Shown here: positions 1 to 64,000 of the stretch, piece by piece
Position numbering within the stretch: position 1 is the first letter of the stretch
Layout: each line of letters begins with the position of its first letter
From: Alphaproteobacteria bacterium CG1_02_46_17
GTDB taxonomy: Bacteria > Pseudomonadota > Alphaproteobacteria > Micavibrionales > Micavibrionaceae
NCBI GenBank assembly: GCA_001871905.1
Contig: MNUG01000040.1
Span: forward strand, 1-64,000
Direction of reading: 5' to 3'
Length of the DNA: 64,000 bases
Translations under genes and position numbers: made by a program
The notes under the pieces: model-generated
Told to the model about the DNA's origin: nothing
Seen by the model: the letters and a program-made list of their open reading frames with translations, nothing else
Database searches by the model: none

Positions 1-925
1 ATGCGGCTTCAGCAACAGCAACAGAAGCAGCATACCCAGCCACGTCTTCCATACTTGGTAACGCTGATTGGGCTCCTATTTTTGTGCAAGCCAAAGAACC
101 CGCGATTGATGCTGCAGAAAGTGCTGATTCAATTGTCTGGCCTTTATCAAGAGCTGCACAGAAATATCCCACAAAGGCATCCCCCGCACCAATAGTATCC
201 ACGGCTTTAACTTTAAGAGCGGATACCTTCATTATTTTACCCTCATGGCAACAAATTGCACCATCACCGCCAAGAGTTACGATTGTTGAGACAGCATAGC
301 GTTCAAACATTTCTTTAGCAAAAGAGGTCTTATCTTCGGATTCTACGGAAATATCTGCACCCAATGCGTCTGCCTCATGCTCGTTCACAATCAAAAAATC
401 AAGATTCTGAAGAAACAGGTCGCTCAATTTGACAACTGGTGCCAAGTTAATGATGGTTGTGGCACCATTTTTTTTGGCTCGCAAACAAAGAGCCTCAGTT
501 TCTGCCATTTTAATTTCGCCTTGCATCAGCAATATATTGCCAGTTTCAATAGCGGCATCAGGAACCCAGTCTGCCTTAATTTTTTTGTTTGCGCCTTGGC
601 TTACAACAACGCGATGCGTCCCATCCTCATCATCAACAAAAATACAAGCCAGGCCAGATGTTTCATCTGGCAGAACCTTCAGGCCAGAAACATTAATTCC
701 ATAGGATGCAAGATTTTTGTACATCTGGCGACCATGCCCGCCATCACCGACAGCGCCATAGAAGTTGACCTTTGCGCCAGCTTTGGCGCAGGCAACGGCT
801 TGGTTTGCGCCTTTCCCCCCTGGTTGCTCAATGTGAGAATCAAGATGAAGTGCTTGGTCATGTGGAGGAAGATCCGCCACTTGAAAGAACAGATCCAAGA
901 CGTTAGAGCCAAAAACAGTAATCAT
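1..925 (-). CDS. rbsK: Ribokinase (PfkB family), 3' end cut by window edge
   Basis: Phosphorylates ribose (or a related sugar) with ATP at O5 in the cytoplasm, feeding it to the pentose phosphate pathway. The frame reads from ATG at 925-923 (AAGGA ribosome site just upstream) to the window edge with no stop, giving 308 residues; E. coli RbsK has 309, so only a few residues are missing. The PfkB signature GGKGANQ sits at residues 36-42 and the anion-hole/catalytic-base motif DTIGAGDAF ends the ATP site with Asp at about 249. It lies 14 nt behind the HAD phosphatase gene on the same strand, so the two are likely co-transcribed. Ribose specificity is inferred from the family; another furanose or nucleoside-derived sugar is possible. 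Plus-strand open frames over this gene are shadows. Confidence 0.9.
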   Translation of the reverse strand, partial: MITVFGSNVLDLFFQVADLPPHDQALHLDSHIEQPGGKGANQAVACAKAGAKVNFYGAVGDGGHGRQMYKNLASYGINVSGLKVLPDETSGLACIFVDDEDGTHRVVVSQGANKKIKADWVPDAAIETGNILLMQGEIKMAETEALCLRAKKNGATTIINLAPVVKLSDLFLQNLDFLIVNEHEADALGADISVESEDKTSFAKEMFERYAVSTIVTLGGDGAICCHEGKIMKVSALKVKAVDTIGAGDAFVGYFCAALDKGQTIESALSAASIAGSLACTKIGAQSALPSMEDVAGYAASVAVAEAA

Positions 926-939
926 GATTTTATCCTTAC

Positions 940-1794
940 TTATATTTTAGCTGCAGTAGCATGGTGATGAGCGTCTCTATTCGCTGCAAATCGACCAACA
1001 GCAGCGGTAACACTGCAGTTTTTGCCAATTATCAAGTATCCGGAGTTATCTGGACCGACCATTTCATCTGCGACATCATTAAAGTTTTTGCAATGTATAA
1101 TACGACCAACGCAGCCAGATCTGAATGACAAGTCGTCGTTTTTCGTATCACCAAGACCGATAGAATTATCAAGGGAAACTGGTCTTCCTATTTTATTTTC
1201 AACCGCCTGTTGTGCACATAGCACAGCTCCACGGGATGGTTTTGCCTTAAATCCCAGAGCTTCGATTGTATCCTTACCCAAAATGACCGTTAAACATTCG
1301 GTCACAGCTTCAGGTGCTCCAGCGCGCTTAAACACAGCTGCGAGTGTAGCTTCCAGAACTTTTTGATTTGCATTGGAAATAACAGCAACGGGAATATTAC
1401 TATTGGCGGCTTGGCGGAAAAGAACATCAAGATCTTTTCTCACATCAAAGTAACTTTCATTTTCTTCATGTAAAGAAAACGCAATATAAGTTTCTTCGTA
1501 TAAGCGCTCTGCGTTTTCGAGACTACCAATTTGGGATACGAATAAGGCGGCGGAATCCTCATCAAGACTTGCCACATATTGTTTTGTAAAGTTTAGAATC
1601 CCTTTGCCGAGTTCGGCTTGCCAAACGCTATCGAAGAATGATTGGGAGTATTCAATACCAGCTTTTTCGGAGAGATCCTTGACAACAGTTGCCATACAAA
1701 GTCCATGTGCAGCTTCTACCTTAGGGGCGATCGTTCCATCGCAGTCAGCTATAATGATTCCAGTAGAAAGGAGACTTACCAAGTTTTTTGACAT
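940..1794 (-). CDS. HAD-superfamily phosphatase
   Basis: A 284-residue haloacid-dehalogenase-type hydrolase, probably a cytoplasmic sugar-phosphate phosphatase. Motif I is DCDGT with nucleophile Asp17 and acid/base Asp19; motif II is VISNAN; motif III is a Lys in the FKAKPSRG stretch; motif IV is GLGDTKNDD. The insert between motifs I and II is helical, as in the C1-cap subfamily. A GTG three codons upstream (1803) would also be in frame, but the ATG at 1794 has AAGGG eight bases before it and is preferred. It precedes the ribokinase gene by 14 nt and is divergent from the aldose epimerase, so a role in sugar handling is likely. The substrate cannot be told from sequence. Confidence 0.85.
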   Translation of the reverse strand: MSKNLVSLLSTGIIIADCDGTIAPKVEAAHGLCMATVVKDLSEKAGIEYSQSFFDSVWQAELGKGILNFTKQYVASLDEDSAALFVSQIGSLENAERLYEETYIAFSLHEENESYFDVRKDLDVLFRQAANSNIPVAVISNANQKVLEATLAAVFKRAGAPEAVTECLTVILGKDTIEALGFKAKPSRGAVLCAQQAVENKIGRPVSLDNSIGLGDTKNDDLSFRSGCVGRIIHCKNFNDVADEMVGPDNSGYLIIGKNCSVTAAVGRFAANRDAHHHATAAKI

Positions 1795-1975
1795 TTGAAA
1801 CACCCTTATTTTTACATTATGTAATATGGCGAATAGTAGCTAAAATTATCGTATATGACAAGATATTTTTACCCAAAGTTAACATTCTCCTATCGTGCAC
1901 TTGCTCATTTCTTGCAAACCATCTGAAAACTATATAAATTGGGTTCTCTCAGCAATGAATATTAGGGAAATTGAT

Positions 1976-2914
1976 ATGCCAAATAGCAACCTCGACTCCA
2001 TTTATACCCTTAGCAAAAATGGACTTACTCTAGAATTTTGTCCCAAAGTAGGAGGTAGCATCACCAGATTTGATGCAACGCTTAATGGAAAAACCATCCC
2101 ACTCTTTAGGCCTTATGATGCAAACCTAGCACTAGACCCCCTTAATTTCTCAAGTTTTCCCCTCACCCCTTTTTCCAATCGTATTGGATTTGGAAAATTG
2201 GACTTTAACGGCAAAATATACAACGTAGGCCCGGCATTTGGCGGAGAGCCCCACCCTAATCATGGATCTGGTTGGCAATCGGAATGGACATTGGATGAGA
2301 AGGGCGATGATTTCGCAAAACTAAGCATCCGAGTCCCTAAATCAGCCGATAGCCCATATGATTATGAAGCACATCAAATTTTCCAATTAACCGAAACGGG
2401 CCTCTCAATTACTATGGAGATTAAAAACACAGGTGAGGAAGCCCTCCCCTTCGGAACTGGCCATCACCCATATTTTGTACGCACCCCAAAAACATCTATC
2501 CAAGCCAACCTTCCAAAGGTCTGGTTCAGCAAGGATATGGTTCCAACAGAATTAGTTGATGTTCCCGACATGTGGGACTTTAAGAATGGAAAAGTTCTTG
2601 ATCCACAAAATCTTGAAGCTAAACATGGTGGCGATGGTTCAGCCTATATCGACCATTGTTTTACGGAATGGGACCGTGTTGCAAGAATTACATGGCCAGA
2701 GTTCGAGAATACGACTCTCCGCATTACGGCGGATGAATCATTCGGACATTTCGTTCTCTTTGTACCATCAAAAGGCGATTTCTTTTGCGCAGAGCCTGTC
2801 ACCAATGCCACAGACGGTTTTAATCTGAAAGCCAAAGGAACGAAAGGGACTGGGACAATTGTACTGGCCCCGAGGGAAACATTCAAAGGTGTCATGAATT
2901 TTGATTTGGAATAA
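1976..2914 (+). CDS. Aldose 1-epimerase family protein (mutarotase)
   Basis: Interconverts alpha and beta anomers of an aldose in the GalM/YeaD fold. With the chosen start it has 312 residues. The conserved NHG (His96) and GHHPYF (His164 region) motifs match the catalytic histidine positions of the family, and CAEPVTN near the C-terminus carries the expected catalytic Glu. An in-frame ATG at 1895 exists, but the ATG at 1976 has AGGGA seven bases upstream and starts directly at the conserved beta-strand region, so it is chosen. It is divergent from the HAD-ribokinase pair across a short AT-rich region and ends at a terminator hairpin. Galactose or glucose specificity is not resolvable. Confidence 0.87.
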   Translation: MPNSNLDSIYTLSKNGLTLEFCPKVGGSITRFDATLNGKTIPLFRPYDANLALDPLNFSSFPLTPFSNRIGFGKLDFNGKIYNVGPAFGGEPHPNHGSGWQSEWTLDEKGDDFAKLSIRVPKSADSPYDYEAHQIFQLTETGLSITMEIKNTGEEALPFGTGHHPYFVRTPKTSIQANLPKVWFSKDMVPTELVDVPDMWDFKNGKVLDPQNLEAKHGGDGSAYIDHCFTEWDRVARITWPEFENTTLRITADESFGHFVLFVPSKGDFFCAEPVTNATDGFNLKAKGTKGTGTIVLAPRETFKGVMNFDLE

Positions 2915-2936
2915 AATCATCTGAAAGAAGATCAAT

Positions 2937-2966
2937 AAAAAAGGCGGGTCACGAACCTGCCTTCTT
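2937..2966 (+). terminator. Bidirectional terminator between convergent genes
   Basis: A GGCGGGT/ACCTGCC stem (one wobble pair) with a CACGA-like loop is flanked by an A-run on the left and TTCTTTATTTT on the right. It can end the epimerase transcript on the plus strand and the 2966-3322 gene on the minus strand. Confidence 0.6.
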
Positions 2967-3322
2967 TATTTTCTCTCGAAGCTTAAAAGAAAAGCAATTC
3001 TGGAATCATCTTTTTGCGGCATAGCCCGCAACCTCGCAGCCGTATTAAAAAGATAGTGATCTGCGATAGGTGATTGTGTCTTACTGCTTGTTACTTTCAT
3101 GGCAACCGTTGCTATTTCGTCAATCACAGTGTCAATCTCTATATAATCATCTCTCGTCGTCGCCATCAATCCGGATAGGCTGCGCTTGCGACAAACAGAG
3201 GGGAACCCCTTATCTTGAGCAGTTTGAAAAACCTCTGCGAGATGGGAAACATACTCCGCCATATCAATAATATTGCGGGGATCATAATAAAGTTTCTTTT
3301 GCGGAGGAAAATTTCTCATCAT
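2966..3322 (-). CDS. Small protein of unknown function, paralogue of the next gene
   Basis: A 118-residue soluble protein, not recognised. It has no signal peptide or membrane segment. Its N-terminal part (YYDPRN, then a helix with Met-Leu-Glu-Phe-Ala spacing, ending DKG) aligns by eye with the start of the neighbouring 111-residue protein (RYDKNN ... QKG), so the two are probably tandem paralogues. The rest is polar and probably helical. The start codon lies only about 10 nt past the T-run of a terminator hairpin and has no obvious Shine-Dalgarno, so expression probably depends on read-through from the upstream gene. The conserved N-terminal YDxxN block supports the chosen start. Confidence 0.6.
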   Translation of the reverse strand: MMRNFPPQKKLYYDPRNIIDMAEYVSHLAEVFQTAQDKGFPSVCRKRSLSGLMATTRDDYIEIDTVIDEIATVAMKVTSSKTQSPIADHYLFNTAARLRAMPQKDDSRIAFLLSFERK

Positions 3323-3331
3323 TATTTCTAT

Positions 3332-3360
3332 AAAAAAAGAAGGGCCCCCAAGGCCCCTCT
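3332..3360 (-). terminator. Rho-independent terminator or attenuator between paralogues
   Basis: On the minus strand, AGAGGGGCC pairs with GGCCCTTCT (one G-T wobble) across a short loop and is followed by TTTTTTT. It follows the 111-residue gene and stands immediately before the start of the 118-residue gene. Confidence 0.75.
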
Positions 3361-3374
3361 TTAAACATATTCAA

Positions 3375-3710
3375 CTAACCGTTAATTAAACCCTTCATAG
3401 AAGGAATATCTTGATATTCAGGTGGGAACGTACTCACAACTTTTGCAGCAGCCACAACAACTGGGGTAACTTCTGCCATTTTGCCTTGAGCTGCAGCAGC
3501 ATTCAGTAAATTGCGTACTAATGGCTCGAGAGCTGTCGTTGGAACAATATCCAAAGGAAGAAAATCTTGAGCACGAATTTGTCTCGCATCATCAACTTTT
3601 GGCCCCACATAAGCAGAATTATCTCCCTTTTGGCTAGCTACTGAGAAACATTCTACTAAATAGGTTAGGCGGTCTGACATTTCAGGGACATTATTTTTAT
3701 CATAGCGCAT
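3375..3710 (-). CDS. Small protein of unknown function, paralogue of preceding entry
   Basis: A 111-residue soluble protein, not recognised. Its N-terminal block (RYDKNN, Met, Leu, Glu-x-Phe, QKG) matches the 118-residue neighbour; the second half is Ala/Val-rich helix (AAAAQGK, VVVAAAKVV). No signal peptide or transmembrane segment is seen. It starts with ATG after GAGGTGTAGT, where GAGG is a plausible ribosome site. It is the first gene after the candidate structured RNA at 3790-3945 on the same strand and is followed by a strong terminator hairpin. Confidence 0.62.
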   Translation of the reverse strand: MRYDKNNVPEMSDRLTYLVECFSVASQKGDNSAYVGPKVDDARQIRAQDFLPLDIVPTTALEPLVRNLLNAAAAQGKMAEVTPVVVAAAKVVSTFPPEYQDIPSMKGLING

Positions 3711-3789
3711 ACTACACCTCGTGGGTTGTTAATGGTAAAGTTTTATGCCCCTGACGTTATCCATAATATTATAAAAAGTCAATAATTTT

Positions 3790-3945
3790 TAAAAAGGGGC
3801 CGTCCTAGACTAAGGGTAATGATCCAAGAGGGTCAAATGGTCGGAAGACGGTGCAAATGCTGCCAAGTATTTAAGAGAACATCGCCGTAAAGTGGCGTTG
3901 CTGCCACCCTTATTGGCGTAATCAGCCCTCTTTCCCCTTCCTCTC
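3790..3945 (-). ncRNA. Candidate structured RNA (class unknown)
   Basis: This fills the roughly 295-bp gap between the small-gene pair and the GH13 gene. Read on the minus strand, an outer stem GGGC/GCCC and a perfect inner stem TAAGGGT/ACCCTTA enclose about 90 nt containing the hairpins CGCC-ACTTTAC-GGCG and GTC-TTCC-GAC. The 3' arm runs straight into TTTTT, as in a self-terminating small RNA. The rod-like shape and length are reminiscent of 6S RNA, but I cannot identify its consensus bases. It could instead be the leader of the 111-residue gene. No open reading frame of note lies here. Confidence 0.35.
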
Positions 3946-4005
3946 GTTTTAATTTTCTAATTGATGTTTGAAAGAACATCTTGTTTTTGCTAATTTACAG
4001 GCAAG

Positions 4006-5679
4006 ATGTCCCTCCCTTTTTTCAAGAAAGCCTTCCCTAACATGAGCAAACAAAATAACTGGTGGCGCGGCGCGGTAATCTATCAAATTTACCCGCGCAG
4101 CTTTCTGGATATGAACGGAGACGGGATTGGTGACCTTCCCGGTATTGAGCGCCGTTTAGACTATTTGTCCAACCTCGGAATTGATGCCATCTGGATTTCC
4201 CCGTTTTTCAAGTCTCCGATGAAAGATTTCGGCTATGATGTTTCCGATTATCGTGAAGTTGACCCTATCTTTGGACATGTCGATGATTTCGAACGGCTGT
4301 TGCGCCACGCCCATGAAAGGAACATCAAAGTCATTATTGATAAAGTATGGTCCCATACGTCAGACCAACATCTCTGGTTTCATGAAAGCCGGATGAGTCG
4401 TGATAATCCAAAACGTGACTGGTATGTCTGGGCGGATGCCAAGCCAGATGGCACGCCTCCGAATAACTGGCTGTCCTATTTCGGAGGCCCTGCGTGGACA
4501 TGGGACACGCGTCGGGAGCAATATTTTCTGCACCATTTCCTGAATTCCCAGCCAACTCTCAATCTATGGAACTCCGAAGTTCAGGCCGAGATTTTTGATG
4601 TCGCCAAATTCTGGCTGGATATGGGTGTTGACGGCTTCCGACTTGACGCCATTCATACTTACCAACATGATCCCGAACTACGGGATAATCCCGTCAGAGG
4701 GCCAAACGACCCTATTCCTTCTGATATGCCCTTATCCAATCCCATGTCCTATCAAAAACGCATCCATAGTATGTGCACCCCCCACGTCATTACTTTCTCA
4801 CAAAAGATGAGAGCCTATATTGACCAGTGGGATGATCGTTGCCTGCTCGGTGAAGCCGGTGGAGATGATAGTGAAGCGATTGCTGCCAGCTATGTGCAAG
4901 GAGATGACAAGCTGCATATGGCCTATTCTTTCGGTTTGCTGGGATCTCACATGACACGTCAGGATGTTCTTGATACCATTAAGAGGGTTGAGAACAAGCT
5001 TGGCAATGGATGGTTATGCTGGGCCACAAGCAACCATGACACGATTCGTGCCGTGTCACGAATGCAGGCACCAGAACATCTCTATAAGAAAGCGGCGTTA
5101 CTGATTATGGCTTTGGGATTATCGCTGCGCGGCAGCTATTGTATATATCAAGGGGAAGAGCTTGGCCTGCCTCAAGCCAAATTATCTTTCGAAGATTTGC
5201 GAGATCCGTATGATATTGCACTCTATCCTGAACACGCTGGTCGTGATGGTGGTCGCACGCCAATGCCATGGCACAAAGAAAAGCCCCATGGCGGGTTTAG
5301 CTTTGCCCCCGAAACATGGATCAAATTCTGGGAGCCGCATGCCGAACTGGCTGTTTCTGTTCAGGAAGAGGATTCAGATTCAATTTTGAATCACTATCGC
5401 AACTTTATCGGGTTCCGCCGCCAAATTCCGGCACTTCGCGATGGTGACCTCCGATTGCTGGATGTTCCTGATCCTATTGTTGCGTGGGTCAGAGAAAAAG
5501 ACGGATATAAAATTCTATGTGTATTTAATATATCGCATGACATCGCGACGTGGGTTTTGTCCGAACCGAATGATTACTCCATATTGAGTAACATTAGTTT
5601 TGGAGCTGTGATTGATGGAGAGACAGCAACATTGACATTTGAGTCCTACGGTTTTGCCTTTCTTGGATTCACTGAATAA
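4006..5679 (+). CDS. GH13 alpha-glucosidase / oligo-1,6-glucosidase-like
   Basis: A 557-residue cytoplasmic alpha-amylase-superfamily enzyme that hydrolyses alpha-glucosidic bonds of short oligosaccharides. No signal peptide is seen. The N-terminal AVIYQIYPRSF and the DxNxDGxGD-type loop (MNGDGIGDL) are typical of subfamilies with oligo-1,6-glucosidase and sucrose/maltose hydrolases. Catalytic residues read directly: nucleophile Asp214 in GFRLDA, acid/base Glu283 in LLGEAGG, and stabiliser Asp345 in SNHDT. ATG 4006 follows an AGGCAAG site; ATG 4042 is an alternative that would trim 12 residues. A SixA-like phosphatase starts 15 nt downstream. The exact substrate is unresolved. Confidence 0.88.
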   Translation: MSLPFFKKAFPNMSKQNNWWRGAVIYQIYPRSFLDMNGDGIGDLPGIERRLDYLSNLGIDAIWISPFFKSPMKDFGYDVSDYREVDPIFGHVDDFERLLRHAHERNIKVIIDKVWSHTSDQHLWFHESRMSRDNPKRDWYVWADAKPDGTPPNNWLSYFGGPAWTWDTRREQYFLHHFLNSQPTLNLWNSEVQAEIFDVAKFWLDMGVDGFRLDAIHTYQHDPELRDNPVRGPNDPIPSDMPLSNPMSYQKRIHSMCTPHVITFSQKMRAYIDQWDDRCLLGEAGGDDSEAIAASYVQGDDKLHMAYSFGLLGSHMTRQDVLDTIKRVENKLGNGWLCWATSNHDTIRAVSRMQAPEHLYKKAALLIMALGLSLRGSYCIYQGEELGLPQAKLSFEDLRDPYDIALYPEHAGRDGGRTPMPWHKEKPHGGFSFAPETWIKFWEPHAELAVSVQEEDSDSILNHYRNFIGFRRQIPALRDGDLRLLDVPDPIVAWVREKDGYKILCVFNISHDIATWVLSEPNDYSILSNISFGAVIDGETATLTFESYGFAFLGFTE

Positions 5680-5694
5680 ACGACACAAAAGATC

Positions 5695-6261
5695 ATGACA
5701 CTAAAGACTCTTCTTATTGGGCGGCATGGGGAAAAACTCAATGATCCCCAGATACCGGATTGGGAACTCCCTTTAACGCATACCGGTATTTCACAATGCC
5801 GTATGAATGGGAATAGTCTGGTTCTTGAGGGAATAAAGCCTGACTTTCTGTTGTGTTCATCCAGCCAGCGAACTCAAAAAAGTCTAGATGCCTTAATCTC
5901 ACAAATTTTTTACGAAGATACTCCCCCTCTTGAACTATGCGGGGAGGATTTATACAAAGCTTATAATGCCCAAACTATGATTGACGTTCTCGCCGATTAT
6001 CTGCCAGAGCAAAGTAGCTGCCCTTTGGTTATGGGGCATAATCCGGGGATGCATCATCTGGCATGGCACTTATCACAAAAATCACAACCGCACATGGTCG
6101 ATGCCATACATAAAGATTTTCCATCATCTACATTGTGCGTCTTTAATGTTTCTTGTGGAAAGTGGGCTGATCTGTCGCCTCGGAATTGTGAACTGATTCA
6201 CATTTTTTCGGGAAAGGAAAAGAATGTCTCGCGGTATAAATTTCTGAAACCGGATATGTAG
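5695..6261 (+). CDS. SixA-like histidine phosphatase family protein
   Basis: A 188-residue member of the histidine phosphatase (phosphoglycerate mutase-like) superfamily. The catalytic RHG motif is at residues 10-12 and the second active-site histidine is in MGHNPG (His115), the arrangement of SixA phosphohistidine phosphatases. No export signal is seen. It starts 15 nt behind the GH13 gene and probably shares its transcript; it ends 7 nt from the convergent hdaA stop. Whether it acts on a phosphohistidine protein or on a small phosphate ester cannot be told. Confidence 0.8.
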   Translation: MTLKTLLIGRHGEKLNDPQIPDWELPLTHTGISQCRMNGNSLVLEGIKPDFLLCSSSQRTQKSLDALISQIFYEDTPPLELCGEDLYKAYNAQTMIDVLADYLPEQSSCPLVMGHNPGMHHLAWHLSQKSQPHMVDAIHKDFPSSTLCVFNVSCGKWADLSPRNCELIHIFSGKEKNVSRYKFLKPDM

Positions 6262-6268
6262 ATACGGA

Positions 6269-6964
6269 TCATTCCATATCTATCATAGCCGCGCGAAGTA
6301 AAGGCTTGGTCAGTTCCCCTTTTTGGAGCGCTGTTGCAGTCAGGCAAATCTTTTCGACCAGATGATCCAGCCCACTCCAAGAGCGTTCCATCCGCCATAA
6401 GATATAATCCAAAGACTCCTGATCTATTTTCAAATTCTGATCAAAAAATCTTTTTGCCATGACTTTAGTCAATAAATCATCATCCGGTGGTTTTATTTCG
6501 GCGCTTTGGGCCGCTCGCAAGCGCGATTCCAGATCACGAATTTCAAAGACTAGTTTCTCCGGAGAAATTGTCGAAAGCGCCAGAAAATAAATCCCGTTTT
6601 GCTGGAATGCATTATAGAGATGGAATAGCTTTTCTTCCTGTACCCGATCTCCGATCAAAAACTCTACCCCTTCAAGAACCAGATTTTCTTTGCTTTCAAT
6701 CAGATTTTCTATATCGCAGGCAATAAATTCTTCCAAGGTCAGGCTGCGTGCTTTTGAAAAATTCTGCCAGACGGCCGCCAAATGAGATTTACCCGACCCT
6801 TTCGGACCGTAAATGGTGAGCGCAGGATATGGTGACCATTCCGCGGGCCAATGTTCAACCATGTGAACGGCATATTGATTGCAGGCTCCTACCATAAAAT
6901 CATCCCGCCCCATGGCAGGTGCAAATTTCAAGTCCAGAGGAAGTTGCCTTAGAGGAAGTGTCAT
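6269..6964 (-). CDS. hdaA: DnaA-related regulator HdaA
   Basis: A 231-residue AAA+ protein homologous to the DnaA ATPase domain; the Hda family stimulates ATP hydrolysis by DnaA together with the DNA-bound sliding clamp, preventing over-initiation of replication. An N-terminal clamp-binding motif QLPLDL is at residues 7-12 and the Walker A motif GPKGSGKS at 53-60; there is no DNA-binding domain IV, as expected. The gene begins in a 4-nt ATGA overlap with the end of the PerM permease gene, so the two are translationally coupled. Confidence 0.85.
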   Translation of the reverse strand: MTLPLRQLPLDLKFAPAMGRDDFMVGACNQYAVHMVEHWPAEWSPYPALTIYGPKGSGKSHLAAVWQNFSKARSLTLEEFIACDIENLIESKENLVLEGVEFLIGDRVQEEKLFHLYNAFQQNGIYFLALSTISPEKLVFEIRDLESRLRAAQSAEIKPPDDDLLTKVMAKRFFDQNLKIDQESLDYILWRMERSWSGLDHLVEKICLTATALQKGELTKPLLRAAMIDME

Positions 6965-8040
6965 TTTTCCGCCCCGACTTCCTGAGGCCGATAATATGCG
7001 CTGGCTTTATATTGTTCGATCATAAATCCAGCGATAACACCAATACTGGCCGCAACTGGAATGGATAGGAACATTCCGAGCAATCCCAACAACGACCCGC
7101 CAGCCATCAGAGAGAAGATAATCCAAAGCGGATGAAGGCCGACACTGTCACCCAATAATTTCGGGGTGATAAAATTGCCTTCGATAAATTGTCCGACAAA
7201 AAATATGGCGGCAATAATGCCGATAAAGGTAATGTCTCCTCCCGATTGCAAATAAGACACCACCAGACTGGTGACAAGCCCAACCGCTGAACCGACAAAA
7301 GGAATAATGGACAACACGCCAGTTCCCAAGCCAATCAGAAATCCGTAATTCAATCCGGCAACGCTGAGAGCCACTGCATAAACCAACCCAAGGCAAAGGC
7401 AGACCATAATCTGTCCCCGAACAAATCCGGAAATCTTGCCATCAATTTGTCCTGCCAGATTTACAATGACCTCTTCATGCTCTTTAGGAAGCATCTCTTT
7501 GACATAGCTTGTAACCCGTGGCCATTCCTTCATCAGGAAATACGCAACAACCGGAGTGATCAGAATAGTTGTAAAGAAATCAACAATGGCCAACCCTCCG
7601 GTTGTCAATCCTCCCAGAACGCCCTTCCCGACTTGCAGTGCCTTTCCTATATTTTCTTTCATCGCATCTTGAATCTGATCCGCCGTGATTTGCTGACCCA
7701 TTTTTTCTTGAATCCAGACAATACGGGGTTCGATCAACAACCATATTTTATGGGCATATTGAGGGACGTCATCAACAAAACCTGCGGCCTCACGCACCAA
7801 AATTGGCAGGATAATCGCCAAAAGAGCTACCAACACAGTCAGGAAACACCCAAGAATCCCCAGCACGACCACACGGCGCTTTGCCCCGAAACGAACCAGC
7901 CTATTTACAAGTGGGTTGAGCAGATATGCGATAGCGCCACCCAGAACAAAAGGCAAGAGCATAGATTTGAATAACCAAACTAGAAACAGGATTCCGGCCA
8001 AAGCCGTAGCCCAGAAAATCAACTGATGGACGGGTTTCAT
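6961..8040 (-). CDS. AI-2E/PerM family inner-membrane permease
   Basis: A 359-residue polytopic membrane protein of the PerM/AI-2E exporter family (about seven to eight hydrophobic helices, beginning at residues 8-25 and 30-47). The central soluble stretch after the third helix (WLLIEPRIVWIQ onward) and the Gly-rich C-terminal helices with PLLGDSVGLHP are typical. Family members have been linked to autoinducer-2 export or Na+/H+ antiport, but function varies. AAGGAG lies seven bases before the ATG. It lies between the DUF2066 gene (12 nt upstream) and hdaA (4-nt overlap). Confidence 0.85.
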   Translation of the reverse strand: MKPVHQLIFWATALAGILFLVWLFKSMLLPFVLGGAIAYLLNPLVNRLVRFGAKRRVVVLGILGCFLTVLVALLAIILPILVREAAGFVDDVPQYAHKIWLLIEPRIVWIQEKMGQQITADQIQDAMKENIGKALQVGKGVLGGLTTGGLAIVDFFTTILITPVVAYFLMKEWPRVTSYVKEMLPKEHEEVIVNLAGQIDGKISGFVRGQIMVCLCLGLVYAVALSVAGLNYGFLIGLGTGVLSIIPFVGSAVGLVTSLVVSYLQSGGDITFIGIIAAIFFVGQFIEGNFITPKLLGDSVGLHPLWIIFSLMAGGSLLGLLGMFLSIPVAASIGVIAGFMIEQYKASAYYRPQEVGAEK

Positions 8041-8052
8041 GAGAGTTCTCCT

Positions 8053-9297
8053 TTAGCGGTAAATCCGGTATGATCCATTACCAAGAGGCTGGATTTTATA
8101 TCCTTTGGCAAGCAATTCGGATTGGAAAAATGCCCAGTCTTTATATAAGACATCCAGTTCGGCCTCATGCACTTTGACCGAGACAATCTTATACTGATCA
8201 ACCGATGATGAATTTTTCAGGAAACTCTGTAACATGCTCCATTCCGGAATGCTGTTATAAACAGCCCTGATCCGCGTTGCTCCGGTCATGGAAAATGATG
8301 GGATAGTATGAGGTACAGATGGGTTCTGATAGGTTTGCTGGTACGGAGGGGGCGTGTTTCCAGTTGCGGCAACCGGATCTTCTATCTTGGTATCTTGCTG
8401 TCTATCGACAGTAACAGCATCATTTTGTTGTTGGACATTCCTATTCTGGTAGTTAACAGGTTTCCATTGACCACCCAGAGCATCGACGATCATTTGTGCG
8501 CCCTTGGTGTAAATTGTCCCCTCCGTCGAAGCAAAGGCGTTTGAAACCGGAATAGTTTTGACCAGCTCGACCCTTCCCAGATCTGTGCGGTACATATCCA
8601 AAAAAGATGTGTCCGGATTCGCTTTGCCGCCAGAGCGGATATCTACAACCACGACTTCATCCATGCCGTACCGTTCCCTGATCTTTCGAATAGAGGACAT
8701 GGACAACAAATTCGGGTTCTTTTCCCAGACATCAGTTTGATCGGAGATATTACCCTGTGGCAGGATCATCCCCGTTGCAGGCAAGGTCGGATTTTTCATC
8801 AAAGCCTGCCATAGATAATTACGTTCCTTATTCCACAAGAACGGGCCGGAAGCATCTACCGTAAAGGGCAGGATCAACAATTTCGAAGATTTTACCCCCT
8901 CATTTTCCGAAGCTGCTTCGGGTGATCTCGCAACATTCTGACCAAAATATCCGTTAATAGCCGATGGGCGGAACCTGATGGTAAAACTGCCCAGATAGCG
9001 TTTGGTCGAAAGTTGTTCTTTTTCGATTTCAAAATCCTGAACCATGCTGGCAATCATATCTTGTGATGGAGATGGGCGATCTCCATACCCCATACGAGAG
9101 GACAATTGAGCGAACGCTTTGTTCTGCGCCTCTATAAAAGCCCTATCCCGTGCCTTGACCGAACTGGTATCCGTCACATCAACGGCAACGTTACGAACTT
9201 CGTACGGGTTATACGAAGTTTGTGCCTGAACCTCCCCTTTGATCGGGAACAGAAGAAAAATTGCAGTCAAAAGAAGAGAAAATGCTATACGGCTCAT
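8053..9297 (-). CDS. DUF2066 domain-containing exported protein
   Basis: A 414-residue periplasmic protein matching DUF2066, a family of unknown function often found beside perM/hda in alphaproteobacteria. A Sec signal peptide is visible (FSLLLTAIFLLF core, likely cut after VQA). The middle is a mixed alpha/beta domain, and a low-complexity Gln/Pro-rich linker (about residues 290-340) precedes a C-terminal domain. A TTG 30 nt upstream (9327) would add FRRFA-type basic residues; the ATG at 9297 is preferred, although neither has a clear ribosome site. It is divergent from purM and heads the perM-hdaA transcript. Confidence 0.75.
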   Translation of the reverse strand: MSRIAFSLLLTAIFLLFPIKGEVQAQTSYNPYEVRNVAVDVTDTSSVKARDRAFIEAQNKAFAQLSSRMGYGDRPSPSQDMIASMVQDFEIEKEQLSTKRYLGSFTIRFRPSAINGYFGQNVARSPEAASENEGVKSSKLLILPFTVDASGPFLWNKERNYLWQALMKNPTLPATGMILPQGNISDQTDVWEKNPNLLSMSSIRKIRERYGMDEVVVVDIRSGGKANPDTSFLDMYRTDLGRVELVKTIPVSNAFASTEGTIYTKGAQMIVDALGGQWKPVNYQNRNVQQQNDAVTVDRQQDTKIEDPVAATGNTPPPYQQTYQNPSVPHTIPSFSMTGATRIRAVYNSIPEWSMLQSFLKNSSSVDQYKIVSVKVHEAELDVLYKDWAFFQSELLAKGYKIQPLGNGSYRIYR

Positions 9298-9384
9298 GGC
9301 AAAACGTCTAAATAATGTGGTTATCAAAGGTCATGTTTTAGGAACTGGCCTGTTTATACCTGACCTGTTTATAATAGAAAGGCC

Positions 9385-10455
9385 ATGTTTTCAATGAAAC
9401 AGAGCGCATATAAAGACTCCGGCGTTGATATCGAAGCGGGCGATGCCTTGGTCGAGAGAATAAAACCTATGGCAAAATCTACGCATCGCGCTGGAATCAT
9501 GGGCGGTTTAGGTGGTTTTGGCGCATTATTTGATGTGAAGGCCGCCGGATACCAAGATCCAGTGATTGTCTCTTCCACAGACGGTGTCGGCACCAAGATC
9601 CGCGTGGCGATTGACTGTAATATCCATAATACTGTTGGGGTTGATCTGGTAGCGATGTGTGTCAATGATCTGATCGTTCAAGGGGCAGAACCGCTGTTCT
9701 TTCTTGATTACTTTGCATCATCCAAACTCAATGTTGATGTTGCCGCAGATGTCGTATCAGGCATTGCCGAAGGGTGTCGTCAGGCTGGATGCGCGTTGAT
9801 TGGGGGAGAAACCGCTGAAATGCCCGGCATGTATGCCGAGGGTGATTATGACCTTGCCGGATTTACTGTTGGGGCGGTAGAACGCAATAAAATGCTGACT
9901 GGCCAGCATATTCAGGAGGGAGATATTGTCCTTGGTCTTGCCGCCAGCGGGCTTCATTCCAATGGTTTTTCTCTGGTTAGAAAATTGATCGCCGATCAAT
10001 CGCTTACCTATCAGTCTCCTCTGCCTTACGATACGGATCGTAAAATTTCGGATGAGGTTCTAATTCCAACCCGCATTTATATTAAATCCCTATTGCCTTT
10101 GGTTCAAAACACCTCCCTGATTAAAGGGTTGGCCAATATCACAGGAGGAGGCCTGCTCGAAAATATTCCCCGCGTCATCCCCGAAGGCCTTGCCATTGAT
10201 CTGGATGCGTCCGCTTGGGAGTTGCCTCCTGTTTTCCGCTGGTTAAAGCAAGCCGGACAGATTGGAAATGAGGATCTGGCTCGTACTCTCAATTGTGGAA
10301 TTGGTATGGTGGCTATCGTCCGTGACGCCGATGTTACTGAAGTTATCAAGCTTCTGACCGATGCCGGAGAAACCGTTTTTTCGATTGGGAAAATTCTTAC
10401 CAGTCCCCGCGAAACCCGGGTTCATATCCATCATATGGAAGAAAACTGGAACTAA
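9385..10455 (+). CDS. purM: Phosphoribosylformylglycinamidine cyclo-ligase
   Basis: Catalyses ATP-dependent ring closure of FGAM to AIR, the fifth step of purine synthesis. The 356 residues fit the family (about 345). Diagnostic blocks: [11 protein letters not shown] at the N-terminus, [19 protein letters not shown] (nucleotide loop), [12 protein letters not shown] and [13 protein letters not shown]. An AAAGG site lies close to the first ATG; the ATG at 9394 is an equally possible start. It is divergent from the DUF2066 gene, and its stop is separated from the purN start by one base, so the two are coupled. Confidence 0.95.
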
Positions 10456-10456
10456 T

Positions 10457-11083
10457 ATGTCTCAGCCCCTTTCCTCAAATAAGGACAAGATCGGACTGGC
10501 TGTTTTAATTTCAGGTCGTGGCAGTAACCTTCAATCCTTGATTGATGCCTCAAAATCACCGGACTATCCTGCTGAAATCCGCCTTGTCTTATGCAATATT
10601 CCAAATGTCTATGGAATTGAACGCGCCAGACAAGCAGGAATACCAGTTTCCGTTATTCCGCATAAAGATTTTGCAACGCGGGAAGATTTTGAACGCGCCA
10701 TGCTAAATGCTATGAAAGATTATGACATTGATCTGGTTTGTCAGGCTGGGTTTATGCGCATTCTAACTCCTGTCTTCATATCGGCATGGGGGCGTCGCCT
10801 TATCAATATCCATCCCTCTTTGTTGCCAAAATTCAAGGGTCTTCACACTCATGAACGCGCTATTGAAGCTGGTGAGACCGAGGCGGGGTGTACCATTCAT
10901 TATGTCACGGAAGGGGTAGATGAAGGCGAAGTTATCTTGCAGCACCGCGTTCCTGTTCTTCCCGATGATACCCCAGAGAGCCTTGCAGAACGTGTTCTGG
11001 GACAAGAACATCTCGCTTATCCGGAAGCTGTCCGCTTACTAGCGATTGACATTCTGGAAAACAAAAAATATTCCGCACACTAG
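10457..11083 (+). CDS. purN: Phosphoribosylglycinamide formyltransferase
   Basis: Transfers the formyl group of 10-formyl-tetrahydrofolate to GAR, the third step of purine synthesis. 208 residues, close to E. coli PurN (212). GRGSNLQSL binds the phosphate; NIHPSLLPKFKG holds the catalytic Asn and His; VDEGEVI holds the catalytic Asp. The frame opens earlier (10361) inside purM, but the start at 10457 directly follows the purM stop, matches the family N-terminus and has GGAA upstream. Confidence 0.95.
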   Translation: MSQPLSSNKDKIGLAVLISGRGSNLQSLIDASKSPDYPAEIRLVLCNIPNVYGIERARQAGIPVSVIPHKDFATREDFERAMLNAMKDYDIDLVCQAGFMRILTPVFISAWGRRLINIHPSLLPKFKGLHTHERAIEAGETEAGCTIHYVTEGVDEGEVILQHRVPVLPDDTPESLAERVLGQEHLAYPEAVRLLAIDILENKKYSAH

Positions 11084-11243
11084 TCCTCTCCCTCATATAC
11101 GCATTATTAATGTTTTTATCCCAAGGTATAGTTTGGGGCAGAGGATATTTGGGAGATGTTTTCCTAGAAATGTCCGTTTGCAAAACAGACTTAGACTAAA
11201 CAATTTTTTATTTATCCATCCATTATTCAGGCGCGTTATACGC

Positions 11244-14200
11244 ATGTATCACCATATATATCATCACGCTTTGACATCCAGTTCCATTTGCAAATCGTTG
11301 CGTTCCAAGCAGCGTTCCCTCGTTGCATGCCTTTGCTCGCTATTTGTTTTCTGGGTATTGATCGGGAACTGTTCCCCTGCCTTGTCACAAATTATCTCTA
11401 CGACACAGTCAAACGAGGATGTCCATTCTTCTCAATTTGCTCAAATGGGAACTCCCAATGCACCCCGCTCATATTCTTCAACAAAAACTGTGGCGGCTCC
11501 ATCTTCTGTGCAGTATTCAGGCGCGATCCTGAGTGACTTTACAGAGAGCCTCAAACTGAAGAACCGTTTTTATGTGATTGAAGATCCCAAGCAATCCATA
11601 TCAAAAATGCAGGTCGCAACAATTATTCGTACAGGAAAGCTATCCGAATATATCTGGACTTCAGACCATTACAATATGGGATACAAAGGGACGTCGGCAT
11701 GGCTGGTTTTTCCTATTTCAAGTATCAGTGACTTCACCAACTGGAAGCTTAGCTTTGGGACGCAGTTCGAAGGCCGTTATTCGACTCTCAAAACCTTCTC
11801 CATTTTTAATATGGCCACTGATAAATATATGTATCAGACGGACACGCTCAACCATCCATCCAAAATTGTTCCGCAAACCTTCAGGATCGAGGCGTTATCC
11901 CAGAACACAACTTATATAGTTGCCTATATTAAAAGCCCCCCGGCAATCTTGACTATAATATCTCCAGAAATTATCAATCCCCGCACAGAAACCCCTCTTC
12001 AGATTTGGAAAGAATGGATTGTTACTGCGCTATCACTTGCCGGTTTCATTTCGCTTCTGGCAATCTTCAAGGCTACACGCAATACGTCTTATGTCTTTTT
12101 AGCCATCATCTGGCTTTTGATTTTTATCCAACACCAACTGGTTACGACCTTTCTCTATGTTGATATTATAGAGAACGATATGCTCATTCCGTTGACGTGG
12201 ACATTTATTCCGTTTTTGTTGTTAGCTGCTTTATGGACCTCGCCAGGAGCAAGGGATGATTTGCCTCCTGCGCTAATTATTGGTGCCGCCTGTCTATTTA
12301 TGATTTCCTCGATCACTGGGCTGATCCTGATGCATCCAGCTCCAAGTCTCTCCGCCTTTCTACTCTATATGCCACTTGGATTGTCCTGCATATTGATCAC
12401 TTTTTCCACATGGCCTTTTATCATCGCGGGGAGACGCACAGAATTACTCTGTCTTGCTACATCATCCCTATTTCTAGGCCTAATGGTGTTATCGATTGCC
12501 GTCATATCTCTGGGATTTATAGCTGACAATTCTTTTAACCTGATGATGGGTGAAATTTTTCTATCCTTATCTATTCTTTCGTCCGCCCTTTTCTCAAGTG
12601 GGCGCAAAGAGTCCGGAACAACTCTAAGAAACTTGATCGTCAAAAATGACTCTTATGAAGATGATAGAAACTCAATAGAATCTTCCCCTCTCAAAGAAGC
12701 CAAGGAACTTTCTGAACATAAGCGACTAATTCAAGTTCTCGAAAAAGAACGTCAGAATATGGCAGAGATGCAATTACAAACAGCGCGACAAACCGAAGAA
12801 ATGCGCAAATCTAAAGAGGCTGCCGATGAAGCGAATCGGGCCAAATCGGCATTTCTGGCCATTGTGAGCCATGAGATTCGTACCCCGATGACTGGTATTA
12901 TGGGTATGATCCGATTATTGCAAGATACACATATCACAAAAGAACAAAGGGAATATGTTTCGACCATTAAAGATTCCGGTGATGCCATGCTGGCTTTGCT
13001 GAATGACATTCTGGATTATGAGAAGATTGAAAGCGGCAAAATGGAGCTCGAGATTCTCAACTGTGATATACGGCGTCTTGCCCGTAGTATTCATACGTTG
13101 ATGAGTGGCCATGCTGCGTCCAAAAATGTTGATTTAGTTCTAGAACTGGATCCTGCTGTTCCAACATGGATCAAATGCGACCCAACCCGTTTGCGTCAGG
13201 TCATTCTCAATCTTTTGAATAATGCCATTAAGTTCACGGGCAAGGGCGCTGTCTATTTGCGCCTGCGAAATCTCACCAGTGATGAACTGTCCGCGCAAGG
13301 CATATACCAGCTTTACTTTGCTGTTCAGGATTCAGGCATCGGAATTAGTCCGGAAGCACAAAGAAAGCTCTTTATGCCATTCTCTCAGGCCAATACCAGC
13401 ATTACCCGCAAATATGGTGGAACAGGCCTAGGGCTGGCTATTTGTAAACGCCTGATCGAAACAATGGGTGGTGGAATCAGCATTAGCAGCAAAGAAGGAG
13501 AAGGCAGCACTTTCTTCTTTACCTTGAATTTGCCAAGCGGCGAGGAAGATGCGGATGACCAATCCGGTGCCGCACAACAGGAAATTTCAGAGTCTTTATC
13601 TCAAGGATTTTCCAAACATCTGCATATCTTGATTGTGGATGATAACGGCATCAATCAGAAAGTTCTGGCAGGATTTATTTCAAAACTCGGGGGCGGATAC
13701 AAAACTGCCAGCACGGGGCAGGAAGCGCTTTCCCTCCTTTCTCAAAATCATTTCGACTTAATTCTGATGGATATTGAGCTTCCGGATATGAATGGTATGG
13801 AAGTGACACAAAAAATCAGAGGGCTCAATCTGAAAAACAAGTCTTCCATCCCCATTTCAGCCCTTTCGGGAAATGTCGGAGATGATGATATAAAGGCCTA
13901 TATTGCTTCAGGTATGAATGATTTTGCGCCAAAACCTATTACGCTCGAGAAACTGTCCGAATTGATGCACAAAGCAGATCACAAATTTCCGTTTCAATGG
14001 AATCTGGATTTGATCTCTGCGGATACCATAGCTCCAGCGGAAGAAATACAACTCCCAAAACAAAGTGATGACCTTCCCTCTTCTTCATCTTTAGAAGATA
14101 CTTACGATGCACCTGAAAATCTGACCATGTCCGCAGATGAAATTGATCCGTTCGTAACCGTGGAACAAATTGAGCCTGCGCCCTCTACTGAAGACCACTC

Positions 14201-14702
14201 CCTGATCGAAACAGATGTCAGCTTTCTTGGCCTTGACGATGTGGATCTTGATGAGGACGAAGATTCTTTTGCTATGGCGGTTCGAAAATTTGAGGAGCAA
14301 GAAAGCCAGAAAAAATCTATGGATCAAACCGAGCTTGATCCAAATTCCGTGGCCGCCTATGGACTGGATGAGGAAATGCTCAAATCCCTGACAACAGGTC
14401 TCCCGCCTGAAGTTATGCAGGACATTCTTGTCGGGTTTTATGAAAAAGCTGACGAGCTGGTTGCCGCAATCGGCATGGCCTATCTGGAAGGCAACGCCAA
14501 GGATCTTAAGGCCAGAGCCCATGAACTTAAAGGAATGGCAGGAAACTTCGGTTTCCGCACTGTAAGCTCCATGTGTTCCACGATTGAGGCAGCCGCCAAG
14601 GACGATCAACTGGCCGCCGCCAAAAGCGATGTGGAACATTTGGGCGAGACCTACGCCATGTCCAGAGGTCATTTATCCCAATGGCTTGCAGAAAAACAAT
14701 AA
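11244..14702 (+). CDS. 7TMR-DISM hybrid sensor histidine kinase with receiver and HPt
   Basis: A 1152-residue inner-membrane multistep phosphorelay kinase. A signal-anchor segment (ACLCSLFVFWVLIG) is followed by a periplasmic beta-rich domain resembling 7TMR-DISMED2 (about residues 90-260), seven membrane helices (about 265-480), a coiled coil, HisKA with SHEIRTPM (phospho-acceptor His543), an ATPase domain with N box (NLLNNAIKF) and G boxes (DSGIGIS, GTGLGL), a receiver (phospho-acceptor Asp843 in LMDIELPD), an acidic linker and a C-terminal HPt with AHELKGMAGNFG (His1093). An upstream in-frame ATG at 11046 overlaps purN; the ATG at 11244 just before the signal segment is preferred, though its ribosome site is poor. 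No response regulator lies nearby, so its output is elsewhere. The ligand is unknown. Confidence 0.88.
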   Translation: MYHHIYHHALTSSSICKSLRSKQRSLVACLCSLFVFWVLIGNCSPALSQIISTTQSNEDVHSSQFAQMGTPNAPRSYSSTKTVAAPSSVQYSGAILSDFTESLKLKNRFYVIEDPKQSISKMQVATIIRTGKLSEYIWTSDHYNMGYKGTSAWLVFPISSISDFTNWKLSFGTQFEGRYSTLKTFSIFNMATDKYMYQTDTLNHPSKIVPQTFRIEALSQNTTYIVAYIKSPPAILTIISPEIINPRTETPLQIWKEWIVTALSLAGFISLLAIFKATRNTSYVFLAIIWLLIFIQHQLVTTFLYVDIIENDMLIPLTWTFIPFLLLAALWTSPGARDDLPPALIIGAACLFMISSITGLILMHPAPSLSAFLLYMPLGLSCILITFSTWPFIIAGRRTELLCLATSSLFLGLMVLSIAVISLGFIADNSFNLMMGEIFLSLSILSSALFSSGRKESGTTLRNLIVKNDSYEDDRNSIESSPLKEAKELSEHKRLIQVLEKERQNMAEMQLQTARQTEEMRKSKEAADEANRAKSAFLAIVSHEIRTPMTGIMGMIRLLQDTHITKEQREYVSTIKDSGDAMLALLNDILDYEKIESGKMELEILNCDIRRLARSIHTLMSGHAASKNVDLVLELDPAVPTWIKCDPTRLRQVILNLLNNAIKFTGKGAVYLRLRNLTSDELSAQGIYQLYFAVQDSGIGISPEAQRKLFMPFSQANTSITRKYGGTGLGLAICKRLIETMGGGISISSKEGEGSTFFFTLNLPSGEEDADDQSGAAQQEISESLSQGFSKHLHILIVDDNGINQKVLAGFISKLGGGYKTASTGQEALSLLSQNHFDLILMDIELPDMNGMEVTQKIRGLNLKNKSSIPISALSGNVGDDDIKAYIASGMNDFAPKPITLEKLSELMHKADHKFPFQWNLDLISADTIAPAEEIQLPKQSDDLPSSSSLEDTYDAPENLTMSADEIDPFVTVEQIEPAPSTEDHSLIETDVSFLGLDDVDLDEDEDSFAMAVRKFEEQESQKKSMDQTELDPNSVAAYGLDEEMLKSLTTGLPPEVMQDILVGFYEKADELVAAIGMAYLEGNAKDLKARAHELKGMAGNFGFRTVSSMCSTIEAAAKDDQLAAAKSDVEHLGETYAMSRGHLSQWLAEKQ

Positions 14703-14766
14703 TTTACGATTTTTGATCTTGCGTTCCAGTTCTGAATTGTGTAGTTTCTGGCTCGCTTTAGAGGAT

Positions 14767-14841
14767 TGGGGCGTCGCCAAGTGGTAAGGCACCGGTTTTT
14801 GGTACCGGCATTCGTTGGTTCGAATCCAGCCGCCCCAGCCA
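14767..14841 (+). tRNA. tRNA-Gln (anticodon TTG)
   Basis: A complete cloverleaf: acceptor arm TGGGGCG/CGCCCCA, anticodon stem CCGGT/ACCGG with loop TTTTGGT placing TTG at positions 34-36, T-arm loop GGTTCGAATCC, discriminator G and encoded CCA. It lies 64 nt downstream of the hybrid kinase gene. Confidence 0.95.
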
Positions 14842-15149
14842 TCTAATCATCAGTTTTCCGTTTCATGAGAACAATATCCCTGTTAGCCCCGTAATTTGGA
14901 CGGTATTGGCGCATACGGGCATTACCAGCATAAAGTTTGAGTTCTTCGCAACTTCTTGCGAAGAACTACTTCACTAATCCCTGTAAAATCTCTGTTAAAC
15001 AGAGAATAAGAAGAGATAGAGAATATTCCACCGAAATCACGCTGCTGAACACGCCTATCTATAGCTGATCACCACACACACCGCGCATTTAATCTCACAT
15101 CTCTATACTTACACCACCACTCTACCTTGTCAGTTTACATCTGGTCCAT
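14842..15149. other. Gene-free interval with two perfect hairpins
   Basis: About 300 bp with no credible coding frame. It holds a perfect 12-bp inverted repeat with a 4-nt loop (AGTTCTTCGCAA/TTGCGAAGAACT, 14940-14967) and a second hairpin TCTCTGT-TAA-ACAGAGA near 14987-15003. Neither is followed by a convincing T-run on either strand, so ordinary terminators are doubtful. The DNA nearest the esterase gene is unstructured. Confidence 0.5.
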
Positions 15150-15893
15150 TCACTTTTTATGGTCAGGGCCTAACAACTCTTTAACAAGCGGCGCGATATT
15201 TTCAACCATAACGGCGACCCCCTTCTGGTTGGGATGCATCCCGTCCGTTTGATTCATTTCAGGTGACAGGGCGACTCCTTCCAGAAAGAATGGGTAGAGG
15301 CTCACATCATATTCTTTGGCTAGATTTGTATATATTTTATTGAAATTTCCACGGAAAAGTATGGAATATTGAGCTGGAGCTCGCATCCCTGCAAGAAGAG
15401 TTGGGATATTCTTCTGGCGGAGCTGTTCCAGAATACTGGCCAGATTTTTTTTTGTAGAGTCAACAGGAAGACCGCGTAACATATCATTCGCCCCCAAGGC
15501 CACAATGACGAGGTCAGGAGTTTGGTCTCCCTCCAAAGCCCACTCCAGACGGGATAACCCGCCCGCGGTTGTGTCACCCGAAACACCGGCATTATCAACC
15601 TGAACATCCAGTCCATCTTCTTGTAAGGCGATTTGCAATTGTTCCGGAAAGCCTTGGCCGCCTTCCAGCCCATATCCGGATGTCAGGCTATCCCCCAGAA
15701 CAACAACCCGTTTGCTGGCAGCATGGGCAGGGTTAATCTCCATAAGGAAGAAGGATATAAGGAGGGCCGCCATAAAAATGGTTCCCCACAGTATCCTTTC
15801 TGTTGATTTAAACCTAGTTTGATCTATGTCATGGATGTATATTTGCGCACGCGCCGCGCGAGTATAGACAGGTACAAAAACAGGCTGTTTCAT
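15150..15893 (-). CDS. GDSL/SGNH esterase, TesA-like (arylesterase / lysophospholipase)
   Basis: A 247-residue SGNH hydrolase of the TesA/arylesterase family acting on acyl esters or thioesters in the periplasm. Block I VLGDSLTSGYGL has the nucleophile Ser, block II the Gly in GVSGDTTAGG, block III GANDMLRG, and block V DGMHPNQKG the catalytic Asp-His. The first 60 residues hold a basic stretch and a hydrophobic segment (LWGTIFMAALLISFFLM) ending PAHA, read as an uncommonly long signal peptide. The ATG at 15893 has a strong AAGGAG seven bases upstream; the ATG at 15776 is the alternative and would leave a short signal peptide. It is divergent from the ABC genes, the same arrangement as E. coli tesA-ybbA. 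Confidence 0.85.
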   Translation of the reverse strand: MKQPVFVPVYTRAARAQIYIHDIDQTRFKSTERILWGTIFMAALLISFFLMEINPAHAASKRVVVLGDSLTSGYGLEGGQGFPEQLQIALQEDGLDVQVDNAGVSGDTTAGGLSRLEWALEGDQTPDLVIVALGANDMLRGLPVDSTKKNLASILEQLRQKNIPTLLAGMRAPAQYSILFRGNFNKIYTNLAKEYDVSLYPFFLEGVALSPEMNQTDGMHPNQKGVAVMVENIAPLVKELLGPDHKK

Positions 15894-16584
15894 GCAAAAT
15901 CTCCTTCAATTAGAATCTATATCAGTTTCCCTTACAAACAATGGGCAAAAAATTTCTATCCTTGACCGAATTAGCCTTGGCATCCCGCAAGGGAAGATGG
16001 TGGCGATTGTAGGCCCTTCTGGTTCAGGCAAAACCACCCTGTTGATGGCGTGCTCCGGATTGATCCCTGTATCGTCCGGACATATAGCTTTTGATGGTAC
16101 AAAACTTCCGCTCGGGGATGAGCAGGCCATGACCTCATGGCGCCAGAAAAATGCAGGGATCATCTTCCAGAATTTTCATCTTCTTCCATCGCAGACTGCC
16201 CTTGAAAATGTTGCGATATCTTTGGAATTGCGCGGTGATAAGGATGCTTTTGATAAGGCGCGGGAGACACTGCATCATCTAGGGTTGGGACACCGGCTGG
16301 ATCACCTTCCAGGAGCTTTATCTGGGGGTGAACAACAACGTGTGGCCTTAGGGCGTGCAATTGTAGGAACTCCACCGCTTCTGCTGGCAGATGAACCGAC
16401 AGGAAATCTGGATCAGGAAAATGGTCACCATGTTATGGAGCTTTTAGAAAATCAGGTCCGGCATCACGGAACAACACTTCTGCTTATTACGCATGATCCC
16501 GTATTGGCTGCGCGGTGCGATATGCAGGTTCATATTCTTGATGGAGGTATCAAAGATATTTCAGGGACAGGAAAAACAGTATGA
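15892..16584 (+). CDS. ABC transporter ATP-binding protein, YbbA-like
   Basis: A 230-residue ATPase subunit of the MacB/LolD/YbbA branch. Walker A GPSGSGKTT, Q-loop IIFQNFHLLP, signature LSGGEQQRV, Walker [13 protein letters not shown] and H-loop ITHD are all intact. It overlaps the permease gene by 4 nt. Its start codon overlaps the start codon of the divergent esterase gene; an AGG site lies seven bases before the ATG. YbbA/YbbP systems are thought to work on envelope substrates rather than import, but the substrate is not established. Confidence 0.88.
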   Translation: MQNLLQLESISVSLTNNGQKISILDRISLGIPQGKMVAIVGPSGSGKTTLLMACSGLIPVSSGHIAFDGTKLPLGDEQAMTSWRQKNAGIIFQNFHLLPSQTALENVAISLELRGDKDAFDKARETLHHLGLGHRLDHLPGALSGGEQQRVALGRAIVGTPPLLLADEPTGNLDQENGHHVMELLENQVRHHGTTLLLITHDPVLAARCDMQVHILDGGIKDISGTGKTV

Positions 16585-19109
16585 CCTTTGCCAATTCCCT
16601 TCTGGCTTTGAAATGGGCTCTGCGGGATATCCGGGGGGCTTGGTCGTCTTTCTCACTGGTTCTGGTGTGCCTTGTCATCGGCCTTGCCGCTATCACAACT
16701 GTTCATATTACTGCGGGTAGCGTCCTCGGAAGTATCCAGAAAAACAGCAGGACAATTCTTGGCGCTGACTGGATTGTCAGACAGATATATAGCCCCGTAG
16801 GAGAGAAAGAACGCGATTGGCTGAAGGATAGAGGTGCGGTTATATCAGAGACAGCAGAAATGCGCCCGATGTTGATTAACCCTGTAACAGGGGATTCCGC
16901 ACTGGTGGAATTGAAAGTCGTAGATGACCTTTATCCCTTGTATGGATCATTCACTCTGACCTCCGGGAACTCTTTTTCTGGCAGTACGGCAAACGGCATT
17001 ATTCTGGAACCATCATTGCGGGGACGGCTTAATCTCAATGAAACAGGGATGCTCCAATTAGGAACGCTGAAACTCCATGTTTCAGGCTGGATTGCCAATG
17101 AGCCGGATCGCGCAGGTTCCGGACGTTTTGGTCTGGCTCCACGCGTTATTATATCATGGAAAGATTTTCTGCGGTCTGGGCTTTCGACCCCCGAAAGCCT
17201 GATCAGTTATGATTTGCGTGTTAAATGGCCGGAAGGCGGAGAACCCCGCGCCGATGAGTTCAAGGCAGCCTTTCCCCAGTCCAGTTGGCGGCTTACGACC
17301 CATGATAATGCCTCGCCACAAATCCAGCGTTTTGTGAATAACACGCTCCAATTCCTGACATTGGTGGGGTTATCAGCCTTATTAATTGGCGGGATAGGCA
17401 TTGCAAACGGGTTAAAGGCCTATTTCGAAACCCGTCTGACATCGATTGCTATTTATAAAATGATTGGAACACCACAGCCCATCTTGCGAGGTGTTTACGG
17501 ATGGCAGATTGCCATCCTGACTTGCATTGGAACATGCATAGGACTTGTGATTGGCGCAGGATTGACATGGGTTGGTTTCAACCTTGTGCGCGATATGTTG
17601 CCATTTCCGGTCGATATTATTTATACCGTAGAGGCAATTGGCGTTCCTGCCATCTTCGGGATATTGACCATGTGCCTGTTCTCATTATGGCCATTTGGGC
17701 AGGCCGAACGGACCTCCCCTCTTGTTTTATTCCGGCACGGAGCGGTGGATGTCGGGCAACGCCCCTCTGCAGATATTCTGATAATACTGGCAGGAGTCGC
17801 GGTCGCACTCTCCGTCTTTATTTTTACGATGGCGACAGACCGACTATTTGCTCTGTCTTTTATCATGGGGGCGTTTATTTGCTTTCTGATATATGCAGGA
17901 ATCGGGCATCTTGTCCGTATTCTGGCTGCCCGTCATGCGAGTTCTGCATCTTTGATGATCCGTCTTGCGTTGACAAATCTGGGGGGGCCACGCAATGCAA
18001 CGGTTCTGACGCTTATATCAATCGGGATCGGACTAACTGTTCTGGCTTCCGTTACCTTGGTTGACAGAAATATGCGTGGCATATTAACTGAAAATATGCC
18101 GAGCGATGCTCCATCTTTTTTCCTTCTGGATATCCAACCCCACCAGAAAGATAATTTTATAAAACAATTAAACGAATGGCCCGATGCCCGTAACCTGATC
18201 ATGACGCCGAACCTTCGCGGACGAATAAAATCTGTCAACGGTATTCCGGCGGAACAAGCTTTGAAGGATAATCGGGAACGCTGGTTGTTACAAAATGACC
18301 GTGGGTTTACCTACTTATCCTTAGCAATTATGGCCAACCAACCGGCACATAGCAAAGTGACATCCGGCACATGGTGGCCTGTTGATTATAAGGGGCCGCC
18401 ACTGGTTTCTGTTGTCGATGATGTGGAAAGGGGGTTTGGTGTAAAGCCGGGGGACACTATCACAGTAACGATATTGGGGCGCGATATTACAGCCACGATT
18501 GCCAATGTTCGGGAGGTCAATTGGACAAGTTTTACAATTAATTTTGCGATTACATTCGCACCGGGGACATTGGAATCTGCACCGCATAACTGGTTGGCGA
18601 CTGTGATTGCACCGCCTGACTCCGAGGCTGATTTACAACGTGCCATCAGCAAGGAATTTCCGAATATTTCAATGGTGCGTGTGTCAGAAGCTGTCAAATC
18701 CATTCAGGATATTCTGGGGCAGATGGTCATGGCTGTGCGCATCATGGCTATTCTTGCCCTTGTCACCGGAATATTCGTATTGGCTGGGGCATTGACCGCA
18801 ACACGTTCCCAACGCGCTTATGATGCTGTTATTCTCAAGGTTATGGGGGCTCCACAATCCTTGTTACTCAAGGGGCTTTGTCTGGAGTTTGCATTGCTCG
18901 GAATTATTGCCGCCGGACTGGCCGGGGGACTGGGGCTGGCTATCAGCTGGGGAATTATGGGGCCATTGATGGATCTTGGCTGGACATTTTATCCGGCAAC
19001 TGCCGCGCTGATTGTTTCTGGTGGGTTTGCTGTGATATTTATTGCAGGCATTGCAATCCTGCATTCAATTCTAAAAAGTCCTGTTCGTGGATATCTTCAG
19101 GACGAATAG
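16581..19109 (+). CDS. ABC transporter permease, YbbP-like (FtsX fold)
   Basis: An 842-residue inner-membrane permease with two FtsX-type modules, as in YbbP: an N-terminal helix (about residues 22-45) followed by a large periplasmic domain, a helix cluster at about 250-390 and further helices at about 395-500, a second periplasmic domain to about 710, and three C-terminal helices. Length matches E. coli YbbP (about 804). It is translationally coupled to the ATPase through an ATGA overlap. It probably acts as a mechanotransmitter in envelope lipid or toxin handling together with the adjacent esterase; this is inference from the conserved neighbourhood. Confidence 0.85.
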   Translation: MTFANSLLALKWALRDIRGAWSSFSLVLVCLVIGLAAITTVHITAGSVLGSIQKNSRTILGADWIVRQIYSPVGEKERDWLKDRGAVISETAEMRPMLINPVTGDSALVELKVVDDLYPLYGSFTLTSGNSFSGSTANGIILEPSLRGRLNLNETGMLQLGTLKLHVSGWIANEPDRAGSGRFGLAPRVIISWKDFLRSGLSTPESLISYDLRVKWPEGGEPRADEFKAAFPQSSWRLTTHDNASPQIQRFVNNTLQFLTLVGLSALLIGGIGIANGLKAYFETRLTSIAIYKMIGTPQPILRGVYGWQIAILTCIGTCIGLVIGAGLTWVGFNLVRDMLPFPVDIIYTVEAIGVPAIFGILTMCLFSLWPFGQAERTSPLVLFRHGAVDVGQRPSADILIILAGVAVALSVFIFTMATDRLFALSFIMGAFICFLIYAGIGHLVRILAARHASSASLMIRLALTNLGGPRNATVLTLISIGIGLTVLASVTLVDRNMRGILTENMPSDAPSFFLLDIQPHQKDNFIKQLNEWPDARNLIMTPNLRGRIKSVNGIPAEQALKDNRERWLLQNDRGFTYLSLAIMANQPAHSKVTSGTWWPVDYKGPPLVSVVDDVERGFGVKPGDTITVTILGRDITATIANVREVNWTSFTINFAITFAPGTLESAPHNWLATVIAPPDSEADLQRAISKEFPNISMVRVSEAVKSIQDILGQMVMAVRIMAILALVTGIFVLAGALTATRSQRAYDAVILKVMGAPQSLLLKGLCLEFALLGIIAAGLAGGLGLAISWGIMGPLMDLGWTFYPATAALIVSGGFAVIFIAGIAILHSILKSPVRGYLQDE

Positions 19110-19241
19110 AGGCATTTATAAATTCAAGCTTGCGCCGCCCGAATAAGGAAACGTGTTAAAAACAATGTGGGAAGCATCATCCCCATCCAGCAAACAAAAC
19201 AGTGCCCCGCGTTGTCCCAAGACCCCAATCAATTCAAATAC

Positions 19242-19270
19242 AAAAAAACTCTATTCGTTTCAGAATAGAG
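19242..19270 (-). terminator. Rho-independent terminator of the DUF4166 operon
   Basis: On the minus strand the perfect 8-bp stem CTCTATTC/GAATAGAG with a 6-nt loop is followed by TTTTTTTG. It lies about 40 nt past the stop of the saccharopine dehydrogenase-like gene. Confidence 0.85.
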
Positions 19271-19311
19271 CTGTCAAGAGCAATGCAACCTTCGATAATC
19301 ATTCTCGCATC

Positions 19312-20403
19312 CTACTCTATAGTCCAAGAAATATCATATGCGCGCATCGCATCCAGATAGGCAGAGAGAGGTATCAGGTCAACGCATGCCATAGCTCCGG
19401 TTTTGTTCATCGTCCCTCTGGAAAGTTCCATAGCCAGAATCTCCGAAGGAATACAGGGAATGTTCGGCCCATGACCTGAATTGGTCAGAATGCAAACGGT
19501 TACAATTTTGGTTTTTCCATCTGCCCCGATACCTTTCATCGTCATATGAAAGCCGCTCCGGTTTGACCCAAAAACATCGAATATCTTTGCAATTTTCGAG
19601 AAAAGCCCCGCCATAGGGCGCAAATTACTGATCACTCCCCATCTTGTGAGCCATGATAAGCTCCATAACCCTATATGAAGAAGGGGAACCTCGAGTCCGG
19701 CTCGAAACCTTATGGTTTTAAGATCAGGGTACCGTTCGGGGAACAGTTCCAGATCGGGTACATCACAATTTCCCAAAAGTAGCCATCCCAATTCAGGATA
19801 TTTGTGAGCCGACATATCCTGCCAACCAAAAATATTTTGTTTCCGCCCATCAATTACAGTCATAAACGGCTTTCCGGCATAGCCAAGAATTGCTGCAGTA
19901 GTTGCAATTCCAGGATTTGTTCTTTGTGCCGTTGTGATGGCATAATCCAGTTCTTCCAGTTTTTGAAAATCGGCCTTGTGGTGATCGATAATAGCTGATG
20001 TCAGGCAGGGGACAGAGCTTGCACCACTAACGACCAGCACCCCCGCTTCCTTTGCTGCGTCATTAAGATTCTGGATGTTTTTGACAAATTCCCGTCCATC
20101 GGCAAGGTCTATGTAGTGGCATTTATGACGGATACAAGCTTTTGCAACTTCATATCCCTGCCCCTGAAATGGCCCGGAGGTATGGATAACGATGTCGGGA
20201 TTTAATCTCGCCAACTCTTTATCAATAGGCATGTTGATATCAAGGACAGCCCATTCCATCCCCAGTTCTGTTGCAAGTTCTTTTGCCTTTTCTACCGATC
20301 GTCCTGCGATAATAAGATGGATATTTTCTTCCCGCACCAATCGACGGGATATCAGGCTTCCGAAATTACCGTAACCACCGATGATGAGAACACGGGATGT
20401 CAT
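19312..20403 (-). CDS. Saccharopine dehydrogenase-like NAD(P)-binding protein
   Basis: A 363-residue Rossmann-fold oxidoreductase-like protein. The N-terminal nucleotide loop is VLIIGGYGNFGSLI, followed by an acidic/basic stretch IIAGRSVEKA typical of NADP binding in the saccharopine dehydrogenase family (PF03435). It is last in a minus-strand trio with a DUF4166 gene (18 nt upstream) and a DUF2269 gene. The same two domain types, saccharopine-dehydrogenase-like and DUF4166, also occur fused in other bacteria. The reaction is unknown; lysine catabolism is unlikely without the other pathway genes. Confidence 0.78.
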   Translation of the reverse strand: MTSRVLIIGGYGNFGSLISRRLVREENIHLIIAGRSVEKAKELATELGMEWAVLDINMPIDKELARLNPDIVIHTSGPFQGQGYEVAKACIRHKCHYIDLADGREFVKNIQNLNDAAKEAGVLVVSGASSVPCLTSAIIDHHKADFQKLEELDYAITTAQRTNPGIATTAAILGYAGKPFMTVIDGRKQNIFGWQDMSAHKYPELGWLLLGNCDVPDLELFPERYPDLKTIRFRAGLEVPLLHIGLWSLSWLTRWGVISNLRPMAGLFSKIAKIFDVFGSNRSGFHMTMKGIGADGKTKIVTVCILTNSGHGPNIPCIPSEILAMELSRGTMNKTGAMACVDLIPLSAYLDAMRAYDISWTIE

Positions 20404-20421
20404 TTCTGATTCATTCTCATT

Positions 20422-21030
20422 TTATGTTTCATACTTTACCTCAAACCGTCCCTTATACTCATACACCTTACCCCATAACGGATGAACAATCTGCATAAAC
20501 ATATCAAACGTATTGTCGTCTATTGGTGTTTCTTCGGCGTATCCCTTTCCAATGAGTAAGGAAAGCGGCAACGGAATAAAAATTCCGTATAGATGAAATA
20601 CATACCCTTTATGTTTTAATTTAACCTTGCCGTCTTCCCAAAAGTAACCCATGCGCCATCCAACCCCATAGCGCATAATCTCGACGACCTCGTTATATTT
20701 TATTTGAACCATTCGGGAGGTGAAATTATAAGATTTTCGGCCTTTGAAACTAAATATACGATTGAAATGAAAGTATTTTGTATCCTTGCCACTCTCGAAA
20801 AAAACCGTAACCTTGACATCCTTTTCAGTATGCGGTGGAATTCCGCGCATCATCCAAAATAAAGGGGACATCCATCTGATTGGCCCAGCGCAGAATGTAT
20901 CTAATACCCCTTCGGCCGTCACATGATCATGGGTATATGGGCGGTTTGCGTAATGCTTTCTAACAACAGGAGGAAGATCATCCCATGACCTGCCGAATAT
21001 GGATTTGAAGATTGGTTCTTTTTCGATCAT
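20422..21030 (-). CDS. DUF4166 domain-containing protein
   Basis: A 202-residue soluble protein matching DUF4166, function unknown. It begins with the family-typical IFGRSWDDLPPVVRKHY and is beta-rich with many aromatic residues (FHFNRIFSFKG, GVGWRMGYFWEDG). A longer frame opens at 21102, but the ATG at 21030 overlaps the upstream DUF2269 stop as ATGA and starts the conserved domain, so it is chosen. It is coupled to both neighbours in the operon. Confidence 0.75.
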   Translation of the reverse strand: MIEKEPIFKSIFGRSWDDLPPVVRKHYANRPYTHDHVTAEGVLDTFCAGPIRWMSPLFWMMRGIPPHTEKDVKVTVFFESGKDTKYFHFNRIFSFKGRKSYNFTSRMVQIKYNEVVEIMRYGVGWRMGYFWEDGKVKLKHKGYVFHLYGIFIPLPLSLLIGKGYAEETPIDDNTFDMFMQIVHPLWGKVYEYKGRFEVKYET

Positions 21031-21494
21031 ACCGGACGGCTCACCATCAAATAGAATATAACAACCAGCCCCAGAAAAGCAGGCCAACCAAGAATAAACC
21101 ATATCTTGAAAAGACGGTTATATCTCTCTGGCAATGGCGCGCCAGTTTCCACCGCCTGTTTCAACATTTTCTTCAGCTCTATTTGTATCCATATAACGGG
21201 AATCCAACAGGCTCCAGCAAGGGCATAGAGCGCATATGTCCAGATCAGCCACGAAGAATTCCAGTCATGTCCGGCAAGATTGATTAATACTATTCCTGAG
21301 AGGGGCTGGAAAATAACAGCCGGAAAAGTAAAAATATAATCAGCCATGACCGTACTTCTGGCTGCGTAGTATTTTTCATGGATATCGTCTGTAAAAAATG
21401 ACCGGAGCATGAAGAATGCTGTCCCTATTCCTGTTCCAAAAACAATGGTCGAGCTTATAATATGAAGTGTTTTAACAATCAGATACCAGTCCAT
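21027..21494 (-). CDS. DUF2269 family integral membrane protein
   Basis: A 155-residue inner-membrane protein with four hydrophobic helices (about residues 4-26, 48-70, 78-100 and 128-150), matching DUF2269. It has an HIISSTIVFGTG first helix and a PLSGIVLI loop. It starts at ATG 21494 after GGAAATAGC; the longer frame from 21539 has no ribosome site. First gene of the DUF2269-DUF4166-saccharopine dehydrogenase-like operon. The membrane helices may bring the other two to the membrane, which is speculation. Confidence 0.75.
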   Translation of the reverse strand: MDWYLIVKTLHIISSTIVFGTGIGTAFFMLRSFFTDDIHEKYYAARSTVMADYIFTFPAVIFQPLSGIVLINLAGHDWNSSWLIWTYALYALAGACWIPVIWIQIELKKMLKQAVETGAPLPERYNRLFKIWFILGWPAFLGLVVIFYLMVSRPV

Positions 21495-21619
21495 GCTATT
21501 TCCATCAAATCGGTTCGGTTCCTGTGTTAATAATATCAATATACTGCCTATATATAAATACTTTATGACGACTTTTCCGGTTATATATTACGGGGAATTA
21601 GCGCAAAACATGGCCCCGC

Positions 21620-22888
21620 TCAAGCGGAGGGCTCACCGTGTCGATGCATTGCAGAAATCCCAAGCCCTTTTGCAACACTGGAAAATTTATCTCCTCTGAC
21701 TAAAACTGCCTCGGGGAACGCTCTTTGCATAGCTTCATAGAAACCAGGGAGCCCTGTACTTCCTCCAGTCATAAATACTGTGTGGATATCACTTGTATCT
21801 ATACCGCCAGCATGAGTAACCGTCTTTTTAGCGACATCAACGATTTTATCTATTTCTGCTCTGGCAGCTTCTTTTAAATCCAGAGAGGTCAAATTTAATA
21901 ACCATCCCTTTTCAACAAAATCCAGGTCAAGAGATGTCGTTCCAGATTCGGAAAGACTTATTTTAGCCGCCTCAACAACACCAGCTAATTCGTGTCCTCT
22001 GTGAGATCCAACAACGGCAATCAACCTGTCCACAGTAGATTTTGAGGCAGATTGTCTATATAGGCCGCGTAAGAACGCCTTATTTCTTGGAGTGTATAAT
22101 GTATTTATGAGATGCCAAGTTGCTAACGTATGATATGGACTGACTGGCATATCCAGGCCCCCTATTAGTTTACTCTTATAACCCATATCAGGCATAATCG
22201 ACTTCAAGCTGAATTTCCTGTCAATATCTGTCCCTCCAATGTGCACCCCGGAATTAGCGAGGATATCTGCCTTCCTATCATCCTTTGAACGATTTGCAGG
22301 AGATAATCTTATCAACGAGAAATCCGAAGTGCCCCCTCCAATATCTGCGACAAGGACAAGCTCTTCTTTTGTAAGAGTTGACTCATAATCACGCGCAGCA
22401 GCAATAGGTTCATATTCAAAAAATACGCTTCGGAAACCTTCTTTCATGGCCGCCTTTTTTAACTCATTCTCTGCTCTTTTATCAGCCTCATGGTTATCGT
22501 CCACGAAAAATACTGGGCGGCCGAGCACAACATCGTTCAATTCTTCTTGTACTTTGTTCTCACAAGTTGATTTTATATGTCTCAAGAACATGCCAATGAC
22601 ATCACTAAAATTAACGCGCTCGTACCCAACTTGTGTCGATTCTTTAATAAGGTCAGTTCCCAAAATTGATTTGAGAGACCTCATCAGACGTCCTGAATAT
22701 CCTTCAAGATATTCATTGATGGCAGTGCGACCAAAAACAGTCCTGTTCTCCTCTACATTGAAGAAAACAGCGGTTGGAATGGTGACGTTATTCCCCTCCA
22801 GTTCAATTAAGGTGACCTCCCCTCCTTGAGCAATCGCAGCCGCAGAGTTTGACGTTCCAAAATCAATACCAATCTTGCCTGATGACAT
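21620..22888 (-). CDS. Hsp70-family chaperone, YegD-like
   Basis: A 422-residue protein with the actin/Hsp70 ATPase fold but no substrate-binding lid, as in YegD. Phosphate 1 motif IGIDFGTSNS is at the N-terminus, phosphate 2 is VADIGGGTSDFSLI, and the adenosine motif is VFMTGGSTGLPGF. It starts at ATG 22888 with GAGGTG six bases upstream; the frame opens 33 nt earlier. It lies 81 nt behind the diguanylate cyclase gene on the same strand. Clients are unknown. Confidence 0.85.
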   Translation of the reverse strand: MSSGKIGIDFGTSNSAAAIAQGGEVTLIELEGNNVTIPTAVFFNVEENRTVFGRTAINEYLEGYSGRLMRSLKSILGTDLIKESTQVGYERVNFSDVIGMFLRHIKSTCENKVQEELNDVVLGRPVFFVDDNHEADKRAENELKKAAMKEGFRSVFFEYEPIAAARDYESTLTKEELVLVADIGGGTSDFSLIRLSPANRSKDDRKADILANSGVHIGGTDIDRKFSLKSIMPDMGYKSKLIGGLDMPVSPYHTLATWHLINTLYTPRNKAFLRGLYRQSASKSTVDRLIAVVGSHRGHELAGVVEAAKISLSESGTTSLDLDFVEKGWLLNLTSLDLKEAARAEIDKIVDVAKKTVTHAGGIDTSDIHTVFMTGGSTGLPGFYEAMQRAFPEAVLVRGDKFSSVAKGLGISAMHRHGEPSA

Positions 22889-22969
22889 ACCGATCACCTC
22901 ATGGGATAAAAATTTATTCAATAGGTGATGATCGAGAATCTCAATATTATGGGTTTTTCTATCTGGTGG

Positions 22970-24217
22970 CTATTTGTCCTGATAGGCGCGCACTACAATG
23001 TTACGACCGCCTTCTTTTGCTTTATAAAGAGCAGAGTCAGCCAGCTTTATGTAATGTTCCACATTCTCTTGATCACTCAACGGCCCCTCGGCATAGCCGA
23101 TGCTGGTTGTAAAGCTTAGCTGCTTATCTTCACCATCCTCTTTATATGGGCAGGCTTCTTTTTCCGCCACTAAACGAAGCCGATCAAGCACAACATGCGC
23201 CTTTTTTGCGTCAGTATTGGTCAAAAGAATTACAAACTCTTCCCCCCCCATACGGGCGATGACATCAGAGGGTCGAAGTGCCTTCCTAAGTATTTCTGAA
23301 AAATGCTTGAGAACCAGATCTCCCACATCGTGCCCGTAAGTATCATTAACCGTCTTAAATTTATCCAGATCACAGACGGCCAATACAAATTTTTTCTTCT
23401 CACGCACCGCCGAGCTATGGTGAGCTATAAGATCACTACTGAATGCTCTTCTGTTTTTTAAGCCGGTTAAGGGGTCCTCAAGTGCCTGACGAGTGAGGTT
23501 AGCATGTGCCTCTTCAATTCTTTTGACAAGAGGCCGGAAAATAAATAATGCCTCTAGAAGAATAAGCAAAATAATTGCGATTGTCATGTTTCTTTGCATA
23601 GAGGAGATCGTATTAATATCTTCCACCTGACTTTGTTGAAAATCAGTAAGAGCATTTTGAAGTCGGTTTATTATTTTATTTTGCGACAAATCAACAATTT
23701 GCTTTAATGCCATTTGACGTTGTGGACTGGAACTATCACTGGTATATGTCAAGAAGAACTCTGAGGCTGCGATAAAATCTTTCAAAATCTCTTCAAGCGG
23801 AGCTGCGCTTGATTGCATAGCCTCTTTTAACTGATCTGTTGCTGGGCTTTTCAAGCGGCTATCATCGGCATAATAAGAATACAGTCTTCCGTTTACGCCT
23901 TTCAACTTTTCGATTGAATTGACCATAAACGTCCGGTCGAACTCTTCCTTATTCGTATAGTAGGAAGTTGCGTATCTCTCTATCTGACCGACCAAAGATA
24001 CTTCATACCCTATATCAAACGAAATCTCCGCAGCCACAATCCCCCGCTCAACAACGCGCGACGTAATGTAGTGGCTGAGTAGCGTCAATATTATGATAAG
24101 AGAGAGTGCGAGGACGTATCCTCTGGTTAATAAGGACGTGTTAATAGTGCTATCTTCATAAAAAAAGAGCAGGCTTTCGTAGAGCTTTTTTAGCTTTCTA
24201 TAAGCAACATTTTTCAT
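22970..24217 (-). CDS. Membrane diguanylate cyclase (GGDEF domain)
   Basis: A 415-residue inner-membrane enzyme making cyclic di-GMP from two GTP. An N-terminal helix (about residues 33-52) and a second (about 212-228) bracket a periplasmic four-helix-bundle-like sensor of about 155 residues. The GGDEF domain opens with DPLTGLKNRRAF; the active-site loop is GGEEF at 324-328, and an RxxD inhibitory site (RPSD, 315-318) sits five residues before it, so product inhibition is expected. No EAL domain is attached. It is followed by the YegD-like gene. The signal is unknown. Confidence 0.9.
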   Translation of the reverse strand: MKNVAYRKLKKLYESLLFFYEDSTINTSLLTRGYVLALSLIIILTLLSHYITSRVVERGIVAAEISFDIGYEVSLVGQIERYATSYYTNKEEFDRTFMVNSIEKLKGVNGRLYSYYADDSRLKSPATDQLKEAMQSSAAPLEEILKDFIAASEFFLTYTSDSSSPQRQMALKQIVDLSQNKIINRLQNALTDFQQSQVEDINTISSMQRNMTIAIILLILLEALFIFRPLVKRIEEAHANLTRQALEDPLTGLKNRRAFSSDLIAHHSSAVREKKKFVLAVCDLDKFKTVNDTYGHDVGDLVLKHFSEILRKALRPSDVIARMGGEEFVILLTNTDAKKAHVVLDRLRLVAEKEACPYKEDGEDKQLSFTTSIGYAEGPLSDQENVEHYIKLADSALYKAKEGGRNIVVRAYQDK

Positions 24218-24384
24218 TTGGTGCTGCCATCTATAATCATCTAGGAGGTCGGGGCGCTTTTAGGGTTTTGAAATTGAACATAGAACTGGTCTAAGATCGG
24301 CAGTATATTGATAGTTGCAAGAGTGTCAAGTTTCATTGACAGAATCCCCTTAAATTGGTTCAGGTTGGATCGCTAAGGGCCATA

Positions 24385-24410
24385 GCCTCCCAACGGAATG
24401 GCTGGGAGGC
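24385..24410. terminator. Hairpin downstream of rmlB, weak terminator candidate
   Basis: A perfect 8-bp stem GCCTCCCA/TGGGAGGC with a 10-nt loop sits in the gap between the rmlB stop (24452) and the diguanylate cyclase start. It is placed to end the rmlB transcript on the minus strand but lacks a strong T-run. Confidence 0.4.
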
Positions 24411-24451
24411 CTTATTCCATATGCGGAAAAGACTGAGACAAAAAGGTAATC

Positions 24452-25519
24452 TTATTTGTGCGGGAAGAAATTATCCTCACCATGTCTTTTCGTCACATCG
24501 GATATCCAACCCCGATTCTCAAGATACCACATTACAGTTTTTCTCAAACCAGACTCGAAATCATGATTTGGACGCCAGTTCAATTCGCGTTCAATTTTTG
24601 TTGAATCAATAGCGTAGCGGCGATCATGTCCTTTACGGTCTTCAACATGTGTTATTAAATTTTCATAGGGCTTCCCATCAGTCCGAGGACTGTTTTTGTC
24701 CAGAATAGAGCAGATCATCCGCACGACATCAATATTCTTCATCTCGTTTGATCCGCCAATATTATATACTTCGCCGATCCGCCCTTTTTCCAAAACTTTA
24801 CAAATGGCCTGACAATGGTCGGTCACATACAACCAATCCCGTACATTTTGTCCATCTCCATAAACTGGTAACGACTTGCCATCCAGAGCATTCCTGATGA
24901 TCAGCGGGATCAGTTTTTCGGGGAATTGATACGGCCCATAATTATTGGAACAATTGGTTGTTAAAACAGGAAGTCCATAAGTATGATGATATGCCCTGAC
25001 CAGGTGGTCAGATGCTGCTTTTGATGCAGAATATGGGTTGTTTGGACGGTAGCTACTTTCTTCGGTAACGGGCGGCATTGTTTCCAATAAGGAGCCATAG
25101 ACTTCATCCGTTGAAATATGTAGAAAGCGGAAATTCTGTTTTGCGTGTTCTGCTTGCCTTGACCACCAATGATGCGCCGCTTGCAACAGGCGATTGGTTG
25201 CAACAACATTGGTCTGGATAAAGTCTTCTGGTGCGTGAATTGATCGGTCCACATGACTTTCGGCGGCAAAATTTATAATGGCGCGGGGATCATATTTTTC
25301 GAGCAAAGATGAAATCAGATGTGTATCTCCAATATCACTCAAAATAAACTCGACATTTTCCGTCTGCAAAGAATCTTCCAAGGAACTAATGTTTCCAGCA
25401 TAGGTCAATTTATCAATCACGACAATTGGGTCGGTTTTCTGGTCAGGCGATTGGGTGAGCCAATGGCGCACAAAATTCGACCCTATAAATCCGGCTCCAC
25501 CCGTTACAAAAATCGTCAT
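24452..25519 (-). CDS. rfbB: dTDP-glucose 4,6-dehydratase
   Basis: Converts dTDP-glucose to dTDP-4-keto-6-deoxyglucose, the second step toward dTDP-rhamnose and related deoxysugars. 355 residues of the extended SDR family: NAD loop TGGAGFIGSN at the N-terminus, HISTDEVYGSL with the active-site Thr-Asp-Glu, and YSASKAASDH with the catalytic Tyr and Lys. ATG at 25519 follows a TAGG site. The other rml genes are not in the window, so it stands alone here. The last 15-20 residues are probably not conserved. Confidence 0.93.
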   Translation of the reverse strand: MTIFVTGGAGFIGSNFVRHWLTQSPDQKTDPIVVIDKLTYAGNISSLEDSLQTENVEFILSDIGDTHLISSLLEKYDPRAIINFAAESHVDRSIHAPEDFIQTNVVATNRLLQAAHHWWSRQAEHAKQNFRFLHISTDEVYGSLLETMPPVTEESSYRPNNPYSASKAASDHLVRAYHHTYGLPVLTTNCSNNYGPYQFPEKLIPLIIRNALDGKSLPVYGDGQNVRDWLYVTDHCQAICKVLEKGRIGEVYNIGGSNEMKNIDVVRMICSILDKNSPRTDGKPYENLITHVEDRKGHDRRYAIDSTKIERELNWRPNHDFESGLRKTVMWYLENRGWISDVTKRHGEDNFFPHK

Positions 25520-25631
25520 AAGCCTATTCCGTAGAATTTGATATAGAATGACTTATGTGCTTATATATTCCGTGAGGAAAATCAAGTCGAAAGCTGAACC
25601 TCCAAGAGAAAATAAAGAGAACCACTATAAG

Positions 25632-25675
25632 GCCGGTCGCAGATTCCTACCCGGCATGAACCAAAACAAGGAAAT
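25632..25675 (+). promoter_or_regulatory. preQ1-I riboswitch controlling queC translation
   Basis: P1 is GCCGG/CCGGC enclosing a loop that starts TCGCAG and ends CCTAC, followed by an A-rich tail AAAACAAGG. The GGTCGCAG block and AAAACAAGG tail match the well-known Thermoanaerobacter tengcongensis class I preQ1 aptamer. The 3' end AAGG is also the ribosome-binding site of queC, ten bases before its ATG, so preQ1 binding should pull it into the pseudoknot and block translation. Confidence 0.85.
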
Positions 25676-25681
25676 AACTAT

Positions 25682-26386
25682 ATGAAAACTCTTGTTATTT
25701 GTTCCGGTGGGCTAGACTCAGTGACGCTCGCCTACAAGATTTCCCGTGAACATACTCTATCTGGACTATTATCCTTTGATTACGGGCAGCGCCACAAAAG
25801 GGAACTGGGTTTCGCCAAAGAATGCGCCGATGATCTCGGTGTTCCGCATTTTCTTATAGACATCACATCAATCGGCGCAAAGTTAACAGGCTCCTCATTG
25901 ACCGATGATCTTGATGTGCCTGACGGGCATTACGCAGAAGAAACCATGAAGATTACTGTCGTACCAAACCGTAACGCAATTATGTTGAGCATTGCCTATG
26001 GTCTAGCGGCGGCTCAAAATCTTGACGCTGTCGCAACGGCAGTCCACGGTGGGGACCATTTCATCTATCCGGATTGCCGACCCGGATTCATTGAAAGCTT
26101 TGCCCACATGCAAAACCATGCCCTTGATGGATTTTGGAACGTCCAACTTTACACGCCTTTTTTACAAACAGGGAAAGATCATATTACTGCCGAAGGAGCA
26201 AAACTGGGGGTCCCTTTTATAAAAACATGGTCTTGTTATAAAGGGGGAGATATTCATTGTGGACGGTGCGGCACATGCGTCGAACGCCGTGAAGCCTTTG
26301 ATCTGGCGGGGATCAATGACCCAACCCTATATGCTGATAACACATTCTGGAGGAACGCTATCGCAAAACGGGCCAAGTCGTTATAA
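25682..26386 (+). CDS. queC: 7-cyano-7-deazaguanine synthase
   Basis: ATP-dependent conversion of CDG to preQ0 in queuosine biosynthesis. 234 residues, usual length. The PP-loop SGGLDS is at the N-terminus, AVHGGDHFIYPDCRP in the middle, and the zinc site WSCYKGGDIHCGRCGTC supplies four cysteines. It is preceded by a preQ1-I riboswitch whose tail is its ribosome site, and is followed by a terminator. No other queuosine genes lie in the window. Confidence 0.95.
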   Translation: MKTLVICSGGLDSVTLAYKISREHTLSGLLSFDYGQRHKRELGFAKECADDLGVPHFLIDITSIGAKLTGSSLTDDLDVPDGHYAEETMKITVVPNRNAIMLSIAYGLAAAQNLDAVATAVHGGDHFIYPDCRPGFIESFAHMQNHALDGFWNVQLYTPFLQTGKDHITAEGAKLGVPFIKTWSCYKGGDIHCGRCGTCVERREAFDLAGINDPTLYADNTFWRNAIAKRAKSL

Positions 26387-26415
26387 AAAAAGAGGGATCA
26401 TAATCCCCCTTTTCT
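26386..26415. terminator. Bidirectional terminator between queC and spoVR
   Basis: GGGAT/ATCCC extended by flanking A-run/T-run pairing (AAAAAAAGAGGGAT-CATA-ATCCCCCTTTT). T-tracts on both strands suit termination of queC and of the convergent prkA-yeaH-spoVR transcript. Confidence 0.8.
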
Positions 26416-26435
26416 CTCTCCTGATGAATCTTTTA

Positions 26436-28187
26436 TTACATTTTCAAAACACTGAAGTAATGGGACATGTCTTCTTCCATACAAGATCGATCATAATCAT
26501 AATCGCGAGAGGACGTAACCACATTGAGGATTTCTCCATCTTCATCGACGCTTTCAATAACGACCGGATGCCCCCATAATTGATGCATATACATTAAGAC
26601 ATCAGGTGTCACCCCGTCATCCAGAACTTTGCCATTCCTGACATAGTGTCTAAGGATCAGTGCTCTGTCAGTTCGTTCATGACAGTCGTGAACTCGTATA
26701 TCAGGGATCATATCAGTGATTTTGTTATCCTTTGCCAGCGCCCTTCTCAGATTTTCATATCCGTCATGATCATGTATGGCACCTATTTCGTACAATTGCT
26801 CCGATTTATCATCAATAGTCGTGAAAAACTTGAAATTTCTCATCACTTCGGGCGATAGATATTGGGTAATCCCCTCGTGATCGTTATGATGGAAGGCAGC
26901 ATACTTGATATTTTCCCACCATTTCCCGTTTCCGGCAAACTCCGGAAACCATTTCTTATCCTCTGCGGTTGGCTCCATGGAAATTCGTTTAATATCATCA
27001 AGTATTGCAAATCCAAGCGCATAGGGATTAATGCCATTGTAAATCTGCCTCTCCTTAATACTGCCATCAGGAGCCCTGAATTTTCTTGTTTCATCAAACT
27101 CAGGTTGGCGCAGAACTCCTCCATGTGACGTTGTGAATTGCAAATATGTTCCGTCATCCATTAACTTCATTTCATGTAGATCAGTCATAATCAGATAATG
27201 CGTATAGCTAGCAAATCCTTCATTAAAAACCTTAGTATGCATCTGCGGCCAGAAATATTGCGATATTTTTGAGCGCATCCGCATAATTTCCCTTGCCCAA
27301 TTCGGCACATGTGGAGCCTTTTCTGCTATAAACATCAGGACATTCTCATTGTCCCGATGGGCATATTCAGGTCGCCCCTGTGCAGACTCATTAAACTCGC
27401 TATTCAACTCACTCTTTGATGTACCAGTTGATGTACCAAATTTTTTTATGGGTTTTTCGAAAATTTTATCCTGAACACGCTCCTGTTTCAGGGATTTTTG
27501 TTCCTCTATTGTCTGGTACTGTTTCGGACGTATATCCCGATAAACATCCATAAAACGCATGGCACTACAGAAATCCATGACTGTTTCAACTTCTTGCCAG
27601 CCATATTTTGTTTCGCACTCATAAATAAAATCACGGAAACGTATCAGATCATCTATAATTGTGTCTGCATCTGTATGATCTTTGAACATATAGTTATTTT
27701 TGAAAAACGCATTGTGGCCGTAACACGCATGTGCGATCACCAATTGCTGCATAAAAGGAAGATTATCCTCCATGCAATACGCAATTGACGGATTCGAATT
27801 AATTACAATCTCGAATGGCAAATGGGGATTTTCTTCGTACTCTCTTTTCTGAGCAAGGCTTTTGACTCCATTTTCCCAATGCGGAATCGATACCGGCAAC
27901 CCAACATTAGCCAAAGCTTCATTCATTTGCTCTGCTGTAATTATCTGGATTTCATTGGCATGGCAGTTCAGACCATATTTTTCAGTTGCAATAATGCTAA
28001 TAACCTTATCACTCAGCTCTATCCAAGTTCTGGGCAGAGAGGGATCACCCTTCGACTCTTCCTTCAGATTCACCGGATATCTCCAGTTTTTAGCCTTATA
28101 AGCATTGATAAAAATCTGTGCTCCATCCTCATAATGGGATAGAAGTTCAGAAATTTGCGCTTTATAGTCTTTTTTTTCTTCCGACAT
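26436..28187 (-). CDS. SpoVR family protein (YcgB)
   Basis: A 583-residue cytoplasmic protein of the SpoVR/YcgB family, function not established. The N-terminal helical half contains the family blocks NAFFKNNYMF and FASYTHY within a His/Glu-rich region (VIAHACYGHNAFF; KVFNEGFASYTHYL). AGGAG precedes the ATG by five bases. It is third in the prkA-yeaH-spoVR operon, a conserved trio linked in enterobacteria to starvation and nitrogen stress. Length is slightly above E. coli YcgB (510), with a Gln/Ser-rich insert near residue 250. Confidence 0.9.
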   Translation of the reverse strand: MSEEKKDYKAQISELLSHYEDGAQIFINAYKAKNWRYPVNLKEESKGDPSLPRTWIELSDKVISIIATEKYGLNCHANEIQIITAEQMNEALANVGLPVSIPHWENGVKSLAQKREYEENPHLPFEIVINSNPSIAYCMEDNLPFMQQLVIAHACYGHNAFFKNNYMFKDHTDADTIIDDLIRFRDFIYECETKYGWQEVETVMDFCSAMRFMDVYRDIRPKQYQTIEEQKSLKQERVQDKIFEKPIKKFGTSTGTSKSELNSEFNESAQGRPEYAHRDNENVLMFIAEKAPHVPNWAREIMRMRSKISQYFWPQMHTKVFNEGFASYTHYLIMTDLHEMKLMDDGTYLQFTTSHGGVLRQPEFDETRKFRAPDGSIKERQIYNGINPYALGFAILDDIKRISMEPTAEDKKWFPEFAGNGKWWENIKYAAFHHNDHEGITQYLSPEVMRNFKFFTTIDDKSEQLYEIGAIHDHDGYENLRRALAKDNKITDMIPDIRVHDCHERTDRALILRHYVRNGKVLDDGVTPDVLMYMHQLWGHPVVIESVDEDGEILNVVTSSRDYDYDRSCMEEDMSHYFSVLKM

Positions 28188-28250
28188 TTTTACTCCTGCC
28201 TTGTGCTCCCTGTTCTGGAGCGATCTTATTATTTTTTTATTATTTTATTT

Positions 28251-29678
28251 TCAGTTGGGCATCCAGGCTGGCATTTCCATTTTTGCAACCGGCGCCCCGG
28301 TTTTTTTGAAGAAATGAGAGAATACCGGGATAATATCTGCTGGCGAGGAAGCCCGCGCCATAAAGAACCTATCCGCATGTCTTTTCATACACTGCTCGTA
28401 TGGTCCCCATAAATTACTTTCCGAATTTTCGGCAACCTCGACATAAAAATATCCCTGTATCAACGGAAGTTCTTCATCAAGAAGCTGGAGGCAACGACTA
28501 TTGTCATTGTCCCAGTTATCTCCGTCCGAAGCTTGTGCAGCATAGATATTCCATATGCTCGGATCATATCTTTCAGCTATAATCTCTTTCATTTTTTGAA
28601 TAGATGTCGAGACGAGCGTTCCTCCTGATTTTCGATCATAAAAGAAAGTATCTTCATCCACTTCATCTGCCTCAGTTGTATGACGAATAAAGACCACATC
28701 GAGTTTTTCGTATTTTGTTTCCAAAAAGGCATTCAAAAGGCCAAAGAAGCTTTTGGCAATTTCTTTGCGCTGCTCATCCATAGAACCGGACACGTCCATT
28801 ATGCAAAACATTACTGCCTGTCTAACTGGGACCGGTTTTTCTATTTCACGGCGGAAATTCATTTGCTCTTCGCGCCACTTGTCACTAACCGAACCAAGCT
28901 TATTCAATGCTTTTAATTTAACATCATATCTTTCCAGCAGGTCTTTATCTACCGGACTGATCTTGTCTTCTACCGTCGGACGCACCCGTTCCAGATAGCC
29001 CTCAATCATCGATATCTGATTAACTGGCTTGTATATGTCCAGATTAGGAATCTCTTCATTCGCATAGCTCTTGACAATGCCATACTGCACCATCAAGGCC
29101 CTCAGAATATTCTTTTCTGCTATTCTGCCACGAACCAGCTCTTCGCCTTTTTTGTTGGCGAAGGTACGAGAGAGGTCCATACGGCTTTGTGGGCCTCTGG
29201 TCGCAAACCCATCAGGCACCGACTCTGTTTGAGTCAGAGACCATCCGCCTTCTTTGCTCAAATTCGGAAGCTCTGCACCTTCAAATAAGATGCTTAAAAC
29301 TTCCTTGATCGAAAGCTTGACGTAAATGTAGGGGTCTTCTCCTTCACCATCGTTTGATGCCTCTCCGGGACCTACACCGCCACCGCCTCCACCTTTCGGT
29401 TTTGGGAACATATCTCCGGTATTGAATTTCTTGTTTCCTGGACGAACGACAGAATCAACACCTTCTTTGTTCCCATGATGGATTACAGGCAAACGCATAT
29501 TCCTTTTGGGAATTGGAACAACAACACCATCCTTACCAAAAGTTTTGATACTGCTGTTATTGACCTGTTTCCGAATATGATCGCGGATGACGTCACTTTG
29601 ACGACGTTTTACGCGATCCTCATTGTCCAAATGACGTCCACTCGGGCGCTCTTGACGCCTGTCTATAACCTTGGTCAT
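28251..29678 (-). CDS. YeaH/YhbH family protein (DUF444)
   Basis: A 475-residue protein of the DUF444 (YeaH) family. The C-terminal half is a von Willebrand factor A-like domain with a MIDAS motif (CIMDVSGSMDEQRK). The N-terminus is basic and the region near residue 95 is a Gly-rich linker. GAGG lies six bases before the ATG. It lies between prkA and spoVR. VWA proteins paired with AAA+ proteins often act as adaptors, and PrkA next door has an AAA+-like domain; partnership is inferred. Confidence 0.9.
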   Translation of the reverse strand: MTKVIDRRQERPSGRHLDNEDRVKRRQSDVIRDHIRKQVNNSSIKTFGKDGVVVPIPKRNMRLPVIHHGNKEGVDSVVRPGNKKFNTGDMFPKPKGGGGGGVGPGEASNDGEGEDPYIYVKLSIKEVLSILFEGAELPNLSKEGGWSLTQTESVPDGFATRGPQSRMDLSRTFANKKGEELVRGRIAEKNILRALMVQYGIVKSYANEEIPNLDIYKPVNQISMIEGYLERVRPTVEDKISPVDKDLLERYDVKLKALNKLGSVSDKWREEQMNFRREIEKPVPVRQAVMFCIMDVSGSMDEQRKEIAKSFFGLLNAFLETKYEKLDVVFIRHTTEADEVDEDTFFYDRKSGGTLVSTSIQKMKEIIAERYDPSIWNIYAAQASDGDNWDNDNSRCLQLLDEELPLIQGYFYVEVAENSESNLWGPYEQCMKRHADRFFMARASSPADIIPVFSHFFKKTGAPVAKMEMPAWMPN

Positions 29679-29734
29679 AATTAACCTCTTTCAATTTTGT
29701 TCAATAATACTTACTCAAGAGTACGAAAAATGAA

Positions 29735-31798
29735 CTATGAAAGACGAGGGAACAGATCCAGACTGCGGTCAATCATCGTCTTGGTGTAGCCTTTACTCTC
29801 CATATTACCCCGGAAAGAGTTACGGCTTTTGACAGACTGATCATCTTGCATCGTGGAATCTTCACGAATAATGGCCAATGCATCATCAAGAGATTTATAC
29901 AAGCTGGTACGAATAACCTTGGCCATATCAGGATAGGTATCCCAGCGCATTCCGCCTTTTCCACCATTTTCAAGCGCTTCGATTTTTCTGTCCTTATATA
30001 GTCTAGTAATCGTAGCACGGAATGATTTCCCATCGGAAATTCCTGCGGCACTCTCCATTATTTTCAACTCTTGATCCAACCGATTGCGATCAATAGCCAT
30101 GCCACTGGACGTTTTGTAGTGAGAGTCATCAAGCCAAGCATTCGCCTGCTTAATGTAGGTTTCGAACTTATTCTGACACAGCTCTTCACTGACATCGGAA
30201 TAGGCTTCAACCAATTCCTCGCGAATGAATTTTTTATAGCTTTCTTCAAGACGCTCAACAATCAACAAGAACTTTTCTTTTTGCGCAGCAGAGAAATCTT
30301 TCTCTCCTGGAATATCTTCACGCAATGTTTTGAACAAAAGAATAGGATCCGCTTCATAAATACGTTGATGGCGTAGCGCGTTAAACGTATTACTCAGAGT
30401 CTTCATTCCAAAGCGTGTAGAAGCTCCATGAAATCCAAGCTTCTCGCTCATCCCCGCATACAGCTCCTGAATACCTGGAACTTTCTGTCCATTTCCATCA
30501 GGAACTTCACCATCTAAAACTCTTGCAACAATGTGTTTGTCATTAAATTTTTTCCACTTGTCCTCTTTACCATCATCAATCCGACTAACTACGGTAAATT
30601 CCGCAAGAATCCTCAGAGTCTCCGGGCCTATAGGATTTTTTGAATCCTCGCCTTTTGCCAGCTCCTTCTTATAGATTTTCTGCTCTTCCGATATTCTCAA
30701 TGTGTATGGAACATCAATCTTTGTGATCCTGTTCATCAGGGTTCCACTTTTGGGATCTCTTAAATAATCTTGAAACTGTGCATCGTTCGAGTGCGCGATA
30801 ATCAAGCAGTTCGCAGGCAGCAGACCGATATTCTTAGTCCCTGTGCATTCGCCCATGGTGGTCGCATCCAACAAAGCCAGGTGAATATCTTTTGGTGCTT
30901 CGAACATCTCAGAAAACTCGAAAATACCTTGGTTTGCATGACCCAGAGCGCCTGGAATATAGCAATCAGGGTCTGTTTCACTCAACATTACTGATGGATC
31001 AAGAGGATCATCCTGTCCGACCCTTGAAATATCGAATTTCCCTTTGACTTCCGAAATATCCTGAGTGGTTTTGTCGCCTGGTTCTAGTTTGAAAATTGCC
31101 AGTTGGTTTTCTCGTGACGGATAAACTTTTACAACGTCAAAAGCTTCTTCAAAGTCATTGTCACTATGCTTCAAACGCTTGACTGCCCAACGGGACAGGC
31201 GGGTCGTTAATGCATGGGCAGGAATTTGAGGGTATTCTTCCCGAATAAACTCTTCGTTTTCGTGGAAAATTGATAATGGGCTATCCTGATATGGAGACAG
31301 TTGCCCTGTTTTTTTACATTTCAAAACATAGATTGGCTCTTGCTCCATCAATTGTTTCAAACGCTCGACAACAGTTGATTTACCGCTCCCAACAGGGCCG
31401 CGGAAATACATAATTTGTCTTTTCTGCTGATTTCCTTTTGCGGCAGAATCGATAAAGGAGACAACCTTATCGATTTCCTTTTCCATACCGAAGAAATCCT
31501 TGAAGGCAGGATAACGGGCAACGGTATCACCGCCGAATATGAGGTTCATTCCATCTCGGCGAGCAGATGTATCGATAATCTCTGGCTCACCAATGGCTTT
31601 TCTCAAGCGTTGGGCAGGAGTGGCATAGGTACCGGGATCGGTCTTTGCAAGCTCCAGAAATTCTCCCAATGACATGGAAGTTATGGCTTTTTTATCCAGA
31701 TTTGATTTTAAAGACTGAAGAAGCTTGTTTTTTGGTGCTTCTGGTGGTGTGGACACGGCAGAGTCGTGACTCTCCGGCAGAACTGCGGCTGCTTGCAT
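29735..31798 (-). CDS. prkA: PrkA family serine protein kinase (YeaG)
   Basis: A 687-residue cytoplasmic protein with an N-terminal PrkA AAA+-like domain and a C-terminal kinase-like region, as in YeaG (644 residues). Walker A GPVGSGKSTVVERLK is near residue 135, and the block FEFSEMFEAPKDIHLALLDATTMGE is family-typical (Walker B / sensor region). AGGGAG is nine bases before the ATG. First gene of the prkA-yeaH-spoVR operon. About 45 extra N-terminal residues, rich in Ser, Lys and Leu, precede the conserved domain. Confidence 0.92.
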   Translation of the reverse strand: MQAAAVLPESHDSAVSTPPEAPKNKLLQSLKSNLDKKAITSMSLGEFLELAKTDPGTYATPAQRLRKAIGEPEIIDTSARRDGMNLIFGGDTVARYPAFKDFFGMEKEIDKVVSFIDSAAKGNQQKRQIMYFRGPVGSGKSTVVERLKQLMEQEPIYVLKCKKTGQLSPYQDSPLSIFHENEEFIREEYPQIPAHALTTRLSRWAVKRLKHSDNDFEEAFDVVKVYPSRENQLAIFKLEPGDKTTQDISEVKGKFDISRVGQDDPLDPSVMLSETDPDCYIPGALGHANQGIFEFSEMFEAPKDIHLALLDATTMGECTGTKNIGLLPANCLIIAHSNDAQFQDYLRDPKSGTLMNRITKIDVPYTLRISEEQKIYKKELAKGEDSKNPIGPETLRILAEFTVVSRIDDGKEDKWKKFNDKHIVARVLDGEVPDGNGQKVPGIQELYAGMSEKLGFHGASTRFGMKTLSNTFNALRHQRIYEADPILLFKTLREDIPGEKDFSAAQKEKFLLIVERLEESYKKFIREELVEAYSDVSEELCQNKFETYIKQANAWLDDSHYKTSSGMAIDRNRLDQELKIMESAAGISDGKSFRATITRLYKDRKIEALENGGKGGMRWDTYPDMAKVIRTSLYKSLDDALAIIREDSTMQDDQSVKSRNSFRGNMESKGYTKTMIDRSLDLFPRLS

Positions 31799-32058
31799 AA
31801 CGATATACTCCCTGTTTTATTTTATTTTTTGTTTATTTTGTTTGCTCAGCAGAAAACATAATTAATATCTAAAAATGCTTCCCGCAGGCTTACATAATTC
31901 AGGCTTAGTTCCATTGGTTTTGTTTGTCAATGAAAATTTTATTGCGTTTTTTGTTCTAATCAAACAATCAATTTATTGATTTAGCTAATATTCCTAACAC
32001 TCCCCCTTGTATAGGCAGGCCTTTGTCCTACACATGAGGCTGTGTGTGCAGAAAAACT
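31799..32058. other. AT-rich gap upstream of prkA
   Basis: 260 bp without a gene. It must hold the prkA promoter. A TTGACA hexamer on the minus strand (31925-31930) has no good -10 partner, and I see no sigma-54 GG/GC pair. A weak hairpin follows the tetR stop. Confidence 0.4.
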
Positions 32059-32703
32059 TTATACTGTAATTTTTCGGGCGGAGATTCCGGCAACATAGGT
32101 TGAAATCAAAAGGCTTATTGCCTTTTCCAACGCCCTTTTTCCCGATTTTCTTTGGCTCTGTCCGGCTTCCAGATATGAGGATTTTCCGGTTCCCCAGAGA
32201 TAAACCAATCCATGAACAGACGACCATAGAATATAGCTGTCGGCCTCAATCTGCCGCGCATTTTTTCCTCTTAGATATTGTTTTAATATCATTTCCAACG
32301 GCTCGAATATTTTTTCTATTTTTTCTTCATACCAAGAGTGATTTTTTTTGCATCCTTGAATATCAGTCGTAAACAAAGCCATCCAGAACGGGTGGTATCG
32401 TTCGGAAAACCTGATGTAGCTGCACGCCAGTTGAAAAAGTTTTTCTTCAAATGTTCCGTCTTTTTTGCACGCTGTCTTTTCGAGTTTTTCAAATAACATA
32501 TCCATCGTGCGGGCATTCAAATGAAGGTGTAAAACTTCCATGGCTGGAAAAATATTATAAATTGTCCCTGCAGCGTAGCCAATTTTTTCCCCAATACCTC
32601 GCGCGGTCAAAGACGACGCACCATTGACAGCTACAATATCCCATGCGGCGTCAAGGATCAGCTCTTTCAACTCTTCCCTACTATGATCGTTACGTCTGGC
32701 CAC
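32059..32703 (-). CDS. TetR/AcrR family transcriptional regulator
   Basis: A 214-residue repressor. The N-terminal helix-turn-helix (AWDIVAVNGASSLTARGIGEKIGYAAGTIYNIFP) is canonical, and the C-terminal part resembles WHG-type TetR ligand domains. It is divergent from the DUF2339 gene, and two identical-half-site palindromes (TTGAA-N5-TTCAA) lie between them, the likely operators for itself and the 32.8-39.7 kb operon. The neighbours suggest a lipid or membrane-stress ligand. Confidence 0.88.
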   Translation of the reverse strand: MARRNDHSREELKELILDAAWDIVAVNGASSLTARGIGEKIGYAAGTIYNIFPAMEVLHLHLNARTMDMLFEKLEKTACKKDGTFEEKLFQLACSYIRFSERYHPFWMALFTTDIQGCKKNHSWYEEKIEKIFEPLEMILKQYLRGKNARQIEADSYILWSSVHGLVYLWGTGKSSYLEAGQSQRKSGKRALEKAISLLISTYVAGISARKITV

Positions 32704-32739
32704 TGTGGATAAATTCTTTCATTTTTTAATTATATAATA

Positions 32740-32761
32740 ATATTGAATATTGTTCAATATT
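32740..32761. promoter_or_regulatory. TetR operator candidate 1
   Basis: Palindrome AATATTGAA-TATTG-TTCAATATT centred near 32750, with perfect outer arms. It lies 37 bp from the tetR start, and the same TTGAA-N5-TTCAA core recurs 55 bp away. Confidence 0.7.
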
Positions 32762-32793
32762 TTATTGCGTCATCGGCCAAAATATGCCATTAT

Positions 32794-32817
32794 TATTTTG
32801 AACATTGTTCAATATTA
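32794..32817. promoter_or_regulatory. TetR operator candidate 2
   Basis: Palindrome TTGAA-CATTG-TTCAA at 32798-32812 with AT flanks, 19 bp before the ribosome site of the DUF2339 gene. Its centre is 55 bp (about five helical turns) from operator 1, favouring binding on one DNA face. Confidence 0.7.
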
Positions 32818-32835
32818 TTAACATCCGAGGGGAAA

Positions 32836-35607
32836 ATGGAACTAATTTTTGCACTTCTAGGACTTATGGTATTTTTGTCTCTCGTTATCCCTTGGGTTAA
32901 TTTATTCAAGATCAGAGCCATTAGTGACGAGATCACAAGACTGCGCCAGCATATTTCCGACATACAGCAAGAACGGCAGCAAGCAACGTTCCGCCACACC
33001 GAGGCGGATAGTTTTGCTCCTCCCCTCAATGAGGGCGCCAGATCATTGCCTCCCTTTCTCGGGGATGAAGGAAATATAGAATATGATTATTTTGATGACT
33101 TGAACGAACTACCGAGCGAAGGTAAAAAAGAAAATGCCCTCCCATCTTCTTCTGAGAAAATCGTCAATAAATCTTCTGCTCACGGATTTGAATTTAACTT
33201 CGGCACAAAACTTCCTGTCTGGATTGGCTCTGTTTCTCTAGCTTGTGCTGCGTTCTTTCTAATCAAATTATCTATCAGTGCTGGTTTGCTCGGGCCTTTA
33301 CCTCGCACCATATTGGGTTTTCTCTTTGGCTCTGGGTTGATCGCAACCGGGTATTATATTTTTTCGCGTCCCAAGATTGCAAATCATATCCTTATTGCCC
33401 AAGGCCTCGTAGGAGCAGGTCTTGTAACCCTGACATTTTGTCTTTATGCCTCGGTACATTTACACGGCTTCTTTTCACCATTGGCTGGCTTTATCGGGAT
33501 GTCTGCCCTTACGGCCGGCACTATGGTTTTGTCCTTATATATGGGAGCTCCAATTGCGATCTTCGGCATGATTGGAGGCTTCCTGACTCCTGCTCTCTTT
33601 GCAACAAATAATCCTAATCCGATCGTGTTGTTTGCCTATCTGTTTATTCTTTTTGCGGGTCTGCAAGTCATTGCAGCAAAAAGAGACTGGCATATTCTTT
33701 CCTATGCTGCCTTGGCAGGCTCGCTGATCTGGGCGGGATTTACTATTCTATTCGGAAACCTTGAAAATTACGGCCCCGTTCTGTCCATTTTCCTCTGTTC
33801 GATTTGTGCCTCCGCTCTATATGGTAGCCGTCAAACTCTCATTGGGCCCGCACCATCCCCTCTACCACAAAGATTTTCTTCCGACTATCTCCCTCTTGCG
33901 GCGATAGCGGGTGCGTCCATTTTAATTCTGCTCCTGCACTCTGTTTCGGGGCTTAGCCTATTTGATTGGGGGACTATGGGCCTTGTTTCTCTTGCACTGG
34001 TTGGCTTGGCTGCAATCCGCCCCTCTCTCTACCTGAAAACTGTTGGTATTAAATTTGTAGTCGATGCTATCCTTTTTATATTCTATGCCGATCAAGCTCC
34101 TGCCGCCGATGCGTTACTGGTTCTGGGCGGAATGTTTGCGATTTATACAGTCTTGCCACATTTTATCCTGAAAACCACGCTCCATACAAAATCATGGGCT
34201 ATTATCCAGATTTCTTCTGCTCTCTTGCTCTTTGTCTTGGCAAAATTTGGTGTCCCTTATGCCCCTGCTATTGAATCCGATCTCGATAAATACGGATTCT
34301 GGGGGCTGATGGCGCTTATCGGTGCTATTTTTTCATCGTTCCAGACCTATATCTGGTTGCGTGGCCGACATCTTGAAGAGATCGCAGGTTTTTATGCGAT
34401 TGGGGCCACTTCTTTTTTATCTCTTGGACTTGCGATCGAGCTTGACCACACATATCTGCCCCTAGCCTTTATTGCTGAAATTACAGCCCTTTACGGCATT
34501 CGGCGTTCTCTTCATCTTTCTGTTCTGTCCCAAATGGCTTCTGTAATGATTGGTCTGGTTACTGTTTTCTACGCGGCAACTATTTTTGATTTTCTCAATC
34601 TTATGGGGACAAGTCTGTTCGATCGCAATTACCAGATGCCCAATATTTTATATATTGACCGTATCCAGCTATTGTCCCGTTATATTTTACCCGCAATTTT
34701 TTTTGCGATTGCCTATATTTTGCATCAACGATACTCACTCGATAAGAGTGAAGAAAGCCAAAGAAAAGAACACGCGCTCCATGCCTATATTTTACTAGGG
34801 GCCTCTATTCTTCTGGGATTGGCTGCTACCTATATCAGCCTGCGGCACACAGGGTTTAATTCCACCCCGTCACGGAGTGTATATTCGGAACGCCTTATCG
34901 GATTTTTCGACCGTGAAACCCTGACCCTAATTATTGCCGGACTGGGTGTAATTTTGCACCGGATAACAAAAGCAGGAATCTGTCCTGATGGTTATATAAA
35001 TTCCTTCCGCTTCTGGTCATCGTTTCTGATCCTTGGATCTTTATTCCGGATCATCTATTTCGATGGCCTGATGTTCAACCCCTTATTCAATTCATCTCAG
35101 CATGTTGGGCCACATATCCTATTCAATGGAGTAACTCTGGCCTATGGATCAGGTCTGGCTCTGGCATATTACGCTATGAAGATCAAGATCGCGATTCATC
35201 ACTTTCCTGCGCTTTCTTCCATTTATAAATTGGTGACTATTCTATTCCTTCTGGGCATGATTACACTTAATATCCGCCAGATTTTTCATCCGGATATTCT
35301 CTCGCACGGAAAAATTATTCCTCTCGAAATGTATAGCTATTCTGCGGCATGGCTTGTTACGGGTCTGGGGTTACTCACACTCGGGATGAAACGGCAGGAT
35401 CGGGCGTTAAGAATTGGTGCGATGGTTTTTATATCCTTGACGATTATCAAGGTCTTTATAGTCGATGTCTCAAACCTTGATGGACTCTACAGGATTTTCT
35501 CCTTCCTTGGGCTGGGGGTAAGCCTGATCGGTCTCAGCATGTTCTATACACGCTACATTTCAATATTCGGGAAGCAAACCGATGAGGTCTCTTATGACGA
35601 TAAATAA
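32836..35607 (+). CDS. DUF2339 large polytopic membrane protein
   Basis: A 923-residue inner-membrane protein matching DUF2339. An N-terminal membrane helix and coiled-coil stretch (residues 1-50) and an acidic linker precede at least 20 hydrophobic segments from about residue 125 to the end. The frame opens at 32743 within the operators; the ATG at 32836 with AGGGG four bases upstream is chosen. First gene downstream of the two TetR operators and overlapping the hydrolase gene, so repressor-controlled. Function is unknown. Confidence 0.82.
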   Translation: MELIFALLGLMVFLSLVIPWVNLFKIRAISDEITRLRQHISDIQQERQQATFRHTEADSFAPPLNEGARSLPPFLGDEGNIEYDYFDDLNELPSEGKKENALPSSSEKIVNKSSAHGFEFNFGTKLPVWIGSVSLACAAFFLIKLSISAGLLGPLPRTILGFLFGSGLIATGYYIFSRPKIANHILIAQGLVGAGLVTLTFCLYASVHLHGFFSPLAGFIGMSALTAGTMVLSLYMGAPIAIFGMIGGFLTPALFATNNPNPIVLFAYLFILFAGLQVIAAKRDWHILSYAALAGSLIWAGFTILFGNLENYGPVLSIFLCSICASALYGSRQTLIGPAPSPLPQRFSSDYLPLAAIAGASILILLLHSVSGLSLFDWGTMGLVSLALVGLAAIRPSLYLKTVGIKFVVDAILFIFYADQAPAADALLVLGGMFAIYTVLPHFILKTTLHTKSWAIIQISSALLLFVLAKFGVPYAPAIESDLDKYGFWGLMALIGAIFSSFQTYIWLRGRHLEEIAGFYAIGATSFLSLGLAIELDHTYLPLAFIAEITALYGIRRSLHLSVLSQMASVMIGLVTVFYAATIFDFLNLMGTSLFDRNYQMPNILYIDRIQLLSRYILPAIFFAIAYILHQRYSLDKSEESQRKEHALHAYILLGASILLGLAATYISLRHTGFNSTPSRSVYSERLIGFFDRETLTLIIAGLGVILHRITKAGICPDGYINSFRFWSSFLILGSLFRIIYFDGLMFNPLFNSSQHVGPHILFNGVTLAYGSGLALAYYAMKIKIAIHHFPALSSIYKLVTILFLLGMITLNIRQIFHPDILSHGKIIPLEMYSYSAAWLVTGLGLLTLGMKRQDRALRIGAMVFISLTIIKVFIVDVSNLDGLYRIFSFLGLGVSLIGLSMFYTRYISIFGKQTDEVSYDDK

Positions 35608-36274
35608 CACGAACAGCAAAGAACTGGTTATTCTACTCCATGGAATAGCCCTTAACAAATCGACCATGTGGCTTCTGACAAGGCAGTTAAAAAAACAGGG
35701 CTATACCACGCTTGCCCTTACCTATCCCTCGACACGCCTGACGATTGACGGGATTGCCGACTGGCTGGTTAATGAACATCTGACATCGGACTTATGGGCA
35801 CAGTATGATAAAATCAATTTTGTAACCCATTCAATGGGTGGGCTGGTAGCACGCCATACACTTACCAAATTCCGGGGGATTTTTCCTCAAAACAAAATTG
35901 GCCGTTTGGTGATGATCGGTCCACCCAATTCAGGAAGCGAGCTGGCGGATTTTCTAGAACATTTCCCTCCCTATCGCTGGGTGTTTGGCCCCGCCGGAAA
36001 AGAATTGACCACTCATCATCGTCAAGCCATGACCGATGATATTTATTATGAGGTTGGGATCATTGCGGGATCGGCCAAATGGCTGTACCCTTTATCTTGT
36101 ATATTTATCAGAGGTGACCACGATGGGCGTGTCTCGGTTGAAAGTACGAAATTATTCGGCATGAAAGATCACATTATTTTGCGCTCATCCCATACTATTA
36201 TGATTTATCGAGCAAAAATTGCCAAACAAGTCATCCAGTTTTTGAAACACGGAGAGTTCCAGCATGATGCATAA
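35594..36274 (+). CDS. Alpha/beta-fold lipase-like hydrolase
   Basis: A 226-residue cytoplasmic serine hydrolase with oxyanion block LLHGIAL near the N-terminus and nucleophile elbow THSMGG; the acid Asp is likely in RGDHDGRVS and the His in SSHTIMI. Similar to small lipases of the PGAP1/palmitoyl-esterase type. ATG 35594 has AGG six bases upstream; ATG 35582 is an alternative. It overlaps the DUF2339 gene by 14 nt and the acyltransferase gene by 11 nt, so the three are translationally coupled. A lysophospholipase or fatty-ester role is inferred from the next gene. Confidence 0.8.
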   Translation: MTINNTNSKELVILLHGIALNKSTMWLLTRQLKKQGYTTLALTYPSTRLTIDGIADWLVNEHLTSDLWAQYDKINFVTHSMGGLVARHTLTKFRGIFPQNKIGRLVMIGPPNSGSELADFLEHFPPYRWVFGPAGKELTTHHRQAMTDDIYYEVGIIAGSAKWLYPLSCIFIRGDHDGRVSVESTKLFGMKDHIILRSSHTIMIYRAKIAKQVIQFLKHGEFQHDA

Positions 36275-39200
36275 CCAGTTTCTTCTGATGAAAGATCGCC
36301 GCTTTCTGCCCCTATTTGTGACGCAGTTTTTGGGGGCTTTTCATGACAATCTGTTCAAAAATGCTTTGATTGTGATGATCTTGTACCAGATTGCCACCCA
36401 GACCGGCATGGATGCAAAAACCCAAAGTCTGTTAACCACAGCCGCTGCGGGAACTCTGGTTCTGCCGTTTTTTATTTTTTCTGCCCTTGGTGGACAATTG
36501 GCCGACAAATACCCTAAACATATTGTTATCAAATATATCAAACTGGCTGAGATACTGATTGCGTTTCTTGGTGCTGCCTCTTTGCTTTCCGGCTCGATTG
36601 TTCTTTCCTTTATCAATATTTTTGCTTTGGGTGCCCAATCTGCTTTTTTCGGGCCTTGCAAATATTCCATTTTGCCGGAACATCTGCATCGAGATGAATT
36701 GATCGGTGGCAATGCATTGCTTAATACTGGAACATTTCTAGCTATCCTCGTCGGAACTATTGTGGGGACAACTGTTATGGGCTATGAGAACGGCGTAATT
36801 CCGGTTGCAATCCTCATGATTCTAGTGGCTGTCACTGGATACGGCTCAAGCAGGTATATTCCCACCTGTCATGCCGCCGCTCCTCAGACCCGCATCAATC
36901 CCAATCTTGCGGTTAAGACCTACGATGTTCTTAAATATAGTTTTTCCCAAGGATGGGAGATTACGCTTTCCCTTTTAGGAAAAGGGTGGTTCTTTTGTAT
37001 AGGGAGCCTTTTCCTTTCGCAGTTCCCCAACTATGTGAAAGGAACCTTGCAGGCGCAAGAGACAGTTCTGACTTTTTTTACTGTTCTATTTTCAATCGGA
37101 ATTGGAGCTGGTGGATTGCTGAATAACCGGTTATTGCGCGGAAATGTCAGTGCGGCCTTTGTCCCACTGGCGGCTCTGGGCATCACGGCAGGATCACTCG
37201 ATCTTTCTGCAGCAACAGCCTATATCGTTCATAATACGGATGACACACTTTTAACTCTGGGACAATTTCTATCCCATCTGACCCATTGGAGGATTATTCT
37301 TGATGTTTTTCTGGTCGCTGCGTTCGGTGGGTTATTTGTTGTGCCTCTGGCAACAATCCTGCAAGATCGTACCAAAGAAGAAACTCGCGCCCAGATTATG
37401 GCAGGAAGCTCGATCACCGATTCCATTTTTATGGTGGGATGTGCAGTTATTGCGGCGTTGCTAATCTCGTCCGGATGGGAAGTCAAACAGCTTTTCTTTG
37501 CTTTTTCGCTTGCCAATCTGGTGGTAGCAATTTTTATCTGCCGCCTGTTGCCGGACTATTTATTAAAAACCATTTTACAATTTTTGTTCAAACTTTTGTA
37601 CCGTGTCGAAATTCGTGGCTTCGAGAATATTGAAAAAGCCGGAAAACGTGCGGTAATTGTCGGCAATCACGTCTCGTTGCTTGATCCACCCTTGCTGGCC
37701 GCCTTCATGCCCGGACGACCAATGTTTGCCGTGAATACGCAAGTTGCCCAATGGTGGTGGGTAAAGCCTTTTTTACGTCTGGTTGATGCCTTTCCGATTG
37801 ACCCGACCAACCCATATACTCTCAAGTCCCTAATTCGGAAGGTCGAAGAAGATCGGCATATTGTGATATTTCCCGAAGGGCGCTTGACCTCGACGGGTAG
37901 CTTAATGAAAATATACGACGGGCCCGGATTGATCGCAGATAAGGCTGGTGCCATGATTTTGCCAGTTCGGATTGACGGCGCTCAATATACAGGATTTTCA
38001 CGGTTGCGCGGAAAACTGCCGTTCAAACGTTTTCCCAAGATTACCATCACCTTTCTTCCTCCTTTGTCTTTCAAGATTGATGAAGGTTTGAAAGGCCGCT
38101 CACGTCGTGCCTCTGCTGCGCGTCAACTCTATGATGTCATGGAAGATATGATGCTCAAGACAACCGAGCGCGAACAAACATTGTGGGAAGCCCTGCATAA
38201 AGCCAAAATGATTCAAGGCGGTGATTTTATCTGCGCCGAAGATGTCGAGTTTTCTCCTCTGACTTATAAATCCTTGACCCGTCGCGCTCAAATTCTTGGA
38301 TCATATCTATACGAGATGACCGAGCTAAAAGAAAATGTAGGAATTCTGCTTCCCAACTCGATTGGTGCAATTGTTTCATTTTTCGCTTTGCAATCGGTGG
38401 GGCGCATTCCTGCCATGCTCAATTTCACAATGGGGGCTCAGGCTTTATCTTCGGCGTGTACCACGGGACAAATCCGTACTGTTCTTACATCACGTCGTTT
38501 TGTTGATCTGGGACGTCTTGATGCCTTGGTTGAAACTCTTGGACAAACCACCCGAATTCTCTATCTCGAGGATATTGTCCCCGAATTGAAGTTCAAACAT
38601 AAGCTGGCGGCTTTTTTTCCGAGAACACTTCCTGTTATCTCTCCCTTTGATCCGGCGGTGGTTTTATTTACTTCGGGTTCCGAAGGATCACCCAAGGGCG
38701 TTGTCCTCTCCCATGCCAATTTGCTGAGCAACATAGCCCAATTGGCCAGTCGGGTTTCCTTTAACCGTCAGGATATTGTGTTTAACTGTTTGCCCATGTT
38801 CCATTCTTTTGGACTCACAGGCGGGACATTACTGCCCCTGATTTCGGGTGTTAAAACATTTATGTACCCGAACCCGCTTCATATTCGTATTGTTCCTGAA
38901 CTGGTTTATGCGACCAATGCGACTATTCTGTTTGGAACCGATACCTTCCTTTCTGGCTATGCGCGGGTTGCCAATTCTTATGATTTTTATGGGGTGCGGT
39001 ATATTTTTGCCGGAGCCGAAAAGGTCAAGGAACAAACCCGCAAAACCTATATGAATAAATTCGGCGTTCGTATTCTCGAAGGATATGGTGCGACTGAAAC
39101 GTCGCCAGTGATTGCCGTTAATTCCCCCATGCACAGTAAGGACGGAACAGTTGGCCGCATTCTATCAGGGATGAATGTTCGTCTTGATCCTGTTGAAGGC

Positions 39201-39683
39201 GTCACACAAGGCGGGAGGTTGTTTGTCAATGGCCCTAATATTATGCTGGGTTATTATAAGGATGATCATCCGGGAATTATACAACCTCCCGAAGATGGCT
39301 GGCATGACACTGGCGATATTGTGGATATTGATGCTGAAGGATACATCCGCATTCTGGGACGCGCCAAACGATTTGCCAAGATCGCCGGTGAAATGGTGTC
39401 ACTGGGAGTTGTTGAAAATATGGCTGCCGCCCTCTGGCCAGATCACCCCAGTGCAGTTGTTGCTCTTCCAGACGATCGGAAAGGTGAACAATTGGTCTTG
39501 TTAACCACAGCGCCAGAAGCCAATCGCAGCGCGTTATCAGCTTATGCCAATGAAAATAACATTCCTGCTCTAGCTGTTCCTGCACAAGTCTTTTCTGTCG
39601 ATTCTATTCCCGTTCTAGGAACAGGAAAGACCGACTATCCAGCCATTTTAGAGAAAGCAAAATCACTCCTCGAGAAGGAATGA
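36264..39683 (+). CDS. LplT-PlsC-acyl-ACP synthetase fusion (Aas-type lysophospholipid repair)
   Basis: A 1139-residue three-module membrane protein. Residues 1-430 are a 12-helix MFS flippase like LplT, 440-640 a PlsC acyltransferase (NHVSLLD with His469; FPEGR), and 660-1139 an AMP-forming acyl-ACP synthetase (FTSGSEGSPKG; GYGATETSP; TGDIV). In E. coli LplT and Aas are separate neighbouring proteins that import and re-acylate 2-acyl-lysophospholipids; here they are fused in one chain. GGAGAG is seven bases before the first of two adjacent ATGs. Third in the TetR-controlled operon. Its stop is 17 bp from the stop of the convergent giant surface-protein gene. Confidence 0.92.
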   Translation: MMHNQFLLMKDRRFLPLFVTQFLGAFHDNLFKNALIVMILYQIATQTGMDAKTQSLLTTAAAGTLVLPFFIFSALGGQLADKYPKHIVIKYIKLAEILIAFLGAASLLSGSIVLSFINIFALGAQSAFFGPCKYSILPEHLHRDELIGGNALLNTGTFLAILVGTIVGTTVMGYENGVIPVAILMILVAVTGYGSSRYIPTCHAAAPQTRINPNLAVKTYDVLKYSFSQGWEITLSLLGKGWFFCIGSLFLSQFPNYVKGTLQAQETVLTFFTVLFSIGIGAGGLLNNRLLRGNVSAAFVPLAALGITAGSLDLSAATAYIVHNTDDTLLTLGQFLSHLTHWRIILDVFLVAAFGGLFVVPLATILQDRTKEETRAQIMAGSSITDSIFMVGCAVIAALLISSGWEVKQLFFAFSLANLVVAIFICRLLPDYLLKTILQFLFKLLYRVEIRGFENIEKAGKRAVIVGNHVSLLDPPLLAAFMPGRPMFAVNTQVAQWWWVKPFLRLVDAFPIDPTNPYTLKSLIRKVEEDRHIVIFPEGRLTSTGSLMKIYDGPGLIADKAGAMILPVRIDGAQYTGFSRLRGKLPFKRFPKITITFLPPLSFKIDEGLKGRSRRASAARQLYDVMEDMMLKTTEREQTLWEALHKAKMIQGGDFICAEDVEFSPLTYKSLTRRAQILGSYLYEMTELKENVGILLPNSIGAIVSFFALQSVGRIPAMLNFTMGAQALSSACTTGQIRTVLTSRRFVDLGRLDALVETLGQTTRILYLEDIVPELKFKHKLAAFFPRTLPVISPFDPAVVLFTSGSEGSPKGVVLSHANLLSNIAQLASRVSFNRQDIVFNCLPMFHSFGLTGGTLLPLISGVKTFMYPNPLHIRIVPELVYATNATILFGTDTFLSGYARVANSYDFYGVRYIFAGAEKVKEQTRKTYMNKFGVRILEGYGATETSPVIAVNSPMHSKDGTVGRILSGMNVRLDPVEGVTQGGRLFVNGPNIMLGYYKDDHPGIIQPPEDGWHDTGDIVDIDAEGYIRILGRAKRFAKIAGEMVSLGVVENMAAALWPDHPSAVVALPDDRKGEQLVLLTTAPEANRSALSAYANENNIPALAVPAQVFSVDSIPVLGTGKTDYPAILEKAKSLLEKE

Positions 39684-39700
39684 TATAAAGGAATAGTATA

Positions 39701-42700
39701 TCAACCAGCATTCAGGAGCGCCTTGCGAAGGCGCTCTTGCTTTTGCTCATGATAGGTCATGACGTCCACAAAACTGCTATCCAGTATGTGCGATAACGAA
39801 TTTTCTTCCTGCTGCATTTCCAGTCCATTTTCCCGAGAAACCGCATCCTGCTGATGATCTCCATCCGCCGTATTGGAAAAATTCTGCAATTTCTCAAGCA
39901 TCGTACGAATATTTGTATAGTGACTATTAAAGCCCACATGATCAAAATCTGATTCTTGCTGCTGCCTGACCAATTCATTTTGCCCTGTTACGTTCTTTAT
40001 ATCTTCCGCTTGTGAGCTCTCCTGATAATGATCCAGATTTTGTTCTCTGATACGGAAGGTCATTTGCTCGCGGATAATTTGGAAGGCTTTCTCCAACCCA
40101 TAGAATGCACCTTGTTGACCAATCTCGCCTCTTTCAACAGTATCCCTGATAATAGACCGCGTTACCTCTCTAACCACAGCGGATTCATTTCCATTATGGC
40201 TTGGTGAAGCATCAAAATGTGGATCAGAAGCATTGCCGACAAACGTATCCATCACGTCACCGATATAAATCCGGACTGTCTGGTCATAAATTCCGCCATT
40301 TCCATCATCAGTCCGGACCACTAGATCAATTTTCTGAATGGCCTCATAATCAATCGCGTCTGTGAGAACCAGATCAGTTCCGATAATCGAGAATTTATTG
40401 TCTGGATTTGTGACAATCGAATAAGTATGTGTATTTGCGGGGTCTTCATCAATGGTCGAAAAACTCCCGACAATTGTGTTCAGCGGCGCATTTTCTTCAA
40501 TATGGTTATTTGTTATGTCGATATGGGTCGGCACATCATTCATATCATTGACATTGATGGTGATGGTTTTGGTATCAGTCAATCCCCCGCTATCAATTAC
40601 TTCGACATCCAGTGTAAAACTAGAATTAAATTCGAAATTATTGGCCGCAACATTTGTCAGGGTGATCTCACCAGTTGAAGAATTCAGGGCAAAAACTGCG
40701 GCTCCTGTCCCACCTGTAATGCTATATGTCAGCACATCTCCGGCATCCACATCCGAACCAATCACAAATCCAACAGATTGATTCAAAGGTGAGTTCTCAT
40801 TTATTGCAAAATTTCCATTTGGGACGTTTGCGAAAACATCTACGCCTTCCCATTCAATCAAATAAGGCATATTGGTGCTGGCAGGAATATCATTCCATCT
40901 TCCATTTGTGTAAAGCTGGATAGCATCTTCATTCCCAGAGTTGTTTGGCTCTAACCCATTCCAATTGGTGTATAGACCATTTTGGGCACTTCCAGTACTA
41001 GTTCCCAACCAGAATAGATCTCCATTTTCCGGCCCGCCATCCCACCGCCATTCCCCTTCTACGGCTGTGTCAGATGCCCCGATATAAGTACTTGCAGAAA
41101 TCATGGATGTCAGGAATGCATTCTCTGCTGCGGAGGATATATTTGCCAAATGACCAGTTGTTCCGAACAGAGTTGCTGCATTTGCCGCAGCTTTTGCTCC
41201 GGCATAGTTCGTGTTTGATGTGGAGAGCTTGTAAAAATTTCCGGTGGATGGATCATAGCGCAAAGACGGATCGGACATTAGAACAATATTCACCTGGTCC
41301 AATGTCGGCGCTTCATTGACGTCGTTAATATTAATGGTCACATTTATAGTATTGGTCAAAGCTCCGAACCCGTTATCTATCCCGCGGATTGATAATGTAT
41401 AGCTGTTCAAAATCTCGTAATCCGGAATTTTTGCCAGTGTGACAACACCTGTCGAACTATTGATCGAGAACATATTGTTGGTATTCCCGCCTGTAATTGA
41501 ATATGTCACAGTGTTTGACTCCAGATCGGTTGAGGTCACTGTTCCAACGACTGTTCCAATGCTTGAATTCTCATCAACCGAGACCGTTCCAAACCCTGCC
41601 ACATTGGGCGCGGTGTTTTCAGGAATGTCCAACACATCAATGGTAATGGTTGTGCTGTCGCTTAATGACGGGGTTCCATTATCATTCACCTGAACATCCA
41701 GCGTATAGGATGATATTGTTTCATAATCCAGAGCAGAAGCATTAGAAACGGTTATTATTCCTGTCGTCGGATCAATGGTAAAAACACCCACCCCTGTACC
41801 GCCTGTAATACTATATGTCAGTACGGTTGCAGCATCCGGATCAGTTGCAGTGATAGTTCCTACAACATCACCATTAGAAGATTTCTCAGAGACTTGAAAA
41901 TTCCCTGGTGTACCTCCCGCCTTTACTTCACTGATTATAATATTATCAACACCCCACGCTTCATCTGCAACGGCCTGATTAAGGGTTGAACTGAATCCCA
42001 GTTTAACGGAAGCCGCCGCGCTTTGTATGGTCAACACGACATGGAATGTCTGGTCTGCATAACTACCATTATGTACAAAATTGGTCATAAATGGCGTTGT
42101 TTCCTGAATTGTCCATGAAACCGCGCCACTTGTGCCATCTGAAGGCGATGCATAAGTAGAAGGCGCAAAAGTTCCTAGCGTTACAGGAGTTCCATTGACA
42201 TAAACTATAAAATCCTCTGCATCCCAACTGTCAATCCGGTAAAAATCAAATGAAATTGTGGTGTAATCTTGCGTGCCGAACAAAGCATAGGTTTTATAAG
42301 TGTTCTCCAGTCCCGCGTCCATTGAGTGCTGCCCCAAATAATTGGTCAAAATAGACCCGCCATTGGTTGTGGTGTTGTCAGTCCAACCTGTTGCCCCACC
42401 CTCGAAATCTTCAATGGAAACTTGAGTCCATCCATCTATCACAGGGGTTTCGTTCAAATCATTAATATTGATTATAATGTTCTTTGAATTGGTCAGATTA
42501 CCAAATCCGTTATCCGTCCCTCTCACCGTTAATGTATAGCTGGAGATTGACTCAAAGTCTGGACTTCCAGCTAACGTAATCACTCCGGTTGTCGAGTTTA
42601 TTGAGAACATGCCTCCGGTATTTCCTGCAGTAATCGAATAGGTCACCGTATCAGACTGCGGATCAGTTGAAGTTACAGCTCCCAAAACTGTTCCAATGCT

Positions 42701-44716
42701 CGAATTTTCATCTACGGATACGGGGCCAAATCCGGTTACAGTTGGTGCCGTATTCTCGGGGATATCCAAAACATCAATCGTCACAGTTGTGCTGGCCGTC
42801 TTGACAGGTGTTCCATTATCACTGACCAGAATATCAAGTGTGTAGGACGGAGTTGTTTCGTAATCAAGTACCGAAGCGTTAGCTACAGTGATTTTACCGG
42901 TTGTCGAATTAATAGAGAAAATTCCTGCACCAGTTCCGCCAGTGATGCTATAACTCAGTGTATCTGCAACATCTGGATCGGTTGCTGTGATCGTCCCAAT
43001 GACCTCTCCATTCGTTGACTTTTCAGAAACCTGAAAATTTCCTGGTGTGCCACCAGAGGCAACCTCGCTAAGAATGATATTATCAATGCCCCATGCCTCA
43101 TCTGCAAAAGCCTGATTGAGGGTTGAACTAAATCCCAACTTTAATGAAGCGGCAGTTGATTGAACCGTTAGAACCACATGGAATGTCTGGTCATTCCACT
43201 TACTATGCGCAAAATCATAAGAAAAAGGTGTGGTTTCCTGTATTGTCCACGACACGGCTCCACTAGCACCATCTGATGGGGACGTATAACCGGTTGTAAA
43301 TGCATTGCTGAAAACAGCAACATCATCAACATAGATAATAAAGCTTTCGCTGTCCCAGCTATCGATTCGGTAAAAATCAAAAGAGATGGTCGTATAATCC
43401 TGTGTTCCTGATAGAGCATAGGTTTTATAAGTATTCTGCGCTGCTGCTTCCATCGAGTGACGCCCCAGATAATTGGTCAGGATCGCCCCGCCATTGGTTG
43501 TGGTATTATCACTCCATCCTGTGGCTCCCCCTTCAAAATCCTCGATGGAAACTTGTGTCCATCCATCTATAACTGGTGCGTTGTTCGATGGATTAATTGT
43601 AATTGAATATGTCCCTGCTACGGGGGTTGCATATCCATCACTCATAGTAAAAGAAAAGGCATCGGATGTTACGCTGGCCACATCACTGTAATAGACAATA
43701 TATCCGTTATTGATATCCCCTTGGGTAAAGGTATCGGATAAGGCCAGCGTTGTACTGGTATTGCTGTTATATAAATGCCCCTGATCGGTTACATCGGTAA
43801 TTGTATAGGTCAAATTGACATTACTGTTGTCTGCATCGGTTGATGCCAGATTTACAATTGATGCAGATGTCAACTCATCTAAAGTCAATCCGCCGTTGGT
43901 TGCAATGACTGGGTTAACATTCGGGATAGTTAGTCCCCATTTGGTGGCCAGATAGTTCTCGACATCGTGGGTCTGGTCAACATTGAGGGTCTGGTTATAG
44001 ACAATCATCTCGGCAATTTGTCCGTCGAGCCAGTCTCCACTGGTTGAATCATCCCCGATATAAATTCCGGTTGTGGTTGTTCGGCTGATGGTTGTTGTAA
44101 AAATCTGGCTCACCCCGTCAACGGCAATACCGGCGAATGTTCCGGCATGCCTGATCGCCATCAGATCATAATCTCCTGGCGTATAGGACCCTGTCGAATT
44201 GTAGAAAATCCCATTTACATAGTAACTATATTCATTCCCTCCCCCTTCATTGATAAACATCCCGTTGCGGGATGGGTTTTGCCCGAAATCATAGACAGTC
44301 TCCCTCCCACCAGAGGAATCTCGGGAAAAGACAATAAAAGTCGTATAATTGGAACCGGGCATGGAAGCGGTTGTATTGACCAAGCGGTCATTTATACCAT
44401 CAAATGAAATCGTGTTTAATCCATTCAATGTTGTGGCACCATAGGTTGGTTGTTGGGTACCACTGGATGTGACATCAAAATTGCTGATACTATGATCGGC
44501 CCAGACAGCAACTGTACCAGAGAACCCATCATTGTTTCCGCCGGTTCCGGTCGCCGCATTATCGCCATCCGCATCGATAATTGTAGAGGCATCGCTGGCA
44601 TCCAGCCACAAGACCTGACCTGCAAGAACAGGCAACGACGCATCGAGCATCAAGCGCCGTTCAAGCGCCAATCCTCCCAATTTCTTTTTACGCGGACGTA
44701 TCAAGCTGTCTCCCAT
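39701..44716 (-). CDS. Giant multidomain surface protein (LEPR-XLL-like, LamG, cadherin, C-type lectin)
   Basis: A 1671-residue protein expected at the cell surface or outside. The N-terminus is not a Sec signal peptide: basic residues (RPRKKK) then LALERRLMLDA (16-26), a variant of the LEPR-XLL motif of giant exported proteins. Next are a LamG/concanavalin-like domain (about 30-265), a CSPG/cadherin-like repeat (270-380), two tandem 377-residue units (382-758 and 759-1135) each with a jelly-roll-like module plus two cadherin-like repeats, a C-type-lectin-like domain (about 1150-1290) with EPN at 1256 and WND at 1274, and further cadherin-like repeats (DxDxxD, DYE motifs) to about 1500. The last 170 residues are Gln/Glu/His-rich helix. 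There are no RTX nonapeptides. It is last in the operon with outer membrane factor, adaptors and protease, so it is the likely cargo. Confidence 0.85.
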   Translation of the reverse strand: MGDSLIRPRKKKLGGLALERRLMLDASLPVLAGQVLWLDASDASTIIDADGDNAATGTGGNNDGFSGTVAVWADHSISNFDVTSSGTQQPTYGATTLNGLNTISFDGINDRLVNTTASMPGSNYTTFIVFSRDSSGGRETVYDFGQNPSRNGMFINEGGGNEYSYYVNGIFYNSTGSYTPGDYDLMAIRHAGTFAGIAVDGVSQIFTTTISRTTTTGIYIGDDSTSGDWLDGQIAEMIVYNQTLNVDQTHDVENYLATKWGLTIPNVNPVIATNGGLTLDELTSASIVNLASTDADNSNVNLTYTITDVTDQGHLYNSNTSTTLALSDTFTQGDINNGYIVYYSDVASVTSDAFSFTMSDGYATPVAGTYSITINPSNNAPVIDGWTQVSIEDFEGGATGWSDNTTTNGGAILTNYLGRHSMEAAAQNTYKTYALSGTQDYTTISFDFYRIDSWDSESFIIYVDDVAVFSNAFTTGYTSPSDGASGAVSWTIQETTPFSYDFAHSKWNDQTFHVVLTVQSTAASLKLGFSSTLNQAFADEAWGIDNIILSEVASGGTPGNFQVSEKSTNGEVIGTITATDPDVADTLSYSITGGTGAGIFSINSTTGKITVANASVLDYETTPSYTLDILVSDNGTPVKTASTTVTIDVLDIPENTAPTVTGFGPVSVDENSSIGTVLGAVTSTDPQSDTVTYSITAGNTGGMFSINSTTGVITLAGSPDFESISSYTLTVRGTDNGFGNLTNSKNIIININDLNETPVIDGWTQVSIEDFEGGATGWTDNTTTNGGSILTNYLGQHSMDAGLENTYKTYALFGTQDYTTISFDFYRIDSWDAEDFIVYVNGTPVTLGTFAPSTYASPSDGTSGAVSWTIQETTPFMTNFVHNGSYADQTFHVVLTIQSAAASVKLGFSSTLNQAVADEAWGVDNIIISEVKAGGTPGNFQVSEKSSNGDVVGTITATDPDAATVLTYSITGGTGVGVFTIDPTTGIITVSNASALDYETISSYTLDVQVNDNGTPSLSDSTTITIDVLDIPENTAPNVAGFGTVSVDENSSIGTVVGTVTSTDLESNTVTYSITGGNTNNMFSINSSTGVVTLAKIPDYEILNSYTLSIRGIDNGFGALTNTINVTININDVNEAPTLDQVNIVLMSDPSLRYDPSTGNFYKLSTSNTNYAGAKAAANAATLFGTTGHLANISSAAENAFLTSMISASTYIGASDTAVEGEWRWDGGPENGDLFWLGTSTGSAQNGLYTNWNGLEPNNSGNEDAIQLYTNGRWNDIPASTNMPYLIEWEGVDVFANVPNGNFAINENSPLNQSVGFVIGSDVDAGDVLTYSITGGTGAAVFALNSSTGEITLTNVAANNFEFNSSFTLDVEVIDSGGLTDTKTITINVNDMNDVPTHIDITNNHIEENAPLNTIVGSFSTIDEDPANTHTYSIVTNPDNKFSIIGTDLVLTDAIDYEAIQKIDLVVRTDDGNGGIYDQTVRIYIGDVMDTFVGNASDPHFDASPSHNGNESAVVREVTRSIIRDTVERGEIGQQGAFYGLEKAFQIIREQMTFRIREQNLDHYQESSQAEDIKNVTGQNELVRQQQESDFDHVGFNSHYTNIRTMLEKLQNFSNTADGDHQQDAVSRENGLEMQQEENSLSHILDSSFVDVMTYHEQKQERLRKALLNAG
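39716..39744 (+). terminator. Terminator hairpin inside the opposing gene's 3' end
   Basis: Perfect 9-bp stem GAGCGCCTT-GCG-AAGGCGCTC followed by TTGCTTTT. It is oriented to end the acyltransferase operon, yet lies within the last codons of the convergent giant gene. Confidence 0.55.
41311..43573 (-). repeat. Tandem 1131-bp duplication inside the giant gene
   Basis: Two direct in-frame copies of 1131 bp (377 codons). Each opens with VIDGWTQVSIEDFEGGATGW and holds the same module order: QDYTTISFDFYRIDSWD jelly-roll, GGTPGNFQVSEKS, and two cadherin-like repeats ending DVNEAP or DLNETP. Protein identity is high by eye; DNA third positions differ, so the duplication is not recent. Confidence 0.85.
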
Positions 44717-44789
44717 CTCAATATTTTACAGCAAATAAGTTAATTTCTGTTAAGTTTTATAGTGTTCTTGAGCTTCTTTACCTGTTGTT

Positions 44790-46979
44790 TTAATTCAAAT
44801 TTAGTTCGCGCCGCACCAATCCGGTTATTTGGTGCAGAAAAGATATCAAGGGTGATGTTTGCGTGGCGTCGATCAGTAAAATCCCTCGTTTTTTCATCAA
44901 ATGATCTGCTTGGGACTGACGATTTTTATTATCCGACAATCTTTCTTCACAAACGATCTTAAACACACTTTGTCTGGGGCTGACATTCGTCATATCAGGC
45001 TGTCCATTATTTGACGGCGCATTCACATTCAGATCATGAAATAATTCAGGAGATAAAATGGACGGGCTGGAGATCTCCTCGACCTGACGGACTTCCACCT
45101 GACTCGATGAGAATGGTTGACCATCCTTGATAAATTTTGCGCTTCCATTAATTGAGATACGATCACGATCTGTTTCAGGAACGTAGGTCACATAAATCAG
45201 GCTTTCCGGGTCAATAAGACGAAACAAAATATCATTAGTCTTGACAGTTCGACCGTCCTGAACTCCGGTCAACATATCCCGTATCTCGCCATCAAATGGA
45301 GCTGTCATCACCAGTTTTTGCAAGCGTTCGTCCATTGCTTCCAAGGATTGTAGGGTCAGAATAATTTGTTCCTCTAGAGAAGCATGTCCCTGCCGCAACG
45401 AAGAGGATGCTTTATTTTCATCCCGAGGGCTAGCTGTCGAGACAGACTCGCCACGTTTCAATGATTCGAGATAACCCAGTTTTGCTTGCATCAGATCTCG
45501 ATCCTGCTGCAATTTAGCCGATCCCAAAATCATCAACACATCACCTTTTTTGACGTGACCTCCATTTGCAACCAATATTTTTTTAACCTGTGCGACATCT
45601 GGTGCGTGTGCTTCCCAGTAGTTTTTATGATATTCGACAGCTGGGGCGCTGACGGTTCCATCCAATGGTAATACCAAAAACAATAAAATGACACCAAAGG
45701 TTCCCCACATAATTCTGGAGCGCCTTGATATAAATAACTCTCTTGATCTATCTTTCCAGACCTTGAGTTCCGAGAGAATCGGACGCAACAGGAAAACCCA
45801 GACCTCGACCAGAAACAAGATTGTTCCCAGTGGTTGGAAAAATAGCGCATAAACCAAAAGAGCTATCCCGCTAAACAAAAAGAACCGATACACCAATAGC
45901 AATGCACCAAACAGAATTAGAAATTTCTGTGTTGCTACGGGTAAATATTCCGGTGGCGGATCGTTCCATGCGAACAGAAATCGGCGTAATGCATAACGGG
46001 CAAAATTGCACGCACGCATTTGCAAGTTTTCAATACCAGTAAAATCAGAGAGTAAATAATATCCGTCAAAGCGCATTAATGGATTGAGATTAATCAGCAA
46101 AGATGACACCAGAGATACTGCCACCACATAAAATGAAACGATCTGCATCAAAGTTCCAGATGGAGACAGATGCCAGAACAACAGGAATATGGTGGCTAAC
46201 GCCAGTTCGGCCCGTATTCCGGCAAAACCGATGGCCATCCGGTCAAATCTGTTCTGCAGCCGCCAGACCCCTGTTGTTTCGGTATAAAGAACCGGATACA
46301 TTGCTATGACAGCAATCCCCATATGGGGCACGGGCACCTTGAATTTCGTAGCCGTGAAAGCATGAGCCCATTCATGGATAATCTTAATAAAGGCGAAGAC
46401 TATCCCGACCATCACAATTCCTGACAGTGATGGAATTTCTGCAAACTGGGAGAAAAATTCATCGGCGCGTTCAATGGTCATGATCACTAATATAAAAAGT
46501 GAAACCAGAACGACCCAGGTCATCCCTTTCGAAAACAGCGGCGACACGTAAGGATAGGATATATCTAGAAATTTTTGTGGCTTGAACAACGGCACTGTAA
46601 AGTACAGATAGTGATGCAACAATCTGTTGAGGGCTCCCTGCTCCTTTGGCTGGGAAATTAATTCATGCGCTGTTTCTTCCAATAAATGGTTTTTTTTCAG
46701 AAACTCCAGCAAATTTAATATATCACTTTGATCTATGTCCAAAGACGTGTTGGATGTAATGTCCTTGATCAATTCGTCTACATCTTCGTGGAGCGGGAAT
46801 CTCGACAGGCATTCACACTCAGCCCAACTCAGTTTGTAATAGGAATGGCTAACAGGATCATGCAACATGCCAGTTGGCTCACCACTTGCCGGATCAGCTG
46901 CACCAGAGAATATTTTTATACCGTAACGAAGACGGGGCAGTGACATTTGATTATTTGGAATATTCGAGGAATGCGTCAT
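44790..46979 (-). CDS. Membrane zinc metalloprotease (M50-like) fused to HlyD adaptor
   Basis: A 729-residue inner-membrane protein. Residues 30-110 look like a PqqD-like winged-helix peptide-recognition domain. The polytopic core has the zinc motif HEWAH (His202, Glu203, His206) inside a helix and the second site-2-protease motif NPLMRFDG (Asp305). From about residue 430 an HlyD-type part begins: a barrel-sandwich (lipoyl-like) strand pair, a helical hairpin and a beta-barrel (VMTAPFDGEIRD). It matches proteins named putative peptide zinc metalloprotease. AGGAGG is four bases before the ATG. It follows the GAF-HlyD gene by 8 nt. It probably processes or handles the giant protein during export; no ABC ATPase accompanies it. 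Confidence 0.85.
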   Translation of the reverse strand: MTHSSNIPNNQMSLPRLRYGIKIFSGAADPASGEPTGMLHDPVSHSYYKLSWAECECLSRFPLHEDVDELIKDITSNTSLDIDQSDILNLLEFLKKNHLLEETAHELISQPKEQGALNRLLHHYLYFTVPLFKPQKFLDISYPYVSPLFSKGMTWVVLVSLFILVIMTIERADEFFSQFAEIPSLSGIVMVGIVFAFIKIIHEWAHAFTATKFKVPVPHMGIAVIAMYPVLYTETTGVWRLQNRFDRMAIGFAGIRAELALATIFLLFWHLSPSGTLMQIVSFYVVAVSLVSSLLINLNPLMRFDGYYLLSDFTGIENLQMRACNFARYALRRFLFAWNDPPPEYLPVATQKFLILFGALLLVYRFFLFSGIALLVYALFFQPLGTILFLVEVWVFLLRPILSELKVWKDRSRELFISRRSRIMWGTFGVILLFLVLPLDGTVSAPAVEYHKNYWEAHAPDVAQVKKILVANGGHVKKGDVLMILGSAKLQQDRDLMQAKLGYLESLKRGESVSTASPRDENKASSSLRQGHASLEEQIILTLQSLEAMDERLQKLVMTAPFDGEIRDMLTGVQDGRTVKTNDILFRLIDPESLIYVTYVPETDRDRISINGSAKFIKDGQPFSSSQVEVRQVEEISSPSILSPELFHDLNVNAPSNNGQPDMTNVSPRQSVFKIVCEERLSDNKNRQSQADHLMKKRGILLIDATQTSPLISFLHQITGLVRRELNLN

Positions 46980-46987
46980 GCCCCCTC

Positions 46988-48286
46988 CTATATTCCAGTC
47001 AATTTCCGAACCATCAGGATCGGACGCCGCAAAATTTCATAGGACAAAACACTCCATCCGGCGCGGATTTTTGCTGTCCCTTTCCAGCCTATTTTAAGTG
47101 TTTCATCGTTATCCGTTATATCCGCGCTAATTTTATATGTATAAATCCCATCCTCATCCACGCTTGATTCATAACCAATCGAAATTATTTGCGCATCGAA
47201 GCTTTTTGATGGATAGACATTCAAAAAGAAATCGACCTCAGCCTTATCATCTATCGCGATCATCGCCTCGACCGGAACACGGATCAAGGCTTCATATTGC
47301 TTTGGGTCGGCAATTTTTATCAGGACATCTCCGGCACGAACCGGATGTCCTTCCAGAGATTCCTTTGCTGAAAAAATAGCAATTCCGTTGCGAGTTGATT
47401 TGATAGCGCTTCGCTCCAGCATCACTTGCGCATAGTCCGCCCTGATCTTTTTCTCTTCTATATCGGATTCCACTGCGCTCAATTCCGTCTTTTTCTCGGG
47501 CTGTGCCAAAGATTCACGACGTAATCTGGATAGTGAGGAATGCGCAACTTCCAATGTCTGGCCGGCAAGATCCGCGTCAGCTTTGAGTACTGTATTATCC
47601 AGCAATACCAATTTTTGACCTTGTTCGACTTCATCTCCGGGATGCACAAAAACATCCGATACCAATCCGTCAAATGGCGCTGTCAAATAATCGGCATCTT
47701 TGGCAACAATCTCGACTGGCGCAGTGACGCTTACTCTCACTGGAAAAAACAGGATGACCAATAGGGAGATCAAAAGAACTTTATTCCTTTTTGCATTTCC
47801 GCCCCATAAATGTTTGATCCGGCTGCCAATACCAGAAAGGCCACGTAAATCATGCAATGCGAGAAGTGGTGCATAAGACAATGCCAGTTCTTGCAACAGG
47901 CTTTGTTCCTCGCCCCTGAATTTCCGATCACTTTCAAGAATTAATCCACCGATGATGCCATCCTGTTGAGTCGAGAATGGTATGATGGTCAAAACGGTGT
48001 TCGGAGAAGACTCTTCGATGATCCTGATCTCGGGGGTGACCTGATTTCCCTTATAACACTTCAGATGTTCGAGCATACCCAAAGCATACGGACTTTTCGG
48101 ATCGAGAATGGCGTGGCCGGATATTTTCTCAAGTCCAACACCAAGAAAGGTTTTGTTCCAGAAAATAGCCTGCCGATATTCGATCAGTTTTTTGCTTTGA
48201 TTGACTACGACATGTAAAAACTCCTGCCGTGTTTTTGCATCCTGCGCTTGCCGCTGTAATGCCAATAATGTCAATAATGGGTTCAT
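46988..48286 (-). CDS. HlyD-family adaptor with N-terminal GAF-like domain
   Basis: A 432-residue inner-membrane adaptor. The first 150 residues form an alpha/beta domain resembling GAF (VLTIIPFSTQQDGIIGGLILESD), placed in the cytoplasm by the single membrane helix that follows (about 169-187, KVLLISLLVILFFPVRV). The periplasmic part has lipoyl-like halves around a short helical hairpin (LTAPFDGLVSDVFVHPGDEV; SAKESLEGHPVRAGDVLIKI) and a membrane-proximal barrel. GGAAG is seven bases before the ATG. The GAF-like part suggests signal- or ligand-gated export, an inference. Confidence 0.8.
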   Translation of the reverse strand: MNPLLTLLALQRQAQDAKTRQEFLHVVVNQSKKLIEYRQAIFWNKTFLGVGLEKISGHAILDPKSPYALGMLEHLKCYKGNQVTPEIRIIEESSPNTVLTIIPFSTQQDGIIGGLILESDRKFRGEEQSLLQELALSYAPLLALHDLRGLSGIGSRIKHLWGGNAKRNKVLLISLLVILFFPVRVSVTAPVEIVAKDADYLTAPFDGLVSDVFVHPGDEVEQGQKLVLLDNTVLKADADLAGQTLEVAHSSLSRLRRESLAQPEKKTELSAVESDIEEKKIRADYAQVMLERSAIKSTRNGIAIFSAKESLEGHPVRAGDVLIKIADPKQYEALIRVPVEAMIAIDDKAEVDFFLNVYPSKSFDAQIISIGYESSVDEDGIYTYKISADITDNDETLKIGWKGTAKIRAGWSVLSYEILRRPILMVRKLTGI

Positions 48287-48321
48287 ATGTGATCTTCCAG
48301 TTATACAAGATGCAAAAAAAA

Positions 48322-49395
48322 TTAGCGCGATTCTTTATATGGAGCTTGTTGAGAAAGATATCCAATAACCCCGGCATCCTTGATAGCCCCTGCATCCAGC
48401 TCGACTTTGCCGCTCATGCCGGATAGCAAAGGGTCATGATAGGAATCCAATACGGCGCGCACTTGAATGGACCGGCTAACCGGATCGACTTCCCCGTATA
48501 TGCGGGTAACCTTTGCTGAATACGTACGTCCTGTTTCATTTAGAGAAATTGTTATCGGAGCACCAACATTGACCCAGCGCAACCATTTGGATGGCATCAG
48601 GAACTCAATGTGCAAGGGGTCATTGGATGCGACTTCCAACAGCACACGATCGGTACGGGTATATTCCCCTTCATTGGCCAGACGTTTGGTCACGCGTCCA
48701 TCAAAACCGGCCCGAATAGTACAATCTTCAAGACGGGCTTCATAAAGCTTTATCTTGGCGTCTGCGGCCTTGTCTTCACTTTCAATATTCAAACGATCTA
48801 CATCGGAAATAATATCAAGCTTGAACAGCTGATCTCCGGTTTTAACTTTGGTGTCTGTTAGATTCTTTTCAACGCCTGCCATCTCTGCTTCGGCTGCCAG
48901 ATCATCGCAGGCATAGCGCACCAGAATATCATTCTTTTTGAACAAGTCGCCGTTCTGCAATGGAATATCAGAAATTTTTCCGTCATGACTGCTCGAAATC
49001 ACTGTTTCTTTGGCAGGAACGAGAACTCCATCCACATCCAATGTCTTTTCTTCAATCGGCCACTCATCGGCTGGGGGATCTTTGTCTTCCTTGCCATTGG
49101 CTGGCTCAAGCCCGTTGGCTTCCTTTTGAGAAATTTCTTTTTGCCTGGCCTGCATCTCACTTAAAGTTAAACGCGCAGGTGGATTATCCGAGAAATCTTG
49201 TGCAAGATCTTCTTCCTGATTTTGGTCTATTTGTATCTGACGATGGTCTAGACTTGAGGTATTGAACGAATCTTCCTGAGATGGTTCACTCCCATGTGAA
49301 ATTATTACGATAACCGACCCTACCATCACCAACAGAGCGATCAAGCGTACGGCAACATGGAAACCCCAACTTTCAACTATATTTCTATTGGCCAT
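48322..49395 (-). CDS. HlyD/RND-type periplasmic adaptor
   Basis: A 357-residue inner-membrane-anchored adaptor. One helix (about residues 14-33) is followed by a Gln/Glu-rich linker, then lipoyl-like half (VISSSHDGKISDIPLQNGDLFKKND), hairpin, second half (IRAGFDGRVTKRLANEGEYTRTD) and barrel. GGAGG sits five bases before the ATG within the end of the outer membrane factor gene (11-nt overlap). Second gene of the operon and the simplest of its three HlyD-type adaptors. Confidence 0.85.
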   Translation of the reverse strand: MANRNIVESWGFHVAVRLIALLVMVGSVIVIISHGSEPSQEDSFNTSSLDHRQIQIDQNQEEDLAQDFSDNPPARLTLSEMQARQKEISQKEANGLEPANGKEDKDPPADEWPIEEKTLDVDGVLVPAKETVISSSHDGKISDIPLQNGDLFKKNDILVRYACDDLAAEAEMAGVEKNLTDTKVKTGDQLFKLDIISDVDRLNIESEDKAADAKIKLYEARLEDCTIRAGFDGRVTKRLANEGEYTRTDRVLLEVASNDPLHIEFLMPSKWLRWVNVGAPITISLNETGRTYSAKVTRIYGEVDPVSRSIQVRAVLDSYHDPLLSGMSGKVELDAGAIKDAGVIGYLSQQAPYKESR

Positions 49396-50878
49396 GTTGC
49401 CCTCCTAACTGGGGGGGCTGAACAGGCGATGCATTCATTTCTGCAACCATCAATGTCTGGTGATCAATATGACGCCCCAGAGAATTAATCAGGGCGGCAT
49501 AAGAATCCTGCATATTTGTGCAAGCTGTGGCACGGGCCATGGCTCCGATCTGGCTATCCAGCTTTGCCAGTACTGCTTCGCCACCTGCGGCAAATCCTGT
49601 TTTGGATTTTTGTGTTTTGGCATAAGCCCTGTTTGCAACATTCACGGCAGATCGCTCGGCATCACGACATAATATCAAGCTTTGCGCTAGACTTTGACGA
49701 CCCAGATGCACTTGCGCAAGTAATGCCGCTTCCAACGCCTGACGATGGGCATCGGCCTGTCTCTCCTTATCCTTGGCCGCTTGAAAGCGCATTGGCAAGG
49801 TCAGGACATTTAGGATGTTCTGCGTCAGGCCAAAAGAAAAATTCGACCATTGTTTTTCCTGCAGAAAGGAATTGCTGTCATTATTATAAGAAAAGAGCAA
49901 CTGTGCCCCGGGGAAGGTTTTAAAAATCTCTTCGCGCACTGATTTGATCGCAATATTTTTATTCAGAACTTCCTCACGAAGTTCTGGACGTGATTTCAAG
50001 GCGCTCCATTCCTGATTGGGTATTTTCCCTGCCAGCAAAGCCTGAATATCGGAACGCACAGACGGGGGCGCTTCCAGTTCCAGAGTGACGGATTGGGGGT
50101 AAGACAGCAGGGCCTTTAGTTCGATATCGGCGCTTGAGAGAATCTGATCCATCTCTCTCAATGTTTTTTGCCGATCACTCAGTTCCGATATTTTCTGGCT
50201 CCCCTCATCACTCGAGAGAAGATTTTTATCAATGGCTTTGGATAAATTGCCAATTTGCCTATTGCTTGATGCAATAATGTTCGCAGTCTGGGTTTTTGTC
50301 TGCTGATATTCCCAAGCACGCCAATAGGCCGCATAAACATCCCGTTCAATGTTCTGCACAACCTTTACATAGCGTTCGCGCGTAATGGCACTTTCATCCT
50401 GCAAGCGGTAGGTCTCGGCCAGCGCCAGACCAGCATCAAGTAGATTCCAACTGGCCTGCATTTCGCCAACCATACGCCGACGATCTGAAGATTGGGAAGG
50501 TTCCAAAGACTGTAATCCGCTTTGTATGGAACGGCTGGATGACGCCCCCAGATCAGACCTGATCATTGTAGTGCGAGAGGACTTGACCTGAGGCAAAACC
50601 TCCAGCTCTTTCATGGTCAGATTACCGTCTTTTACGACCATATCCAGCGCTGCAACACGAGCATCCAGATTCATTTCGACCGCCCGATCAAGTGCTTTTG
50701 TCAAATCAAGGCGAATCATCTGCCCTTCATACTGGGTCTGCTCCTGCCTGTCATTTTCCAATAATTGCTGATGGGCAGGGCTATCGAGGTCAACAACATC
50801 ACCTGTGCATCCCGTCAACAAAGACAGGAATCCCAAGCCCAGCAAGGCTTTGATAGGTATGGAGAGGAATAAACCCAT
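49385..50878 (-). CDS. TolC-like outer membrane factor lipoprotein
   Basis: A 497-residue outer-membrane channel of the TolC/OMF family. The signal peptide ends in lipobox LLTGC (Cys24), so it is lipid-anchored. Two long coiled-coil halves (about residues 60-270 and 290-480) carry the typical heptad helices and short beta segments (SFGLTQNILN; MQASWNLLDAGL). First gene of the export operon, with a sigma-70-like promoter candidate about 70 bp upstream; the start at 50878 has a weak ribosome site. It would provide the outer-membrane exit for the system. Confidence 0.87.
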   Translation of the reverse strand: MGLFLSIPIKALLGLGFLSLLTGCTGDVVDLDSPAHQQLLENDRQEQTQYEGQMIRLDLTKALDRAVEMNLDARVAALDMVVKDGNLTMKELEVLPQVKSSRTTMIRSDLGASSSRSIQSGLQSLEPSQSSDRRRMVGEMQASWNLLDAGLALAETYRLQDESAITRERYVKVVQNIERDVYAAYWRAWEYQQTKTQTANIIASSNRQIGNLSKAIDKNLLSSDEGSQKISELSDRQKTLREMDQILSSADIELKALLSYPQSVTLELEAPPSVRSDIQALLAGKIPNQEWSALKSRPELREEVLNKNIAIKSVREEIFKTFPGAQLLFSYNNDSNSFLQEKQWSNFSFGLTQNILNVLTLPMRFQAAKDKERQADAHRQALEAALLAQVHLGRQSLAQSLILCRDAERSAVNVANRAYAKTQKSKTGFAAGGEAVLAKLDSQIGAMARATACTNMQDSYAALINSLGRHIDHQTLMVAEMNASPVQPPQLGGQHGQ

Positions 50879-50947
50879 AATTTATTTGCTATAATTCTTT
50901 TTGATCAGAAATAGGACGTTAACGGACAGCGCGATTGCGCACCGTCT

Positions 50948-50976
50948 AGTATGCAAAAAATTGTGGAAAAAGTGAA
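50948..50976 (-). promoter_or_regulatory. Promoter candidate for the export operon
   Basis: On the minus strand TTCACT, a 17-bp spacer and CATACT match four of six consensus bases each. It sits in the 199-bp gap between the deacetylase-like gene and the outer membrane factor start, giving a leader of about 65 nt. Confidence 0.4.
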
Positions 50977-51077
50977 TCCCCTATTTACCTATGAAAAACA
51001 GTCTCTTTGGAATCAGATATATGAGCACAAACTGATTCGGACCTTAGGGACGACTCATAAACACCCAGTCGGGGTTA

Positions 51078-51968
51078 TTAGCGCTTGAATTTATTAATGA
51101 ACAGATCGTCTGTTATTCCCTCAAGAATGCAAACATATCTCCCTTTTGCATAGCGTTCGGCCAGTGAGAATATTTTATCATTCATGAACTCACCCTTCAA
51201 AATATCATGGGTATCTCGCCCGTCTTTTTCGGGGCGTAATGATAAAAAAATCAAGTCGGGAGAAAAATTTTCAATCTCATGGCCGATCAGGGTTTCAAAT
51301 ATTTTATCAAGGTCATTCTGATGACATAGCTTTGGCAGACCTACTTCAAAAATGCGATCTGGAGCCGTAGGATCTTTGACCATACCGATTTTCCCACCAA
51401 CCTTGACACTCATCAGCATAATATCCGGATTTTGTACGATCAGATTTTTAACCTCTTGGCCGTGATCCAAATTGAAATCGACAAGAACAATACGTTTCAG
51501 AGATTTCTTCGACAAGGCATAATGCGCGGCAATCGCCGCATTACCAAAAATCCGGTATGCGACAGTTTCCTGCTCTCCTTCTTGTTCTGGATCAGTTCTG
51601 GTTGCACAAACAACCTGACGTGATTTCCCCGATACAATTTCATCGACAGCCTGACACGCAACACACACGCCTCTCAAAGCAGGAAGAAGGGACGCGCGTT
51701 CAATTTTTGTAATTTCATCAACATCAATTGTTCCGGCATTTTCTTCAACCAAAGACAAAACACGTCCTAATTTGGAGAAAAATTCCATTTCATTACTTCC
51801 CCAAGACACATCAACCCCTTTTGCCACTGGAAAGACATGACCAATCTTTGACATTCTTCTCTCAAAGTTGTCTTCGTCGTGAGTTTGCAAATGGGTATGT
51901 TCAGAGGGATTTTGCTGAAAACGGGCATCAACGCGCTCAACGCGCGTCATCATGGAAACTTCCCCCAT
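51078..51968 (-). CDS. Histone-deacetylase-fold protein, probably catalytically dead
   Basis: A 296-residue protein with the arginase/deacetylase fold pattern: AYRIFGNAAIAAHYAL matches the GFCxFNNxAIAA block, RIVLVDFNLDHGQEV matches the metal-binding VDxDxHHGxG strand, FSPDLIFLSL the next strand and CILEGITD the EGGY block. Key positions differ: the metal-site Asp-x-His reads Asn-x-Asp (166, 168), the active-site His-His pair is replaced by acidic/Gln residues, and the Asp of the GxD block is absent. This gives a pseudoenzyme or altered chemistry. The frame opens at 52034; ATG 51968 has GGGGGAG six bases upstream (ATG at 51953 is an alternative with GGGGGAAG). It lies upstream of the export operon on the same strand. 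Confidence 0.65.
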   Translation of the reverse strand: MGEVSMMTRVERVDARFQQNPSEHTHLQTHDEDNFERRMSKIGHVFPVAKGVDVSWGSNEMEFFSKLGRVLSLVEENAGTIDVDEITKIERASLLPALRGVCVACQAVDEIVSGKSRQVVCATRTDPEQEGEQETVAYRIFGNAAIAAHYALSKKSLKRIVLVDFNLDHGQEVKNLIVQNPDIMLMSVKVGGKIGMVKDPTAPDRIFEVGLPKLCHQNDLDKIFETLIGHEIENFSPDLIFLSLRPEKDGRDTHDILKGEFMNDKIFSLAERYAKGRYVCILEGITDDLFINKFKR

Positions 51969-52181
51969 AATAGACTCCCCCATATCCCCGTTTTTTAATA
52001 TCTTGTCGCTCAATACAAAAGCCACAGCGCCCATGAGAAAACCTGTAGGCTTTTTGTTTATTGTAACAAGAATATATTATTTATTAGTTATATTCTATCA
52101 GTAAAAGGGCCTCTTATACAATAATATAATTGTCGCATATACAGCATATTCGTACAAATGACCTATCATTGCGATCTATGG

Positions 52182-54263
52182 TTAAAGTCTTGAAAAGTCG
52201 GCAATCATCCCTGTGAATTTACGAATCTGGGAGAGCATCGCCAAACGATTGGCTCTGATATCAGGATCATTGTCATTCACCACTACCTTATCAAAAAACA
52301 GGTCAACCTGATCTTTAATACCGGCGAAACAAGACATGGCTTCGTCATAATGCCCCAGTGAAATCTGCTCTTGAACCTTTGGTACAATAGAAATCAAGAC
52401 GCGGTATAATTCTTTTTCTTCAGGTTCAATCAAAGATCCTTCGGAAATATCCTGAGAGATTTTTTGATCAGATTTCTTTTCTTCATTCTCAAGAATATTG
52501 ATCGCACGTTTGGTTGCCGAGACAAAATCCATTCCCTTGTCGGTATCAAGAAATTCCGAGATTTGCTCGATACGGTTTTTCATGTCGAGTAGACTATCCC
52601 CTGTGACGGCTTCAATAATGTTATGAGAAAAGTCCTTGCCTTTCATCAAAACTTTGAACCGATCGAGAATAAAAGGCTCGATATCTTCTGGCAGAGGCAC
52701 ATTATAAAGTGAGGCCGCCATCTTCAAAACAGGCGTCAGATCAAGAGTCAGACGATTCTCAATTATCAAACGGATAATTCCGAGGGCTGCACGCCGCAAG
52801 GCAAACGGGTCTTTGCTTCCGGTTGGTTTTTCACCAATCGAGAAAAATCCGACCAGTGTATCAATTTTATCGGCCAAAGCGACTACAACCGAAACCGGCG
52901 CGGTCGGACAAGAATCATTTGGCCCAGCAGGAGAATAATGGGTATGAATAGCGGTAGAAACATCCAGTCCTTCATCGTAAGCATCACGCGGGGTTCTATG
53001 CGCTCCACCACGAGCGTAGTAAGCCCCCATCACTCCCTGAAGTTCAGGAAATTCACGCACCATGCCTGTGACCAGATCGGCCTTACACAGATGGGCTGCG
53101 CGCACAGATTTAGCGAGGTCAGCATCAGTCATTTCCGCAATCATCGCAGCAAGCTTTTCCAACCGTGCAACTTTTTCAGACATCATTCCCAGTTTTTCAT
53201 GAAAACGAATTTGTTCCAGACGCGGCAGGTAAGTTTCAAGATTATGTTTCAAATCCTGTTCCCAGAAAAACCGTGCATCGGAAAGTCTCGCCCGCAAGAC
53301 CTTTTGATTGCCATGAATGATGGTTTTTCCATCATCATCAGGGATGACATTGGCGACACAAATAAAATGATTGGACAGCTCTCTATTGTTATCCAGAACC
53401 GAGAAGTACCGTTGGTTTTCCCGCATCGAGGTTGTAATCACTTCTTGTGGAATGCGTAAAAACTCCCGATCGAAACTTCCCAGAAATGGCACTGGCCATT
53501 CGACCAATCCGACAACTTCTTCCAATAACTTTTCATCCTCAAGTGCCTTGTATCCGTGGCCTGCCTGCGCGGCTTGCTGGCAAACACCGTCCCAGATTAT
53601 TTTCTTTCTGGTCGCACGATCCAATAGGACAAAATTCTCTTCCAGTTTTTTGCGGTAATCAGCAAAACTATTCACCTCAAAATCGGCTTTCGATCCCATA
53701 AATCTGTGACCACGTGTGATGTTACCAAATTTGATCGACTTATCAGGAGAAATAGCGAATTCGCCTTCGACAATCTTTCCATCAAACAACGCGACAACAC
53801 TATGAAAGGGGCGAACCCAGCGGACAGTACCATGCCCCCAGCGCATGGATTTTGGCCATGGCATGTTGGTGATCGCATCCGCAATCAATGACCCCAGAAT
53901 TTCGATGGTCGGGCCGCCTTTTTTAACAGACTCATAAAAATAATACTCAGTCCCTTTGATATCACGTCTGGTTAATTGGTCAGCACTGGCAAGGCCTGCT
54001 TTTTTCAAGAAACCGGCGAGCGCTTGTTCAGGAGCAGATATGGACGGCCCTTTCAGCTCTTCTGTAACATCCTCACGCGCAGCAGGAAGCCCCGTAATAT
54101 GCAAGGCAATCCGGCGCGGGGTTGAATAGGCATCACATGTTTCATATGCGATACCATCCGCTTTCAGACGTTCTATCACCAGACGCTCAAAACTCTCTTC
54201 GGCCGCGACTTGCATGCGGGCAGGGACTTCTTCCTGAAACAGTTCAATCAATAAATCAGACAT
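52182..54263 (-). CDS. glyS: Glycyl-tRNA synthetase beta subunit
   Basis: The beta chain of the alpha2beta2-type glycyl-tRNA synthetase, carrying tRNA recognition. 693 residues, as in E. coli (689). It begins MSDLLIELFQEEVPARMQ, contains the HD-like region KADLVTGMVREFPELQG, and ends in a DALR anticodon-binding-type helical domain. The frame runs 36 codons upstream into glyQ; the ATG at 54263 matches the family start. It follows glyQ by 25 nt. Confidence 0.95.
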   Translation of the reverse strand: MSDLLIELFQEEVPARMQVAAEESFERLVIERLKADGIAYETCDAYSTPRRIALHITGLPAAREDVTEELKGPSISAPEQALAGFLKKAGLASADQLTRRDIKGTEYYFYESVKKGGPTIEILGSLIADAITNMPWPKSMRWGHGTVRWVRPFHSVVALFDGKIVEGEFAISPDKSIKFGNITRGHRFMGSKADFEVNSFADYRKKLEENFVLLDRATRKKIIWDGVCQQAAQAGHGYKALEDEKLLEEVVGLVEWPVPFLGSFDREFLRIPQEVITTSMRENQRYFSVLDNNRELSNHFICVANVIPDDDGKTIIHGNQKVLRARLSDARFFWEQDLKHNLETYLPRLEQIRFHEKLGMMSEKVARLEKLAAMIAEMTDADLAKSVRAAHLCKADLVTGMVREFPELQGVMGAYYARGGAHRTPRDAYDEGLDVSTAIHTHYSPAGPNDSCPTAPVSVVVALADKIDTLVGFFSIGEKPTGSKDPFALRRAALGIIRLIIENRLTLDLTPVLKMAASLYNVPLPEDIEPFILDRFKVLMKGKDFSHNIIEAVTGDSLLDMKNRIEQISEFLDTDKGMDFVSATKRAINILENEEKKSDQKISQDISEGSLIEPEEKELYRVLISIVPKVQEQISLGHYDEAMSCFAGIKDQVDLFFDKVVVNDNDPDIRANRLAMLSQIRKFTGMIADFSRL

Positions 54264-54288
54264 TTTATTCTTCACATTCTTCTTAAAA

Positions 54289-55173
54289 TTATGCCGCAAT
54301 ATTTTCAGATATATTCCCGGATATATTTTCTGCCCAGACTTCACAGCACCCTTTGGCCAGAGTACGGACACGCTGGATATATCCTTGACGCTCCAACACG
54401 CTGATTACACCGCGGCTATCGAGCAGGTTAAACGTATGGGATGCTTTCATGCATTGCTCATAGGCCGGCAAAGAGAGTTTTTGGTCGAGCAGGAACCTGC
54501 ATGATTTTTCGGCGAAAACAAATTGCTGGAACAACTGGTCAGTGTCTGCGAATTCAAAATTATATGCGGACATTTGTTGTTCGTTGCGCAAGAACACCTG
54601 ACCATATGTGTATCCGTCATCGTTATACGGCATATCATACACATTATCGACATCAAGCACATACATGGCCAGACGCTCCAGACCATAGGTCAGCTCCAGA
54701 GATACAGGGGAACAATCCAGACCGCCGACTTGCTGGAAATAAGTATATTGCGAAATTTCCATGCCGTCGCACCAGATCTCCCAGCCCAATCCCCACGCGC
54801 CCAGAGTTGGACTTTCCCAGTCGTCTTCAACAAAGCGCAGATCATGTTTGTTCGGATCAATACCGATGGCTAGAAGTGAATTCAAATAGAGGTCTTGGGA
54901 GTTTTCAGGGGAAGGCTTCACAATCACCTGAAACTGGTGGTGCATTTGCAGCCGGTTGGGGTTTTCGCCATAGCGCCCATCGGTCGGGCGGCGGGATGGC
55001 TGGACATAGGCCACTTTCCAGTCGTCAGGGCCCAGCGTCCGCAAAGTTGTGGCAGGGTTGAAGGTTCCTGCCCCCATTTCCATGTCATAAGGTTGCAGGA
55101 TCAGGCAGCCTTGTTTCGCCCAATAATCCTGCAATGCCAAAATAAGGCCTTGAAATGATTTGATTTTTTCCAT
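54289..55173 (-). CDS. glyQ: Glycyl-tRNA synthetase alpha subunit
   Basis: The catalytic class II chain that makes glycyl-adenylate. 294 residues, close to E. coli GlyQ (303). [19 protein letters not shown] opens the protein, motif 2-like block [23 protein letters not shown] and motif 3-like [13 protein letters not shown] follow. Starts the glyQ-glyS pair; the preceding 93 bp separate it from the ABC exporter genes on the same strand. Confidence 0.95.
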
Positions 55174-55266
55174 TTTCGCGCGTCCGCTGTTTCATTTATC
55201 CAAGATCGTCAGACATAGCGGAACACCCTTAAAAAGTCTAGGGAAATTCAAGGCGTTCGTTATGCC

Positions 55267-55950
55267 CTACTCTTCTTCAACAATCGCCCCGTCAACAATG
55301 GTAATCGTTCGGTCACAACGCTGCGCAAATTCGGGGTCGTGCGTGACCACCACCACCGAACAGCCATGAGTTTTTACCAGATTTTGTAAAATCTCCTGCA
55401 CATTTTCGCTTGAAACAGTGTCAAGGTTTCCGGTTGGCTCGTCGGCCAGAATGAGTTTCGGGTTATTGGCCAATGCACGAGCAATCGCGACCCGTTGGCG
55501 CTGCCCCCCTGAAAGCTGGCTGGGGAGTTTGTTGATATGGTCAGCCAGACCCAATTCTGCCAGTCTCTCCGTTGCGGCTATTTTGATCTCTTTATCCGAG
55601 AGGTTGCCTAATTTTCGCATCGGAATCATCACATTTTCAAGTGATGTAAATTCAGGCAACAGAAAGTGGAACTGAAAGACAAAGCCCATTTGTTCCAGAC
55701 GAAGCTGGGCCAGTTTATTTTGCGAAAAATTGGAAATATCCTGATCCCTGAAATAAATTTTCCCCGAGGTCGGTCGGTCAAGCAATCCCAACAAATAAAG
55801 CAATGACGATTTTCCAGACCCCGATGGGCCTTTGATCGCGACATATTCCCCTTCCCTGATCTCGACATTGGCTTGCCTGACCAGTGTCACGGGGATGGCC
55901 TCCTCCTCCAGACGACGAGTGAGGTTTTCGGTTTTCAGGAGTGTTGCCAT
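55267..55950 (-). CDS. ABC exporter ATP-binding protein (LolD/MacB/DevA-like)
   Basis: A 227-residue ATPase: Walker [10 protein letters not shown], signature LSGGQRQRV, Walker [14 protein letters not shown]-loop THD all intact. It overlaps the permease stop by one base and belongs to the MacA-MacB-like set at 55.3-58.2 kb; being separate from the permease, it resembles DevA/LolD rather than fused MacB. Third gene of the set. Confidence 0.88.
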
Positions 55951-57197
55951 TACAACCCTCCCCTAAGAATATCGACAGGCTGAACATGGGACGCTTTGCG
56001 TGCCGGAAGGAAGGAGGCCAGAACCGCCGCAGATAAGGCAAATGTCGCAGCAATGGCAAATTGTTCCATCCCCCAGGAGACAGGCATCGAGATAGCCTCG
56101 GTACTGCCCGGTGGACGGAATTCTATTTCCTCCATTGCGCGCATAAAGATAACGCCCAATGGAACACCTGCCAGATTTCCGGCAACTCCGAGCAAGATCC
56201 CTTGAATGAGGAAAATCATTCGGATGTCTGCCGCCGGAAACCCCATGGATTTCAAGATGGCAATATCACGATGTTTTTCCATGACCACGGTCGAGATCAC
56301 GTTATAGATTCCAAACGCCGCCACAACCAGAACCGCACTGACCACTGTGTACATGATCTTGTTACGGATTGCCAAAGTGCTCATCAAATCCTCGGATTGT
56401 TCCTGCCAGCTTTCGGACTTGTATTTGATGACTGCTTCGATCTCGTGCGCGCGCAGCAAGGCCTGATTGGGTTGGTCGAGCTTAACCAGAATGGCATTAA
56501 TCCGGTTGATCCGCCCCAGCAGCGCCTGCGCCCGTTTCAAGTTCATAAAAACCTGTGAGCGGTCATAGCCCGATCTTCCGGTTTTAAAAATACCGACAAT
56601 CTTGAGAGTCCTGACATTTCCGTTTTGTGCCGAAATTGTGATGGTATCGTTGAGTGCCAATGACAGATTTTTCGCCAGCGTTACCCCGATCAATACTCCG
56701 TCCGGATTGGCGTAAAGGCGATCCAGACTGCCTTCAACCATATAATCGCGAATGGTGGATACGCGGTCAATTTCTTGCGGGATCATGCCGTTGATGGTCA
56801 CGCCCTTTTCCTGTCCGGCAAAACTGATGATACTGCTTCCGGTTAAGACGGGGGAAACTTTGATATCCGGCTGATTTTCGAGATAGGCAAGGATTTTCTC
56901 GTATCCTCTGATCCCGCGCGTTTCGGTCAAAGGTTTTACTCCTGAAATACTCACGATTCCCTTGTCGCCATAAAGACGATCAACGGGTTGAACGCGCGGG
57001 TTACGGAATTCGTCTGAAATGGTAATGTGGGGTGAGTTATCAACGAGGCGTTTGATAAAATCTTCTTCGGAACCTTGCATGATTGATGAGATCGCCAGAA
57101 AGAAAGCAACGCCCAGAACAATCCCCATCAAGGATACGATGCTCTGGCGTTTTCTGGCCAGAAGATGTTTGAGTGCTATAAAAGCCAGCAAACGCAT
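55950..57197 (-). CDS. ABC exporter permease (MacB/DevC-like, FtsX fold)
   Basis: A 415-residue inner-membrane permease: one N-terminal helix (about 18-40), a periplasmic domain of about 230 residues, then three C-terminal helices (about 285-310, 330-360, 375-400), the FtsX/MacB topology. A conserved MEKHRDIAILKSMGF coupling helix precedes the second membrane segment. It starts about 20 nt past the adaptor stop. It could also be read as LolC/E-like, but the HlyD-type partner favours an exporter. Confidence 0.85.
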   Translation of the reverse strand: MRLLAFIALKHLLARKRQSIVSLMGIVLGVAFFLAISSIMQGSEEDFIKRLVDNSPHITISDEFRNPRVQPVDRLYGDKGIVSISGVKPLTETRGIRGYEKILAYLENQPDIKVSPVLTGSSIISFAGQEKGVTINGMIPQEIDRVSTIRDYMVEGSLDRLYANPDGVLIGVTLAKNLSLALNDTITISAQNGNVRTLKIVGIFKTGRSGYDRSQVFMNLKRAQALLGRINRINAILVKLDQPNQALLRAHEIEAVIKYKSESWQEQSEDLMSTLAIRNKIMYTVVSAVLVVAAFGIYNVISTVVMEKHRDIAILKSMGFPAADIRMIFLIQGILLGVAGNLAGVPLGVIFMRAMEEIEFRPPGSTEAISMPVSWGMEQFAIAATFALSAAVLASFLPARKASHVQPVDILRGGL

Positions 57198-57216
57198 CGT
57201 CTCGATCCTCCTTTTT

Positions 57217-58230
57217 CTATTGTTCTTTTACTCTGACTTGATGTCCATTTTTCAAATCAGCATCAAAAGGGGATATGATTTTATGCTCCAGCGACAGGCC
57301 ATCGAGAATTTCGGCAGTTTTAACGTCACGAATACCGACCTTGACCGTGATCTGTTCGATCTTGTTCTGAGCGTCTATTTTATGAACGGTTTTTCCGTCT
57401 GCTGCTATGGCTTCAACCGGAATTAATGTGGCGTTTTCAACCTGATGATAGATAATATTGGTCTCTGTCGTCATACCGATCAAAAGCGGCGTGCCCTCTT
57501 TCATGGAAATCCGCACACGATAGGAACGGGAAACCGGATCACCTTTTGGAGTGATTGAGATAACCTCCCCTTCAAATGTCTGGTCGGGGAAAGCATCGGA
57601 TTGAATCAGAACCTTTTGTCCTGCTTTAACATGCACAATGTCTTCTTCATCCACTTCCGCAGAGATCCGCAGCGGAGCGCAACATGAGAGATAAAAAACA
57701 GGGGTTCCCGCGGCGATCACCTGCCCGATTTCGCCATCACGTTTGATAATGGTGGCCTCTTCCGGTGAGCGGAGCTGTAAGTAGTCCTGCTTGGCCTGCG
57801 CCTCCCTGATACTGGCTGTAATCACATCAAGATTGGCTTTGACCTGATCGTAAGCATCTTCACTGATGAATTTTTTCTCGAACAACTTGTTTTTGCGCTC
57901 TAGTTCTTTTCTGGTCTGATCTTCCTGGGCGCGCAACTGGTCAATGACTGCGGCCAGATCATCATCTTCAAACCGCGCCAGAATATCCCCTTTTTTAACG
58001 CTTTGCCCTTCGTCAAATTCGATGGAGGTTAATCGGGATGTAGTTTTGGGGGCGATTGGGATCATAACGGTGGGCTCAACCGTGCCAGTGGCATAGACAG
58101 CCTCGACAGCCTCGCCCTGACGGGGAGAAACTGCAGTTACAGATGGCGGCAGAACATAGTGGGAAACAGCATATCCCCCCAGCGCCACACCACATAACCC
58201 AACCACCAGTAATATAATTTTTCCGTTCAT
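57217..58230 (-). CDS. HlyD/MacA-like periplasmic adaptor
   Basis: A 337-residue adaptor with one N-terminal membrane anchor (IILLVVGLCGVALGGYAV), lipoyl-like half (IAPKTTSRLTSIEFDEGQSVKKGD), coiled-coil hairpin, second half and barrel, as in MacA/DevB. The ATG at 58230 starts right before the anchor; a TTG-start frame reaches 58260. First gene of the three-gene exporter. No outer membrane factor is adjacent, so a TolC protein from elsewhere would be needed. Confidence 0.82.
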   Translation of the reverse strand: MNGKIILLVVGLCGVALGGYAVSHYVLPPSVTAVSPRQGEAVEAVYATGTVEPTVMIPIAPKTTSRLTSIEFDEGQSVKKGDILARFEDDDLAAVIDQLRAQEDQTRKELERKNKLFEKKFISEDAYDQVKANLDVITASIREAQAKQDYLQLRSPEEATIIKRDGEIGQVIAAGTPVFYLSCCAPLRISAEVDEEDIVHVKAGQKVLIQSDAFPDQTFEGEVISITPKGDPVSRSYRVRISMKEGTPLLIGMTTETNIIYHQVENATLIPVEAIAADGKTVHKIDAQNKIEQITVKVGIRDVKTAEILDGLSLEHKIISPFDADLKNGHQVRVKEQ

Positions 58231-58364
58231 GTTCAATATCTTATAAGTAGCCTCCCCCAAATCATAGTCTGTTTTCCTTTGAAGGAAAGCTTATCAAGAG
58301 GATAATTTGCTTTTTTAGCGCGCCAGGTCTAGATTACTTTCGGAATTACCCAATGGAGGACATG

Positions 58365-58841
58365 ATGTCTCAACATTCTAAAATAACAAATACCCTGATG
58401 GTTCCAGCTTTGGTTCTGGGGGTTGCTTTTTCCAGTGCTGCTTGGGCTGATCGTGATGATCGCGGGAATGACCGCAACCGTGACTATTCTCAACGATACG
58501 ACCGAAGAGATGATCGCAGAGATGATCGTCATTTTGCGCCACCGCCTGTCCGTCGCGACTGGTCACAAGCGCAGCGCAATTTCGATGGGTACAGACATGA
58601 TAATCGCCCCGACTACCGCCCTGATAACCGCTATGATAACCGCTATGATAACCGTGGCCGTGTCATCGTTATCCCTCCGCGTCCAGTTTATCGGGAACCG
58701 TATTCCTACGGATATGTTGTCCCTCCGGTTATTGTACCGGCTCCGGTTTACCGTGATTATGGTTATGGCTACCGTTATAACGAACCTCGCGTCTGCCTTA
58801 ATATAGGCGATCGCAACTTTAACCTTAATCTCTGCAATTAA
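58365..58841 (+). CDS. Secreted Arg/Asp/Tyr-rich protein of unknown function
   Basis: A 158-residue exported protein. Signal peptide (LMVPALVLGVAFSSAAWA) is followed by a highly charged region with short repeats such as DRRDD and three near-copies of YDNR encoded by tandem 12-bp units, then a Pro/Tyr-rich part (RPVYREPYSYGY) and a C-terminal tail with two cysteines. GGAGG precedes ATG 58365 by five bases; ATGs at 58353 and 58362 are less well placed. A terminator follows. Similar low-complexity proteins are common in alphaproteobacterial envelopes; function is unknown. Confidence 0.7.
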   Translation: MSQHSKITNTLMVPALVLGVAFSSAAWADRDDRGNDRNRDYSQRYDRRDDRRDDRHFAPPPVRRDWSQAQRNFDGYRHDNRPDYRPDNRYDNRYDNRGRVIVIPPRPVYREPYSYGYVVPPVIVPAPVYRDYGYGYRYNEPRVCLNIGDRNFNLNLCN

Positions 58842-58866
58842 GAGTTTTTCCACTTGCAATTTATTT

Positions 58867-58906
58867 AGGGGAGATGTACATATTTTGTCATCTCCCCTTA
58901 TATTTT
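58867..58906 (+). terminator. Rho-independent terminator
   Basis: Perfect 10-bp stem AGGGGAGATG/CATCTCCCCT with a 12-nt loop, followed by TATATTTT. It ends the secreted-protein gene ahead of secE. Confidence 0.85.
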
Positions 58907-58979
58907 CAGATCTCGTCCAAATCGCCCCAAGCGGTTACGAGCTTCTGGCAAAAAGGGTTACTTTAGAAGGATTGTGATT

Positions 58980-59177
58980 ATGGCAAAAGTAGCGCCTCTC
59001 GAATTTTTTAAACAGGTCAAGATCGAAGCCAAAAAGGTTTCCTGGCCAACCCGTCAAGAGACGATTTCCAGTACCATCGCCGTGTTTATCATGGTGTTGA
59101 TTGCGTCGTTGTTTTTGTTTGCGGCAGATCAACTTTTAGGGTTTCTCATCAGCCACATTCTGGGGCTGGCTGGTTAA
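58980..59177 (+). CDS. secE: Preprotein translocase subunit SecE
   Basis: A 65-residue single-span SecE of the Sec translocon. The amphipathic helix FFKQVKIEAKKVSWPTRQE with the invariant Lys-Val-x-Trp-Pro is followed by one membrane helix. AGAAGGA is about nine bases before ATG 58980; a GTG two codons earlier also fits. Followed by nusG at 41 nt, the classic pair. Confidence 0.95.
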   Translation: MAKVAPLEFFKQVKIEAKKVSWPTRQETISSTIAVFIMVLIASLFLFAADQLLGFLISHILGLAG

Positions 59178-59218
59178 TCGAATATTTTACAAAGTGTATT
59201 AGAAAAAGGAAATTCACT

Positions 59219-59749
59219 ATGGCTGCACGTTGGTATGTATTGCACGTTTACTCCGGCTTTGAGGGCAAGGTTGCCGAAGCCATCCGCGACAAAGCCCTCA
59301 AACAGGGAATTGAAGAGCGCATCGAGGAAATCCTAATTCCGACCGAGGAAATAGTTGAGATCAAGCGCGGCCAACGGATTAACTCCGAACAGAAAATTTT
59401 CCCGGGTTATGTTCTGGCAAAAATGGATTTGTCCGATGAAGTCTGGCACATGGTTAAAAACACTCCGAAAGTGACCGGCTTCCTGGGTGCGGGCAACCGC
59501 CCGTCTCCGATCAGCGAGAAAGAAGCTGCACGTCTAATGACCCAGCTTAAAGAAGGCATCGATAAACCACGTTCTGCGATCATCTTTGATATCGGCGAGA
59601 AAGTCAAAGTTATGGAAGGCCCATTTGCCAGCTTTGAAGGCATGGTTGAAGAAGTGGACGAAGATAAAGGTCGCCTCAAAGTTTCAGTTTCGATTTTTGG
59701 CCGCGCAACTCCGGTCGATCTGGAATACGCGCAAGTCGAAAAAGTGTAA
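59219..59749 (+). CDS. nusG: Transcription termination/antitermination protein NusG
   Basis: 176 residues with an N-terminal NGN domain (RWYVLHVYSGFEGKVAEA) that binds RNA polymerase and a C-terminal KOW domain (GEKVKVMEGPFASFEGMVEEV). It modulates elongation and Rho and couples transcription to ribosomes. It is followed by a strong terminator instead of rplK. Confidence 0.97.
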   Translation: MAARWYVLHVYSGFEGKVAEAIRDKALKQGIEERIEEILIPTEEIVEIKRGQRINSEQKIFPGYVLAKMDLSDEVWHMVKNTPKVTGFLGAGNRPSPISEKEAARLMTQLKEGIDKPRSAIIFDIGEKVKVMEGPFASFEGMVEEVDEDKGRLKVSVSIFGRATPVDLEYAQVEKV

Positions 59750-59780
59750 TCTTTCTACACATTAATAAAAAAATTTCCAG

Positions 59781-59808
59781 ACAGGCATTTTTTCGTTAGA
59801 ATGCCTGT
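59781..59808 (+). terminator. Terminator after nusG
   Basis: Perfect 9-bp stem ACAGGCATT/AATGCCTGT followed by TGTTGTTATTATT. It separates secE-nusG from downstream genes, unlike the usual continuous secE-nusG-rplK arrangement. Confidence 0.8.
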
Positions 59809-59972
59809 TGTTGTTATTATTGGGCGATTGTCATATCTCATCTCCGTGGCGCAGCTAATAAATTAGAACAGTCTTATCTACCTCTGCTTAATGATTTGAG
59901 TATAAACTGCCCGTTTATGACTGCGTTCCTGTTAAAACGTCTTTTTAATATTTAAGGAAATGGACATCTCCT

Positions 59973-60530
59973 ATGAAAAAAATCCTTCTGACCTCACTTC
60001 TGGTTTCTGCAACCTTTGTTTCGCCCGCTTTCGCTTTTGATGAAAATGATGCCAAGAAAGTATATGACGACCGGATCGCCTCCTGGGCCACGGCTCCAAC
60101 CGTTATAAGTGCCATCAAGGCACAAAATGAACAAACCGCAGATTACGATCAGGCAAAAATCGACGAACTGGATAAAAAATGGCAATCCGATGATGCAACA
60201 ATCATTGATCCGGTCATCAATAATGATTTGTCCAAAGAATTGAAATCCGTAGTCGATACCAGCAATTCATATTTTGCAGAAATTTTTGTCATGGATGCAA
60301 AAGGACTTAACGTCGGCACCAGCGCAAAAACATCGGATTACTGGCAAGGTGACGAAGCCAAATGGCAGAAAACTTTTCAAGTCGGCGCCGGAAGTGTTGA
60401 TATCGGAGATGTAAAATTCGATGAATCCTCACAAAGCTATACGCGTCAGTTGAGCTTTCCTGTAATGGACGGAGAAACACCAATCGGTGCAGTTACCGTT
60501 TCAATTAACGCCGATTTCTTGCCAGAATAA
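59973..60530 (+). CDS. Exported PDC/Cache-like sensor-domain protein
   Basis: A 185-residue periplasmic protein: signal peptide (LLTSLLVSATFVSPAFA) and one PDC (PAS-like/Cache) fold (YFAEIFVMDAKGLNVGTS; YWQGDEAKWQKTF; SFPVMDGETPIGAVTVSINADFL). These blocks are those of extracytoplasmic sensors, but no membrane or signalling domain is attached. It lies 44 nt before the chemotaxis receptor gene, so a soluble co-receptor role is likely, an inference. Confidence 0.8.
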   Translation: MKKILLTSLLVSATFVSPAFAFDENDAKKVYDDRIASWATAPTVISAIKAQNEQTADYDQAKIDELDKKWQSDDATIIDPVINNDLSKELKSVVDTSNSYFAEIFVMDAKGLNVGTSAKTSDYWQGDEAKWQKTFQVGAGSVDIGDVKFDESSQSYTRQLSFPVMDGETPIGAVTVSINADFLPE

Positions 60531-60574
60531 AAGATATTCAGCAAATAAAACAACAGGGCAAGTAGAGGTAAAAA

Positions 60575-62008
60575 GTGAGAATTTTTGGCAAAGGCACTAT
60601 CACAACCAATATTCTATTGACGCTTGCCCTGACAATTATTTGCGTGATGGGGGGCTCTGCGGCCCTCCAACTCACAATATTGCGCCAGAATCTTGAAGAT
60701 ATTTTCAGGAACAATACGGGTATACAAACATCAATTATCACCACGCAAATGTTCGGTGCCGTAAAGTGGAAAAAACCAGAAATTCTTAATTCCAATTTCG
60801 AAAAGATCAGCGTCCTTTCAGAAGGTGATTTAGCGGCAGCACTCGTTCTGGATTCAAAAGATCAGCCCCTACTGGTCAAAACTTATCATCCAGTTTCGGG
60901 ATTTACAGAGGGCGCTTTGCTTGAGGTGCTACAAAACCCCGATCAAAGAACACAAGCAACACAGATTGAAACCGCAGACTGGATTGCTTTTTTGAATCCA
61001 GTGATCAATCCGGACATACCCGACTCACCGGCAGCGGGTTATATGGCTTTGGTTTGGGACAAAGATCATATCAATCAACTTATTCTAAAAAATATTTTTA
61101 CTCAGGCAGGTTTCGTTCTTCTGGTGATGGTTCTCTCCCATGTCGCAATCTTCCTGACCTTGCGTCAACAGGTGGTGCGGCCAATCACACTGATGTTGGA
61201 AGGTGGATTGTCCGAGGTTGCAGAAAAGCTGCAATCTACAGCAAAGCTCATCAAAGAGTCTGCCCATAAATCATCAAGTGTCGCTGATAATAATCGTGAT
61301 TTGGTTGCCTCTGTCTTGCAAAATTCCCGCAAGGCCAATCTTTATGTTTCTCAGGTAGCCAATGCAACGGAGGAACTCTCTAATTCTATCGAGGAGATTA
61401 ATCGTAACTCGACTGAGGCGGCAAACGTATCACGAGTTGTTCAGGATATGACCCAACAGGCGGAAAACCGCGTTGCAACACTCCTGCACTCCGTTGAACA
61501 AATTCAGGAAGCCGTAAAAATGATCGGGCAAATTGCCGATCAGACCAATTTACTTGCACTCAACGCTACGATTGAAGCAGCACGAGCTGGTGAGGATGGG
61601 CGCGGCTTTGCTATTGTTGCTGGAGAGGTTAAAAATCTGGCGCATGAAACGGCGGTCACAACCCAGACCATTACCAACCTGATTCAAGATGTTCGTAATG
61701 CCTCGGATAAGGCCGCATTTGATATTCGCCAGATTTCCAAACAGATTGTCTCCGTCAGTGATTATTCGACCATGATTGCCTCTGCCATTAACGAGCAAGG
61801 CTCGGCAACAGCCGAAATTTCTCATAACATTTCACTGGCAAACGGCAATACCAACGATGTGACCCTTAGGATCGAAGAAGTTGAATCCTCGTCAATGCAC
61901 ATCAACAGTGTCTCCCACGAAGTTCTCAAAGCGTCCGTCGAGCTGGAGCAACAATCAAGAAATCTGAGTTCGGAAATATCCAATTTTATGAGAAAGATAA
62001 AAGGATAG
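60575..62008 (+). CDS. Methyl-accepting chemotaxis protein
   Basis: A 477-residue inner-membrane receptor. Helix 1 (about 10-32), a periplasmic PAS/Cache-like domain of about 130 residues, helix 2 (about 172-195), a short HAMP-like linker, then the signalling domain with hairpin tip IADQTNLLALNATIEAARAG and adaptation helices. GTG start with GAGG six bases upstream. It ends IKG with no CheR-tethering pentapeptide. It probably signals to a che system elsewhere, with the preceding PDC protein as a possible partner. Confidence 0.92.
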   Translation: MRIFGKGTITTNILLTLALTIICVMGGSAALQLTILRQNLEDIFRNNTGIQTSIITTQMFGAVKWKKPEILNSNFEKISVLSEGDLAAALVLDSKDQPLLVKTYHPVSGFTEGALLEVLQNPDQRTQATQIETADWIAFLNPVINPDIPDSPAAGYMALVWDKDHINQLILKNIFTQAGFVLLVMVLSHVAIFLTLRQQVVRPITLMLEGGLSEVAEKLQSTAKLIKESAHKSSSVADNNRDLVASVLQNSRKANLYVSQVANATEELSNSIEEINRNSTEAANVSRVVQDMTQQAENRVATLLHSVEQIQEAVKMIGQIADQTNLLALNATIEAARAGEDGRGFAIVAGEVKNLAHETAVTTQTITNLIQDVRNASDKAAFDIRQISKQIVSVSDYSTMIASAINEQGSATAEISHNISLANGNTNDVTLRIEEVESSSMHINSVSHEVLKASVELEQQSRNLSSEISNFMRKIKG

Positions 62009-62224
62009 GATGCCTCCTCTCCTCATACTCCTTACATCCAAGGTATATTAAAAATATTCAAATTGTGTGAAATAAACCACACATACAAATAAATGATGCT
62101 TGCTGCATGGCACTGCGCTTGACGCAGGCCCCTGCAAAAGTCGAGAATCTGATTTCTGAATGCGTACCAAATTCCTTCCATAATAATCATAATGACTTTT
62201 TTATATTTTCAAGGAGATGAAAAA

Positions 62225-63304
62225 ATGAAGAAATTCCTGCTGAGCGGCGTTGCACTCGGTGCAATCGGTTTTGTCGCTGCGCTTTCCTCGCCAGCTCAGG
62301 CTCAAGACGTCAATGGCGTCCATCTGAAACTGGGGGGCTATTTCAAAGGCTACATCAACTATGCAGATCAAGACGAAGTCGCTGGTCAAGAAATCCACAA
62401 TGTAGACATCCTGCGCCAGACCGAAGTCCATTTCGATGGTAAAACCACGCTTGATAACGGTCTGACCGTTGGGGCCCACATTGAAGGTCGCGTTGATGTT
62501 GGTGATGATTTCACCGTTGACGAAACCTATATGTTTTTCTCGGGCGACTGGGGACGCGTGAATTTTGGTGGAACTTATGGCACACCTTACATTCTTCAGG
62601 TTGTTGCTCCTTCAGCCGATACCAATGTTGACGGTCGTTTGCAGTTGTTCAACCCGATCAACTTCACCGTTGCTGGCCTAACCGGTGTTGGTGAAACCGA
62701 CTATGACCATGACGTGTCTGCAAAATCCGATAAGCTGTCCTATATTTCGCCAGTTTATTCCGGTTTTCAGGCTGGTGTTTCTTATACACCTGATTCTGAC
62801 AATTCTCGTTCTCTGACTGGTAACGCAGCTGACAATGACGACACAACAGCCTCCAGCGATATCTGGGATTTTGCAGCTCGTTATGAAAACGAAATCAGCG
62901 ATACCGTTGATTACCGTTTCGGTGCAGGCTACACGGTCGCACAGACAGAAACTGGAGCAAATGACGACCGTCAGGCTTGGAACGTTGGTCTGGATTTCAA
63001 CATCGGCGATTTCGGTGTTGGAGCAACCTATCAGGTTGATGATCTGGGAGATGCCAACGATGACGCTGAGTACACTGTTGTTGGCGTTGATTATACCATG
63101 GGTTCTGTTGTTTACGGTGCGTCCTACTACAACAAGGATGACAATGTGAACACTGTTGACTTTGACCGTTATTCGGTTGGGGCAACTTACACATATGGCC
63201 CAGGCATGACCTTTAACAGCTCTGTCGGTTACTATGACATCGCCCAAGGCGCTTTGGATGTGAATGCAACCGCCGTGATGATCGGAACCGACATCAAGTT
63301 CTAG
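62225..63304 (+). CDS. Outer-membrane porin
   Basis: A 359-residue trimeric general-porin-type beta-barrel (Porin_4 family). The signal peptide (LLSGVALGAIGFVAALSSPAQA) precedes a mature protein with alternating aromatic strands (KLGGYFKGYINY; GVSYTPDSDN; YGASYYNKDDN) and Asp/Asn-rich loops, and ends ...TAVMIGTDIKF with the C-terminal Phe that BamA recognises. AAGGAG is eight bases before ATG 62225; the longer frame from 62192 is not used. A terminator follows. The preceding 216 bp carry an inverted repeat GTGTG-N8-CACAC near 62064-62081 and a TTGACG hexamer. Confidence 0.88.
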   Translation: MKKFLLSGVALGAIGFVAALSSPAQAQDVNGVHLKLGGYFKGYINYADQDEVAGQEIHNVDILRQTEVHFDGKTTLDNGLTVGAHIEGRVDVGDDFTVDETYMFFSGDWGRVNFGGTYGTPYILQVVAPSADTNVDGRLQLFNPINFTVAGLTGVGETDYDHDVSAKSDKLSYISPVYSGFQAGVSYTPDSDNSRSLTGNAADNDDTTASSDIWDFAARYENEISDTVDYRFGAGYTVAQTETGANDDRQAWNVGLDFNIGDFGVGATYQVDDLGDANDDAEYTVVGVDYTMGSVVYGASYYNKDDNVNTVDFDRYSVGATYTYGPGMTFNSSVGYYDIAQGALDVNATAVMIGTDIKF

Positions 63305-63324
63305 TATTTGAACTCATAAAATCC

Positions 63325-63362
63325 AAAAGGCGGGAGATATTTTTTTCCCGCCTTTTTCTTTT
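63325..63362 (+). terminator. Rho-independent terminator of the porin gene
   Basis: AAAAGGCGGGA pairs with TCCCGCCTTTTT across a T-rich loop and is followed by CTTTTGCTT. Confidence 0.9.
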
Positions 63363-63394
63363 GCTTCTATTATATTATGGGAAATATTATTTCC

Positions 63395-63423
63395 TTGCCT
63401 TATAGGGCAGGAATCCCTATAAA
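63395..63423 (+). promoter_or_regulatory. Promoter candidate for rplK-rplA
   Basis: TTGCCT, a 17-bp spacer and TATAAA (four and five of six consensus bases) lie about 100 bp before rplK, in a gap bounded by the porin terminator. This suits an operon cut off from nusG. Confidence 0.6.
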
Positions 63424-63526
63424 CACCACAGTTTGTGGGAGGTTGTCGGTCAAATTTCCATTCTTTAGGAAGCCAGATCGAGCCGCACCACGCCCCTTTC
63501 AACTCTAAACAAGGAAGGTTTGTATC

Positions 63527-63961
63527 ATGGCCAAAAAAGTTAAAGGCTATATCAAGCTACAGGTTGCTGCTGGTTCAGCGAACCCATCTCCACCAATTGG
63601 TCCAGCTTTGGGTCAACATGGTGTCAACATCATGGAATTCTGTAAAGGATTCAATGCTAAAACCGAAAGCATGGAAAAAGGGATGCCAATCCCTGTGGTC
63701 ATCACCGTATTTGAAGACCGTTCTTTTACTTTCATCATGAAAACTCCACCTGTTACCTACTTCATCAAGAAGGCTGCGAAGATCCAAAAAGCTTCTACCG
63801 CACCGGGTAAAGGTGATTATGTTGCGAAGATCACCAAGAAACAGGTTGAAGAAATCGCTAACCAGAAAATGCAGGATCTCAATGCAAACGATGTAGCCGG
63901 AGCCATGTTGATGGTTGAAGGATCTGCTCGTTCCATGGGTATCGAAGTGGTGGAGGGTTAA
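63527..63961 (+). CDS. rplK: Ribosomal protein L11
   Basis: 144 residues (E. coli 142), building the GTPase-associated stalk base on 23S r[41 protein letters not shown] is the hallmark N-terminus. AAGGAAGG precedes the ATG. Its stop codon is one base from the rplA start. Confidence 0.97.
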
Positions 63962-63962
63962 G

Positions 63963-64000
63963 ATGGCTTTATCCAAGAAAACAAAAAAAGTAAACGCTTT
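63963..64000 (+). CDS. rplA: Ribosomal protein L1, 5' fragment
   Basis: Twelve codons plus two bases run off the window edge; the start MALSKKTKKVN follows rplK by one base, the standard rplK-rplA order. Only the extreme N-terminus is visible. Confidence 0.85.
   Translation, partial: MALSKKTKKVNA

Follow-up and report, generated by a model that had tools for sequence, protein, structure and literature searches.

What is the function of a single bacterial protein that joins a domain like those which read peptide leaders, a membrane protease and a periplasmic adaptor, and that is encoded next to a giant protein? The question arises from a 64,000-nucleotide stretch of contig MNUG01000040.1 from Alphaproteobacteria bacterium CG1_02_46_17, hereafter the window, and it can be approached from the fold of the protein, the genes beside it, and the distribution of both across genomes. 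Taken together, these suggest that the fusion probably serves as receptor and leader peptidase in a TolC-dependent route, one that brings giant proteins to the cell surface and has no ABC exporter of its own. The parts of the system are known folds, except for the N-terminal domain of one adaptor, and an RRE fused to a site-2 protease is itself known from the daptide protease MpaP. It is the system as a whole, not its parts, that we rate as new, and an earlier description may exist elsewhere.

Domain structure of the fusion protein

The fusion is encoded on the minus strand (44790..46979) by an open reading frame of 729 amino acids with an ATG start, and ORF, profile and fold-model data divide it into an RRE (PqqD-type) domain, a site-2 protease (M50) core and a HlyD/MacA-type adaptor. 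The N-terminal domain (residues 13–106, minus strand, 46662..46943) is barely recognizable by sequence alone (PqqD_rel_WgkC, E 0.022). A Pfam search for PqqD gave no match to the window domain, and PF05402 was found in 4 of 64 family members at a best E of 0.0057, with unrelated Pfam families scoring similarly or better in single members or pairs. Because this search found too little, a structure model was needed. Residues 13–118 (106 residues, 64-sequence alignment) were modelled with a pLDDT of 89.4 as an RRE/PqqD winged-helix fold, for which the best solved matches were lasso-peptide B1 proteins with bound leader: 6jx3, 5v1u and 5v1v, with VIA Z of 10.6, 10.4 and 10.2, and a Foldseek E of 1.7e-4 for 5v1u. 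Further RiPP enzymes followed at lower Z, namely the heterocyclase 4v1v (8.1), the sactipeptide enzyme 5wgg (7.5), TruD (4bs9, 7.1) and MccB (6.8). MINA53, which lies outside RiPPs, also matches the model (Z 7.8) and falls among these lower-ranked structures, so that only the top three stand clear.

The full-length model (57-sequence alignment) had a pLDDT of 89.9 and a pTM of 0.77. The membrane protease core comprises residues 151–436 (minus strand, 45672..46529) with seven predicted membrane helices, and within it residues 183–316 resemble the site-2 protease RseP (7w6z, VIA Z 10.3, rmsd 3.3, 132 residues aligned). RseP stood at rank 48 in the VIA list, and the first 50 Foldseek matches of the full-length model, all taken up by adaptors, included no site-2 protease. 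At the C-terminus, the periplasmic adaptor part (residues 437–712, minus strand, 44844..45671) is matched by the HlyD_3 profile (E 2.7e-7) and over residues 439–706 by MacA-type adaptors (9qgy_G, VIA Z 16.6, rmsd 6.5). The best NCBIfam match of the fusion was NF041824, the daptide intramembrane metalloprotease (E 6.1e-35, residues 43–393), and Peptidase_M50 (PF02163) scored 23.0 bits, below its cut-off of 27.2. As regards a possible viral origin, a PHROGs search gave one weak match, within the adaptor part. Given seven hydrophobic helices, the RRE domain is predicted to be cytoplasmic and the adaptor part periplasmic.

Relatives were collected by a pattern scan of a species-genome collection, which gave at least 590 matches. 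At least 570 of these were confirmed as relatives, and the best 80 were retained for analysis. Among viral contigs, one of 16 pattern matches was a fusion relative (L108), and the 81 loci discussed below are the best 80 of the at least 570 together with this one. The M50 zinc motifs, of HExxH and NPxxxxDG type, sit in predicted membrane helices of the fusion as HEWAH (residues 202–206, minus strand, 46362..46376) and NPLMRFDG (residues 299–306, minus strand, 46062..46085). H202, E203 and H206 were identical in 80 of 80 aligned proteins, drawn from the 81 loci (the best 80 of at least 570 relatives and the viral one) with two truncated loci omitted. D305 was likewise present in 80/80, but the NPLMRFDG-type motif had partly served to collect the loci. 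HExxH was also kept in all seven proteins examined from the sister systems described below, and catalysis therefore appears to be under selection. A sequence-only reading of the locus had proposed a PqqD-like N-terminus, intact HEWAH and NPLMRFDG motifs, and a site-2 protease core joined to a HlyD adaptor in one chain. The predicted structure of residues 13–118, compared with solved folds, was indeed of RRE/PqqD type rather than of another fold, both motifs were located intact, and the RseP and MacA-type fold matches together with the profile matches place protease and adaptor in the same chain.

The gene cassette

The fusion lies in a row of genes on one strand, in the order TolC/OEP-type channel, RND_mfp adaptor, second adaptor, fusion and giant. 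The outer-membrane channel (minus strand, 49385..50878) was assigned from PF02321 (E 1.5e-8), and the third adaptor (minus strand, 48322..49395) from TIGR01730, which it matched with 113.9 bits over a cut-off of 94.9. The second adaptor (minus strand, 46988..48286) carries, according to profile scans and relatives, an extra N-terminal domain of about 160 amino acids that has no Pfam family. A GAF domain, suspected there by eye, was rejected, since Pfam found none in the window's second adaptor or in three of its relatives.

Among the 81 loci (the best 80 of at least 570, plus L108), relatives of the fusion were present in 81, of the second adaptor in 79, of the third in 69 and of TolC in 64, and all four occurred together in 63 loci with contig ends scored as misses. 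TolC, two adaptors and the fusion thus form a conserved four-gene cassette. The next commonest neighbour families in the same selection of best-matching loci were response-regulator-like proteins (11/81) and ABC ATP-binding proteins (9/81). The latter were of mixed kinds, with gaps that ranged from 60 to about 7,000 bases and, in L030, a place within an unrelated gene set, and the one that was scanned was of a TOBE-domain import type. Neighbours so rare and so mixed in kind and place do not amount to a motor that is a fixed partner of the cassette. Pumps of the RND, MFS or ABC kind were absent from the cassette itself, and none was a fixed partner across the 81 loci (the best 80 of at least 570, plus L108). 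The window cassette also had no ATPase, and the window genome has one SecA gene.

The giant protein and its signal

The presumed substrate is a protein of 1671 amino acids (minus strand, 39701..44716) in which ORF and Pfam analysis found six cadherin stretches and a C-type lectin domain; extracellular-type domains are carried by the scanned giants, and no RTX family was found on the window giant by Pfam. After a basic stretch it has, at residues 18–27 (minus strand, 44636..44665), the LEPR-type signal LERRLMLDAS, seen by sequence and in an NF012209 scan in which the giant scored 14.7 bits, below the cut-off of 17. A very large ORF usually adjoins the cassette in the 81 loci (the best 80 of at least 570, plus L108), and the N-termini of the cassette-linked giants follow the form LE(P/K/S/Q)RxMFD(G/A)A.

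A strict pattern, L[EQ]xRx[LMF][LMFY][DS] within the first 250 residues of ORFs of at least 200 amino acids, matched 41 of 1314 ORFs, from 38 of these selected loci (the best 80 of at least 570, plus L108). The 43 loci without it comprised 17 in which the stretch ended before the start of the large ORF was reached, 20 without a large ORF, and 6 in which the start was visible and the strict motif missing. Five of these six had a close variant, LE(P/Q/S)RI(A/V)FD(A/G)A; in L108 the large ORF had no signal variant and was oriented against the cassette. With the motif widened, there were 47 ORFs at 43 loci, again of the best 80 of at least 570 and L108, as compared with 50 shuffles that averaged 1.3 and reached 5 at most, and none of the 47 was a cassette gene or shorter than 360 amino acids. 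The start of a large ORF could not be judged in 37 of the 81 loci. In 33 of these 37 genomes a signal was found elsewhere (E up to 4.1e-4), and in the other four, whose locus showed none, the rest of the genome had none either. Across 39 non-redundant signals L, E, R and D did not vary, with the qualification that the pattern itself required L and R and permitted only E/Q and D/S.

The signals do not look like membrane helices, the best 19-residue hydropathy being 0.55–1.47 in 41 signals, and the LEPR signal is unlike the substrate of a classical intramembrane protease. Hydrophobic anchors at the C-terminus were likewise not seen, none of 43 giants reaching a hydropathy of 1.8. Of 43 large ORFs near window-type cassettes whose C-terminus could be seen, 37 lacked the RTX motif GGxGxD in the visible part, and the other six had it once each.

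Co-occurrence of signal and machine

The curated LEPR-XLL model, NF012209, was positive in only four of the 240 genomes of a class sample at E ≤ 0.01, and mostly in genomes without the M50-adaptor protein (G056, G182 and G201, with G182 having adaptor-region matches only). The matches of G182 and G201 look unlike the others, and that of G056 was missed by the reading pattern. Since NF012209 behaved in this way, a signal model of our own, A4, was built from 40 rows taken from giants beside the cassette, the window giant included. Because it was trained on cassette-adjacent giants, A4 is tuned to the pairing of signal and machine. An M50 match was graded as an orthologue at E<1e-140, with two candidates scored per genome.

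In a phylum sample of 397 genomes, A4 found the signal at E ≤ 1e-3 in 64, spanning 27 family labels, and all 64 were among the 69 genomes with an orthologue of the fusion, 328 genomes having neither. The five orthologue genomes without a signal at this threshold were G070, G286, G326, G348 and G479. At E ≤ 0.01 there were 66 genomes with both, two with the signal only (G486 and G509), three with the orthologue only and 326 with neither. The class sample gave a similar division, with a signal at E ≤ 1e-3 in 8 of 11 orthologue genomes versus none of 229 others, and at E ≤ 0.05 in 9 of 11 versus 8 of 229, the latter eight at E 0.022–0.048. Fisher values for this co-occurrence, 1.5e-68 and 6.8e-13, ignore shared ancestry. 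Nine genomes (G289, G295, G299, G308, G320, G341, G345, G355 and G367) had four to six signal matches each, mostly on separate contigs, some of them in short open frames.

The sequence-only reading had noted a basic, LEPR-like N-terminus on the giant and suggested that it could be the leader that the fusion recognizes. The start is present as described, and its role as leader gains strong, if indirect, support from the signal-bearing large ORFs at 43 of the 81 loci (best 80 of at least 570, plus L108) and from the genome-wide signal, which tracked a fusion orthologue in 64 of 64 genomes at E ≤ 1e-3. That tag and machine occur jointly in many bacterial families points, at the level of sequence, to what may be an overlooked secretion route.

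A sister machine and a second signal

There were 18 of the 397 phylum genomes with a weaker M50 match only, and none of them had an A4 signal. In 15 of the 18 this match reached at least 196 bits, and these we refer to as sister genomes. NF012209, a model independent of A4, was positive at E ≤ 0.02 in all 15, in none of the 3 remaining weaker-match genomes and in none of 27 genomes that lacked both types of M50 protein; G056, G182 and G201, which lack such an M50 protein and were added as prior NF012209 positives, were positive again. At the same E, 8 of 13 window-type-only genomes gave weak matches over the cut-off, and 7 of 8 genomes with both machines were also positive. Of 15 sister signals 14 could be read, and at the position of the window-type D they had S in 13 and A in one, whereas the window-type signals read alongside had D in 7/7. 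There are consequently two flavours, sister LEPRxLLSAD and window-type LEPRxMFD(G/A)A, and among six signals from genomes with both machines the residue was S in four, N in one and D in one. That two related machines go with two signal flavours would be difficult to account for if the machine did not read the signal.

At eight sister loci (L200–L207), BLAST searches with the window proteins as queries recovered the second adaptor in 5/8 and the third in 4/8, the choice of ORFs being poor in those loci that were GC-rich. An OEP channel was confirmed at L207, the sole sister locus scanned for one, and a GAF domain was found in the second adaptor of L203, the sole sister second adaptor scanned. 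Four proteins of about 660 amino acids from sister loci were SecA-like (PF07517, E 6.5e-68 to 4.2e-100), and an extra SecA gene was present in 6 of 9 sister genomes, none of 21 window-type genomes and none of 14 others. The sister loci contain large ORFs with LEPR-type starts; of three large ORFs from sister systems that were scanned, two carried RTX repeats. Sister and window types therefore share an M50-adaptor protein with HExxH, adaptors, an OEP channel and LEPR-type large ORFs; they differ in the SecA-like ATPase that is often present in the sister type, in the GAF second adaptor (seen at L203) and in the LLSAD flavour.

Discussion

Computation gave three folds in one chain, intact catalytic motifs, a conserved four-gene cassette and a tight association, from genome to genome, between signal and machine. 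From here we infer that the signal is bound and cut, and where the cut falls, and that export runs through TolC with the N-terminus first. The cytoplasmic RRE domain would bind the N-terminal LE(P/K/S/Q)RxMFD(G/A)A signal of the giant and present it to the site-2 protease, which would cut in or just after the signal; the adaptor part would then join the other two adaptors and the TolC-type channel in forming the conduit by which the giant leaves the cell. By analogy with the daptide protease, the RRE domain should bind LEPR and the protease should then cut, and the presence of an adaptor part with two more adaptors and TolC suggests that the product is passed outward.

The daptide protease is the nearest characterized relative in logic. 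MpaP unites an RRE with an intramembrane site-2 protease, and this RRE-dependent peptidase is reported to remove the leader (PMC10036551). The order of parts in MpaP/DapP (NF041824), with the RRE N-terminal to the protease, is that of the window fusion. The substrate differs, being a peptide rather than a giant, and an adaptor part or TolC partner is not mentioned in the part of that report considered here (PMC10036551); moreover the fusion scores 121.1 bits against a family cut-off of 300. Leader positions mutated in that work, E-L-D-P-M-E-x-P, were assayed with MpaB/MpaC and not with MpaP, and the change at D was without effect (PMC10036551). The L-acid-P in this leader may recall the LEP of the LEPR signal, a resemblance in sequence that we offer only as a lead. 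YydH/LiaK (NF058609), the epipeptide metalloprotease, is likewise an M50-type protease of RiPP maturation and is weakly matched by fusion residues 157–322, but with 22.6 bits against a cut-off of 225. Type 1 secretion (ABC, HlyD and TolC, as for LapA and RTX adhesins) shares with the cassette the adaptors and a TolC-type channel beside a giant repeat protein, but it differs in its ABC exporter, which is absent from the cassette, while the conserved signal of the cassette substrates is N-terminal and RTX motifs are largely missing from them. Since two type 1 features, an ABC exporter within the system and an RTX substrate, were looked for and not found and the daptide score lay below its cut-off, the system was assigned to neither. 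Among signals, the LEPR-XLL domain (NF012209, LEPR-8K) includes as one flavour the signal that the window giant shares with its relatives; it is a model that fits the sister LEPRxLLSAD flavour better than that of the window.

The main rival reading is a LapA-like retention, in which an ordinary ABC exporter encoded elsewhere exports the giant, RRE, adaptor and TolC grip its LEPR end, and a cut by the protease releases it. There is an LssB-type ABC exporter on another contig of the window genome (875 bits), and one over the cut-off in 13 of 21 cassette genomes; the other eight had no LssB exporter over the cut-off, in a search of the LssB type alone, and scores were only 294 bits in G293 and 329 bits in G629. 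Substrates give a similarly divided picture. A Vibrio giant of about 8000 amino acids is described as having an N-terminal LEPR-XLL together with C-terminal RTX and serralysin domains (PMC10868602), and RTX repeats occur on sister-system ORFs as noted above, but GGxGxD is missing from the seen part of most large ORFs near window-type cassettes. That the cassette supplies its own TolC and three adaptors also speaks against retention, which we regard as rather unlikely. Export with the protease core acting only as a docking or membrane part, and the signal staying uncut, would fit a signal that is not like a membrane segment and for which no cut site is known; it is very improbable, given the HExxH retained throughout the window-type and sister proteins.

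Two further readings separate the fusion from the giant. RiPP processing would have it act on a small ribosomal peptide, with the neighbouring giant as a bystander. We give this very little credence: the score of 121 bits for NF041824 is far from 300, no RiPP-modifying enzyme was found among the eight window proteins scanned (a scan that left small ORFs outside), and the signal on the giant follows the machine from genome to genome, even though RRE and site-2 protease are RiPP parts and the best NCBIfam match is a daptide protease. Alternatively, the protease could cut a membrane regulator while the adaptors serve a drug or metabolite pump, the row being a generic efflux operon. RseP, the matched site-2 protease, is a signalling protease, and adaptors and TolC are common to efflux pumps. 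With no pump of the three kinds in the cassette or fixed across the loci, and with a co-occurrence with giant-protein signals that such an operon would not lead one to expect, this too is highly unlikely.

The preferred reading, export of the giant after recognition and cleavage of its signal by the fusion, may be extended to a separate secretion class, towards which we incline with some reserve. Here an RRE would read LEPR, a site-2 protease would cut, and a three-adaptor TolC conduit would export proteins of about 1,000 to 10,000 residues, with two sister machines reading two codes: D(G/A)A in the window type, which has no dedicated motor, and SAD in a type that often has its own SecA-like ATPase. 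If this is true, an orphan LEPR signal, with which very long bacterial open frames (up to 15,434 codons) begin, gains a receptor and a machine, and RiPP-style leader reading has been reused for giant proteins. Giant export would also be directly testable in culturable hosts, since cassette relatives were found in Azospirillum, Marinomonas and Thalassospira.

In the open-access literature, with most subscription journals and preprints outside the scope of the search, we found no description of the system, and no machine or export route tied to the LEPR-XLL signal. The name "type XII secretion system" may have been applied to a system that includes a metalloprotease and adaptors, and may or may not denote the system in the window; under that name, too, nothing was found in open-access sources. 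In the public annotation of plasmid records each piece has a label of its own, most often "HlyD family efflux transporter periplasmic adaptor subunit" and in one case "site-2 protease family protein".

Results and Discussion

Relatives of the cassette, in which TolC and two adaptors accompany the fusion of RRE/PqqD-type domain, site-2 protease and adaptor, are also carried by enterobacterial plasmids. In the E. coli plasmid NZ_CP060066.1 (IncHI1B; locus L209), cassette and giant occupy 1695-19073 with IS elements adjoining, and the giant, of 3,668 aa, begins ALESRQLFDGAA. The fusion gene was present in 24 of 5,426 E. coli genomes, and 21 of its 25 places in this species were on plasmids. On a Kosakonia plasmid (L210), the cassette is followed, at 17131-19238, by three genes whose annotation is tail fiber protein. 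Phage-tail-collar proteins adjoin the cassette at L069:7692-9367, with PF07484 in the one scanned, and a family resembling the L069 protein was found in 5 of 81 loci, these being the best 80 of at least 570 confirmed relatives plus one viral locus.

The sister M50-adaptor machine was represented by clusters at eight loci (L200-L207, e.g. L203:6311-12333), whose large open reading frames begin with LEPRxLLSAD, and six of the nine sister-cluster genomes tested had a SecA-like ATPase, some 660 aa in length. The second adaptor of the L203 cluster contains a GAF domain (E 3.5e-6). Its counterpart in the window (46988-48286, minus strand) carries an additional domain at the N-terminus, roughly 160 aa long, for which a Pfam search gave no match.

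Among the giants, DUF4347 lies shortly C-terminal of the LEPR signal in three (L095:2-5746, minus strand; L090:103-6984; L058:357-6431), and a Pfam scan found no match to it in the window giant (39701-44716, minus strand). A hydrophobic C-terminal stretch (e.g. GYVLWLLRSGVLLTALL) is common to the giants of the Nitrospira-type loci L045, L068, L052 and L084, and could be located in the membrane, though its hydropathy is below the threshold used (1.8).

Three matches to LEPR-XLL (NF012209) lay, each in a different genome, within very long open frames, of 15,434 codons (G286:C1:496108-496158), 13,848 codons (G639:C1:429854-429919) and 13,628 codons (G398:C7:325859-325924). Genome G028 has a second LEPR-type signal (C1:963270-963335) at a great distance from its cassette; the open frame around this signal spans only 213 codons.
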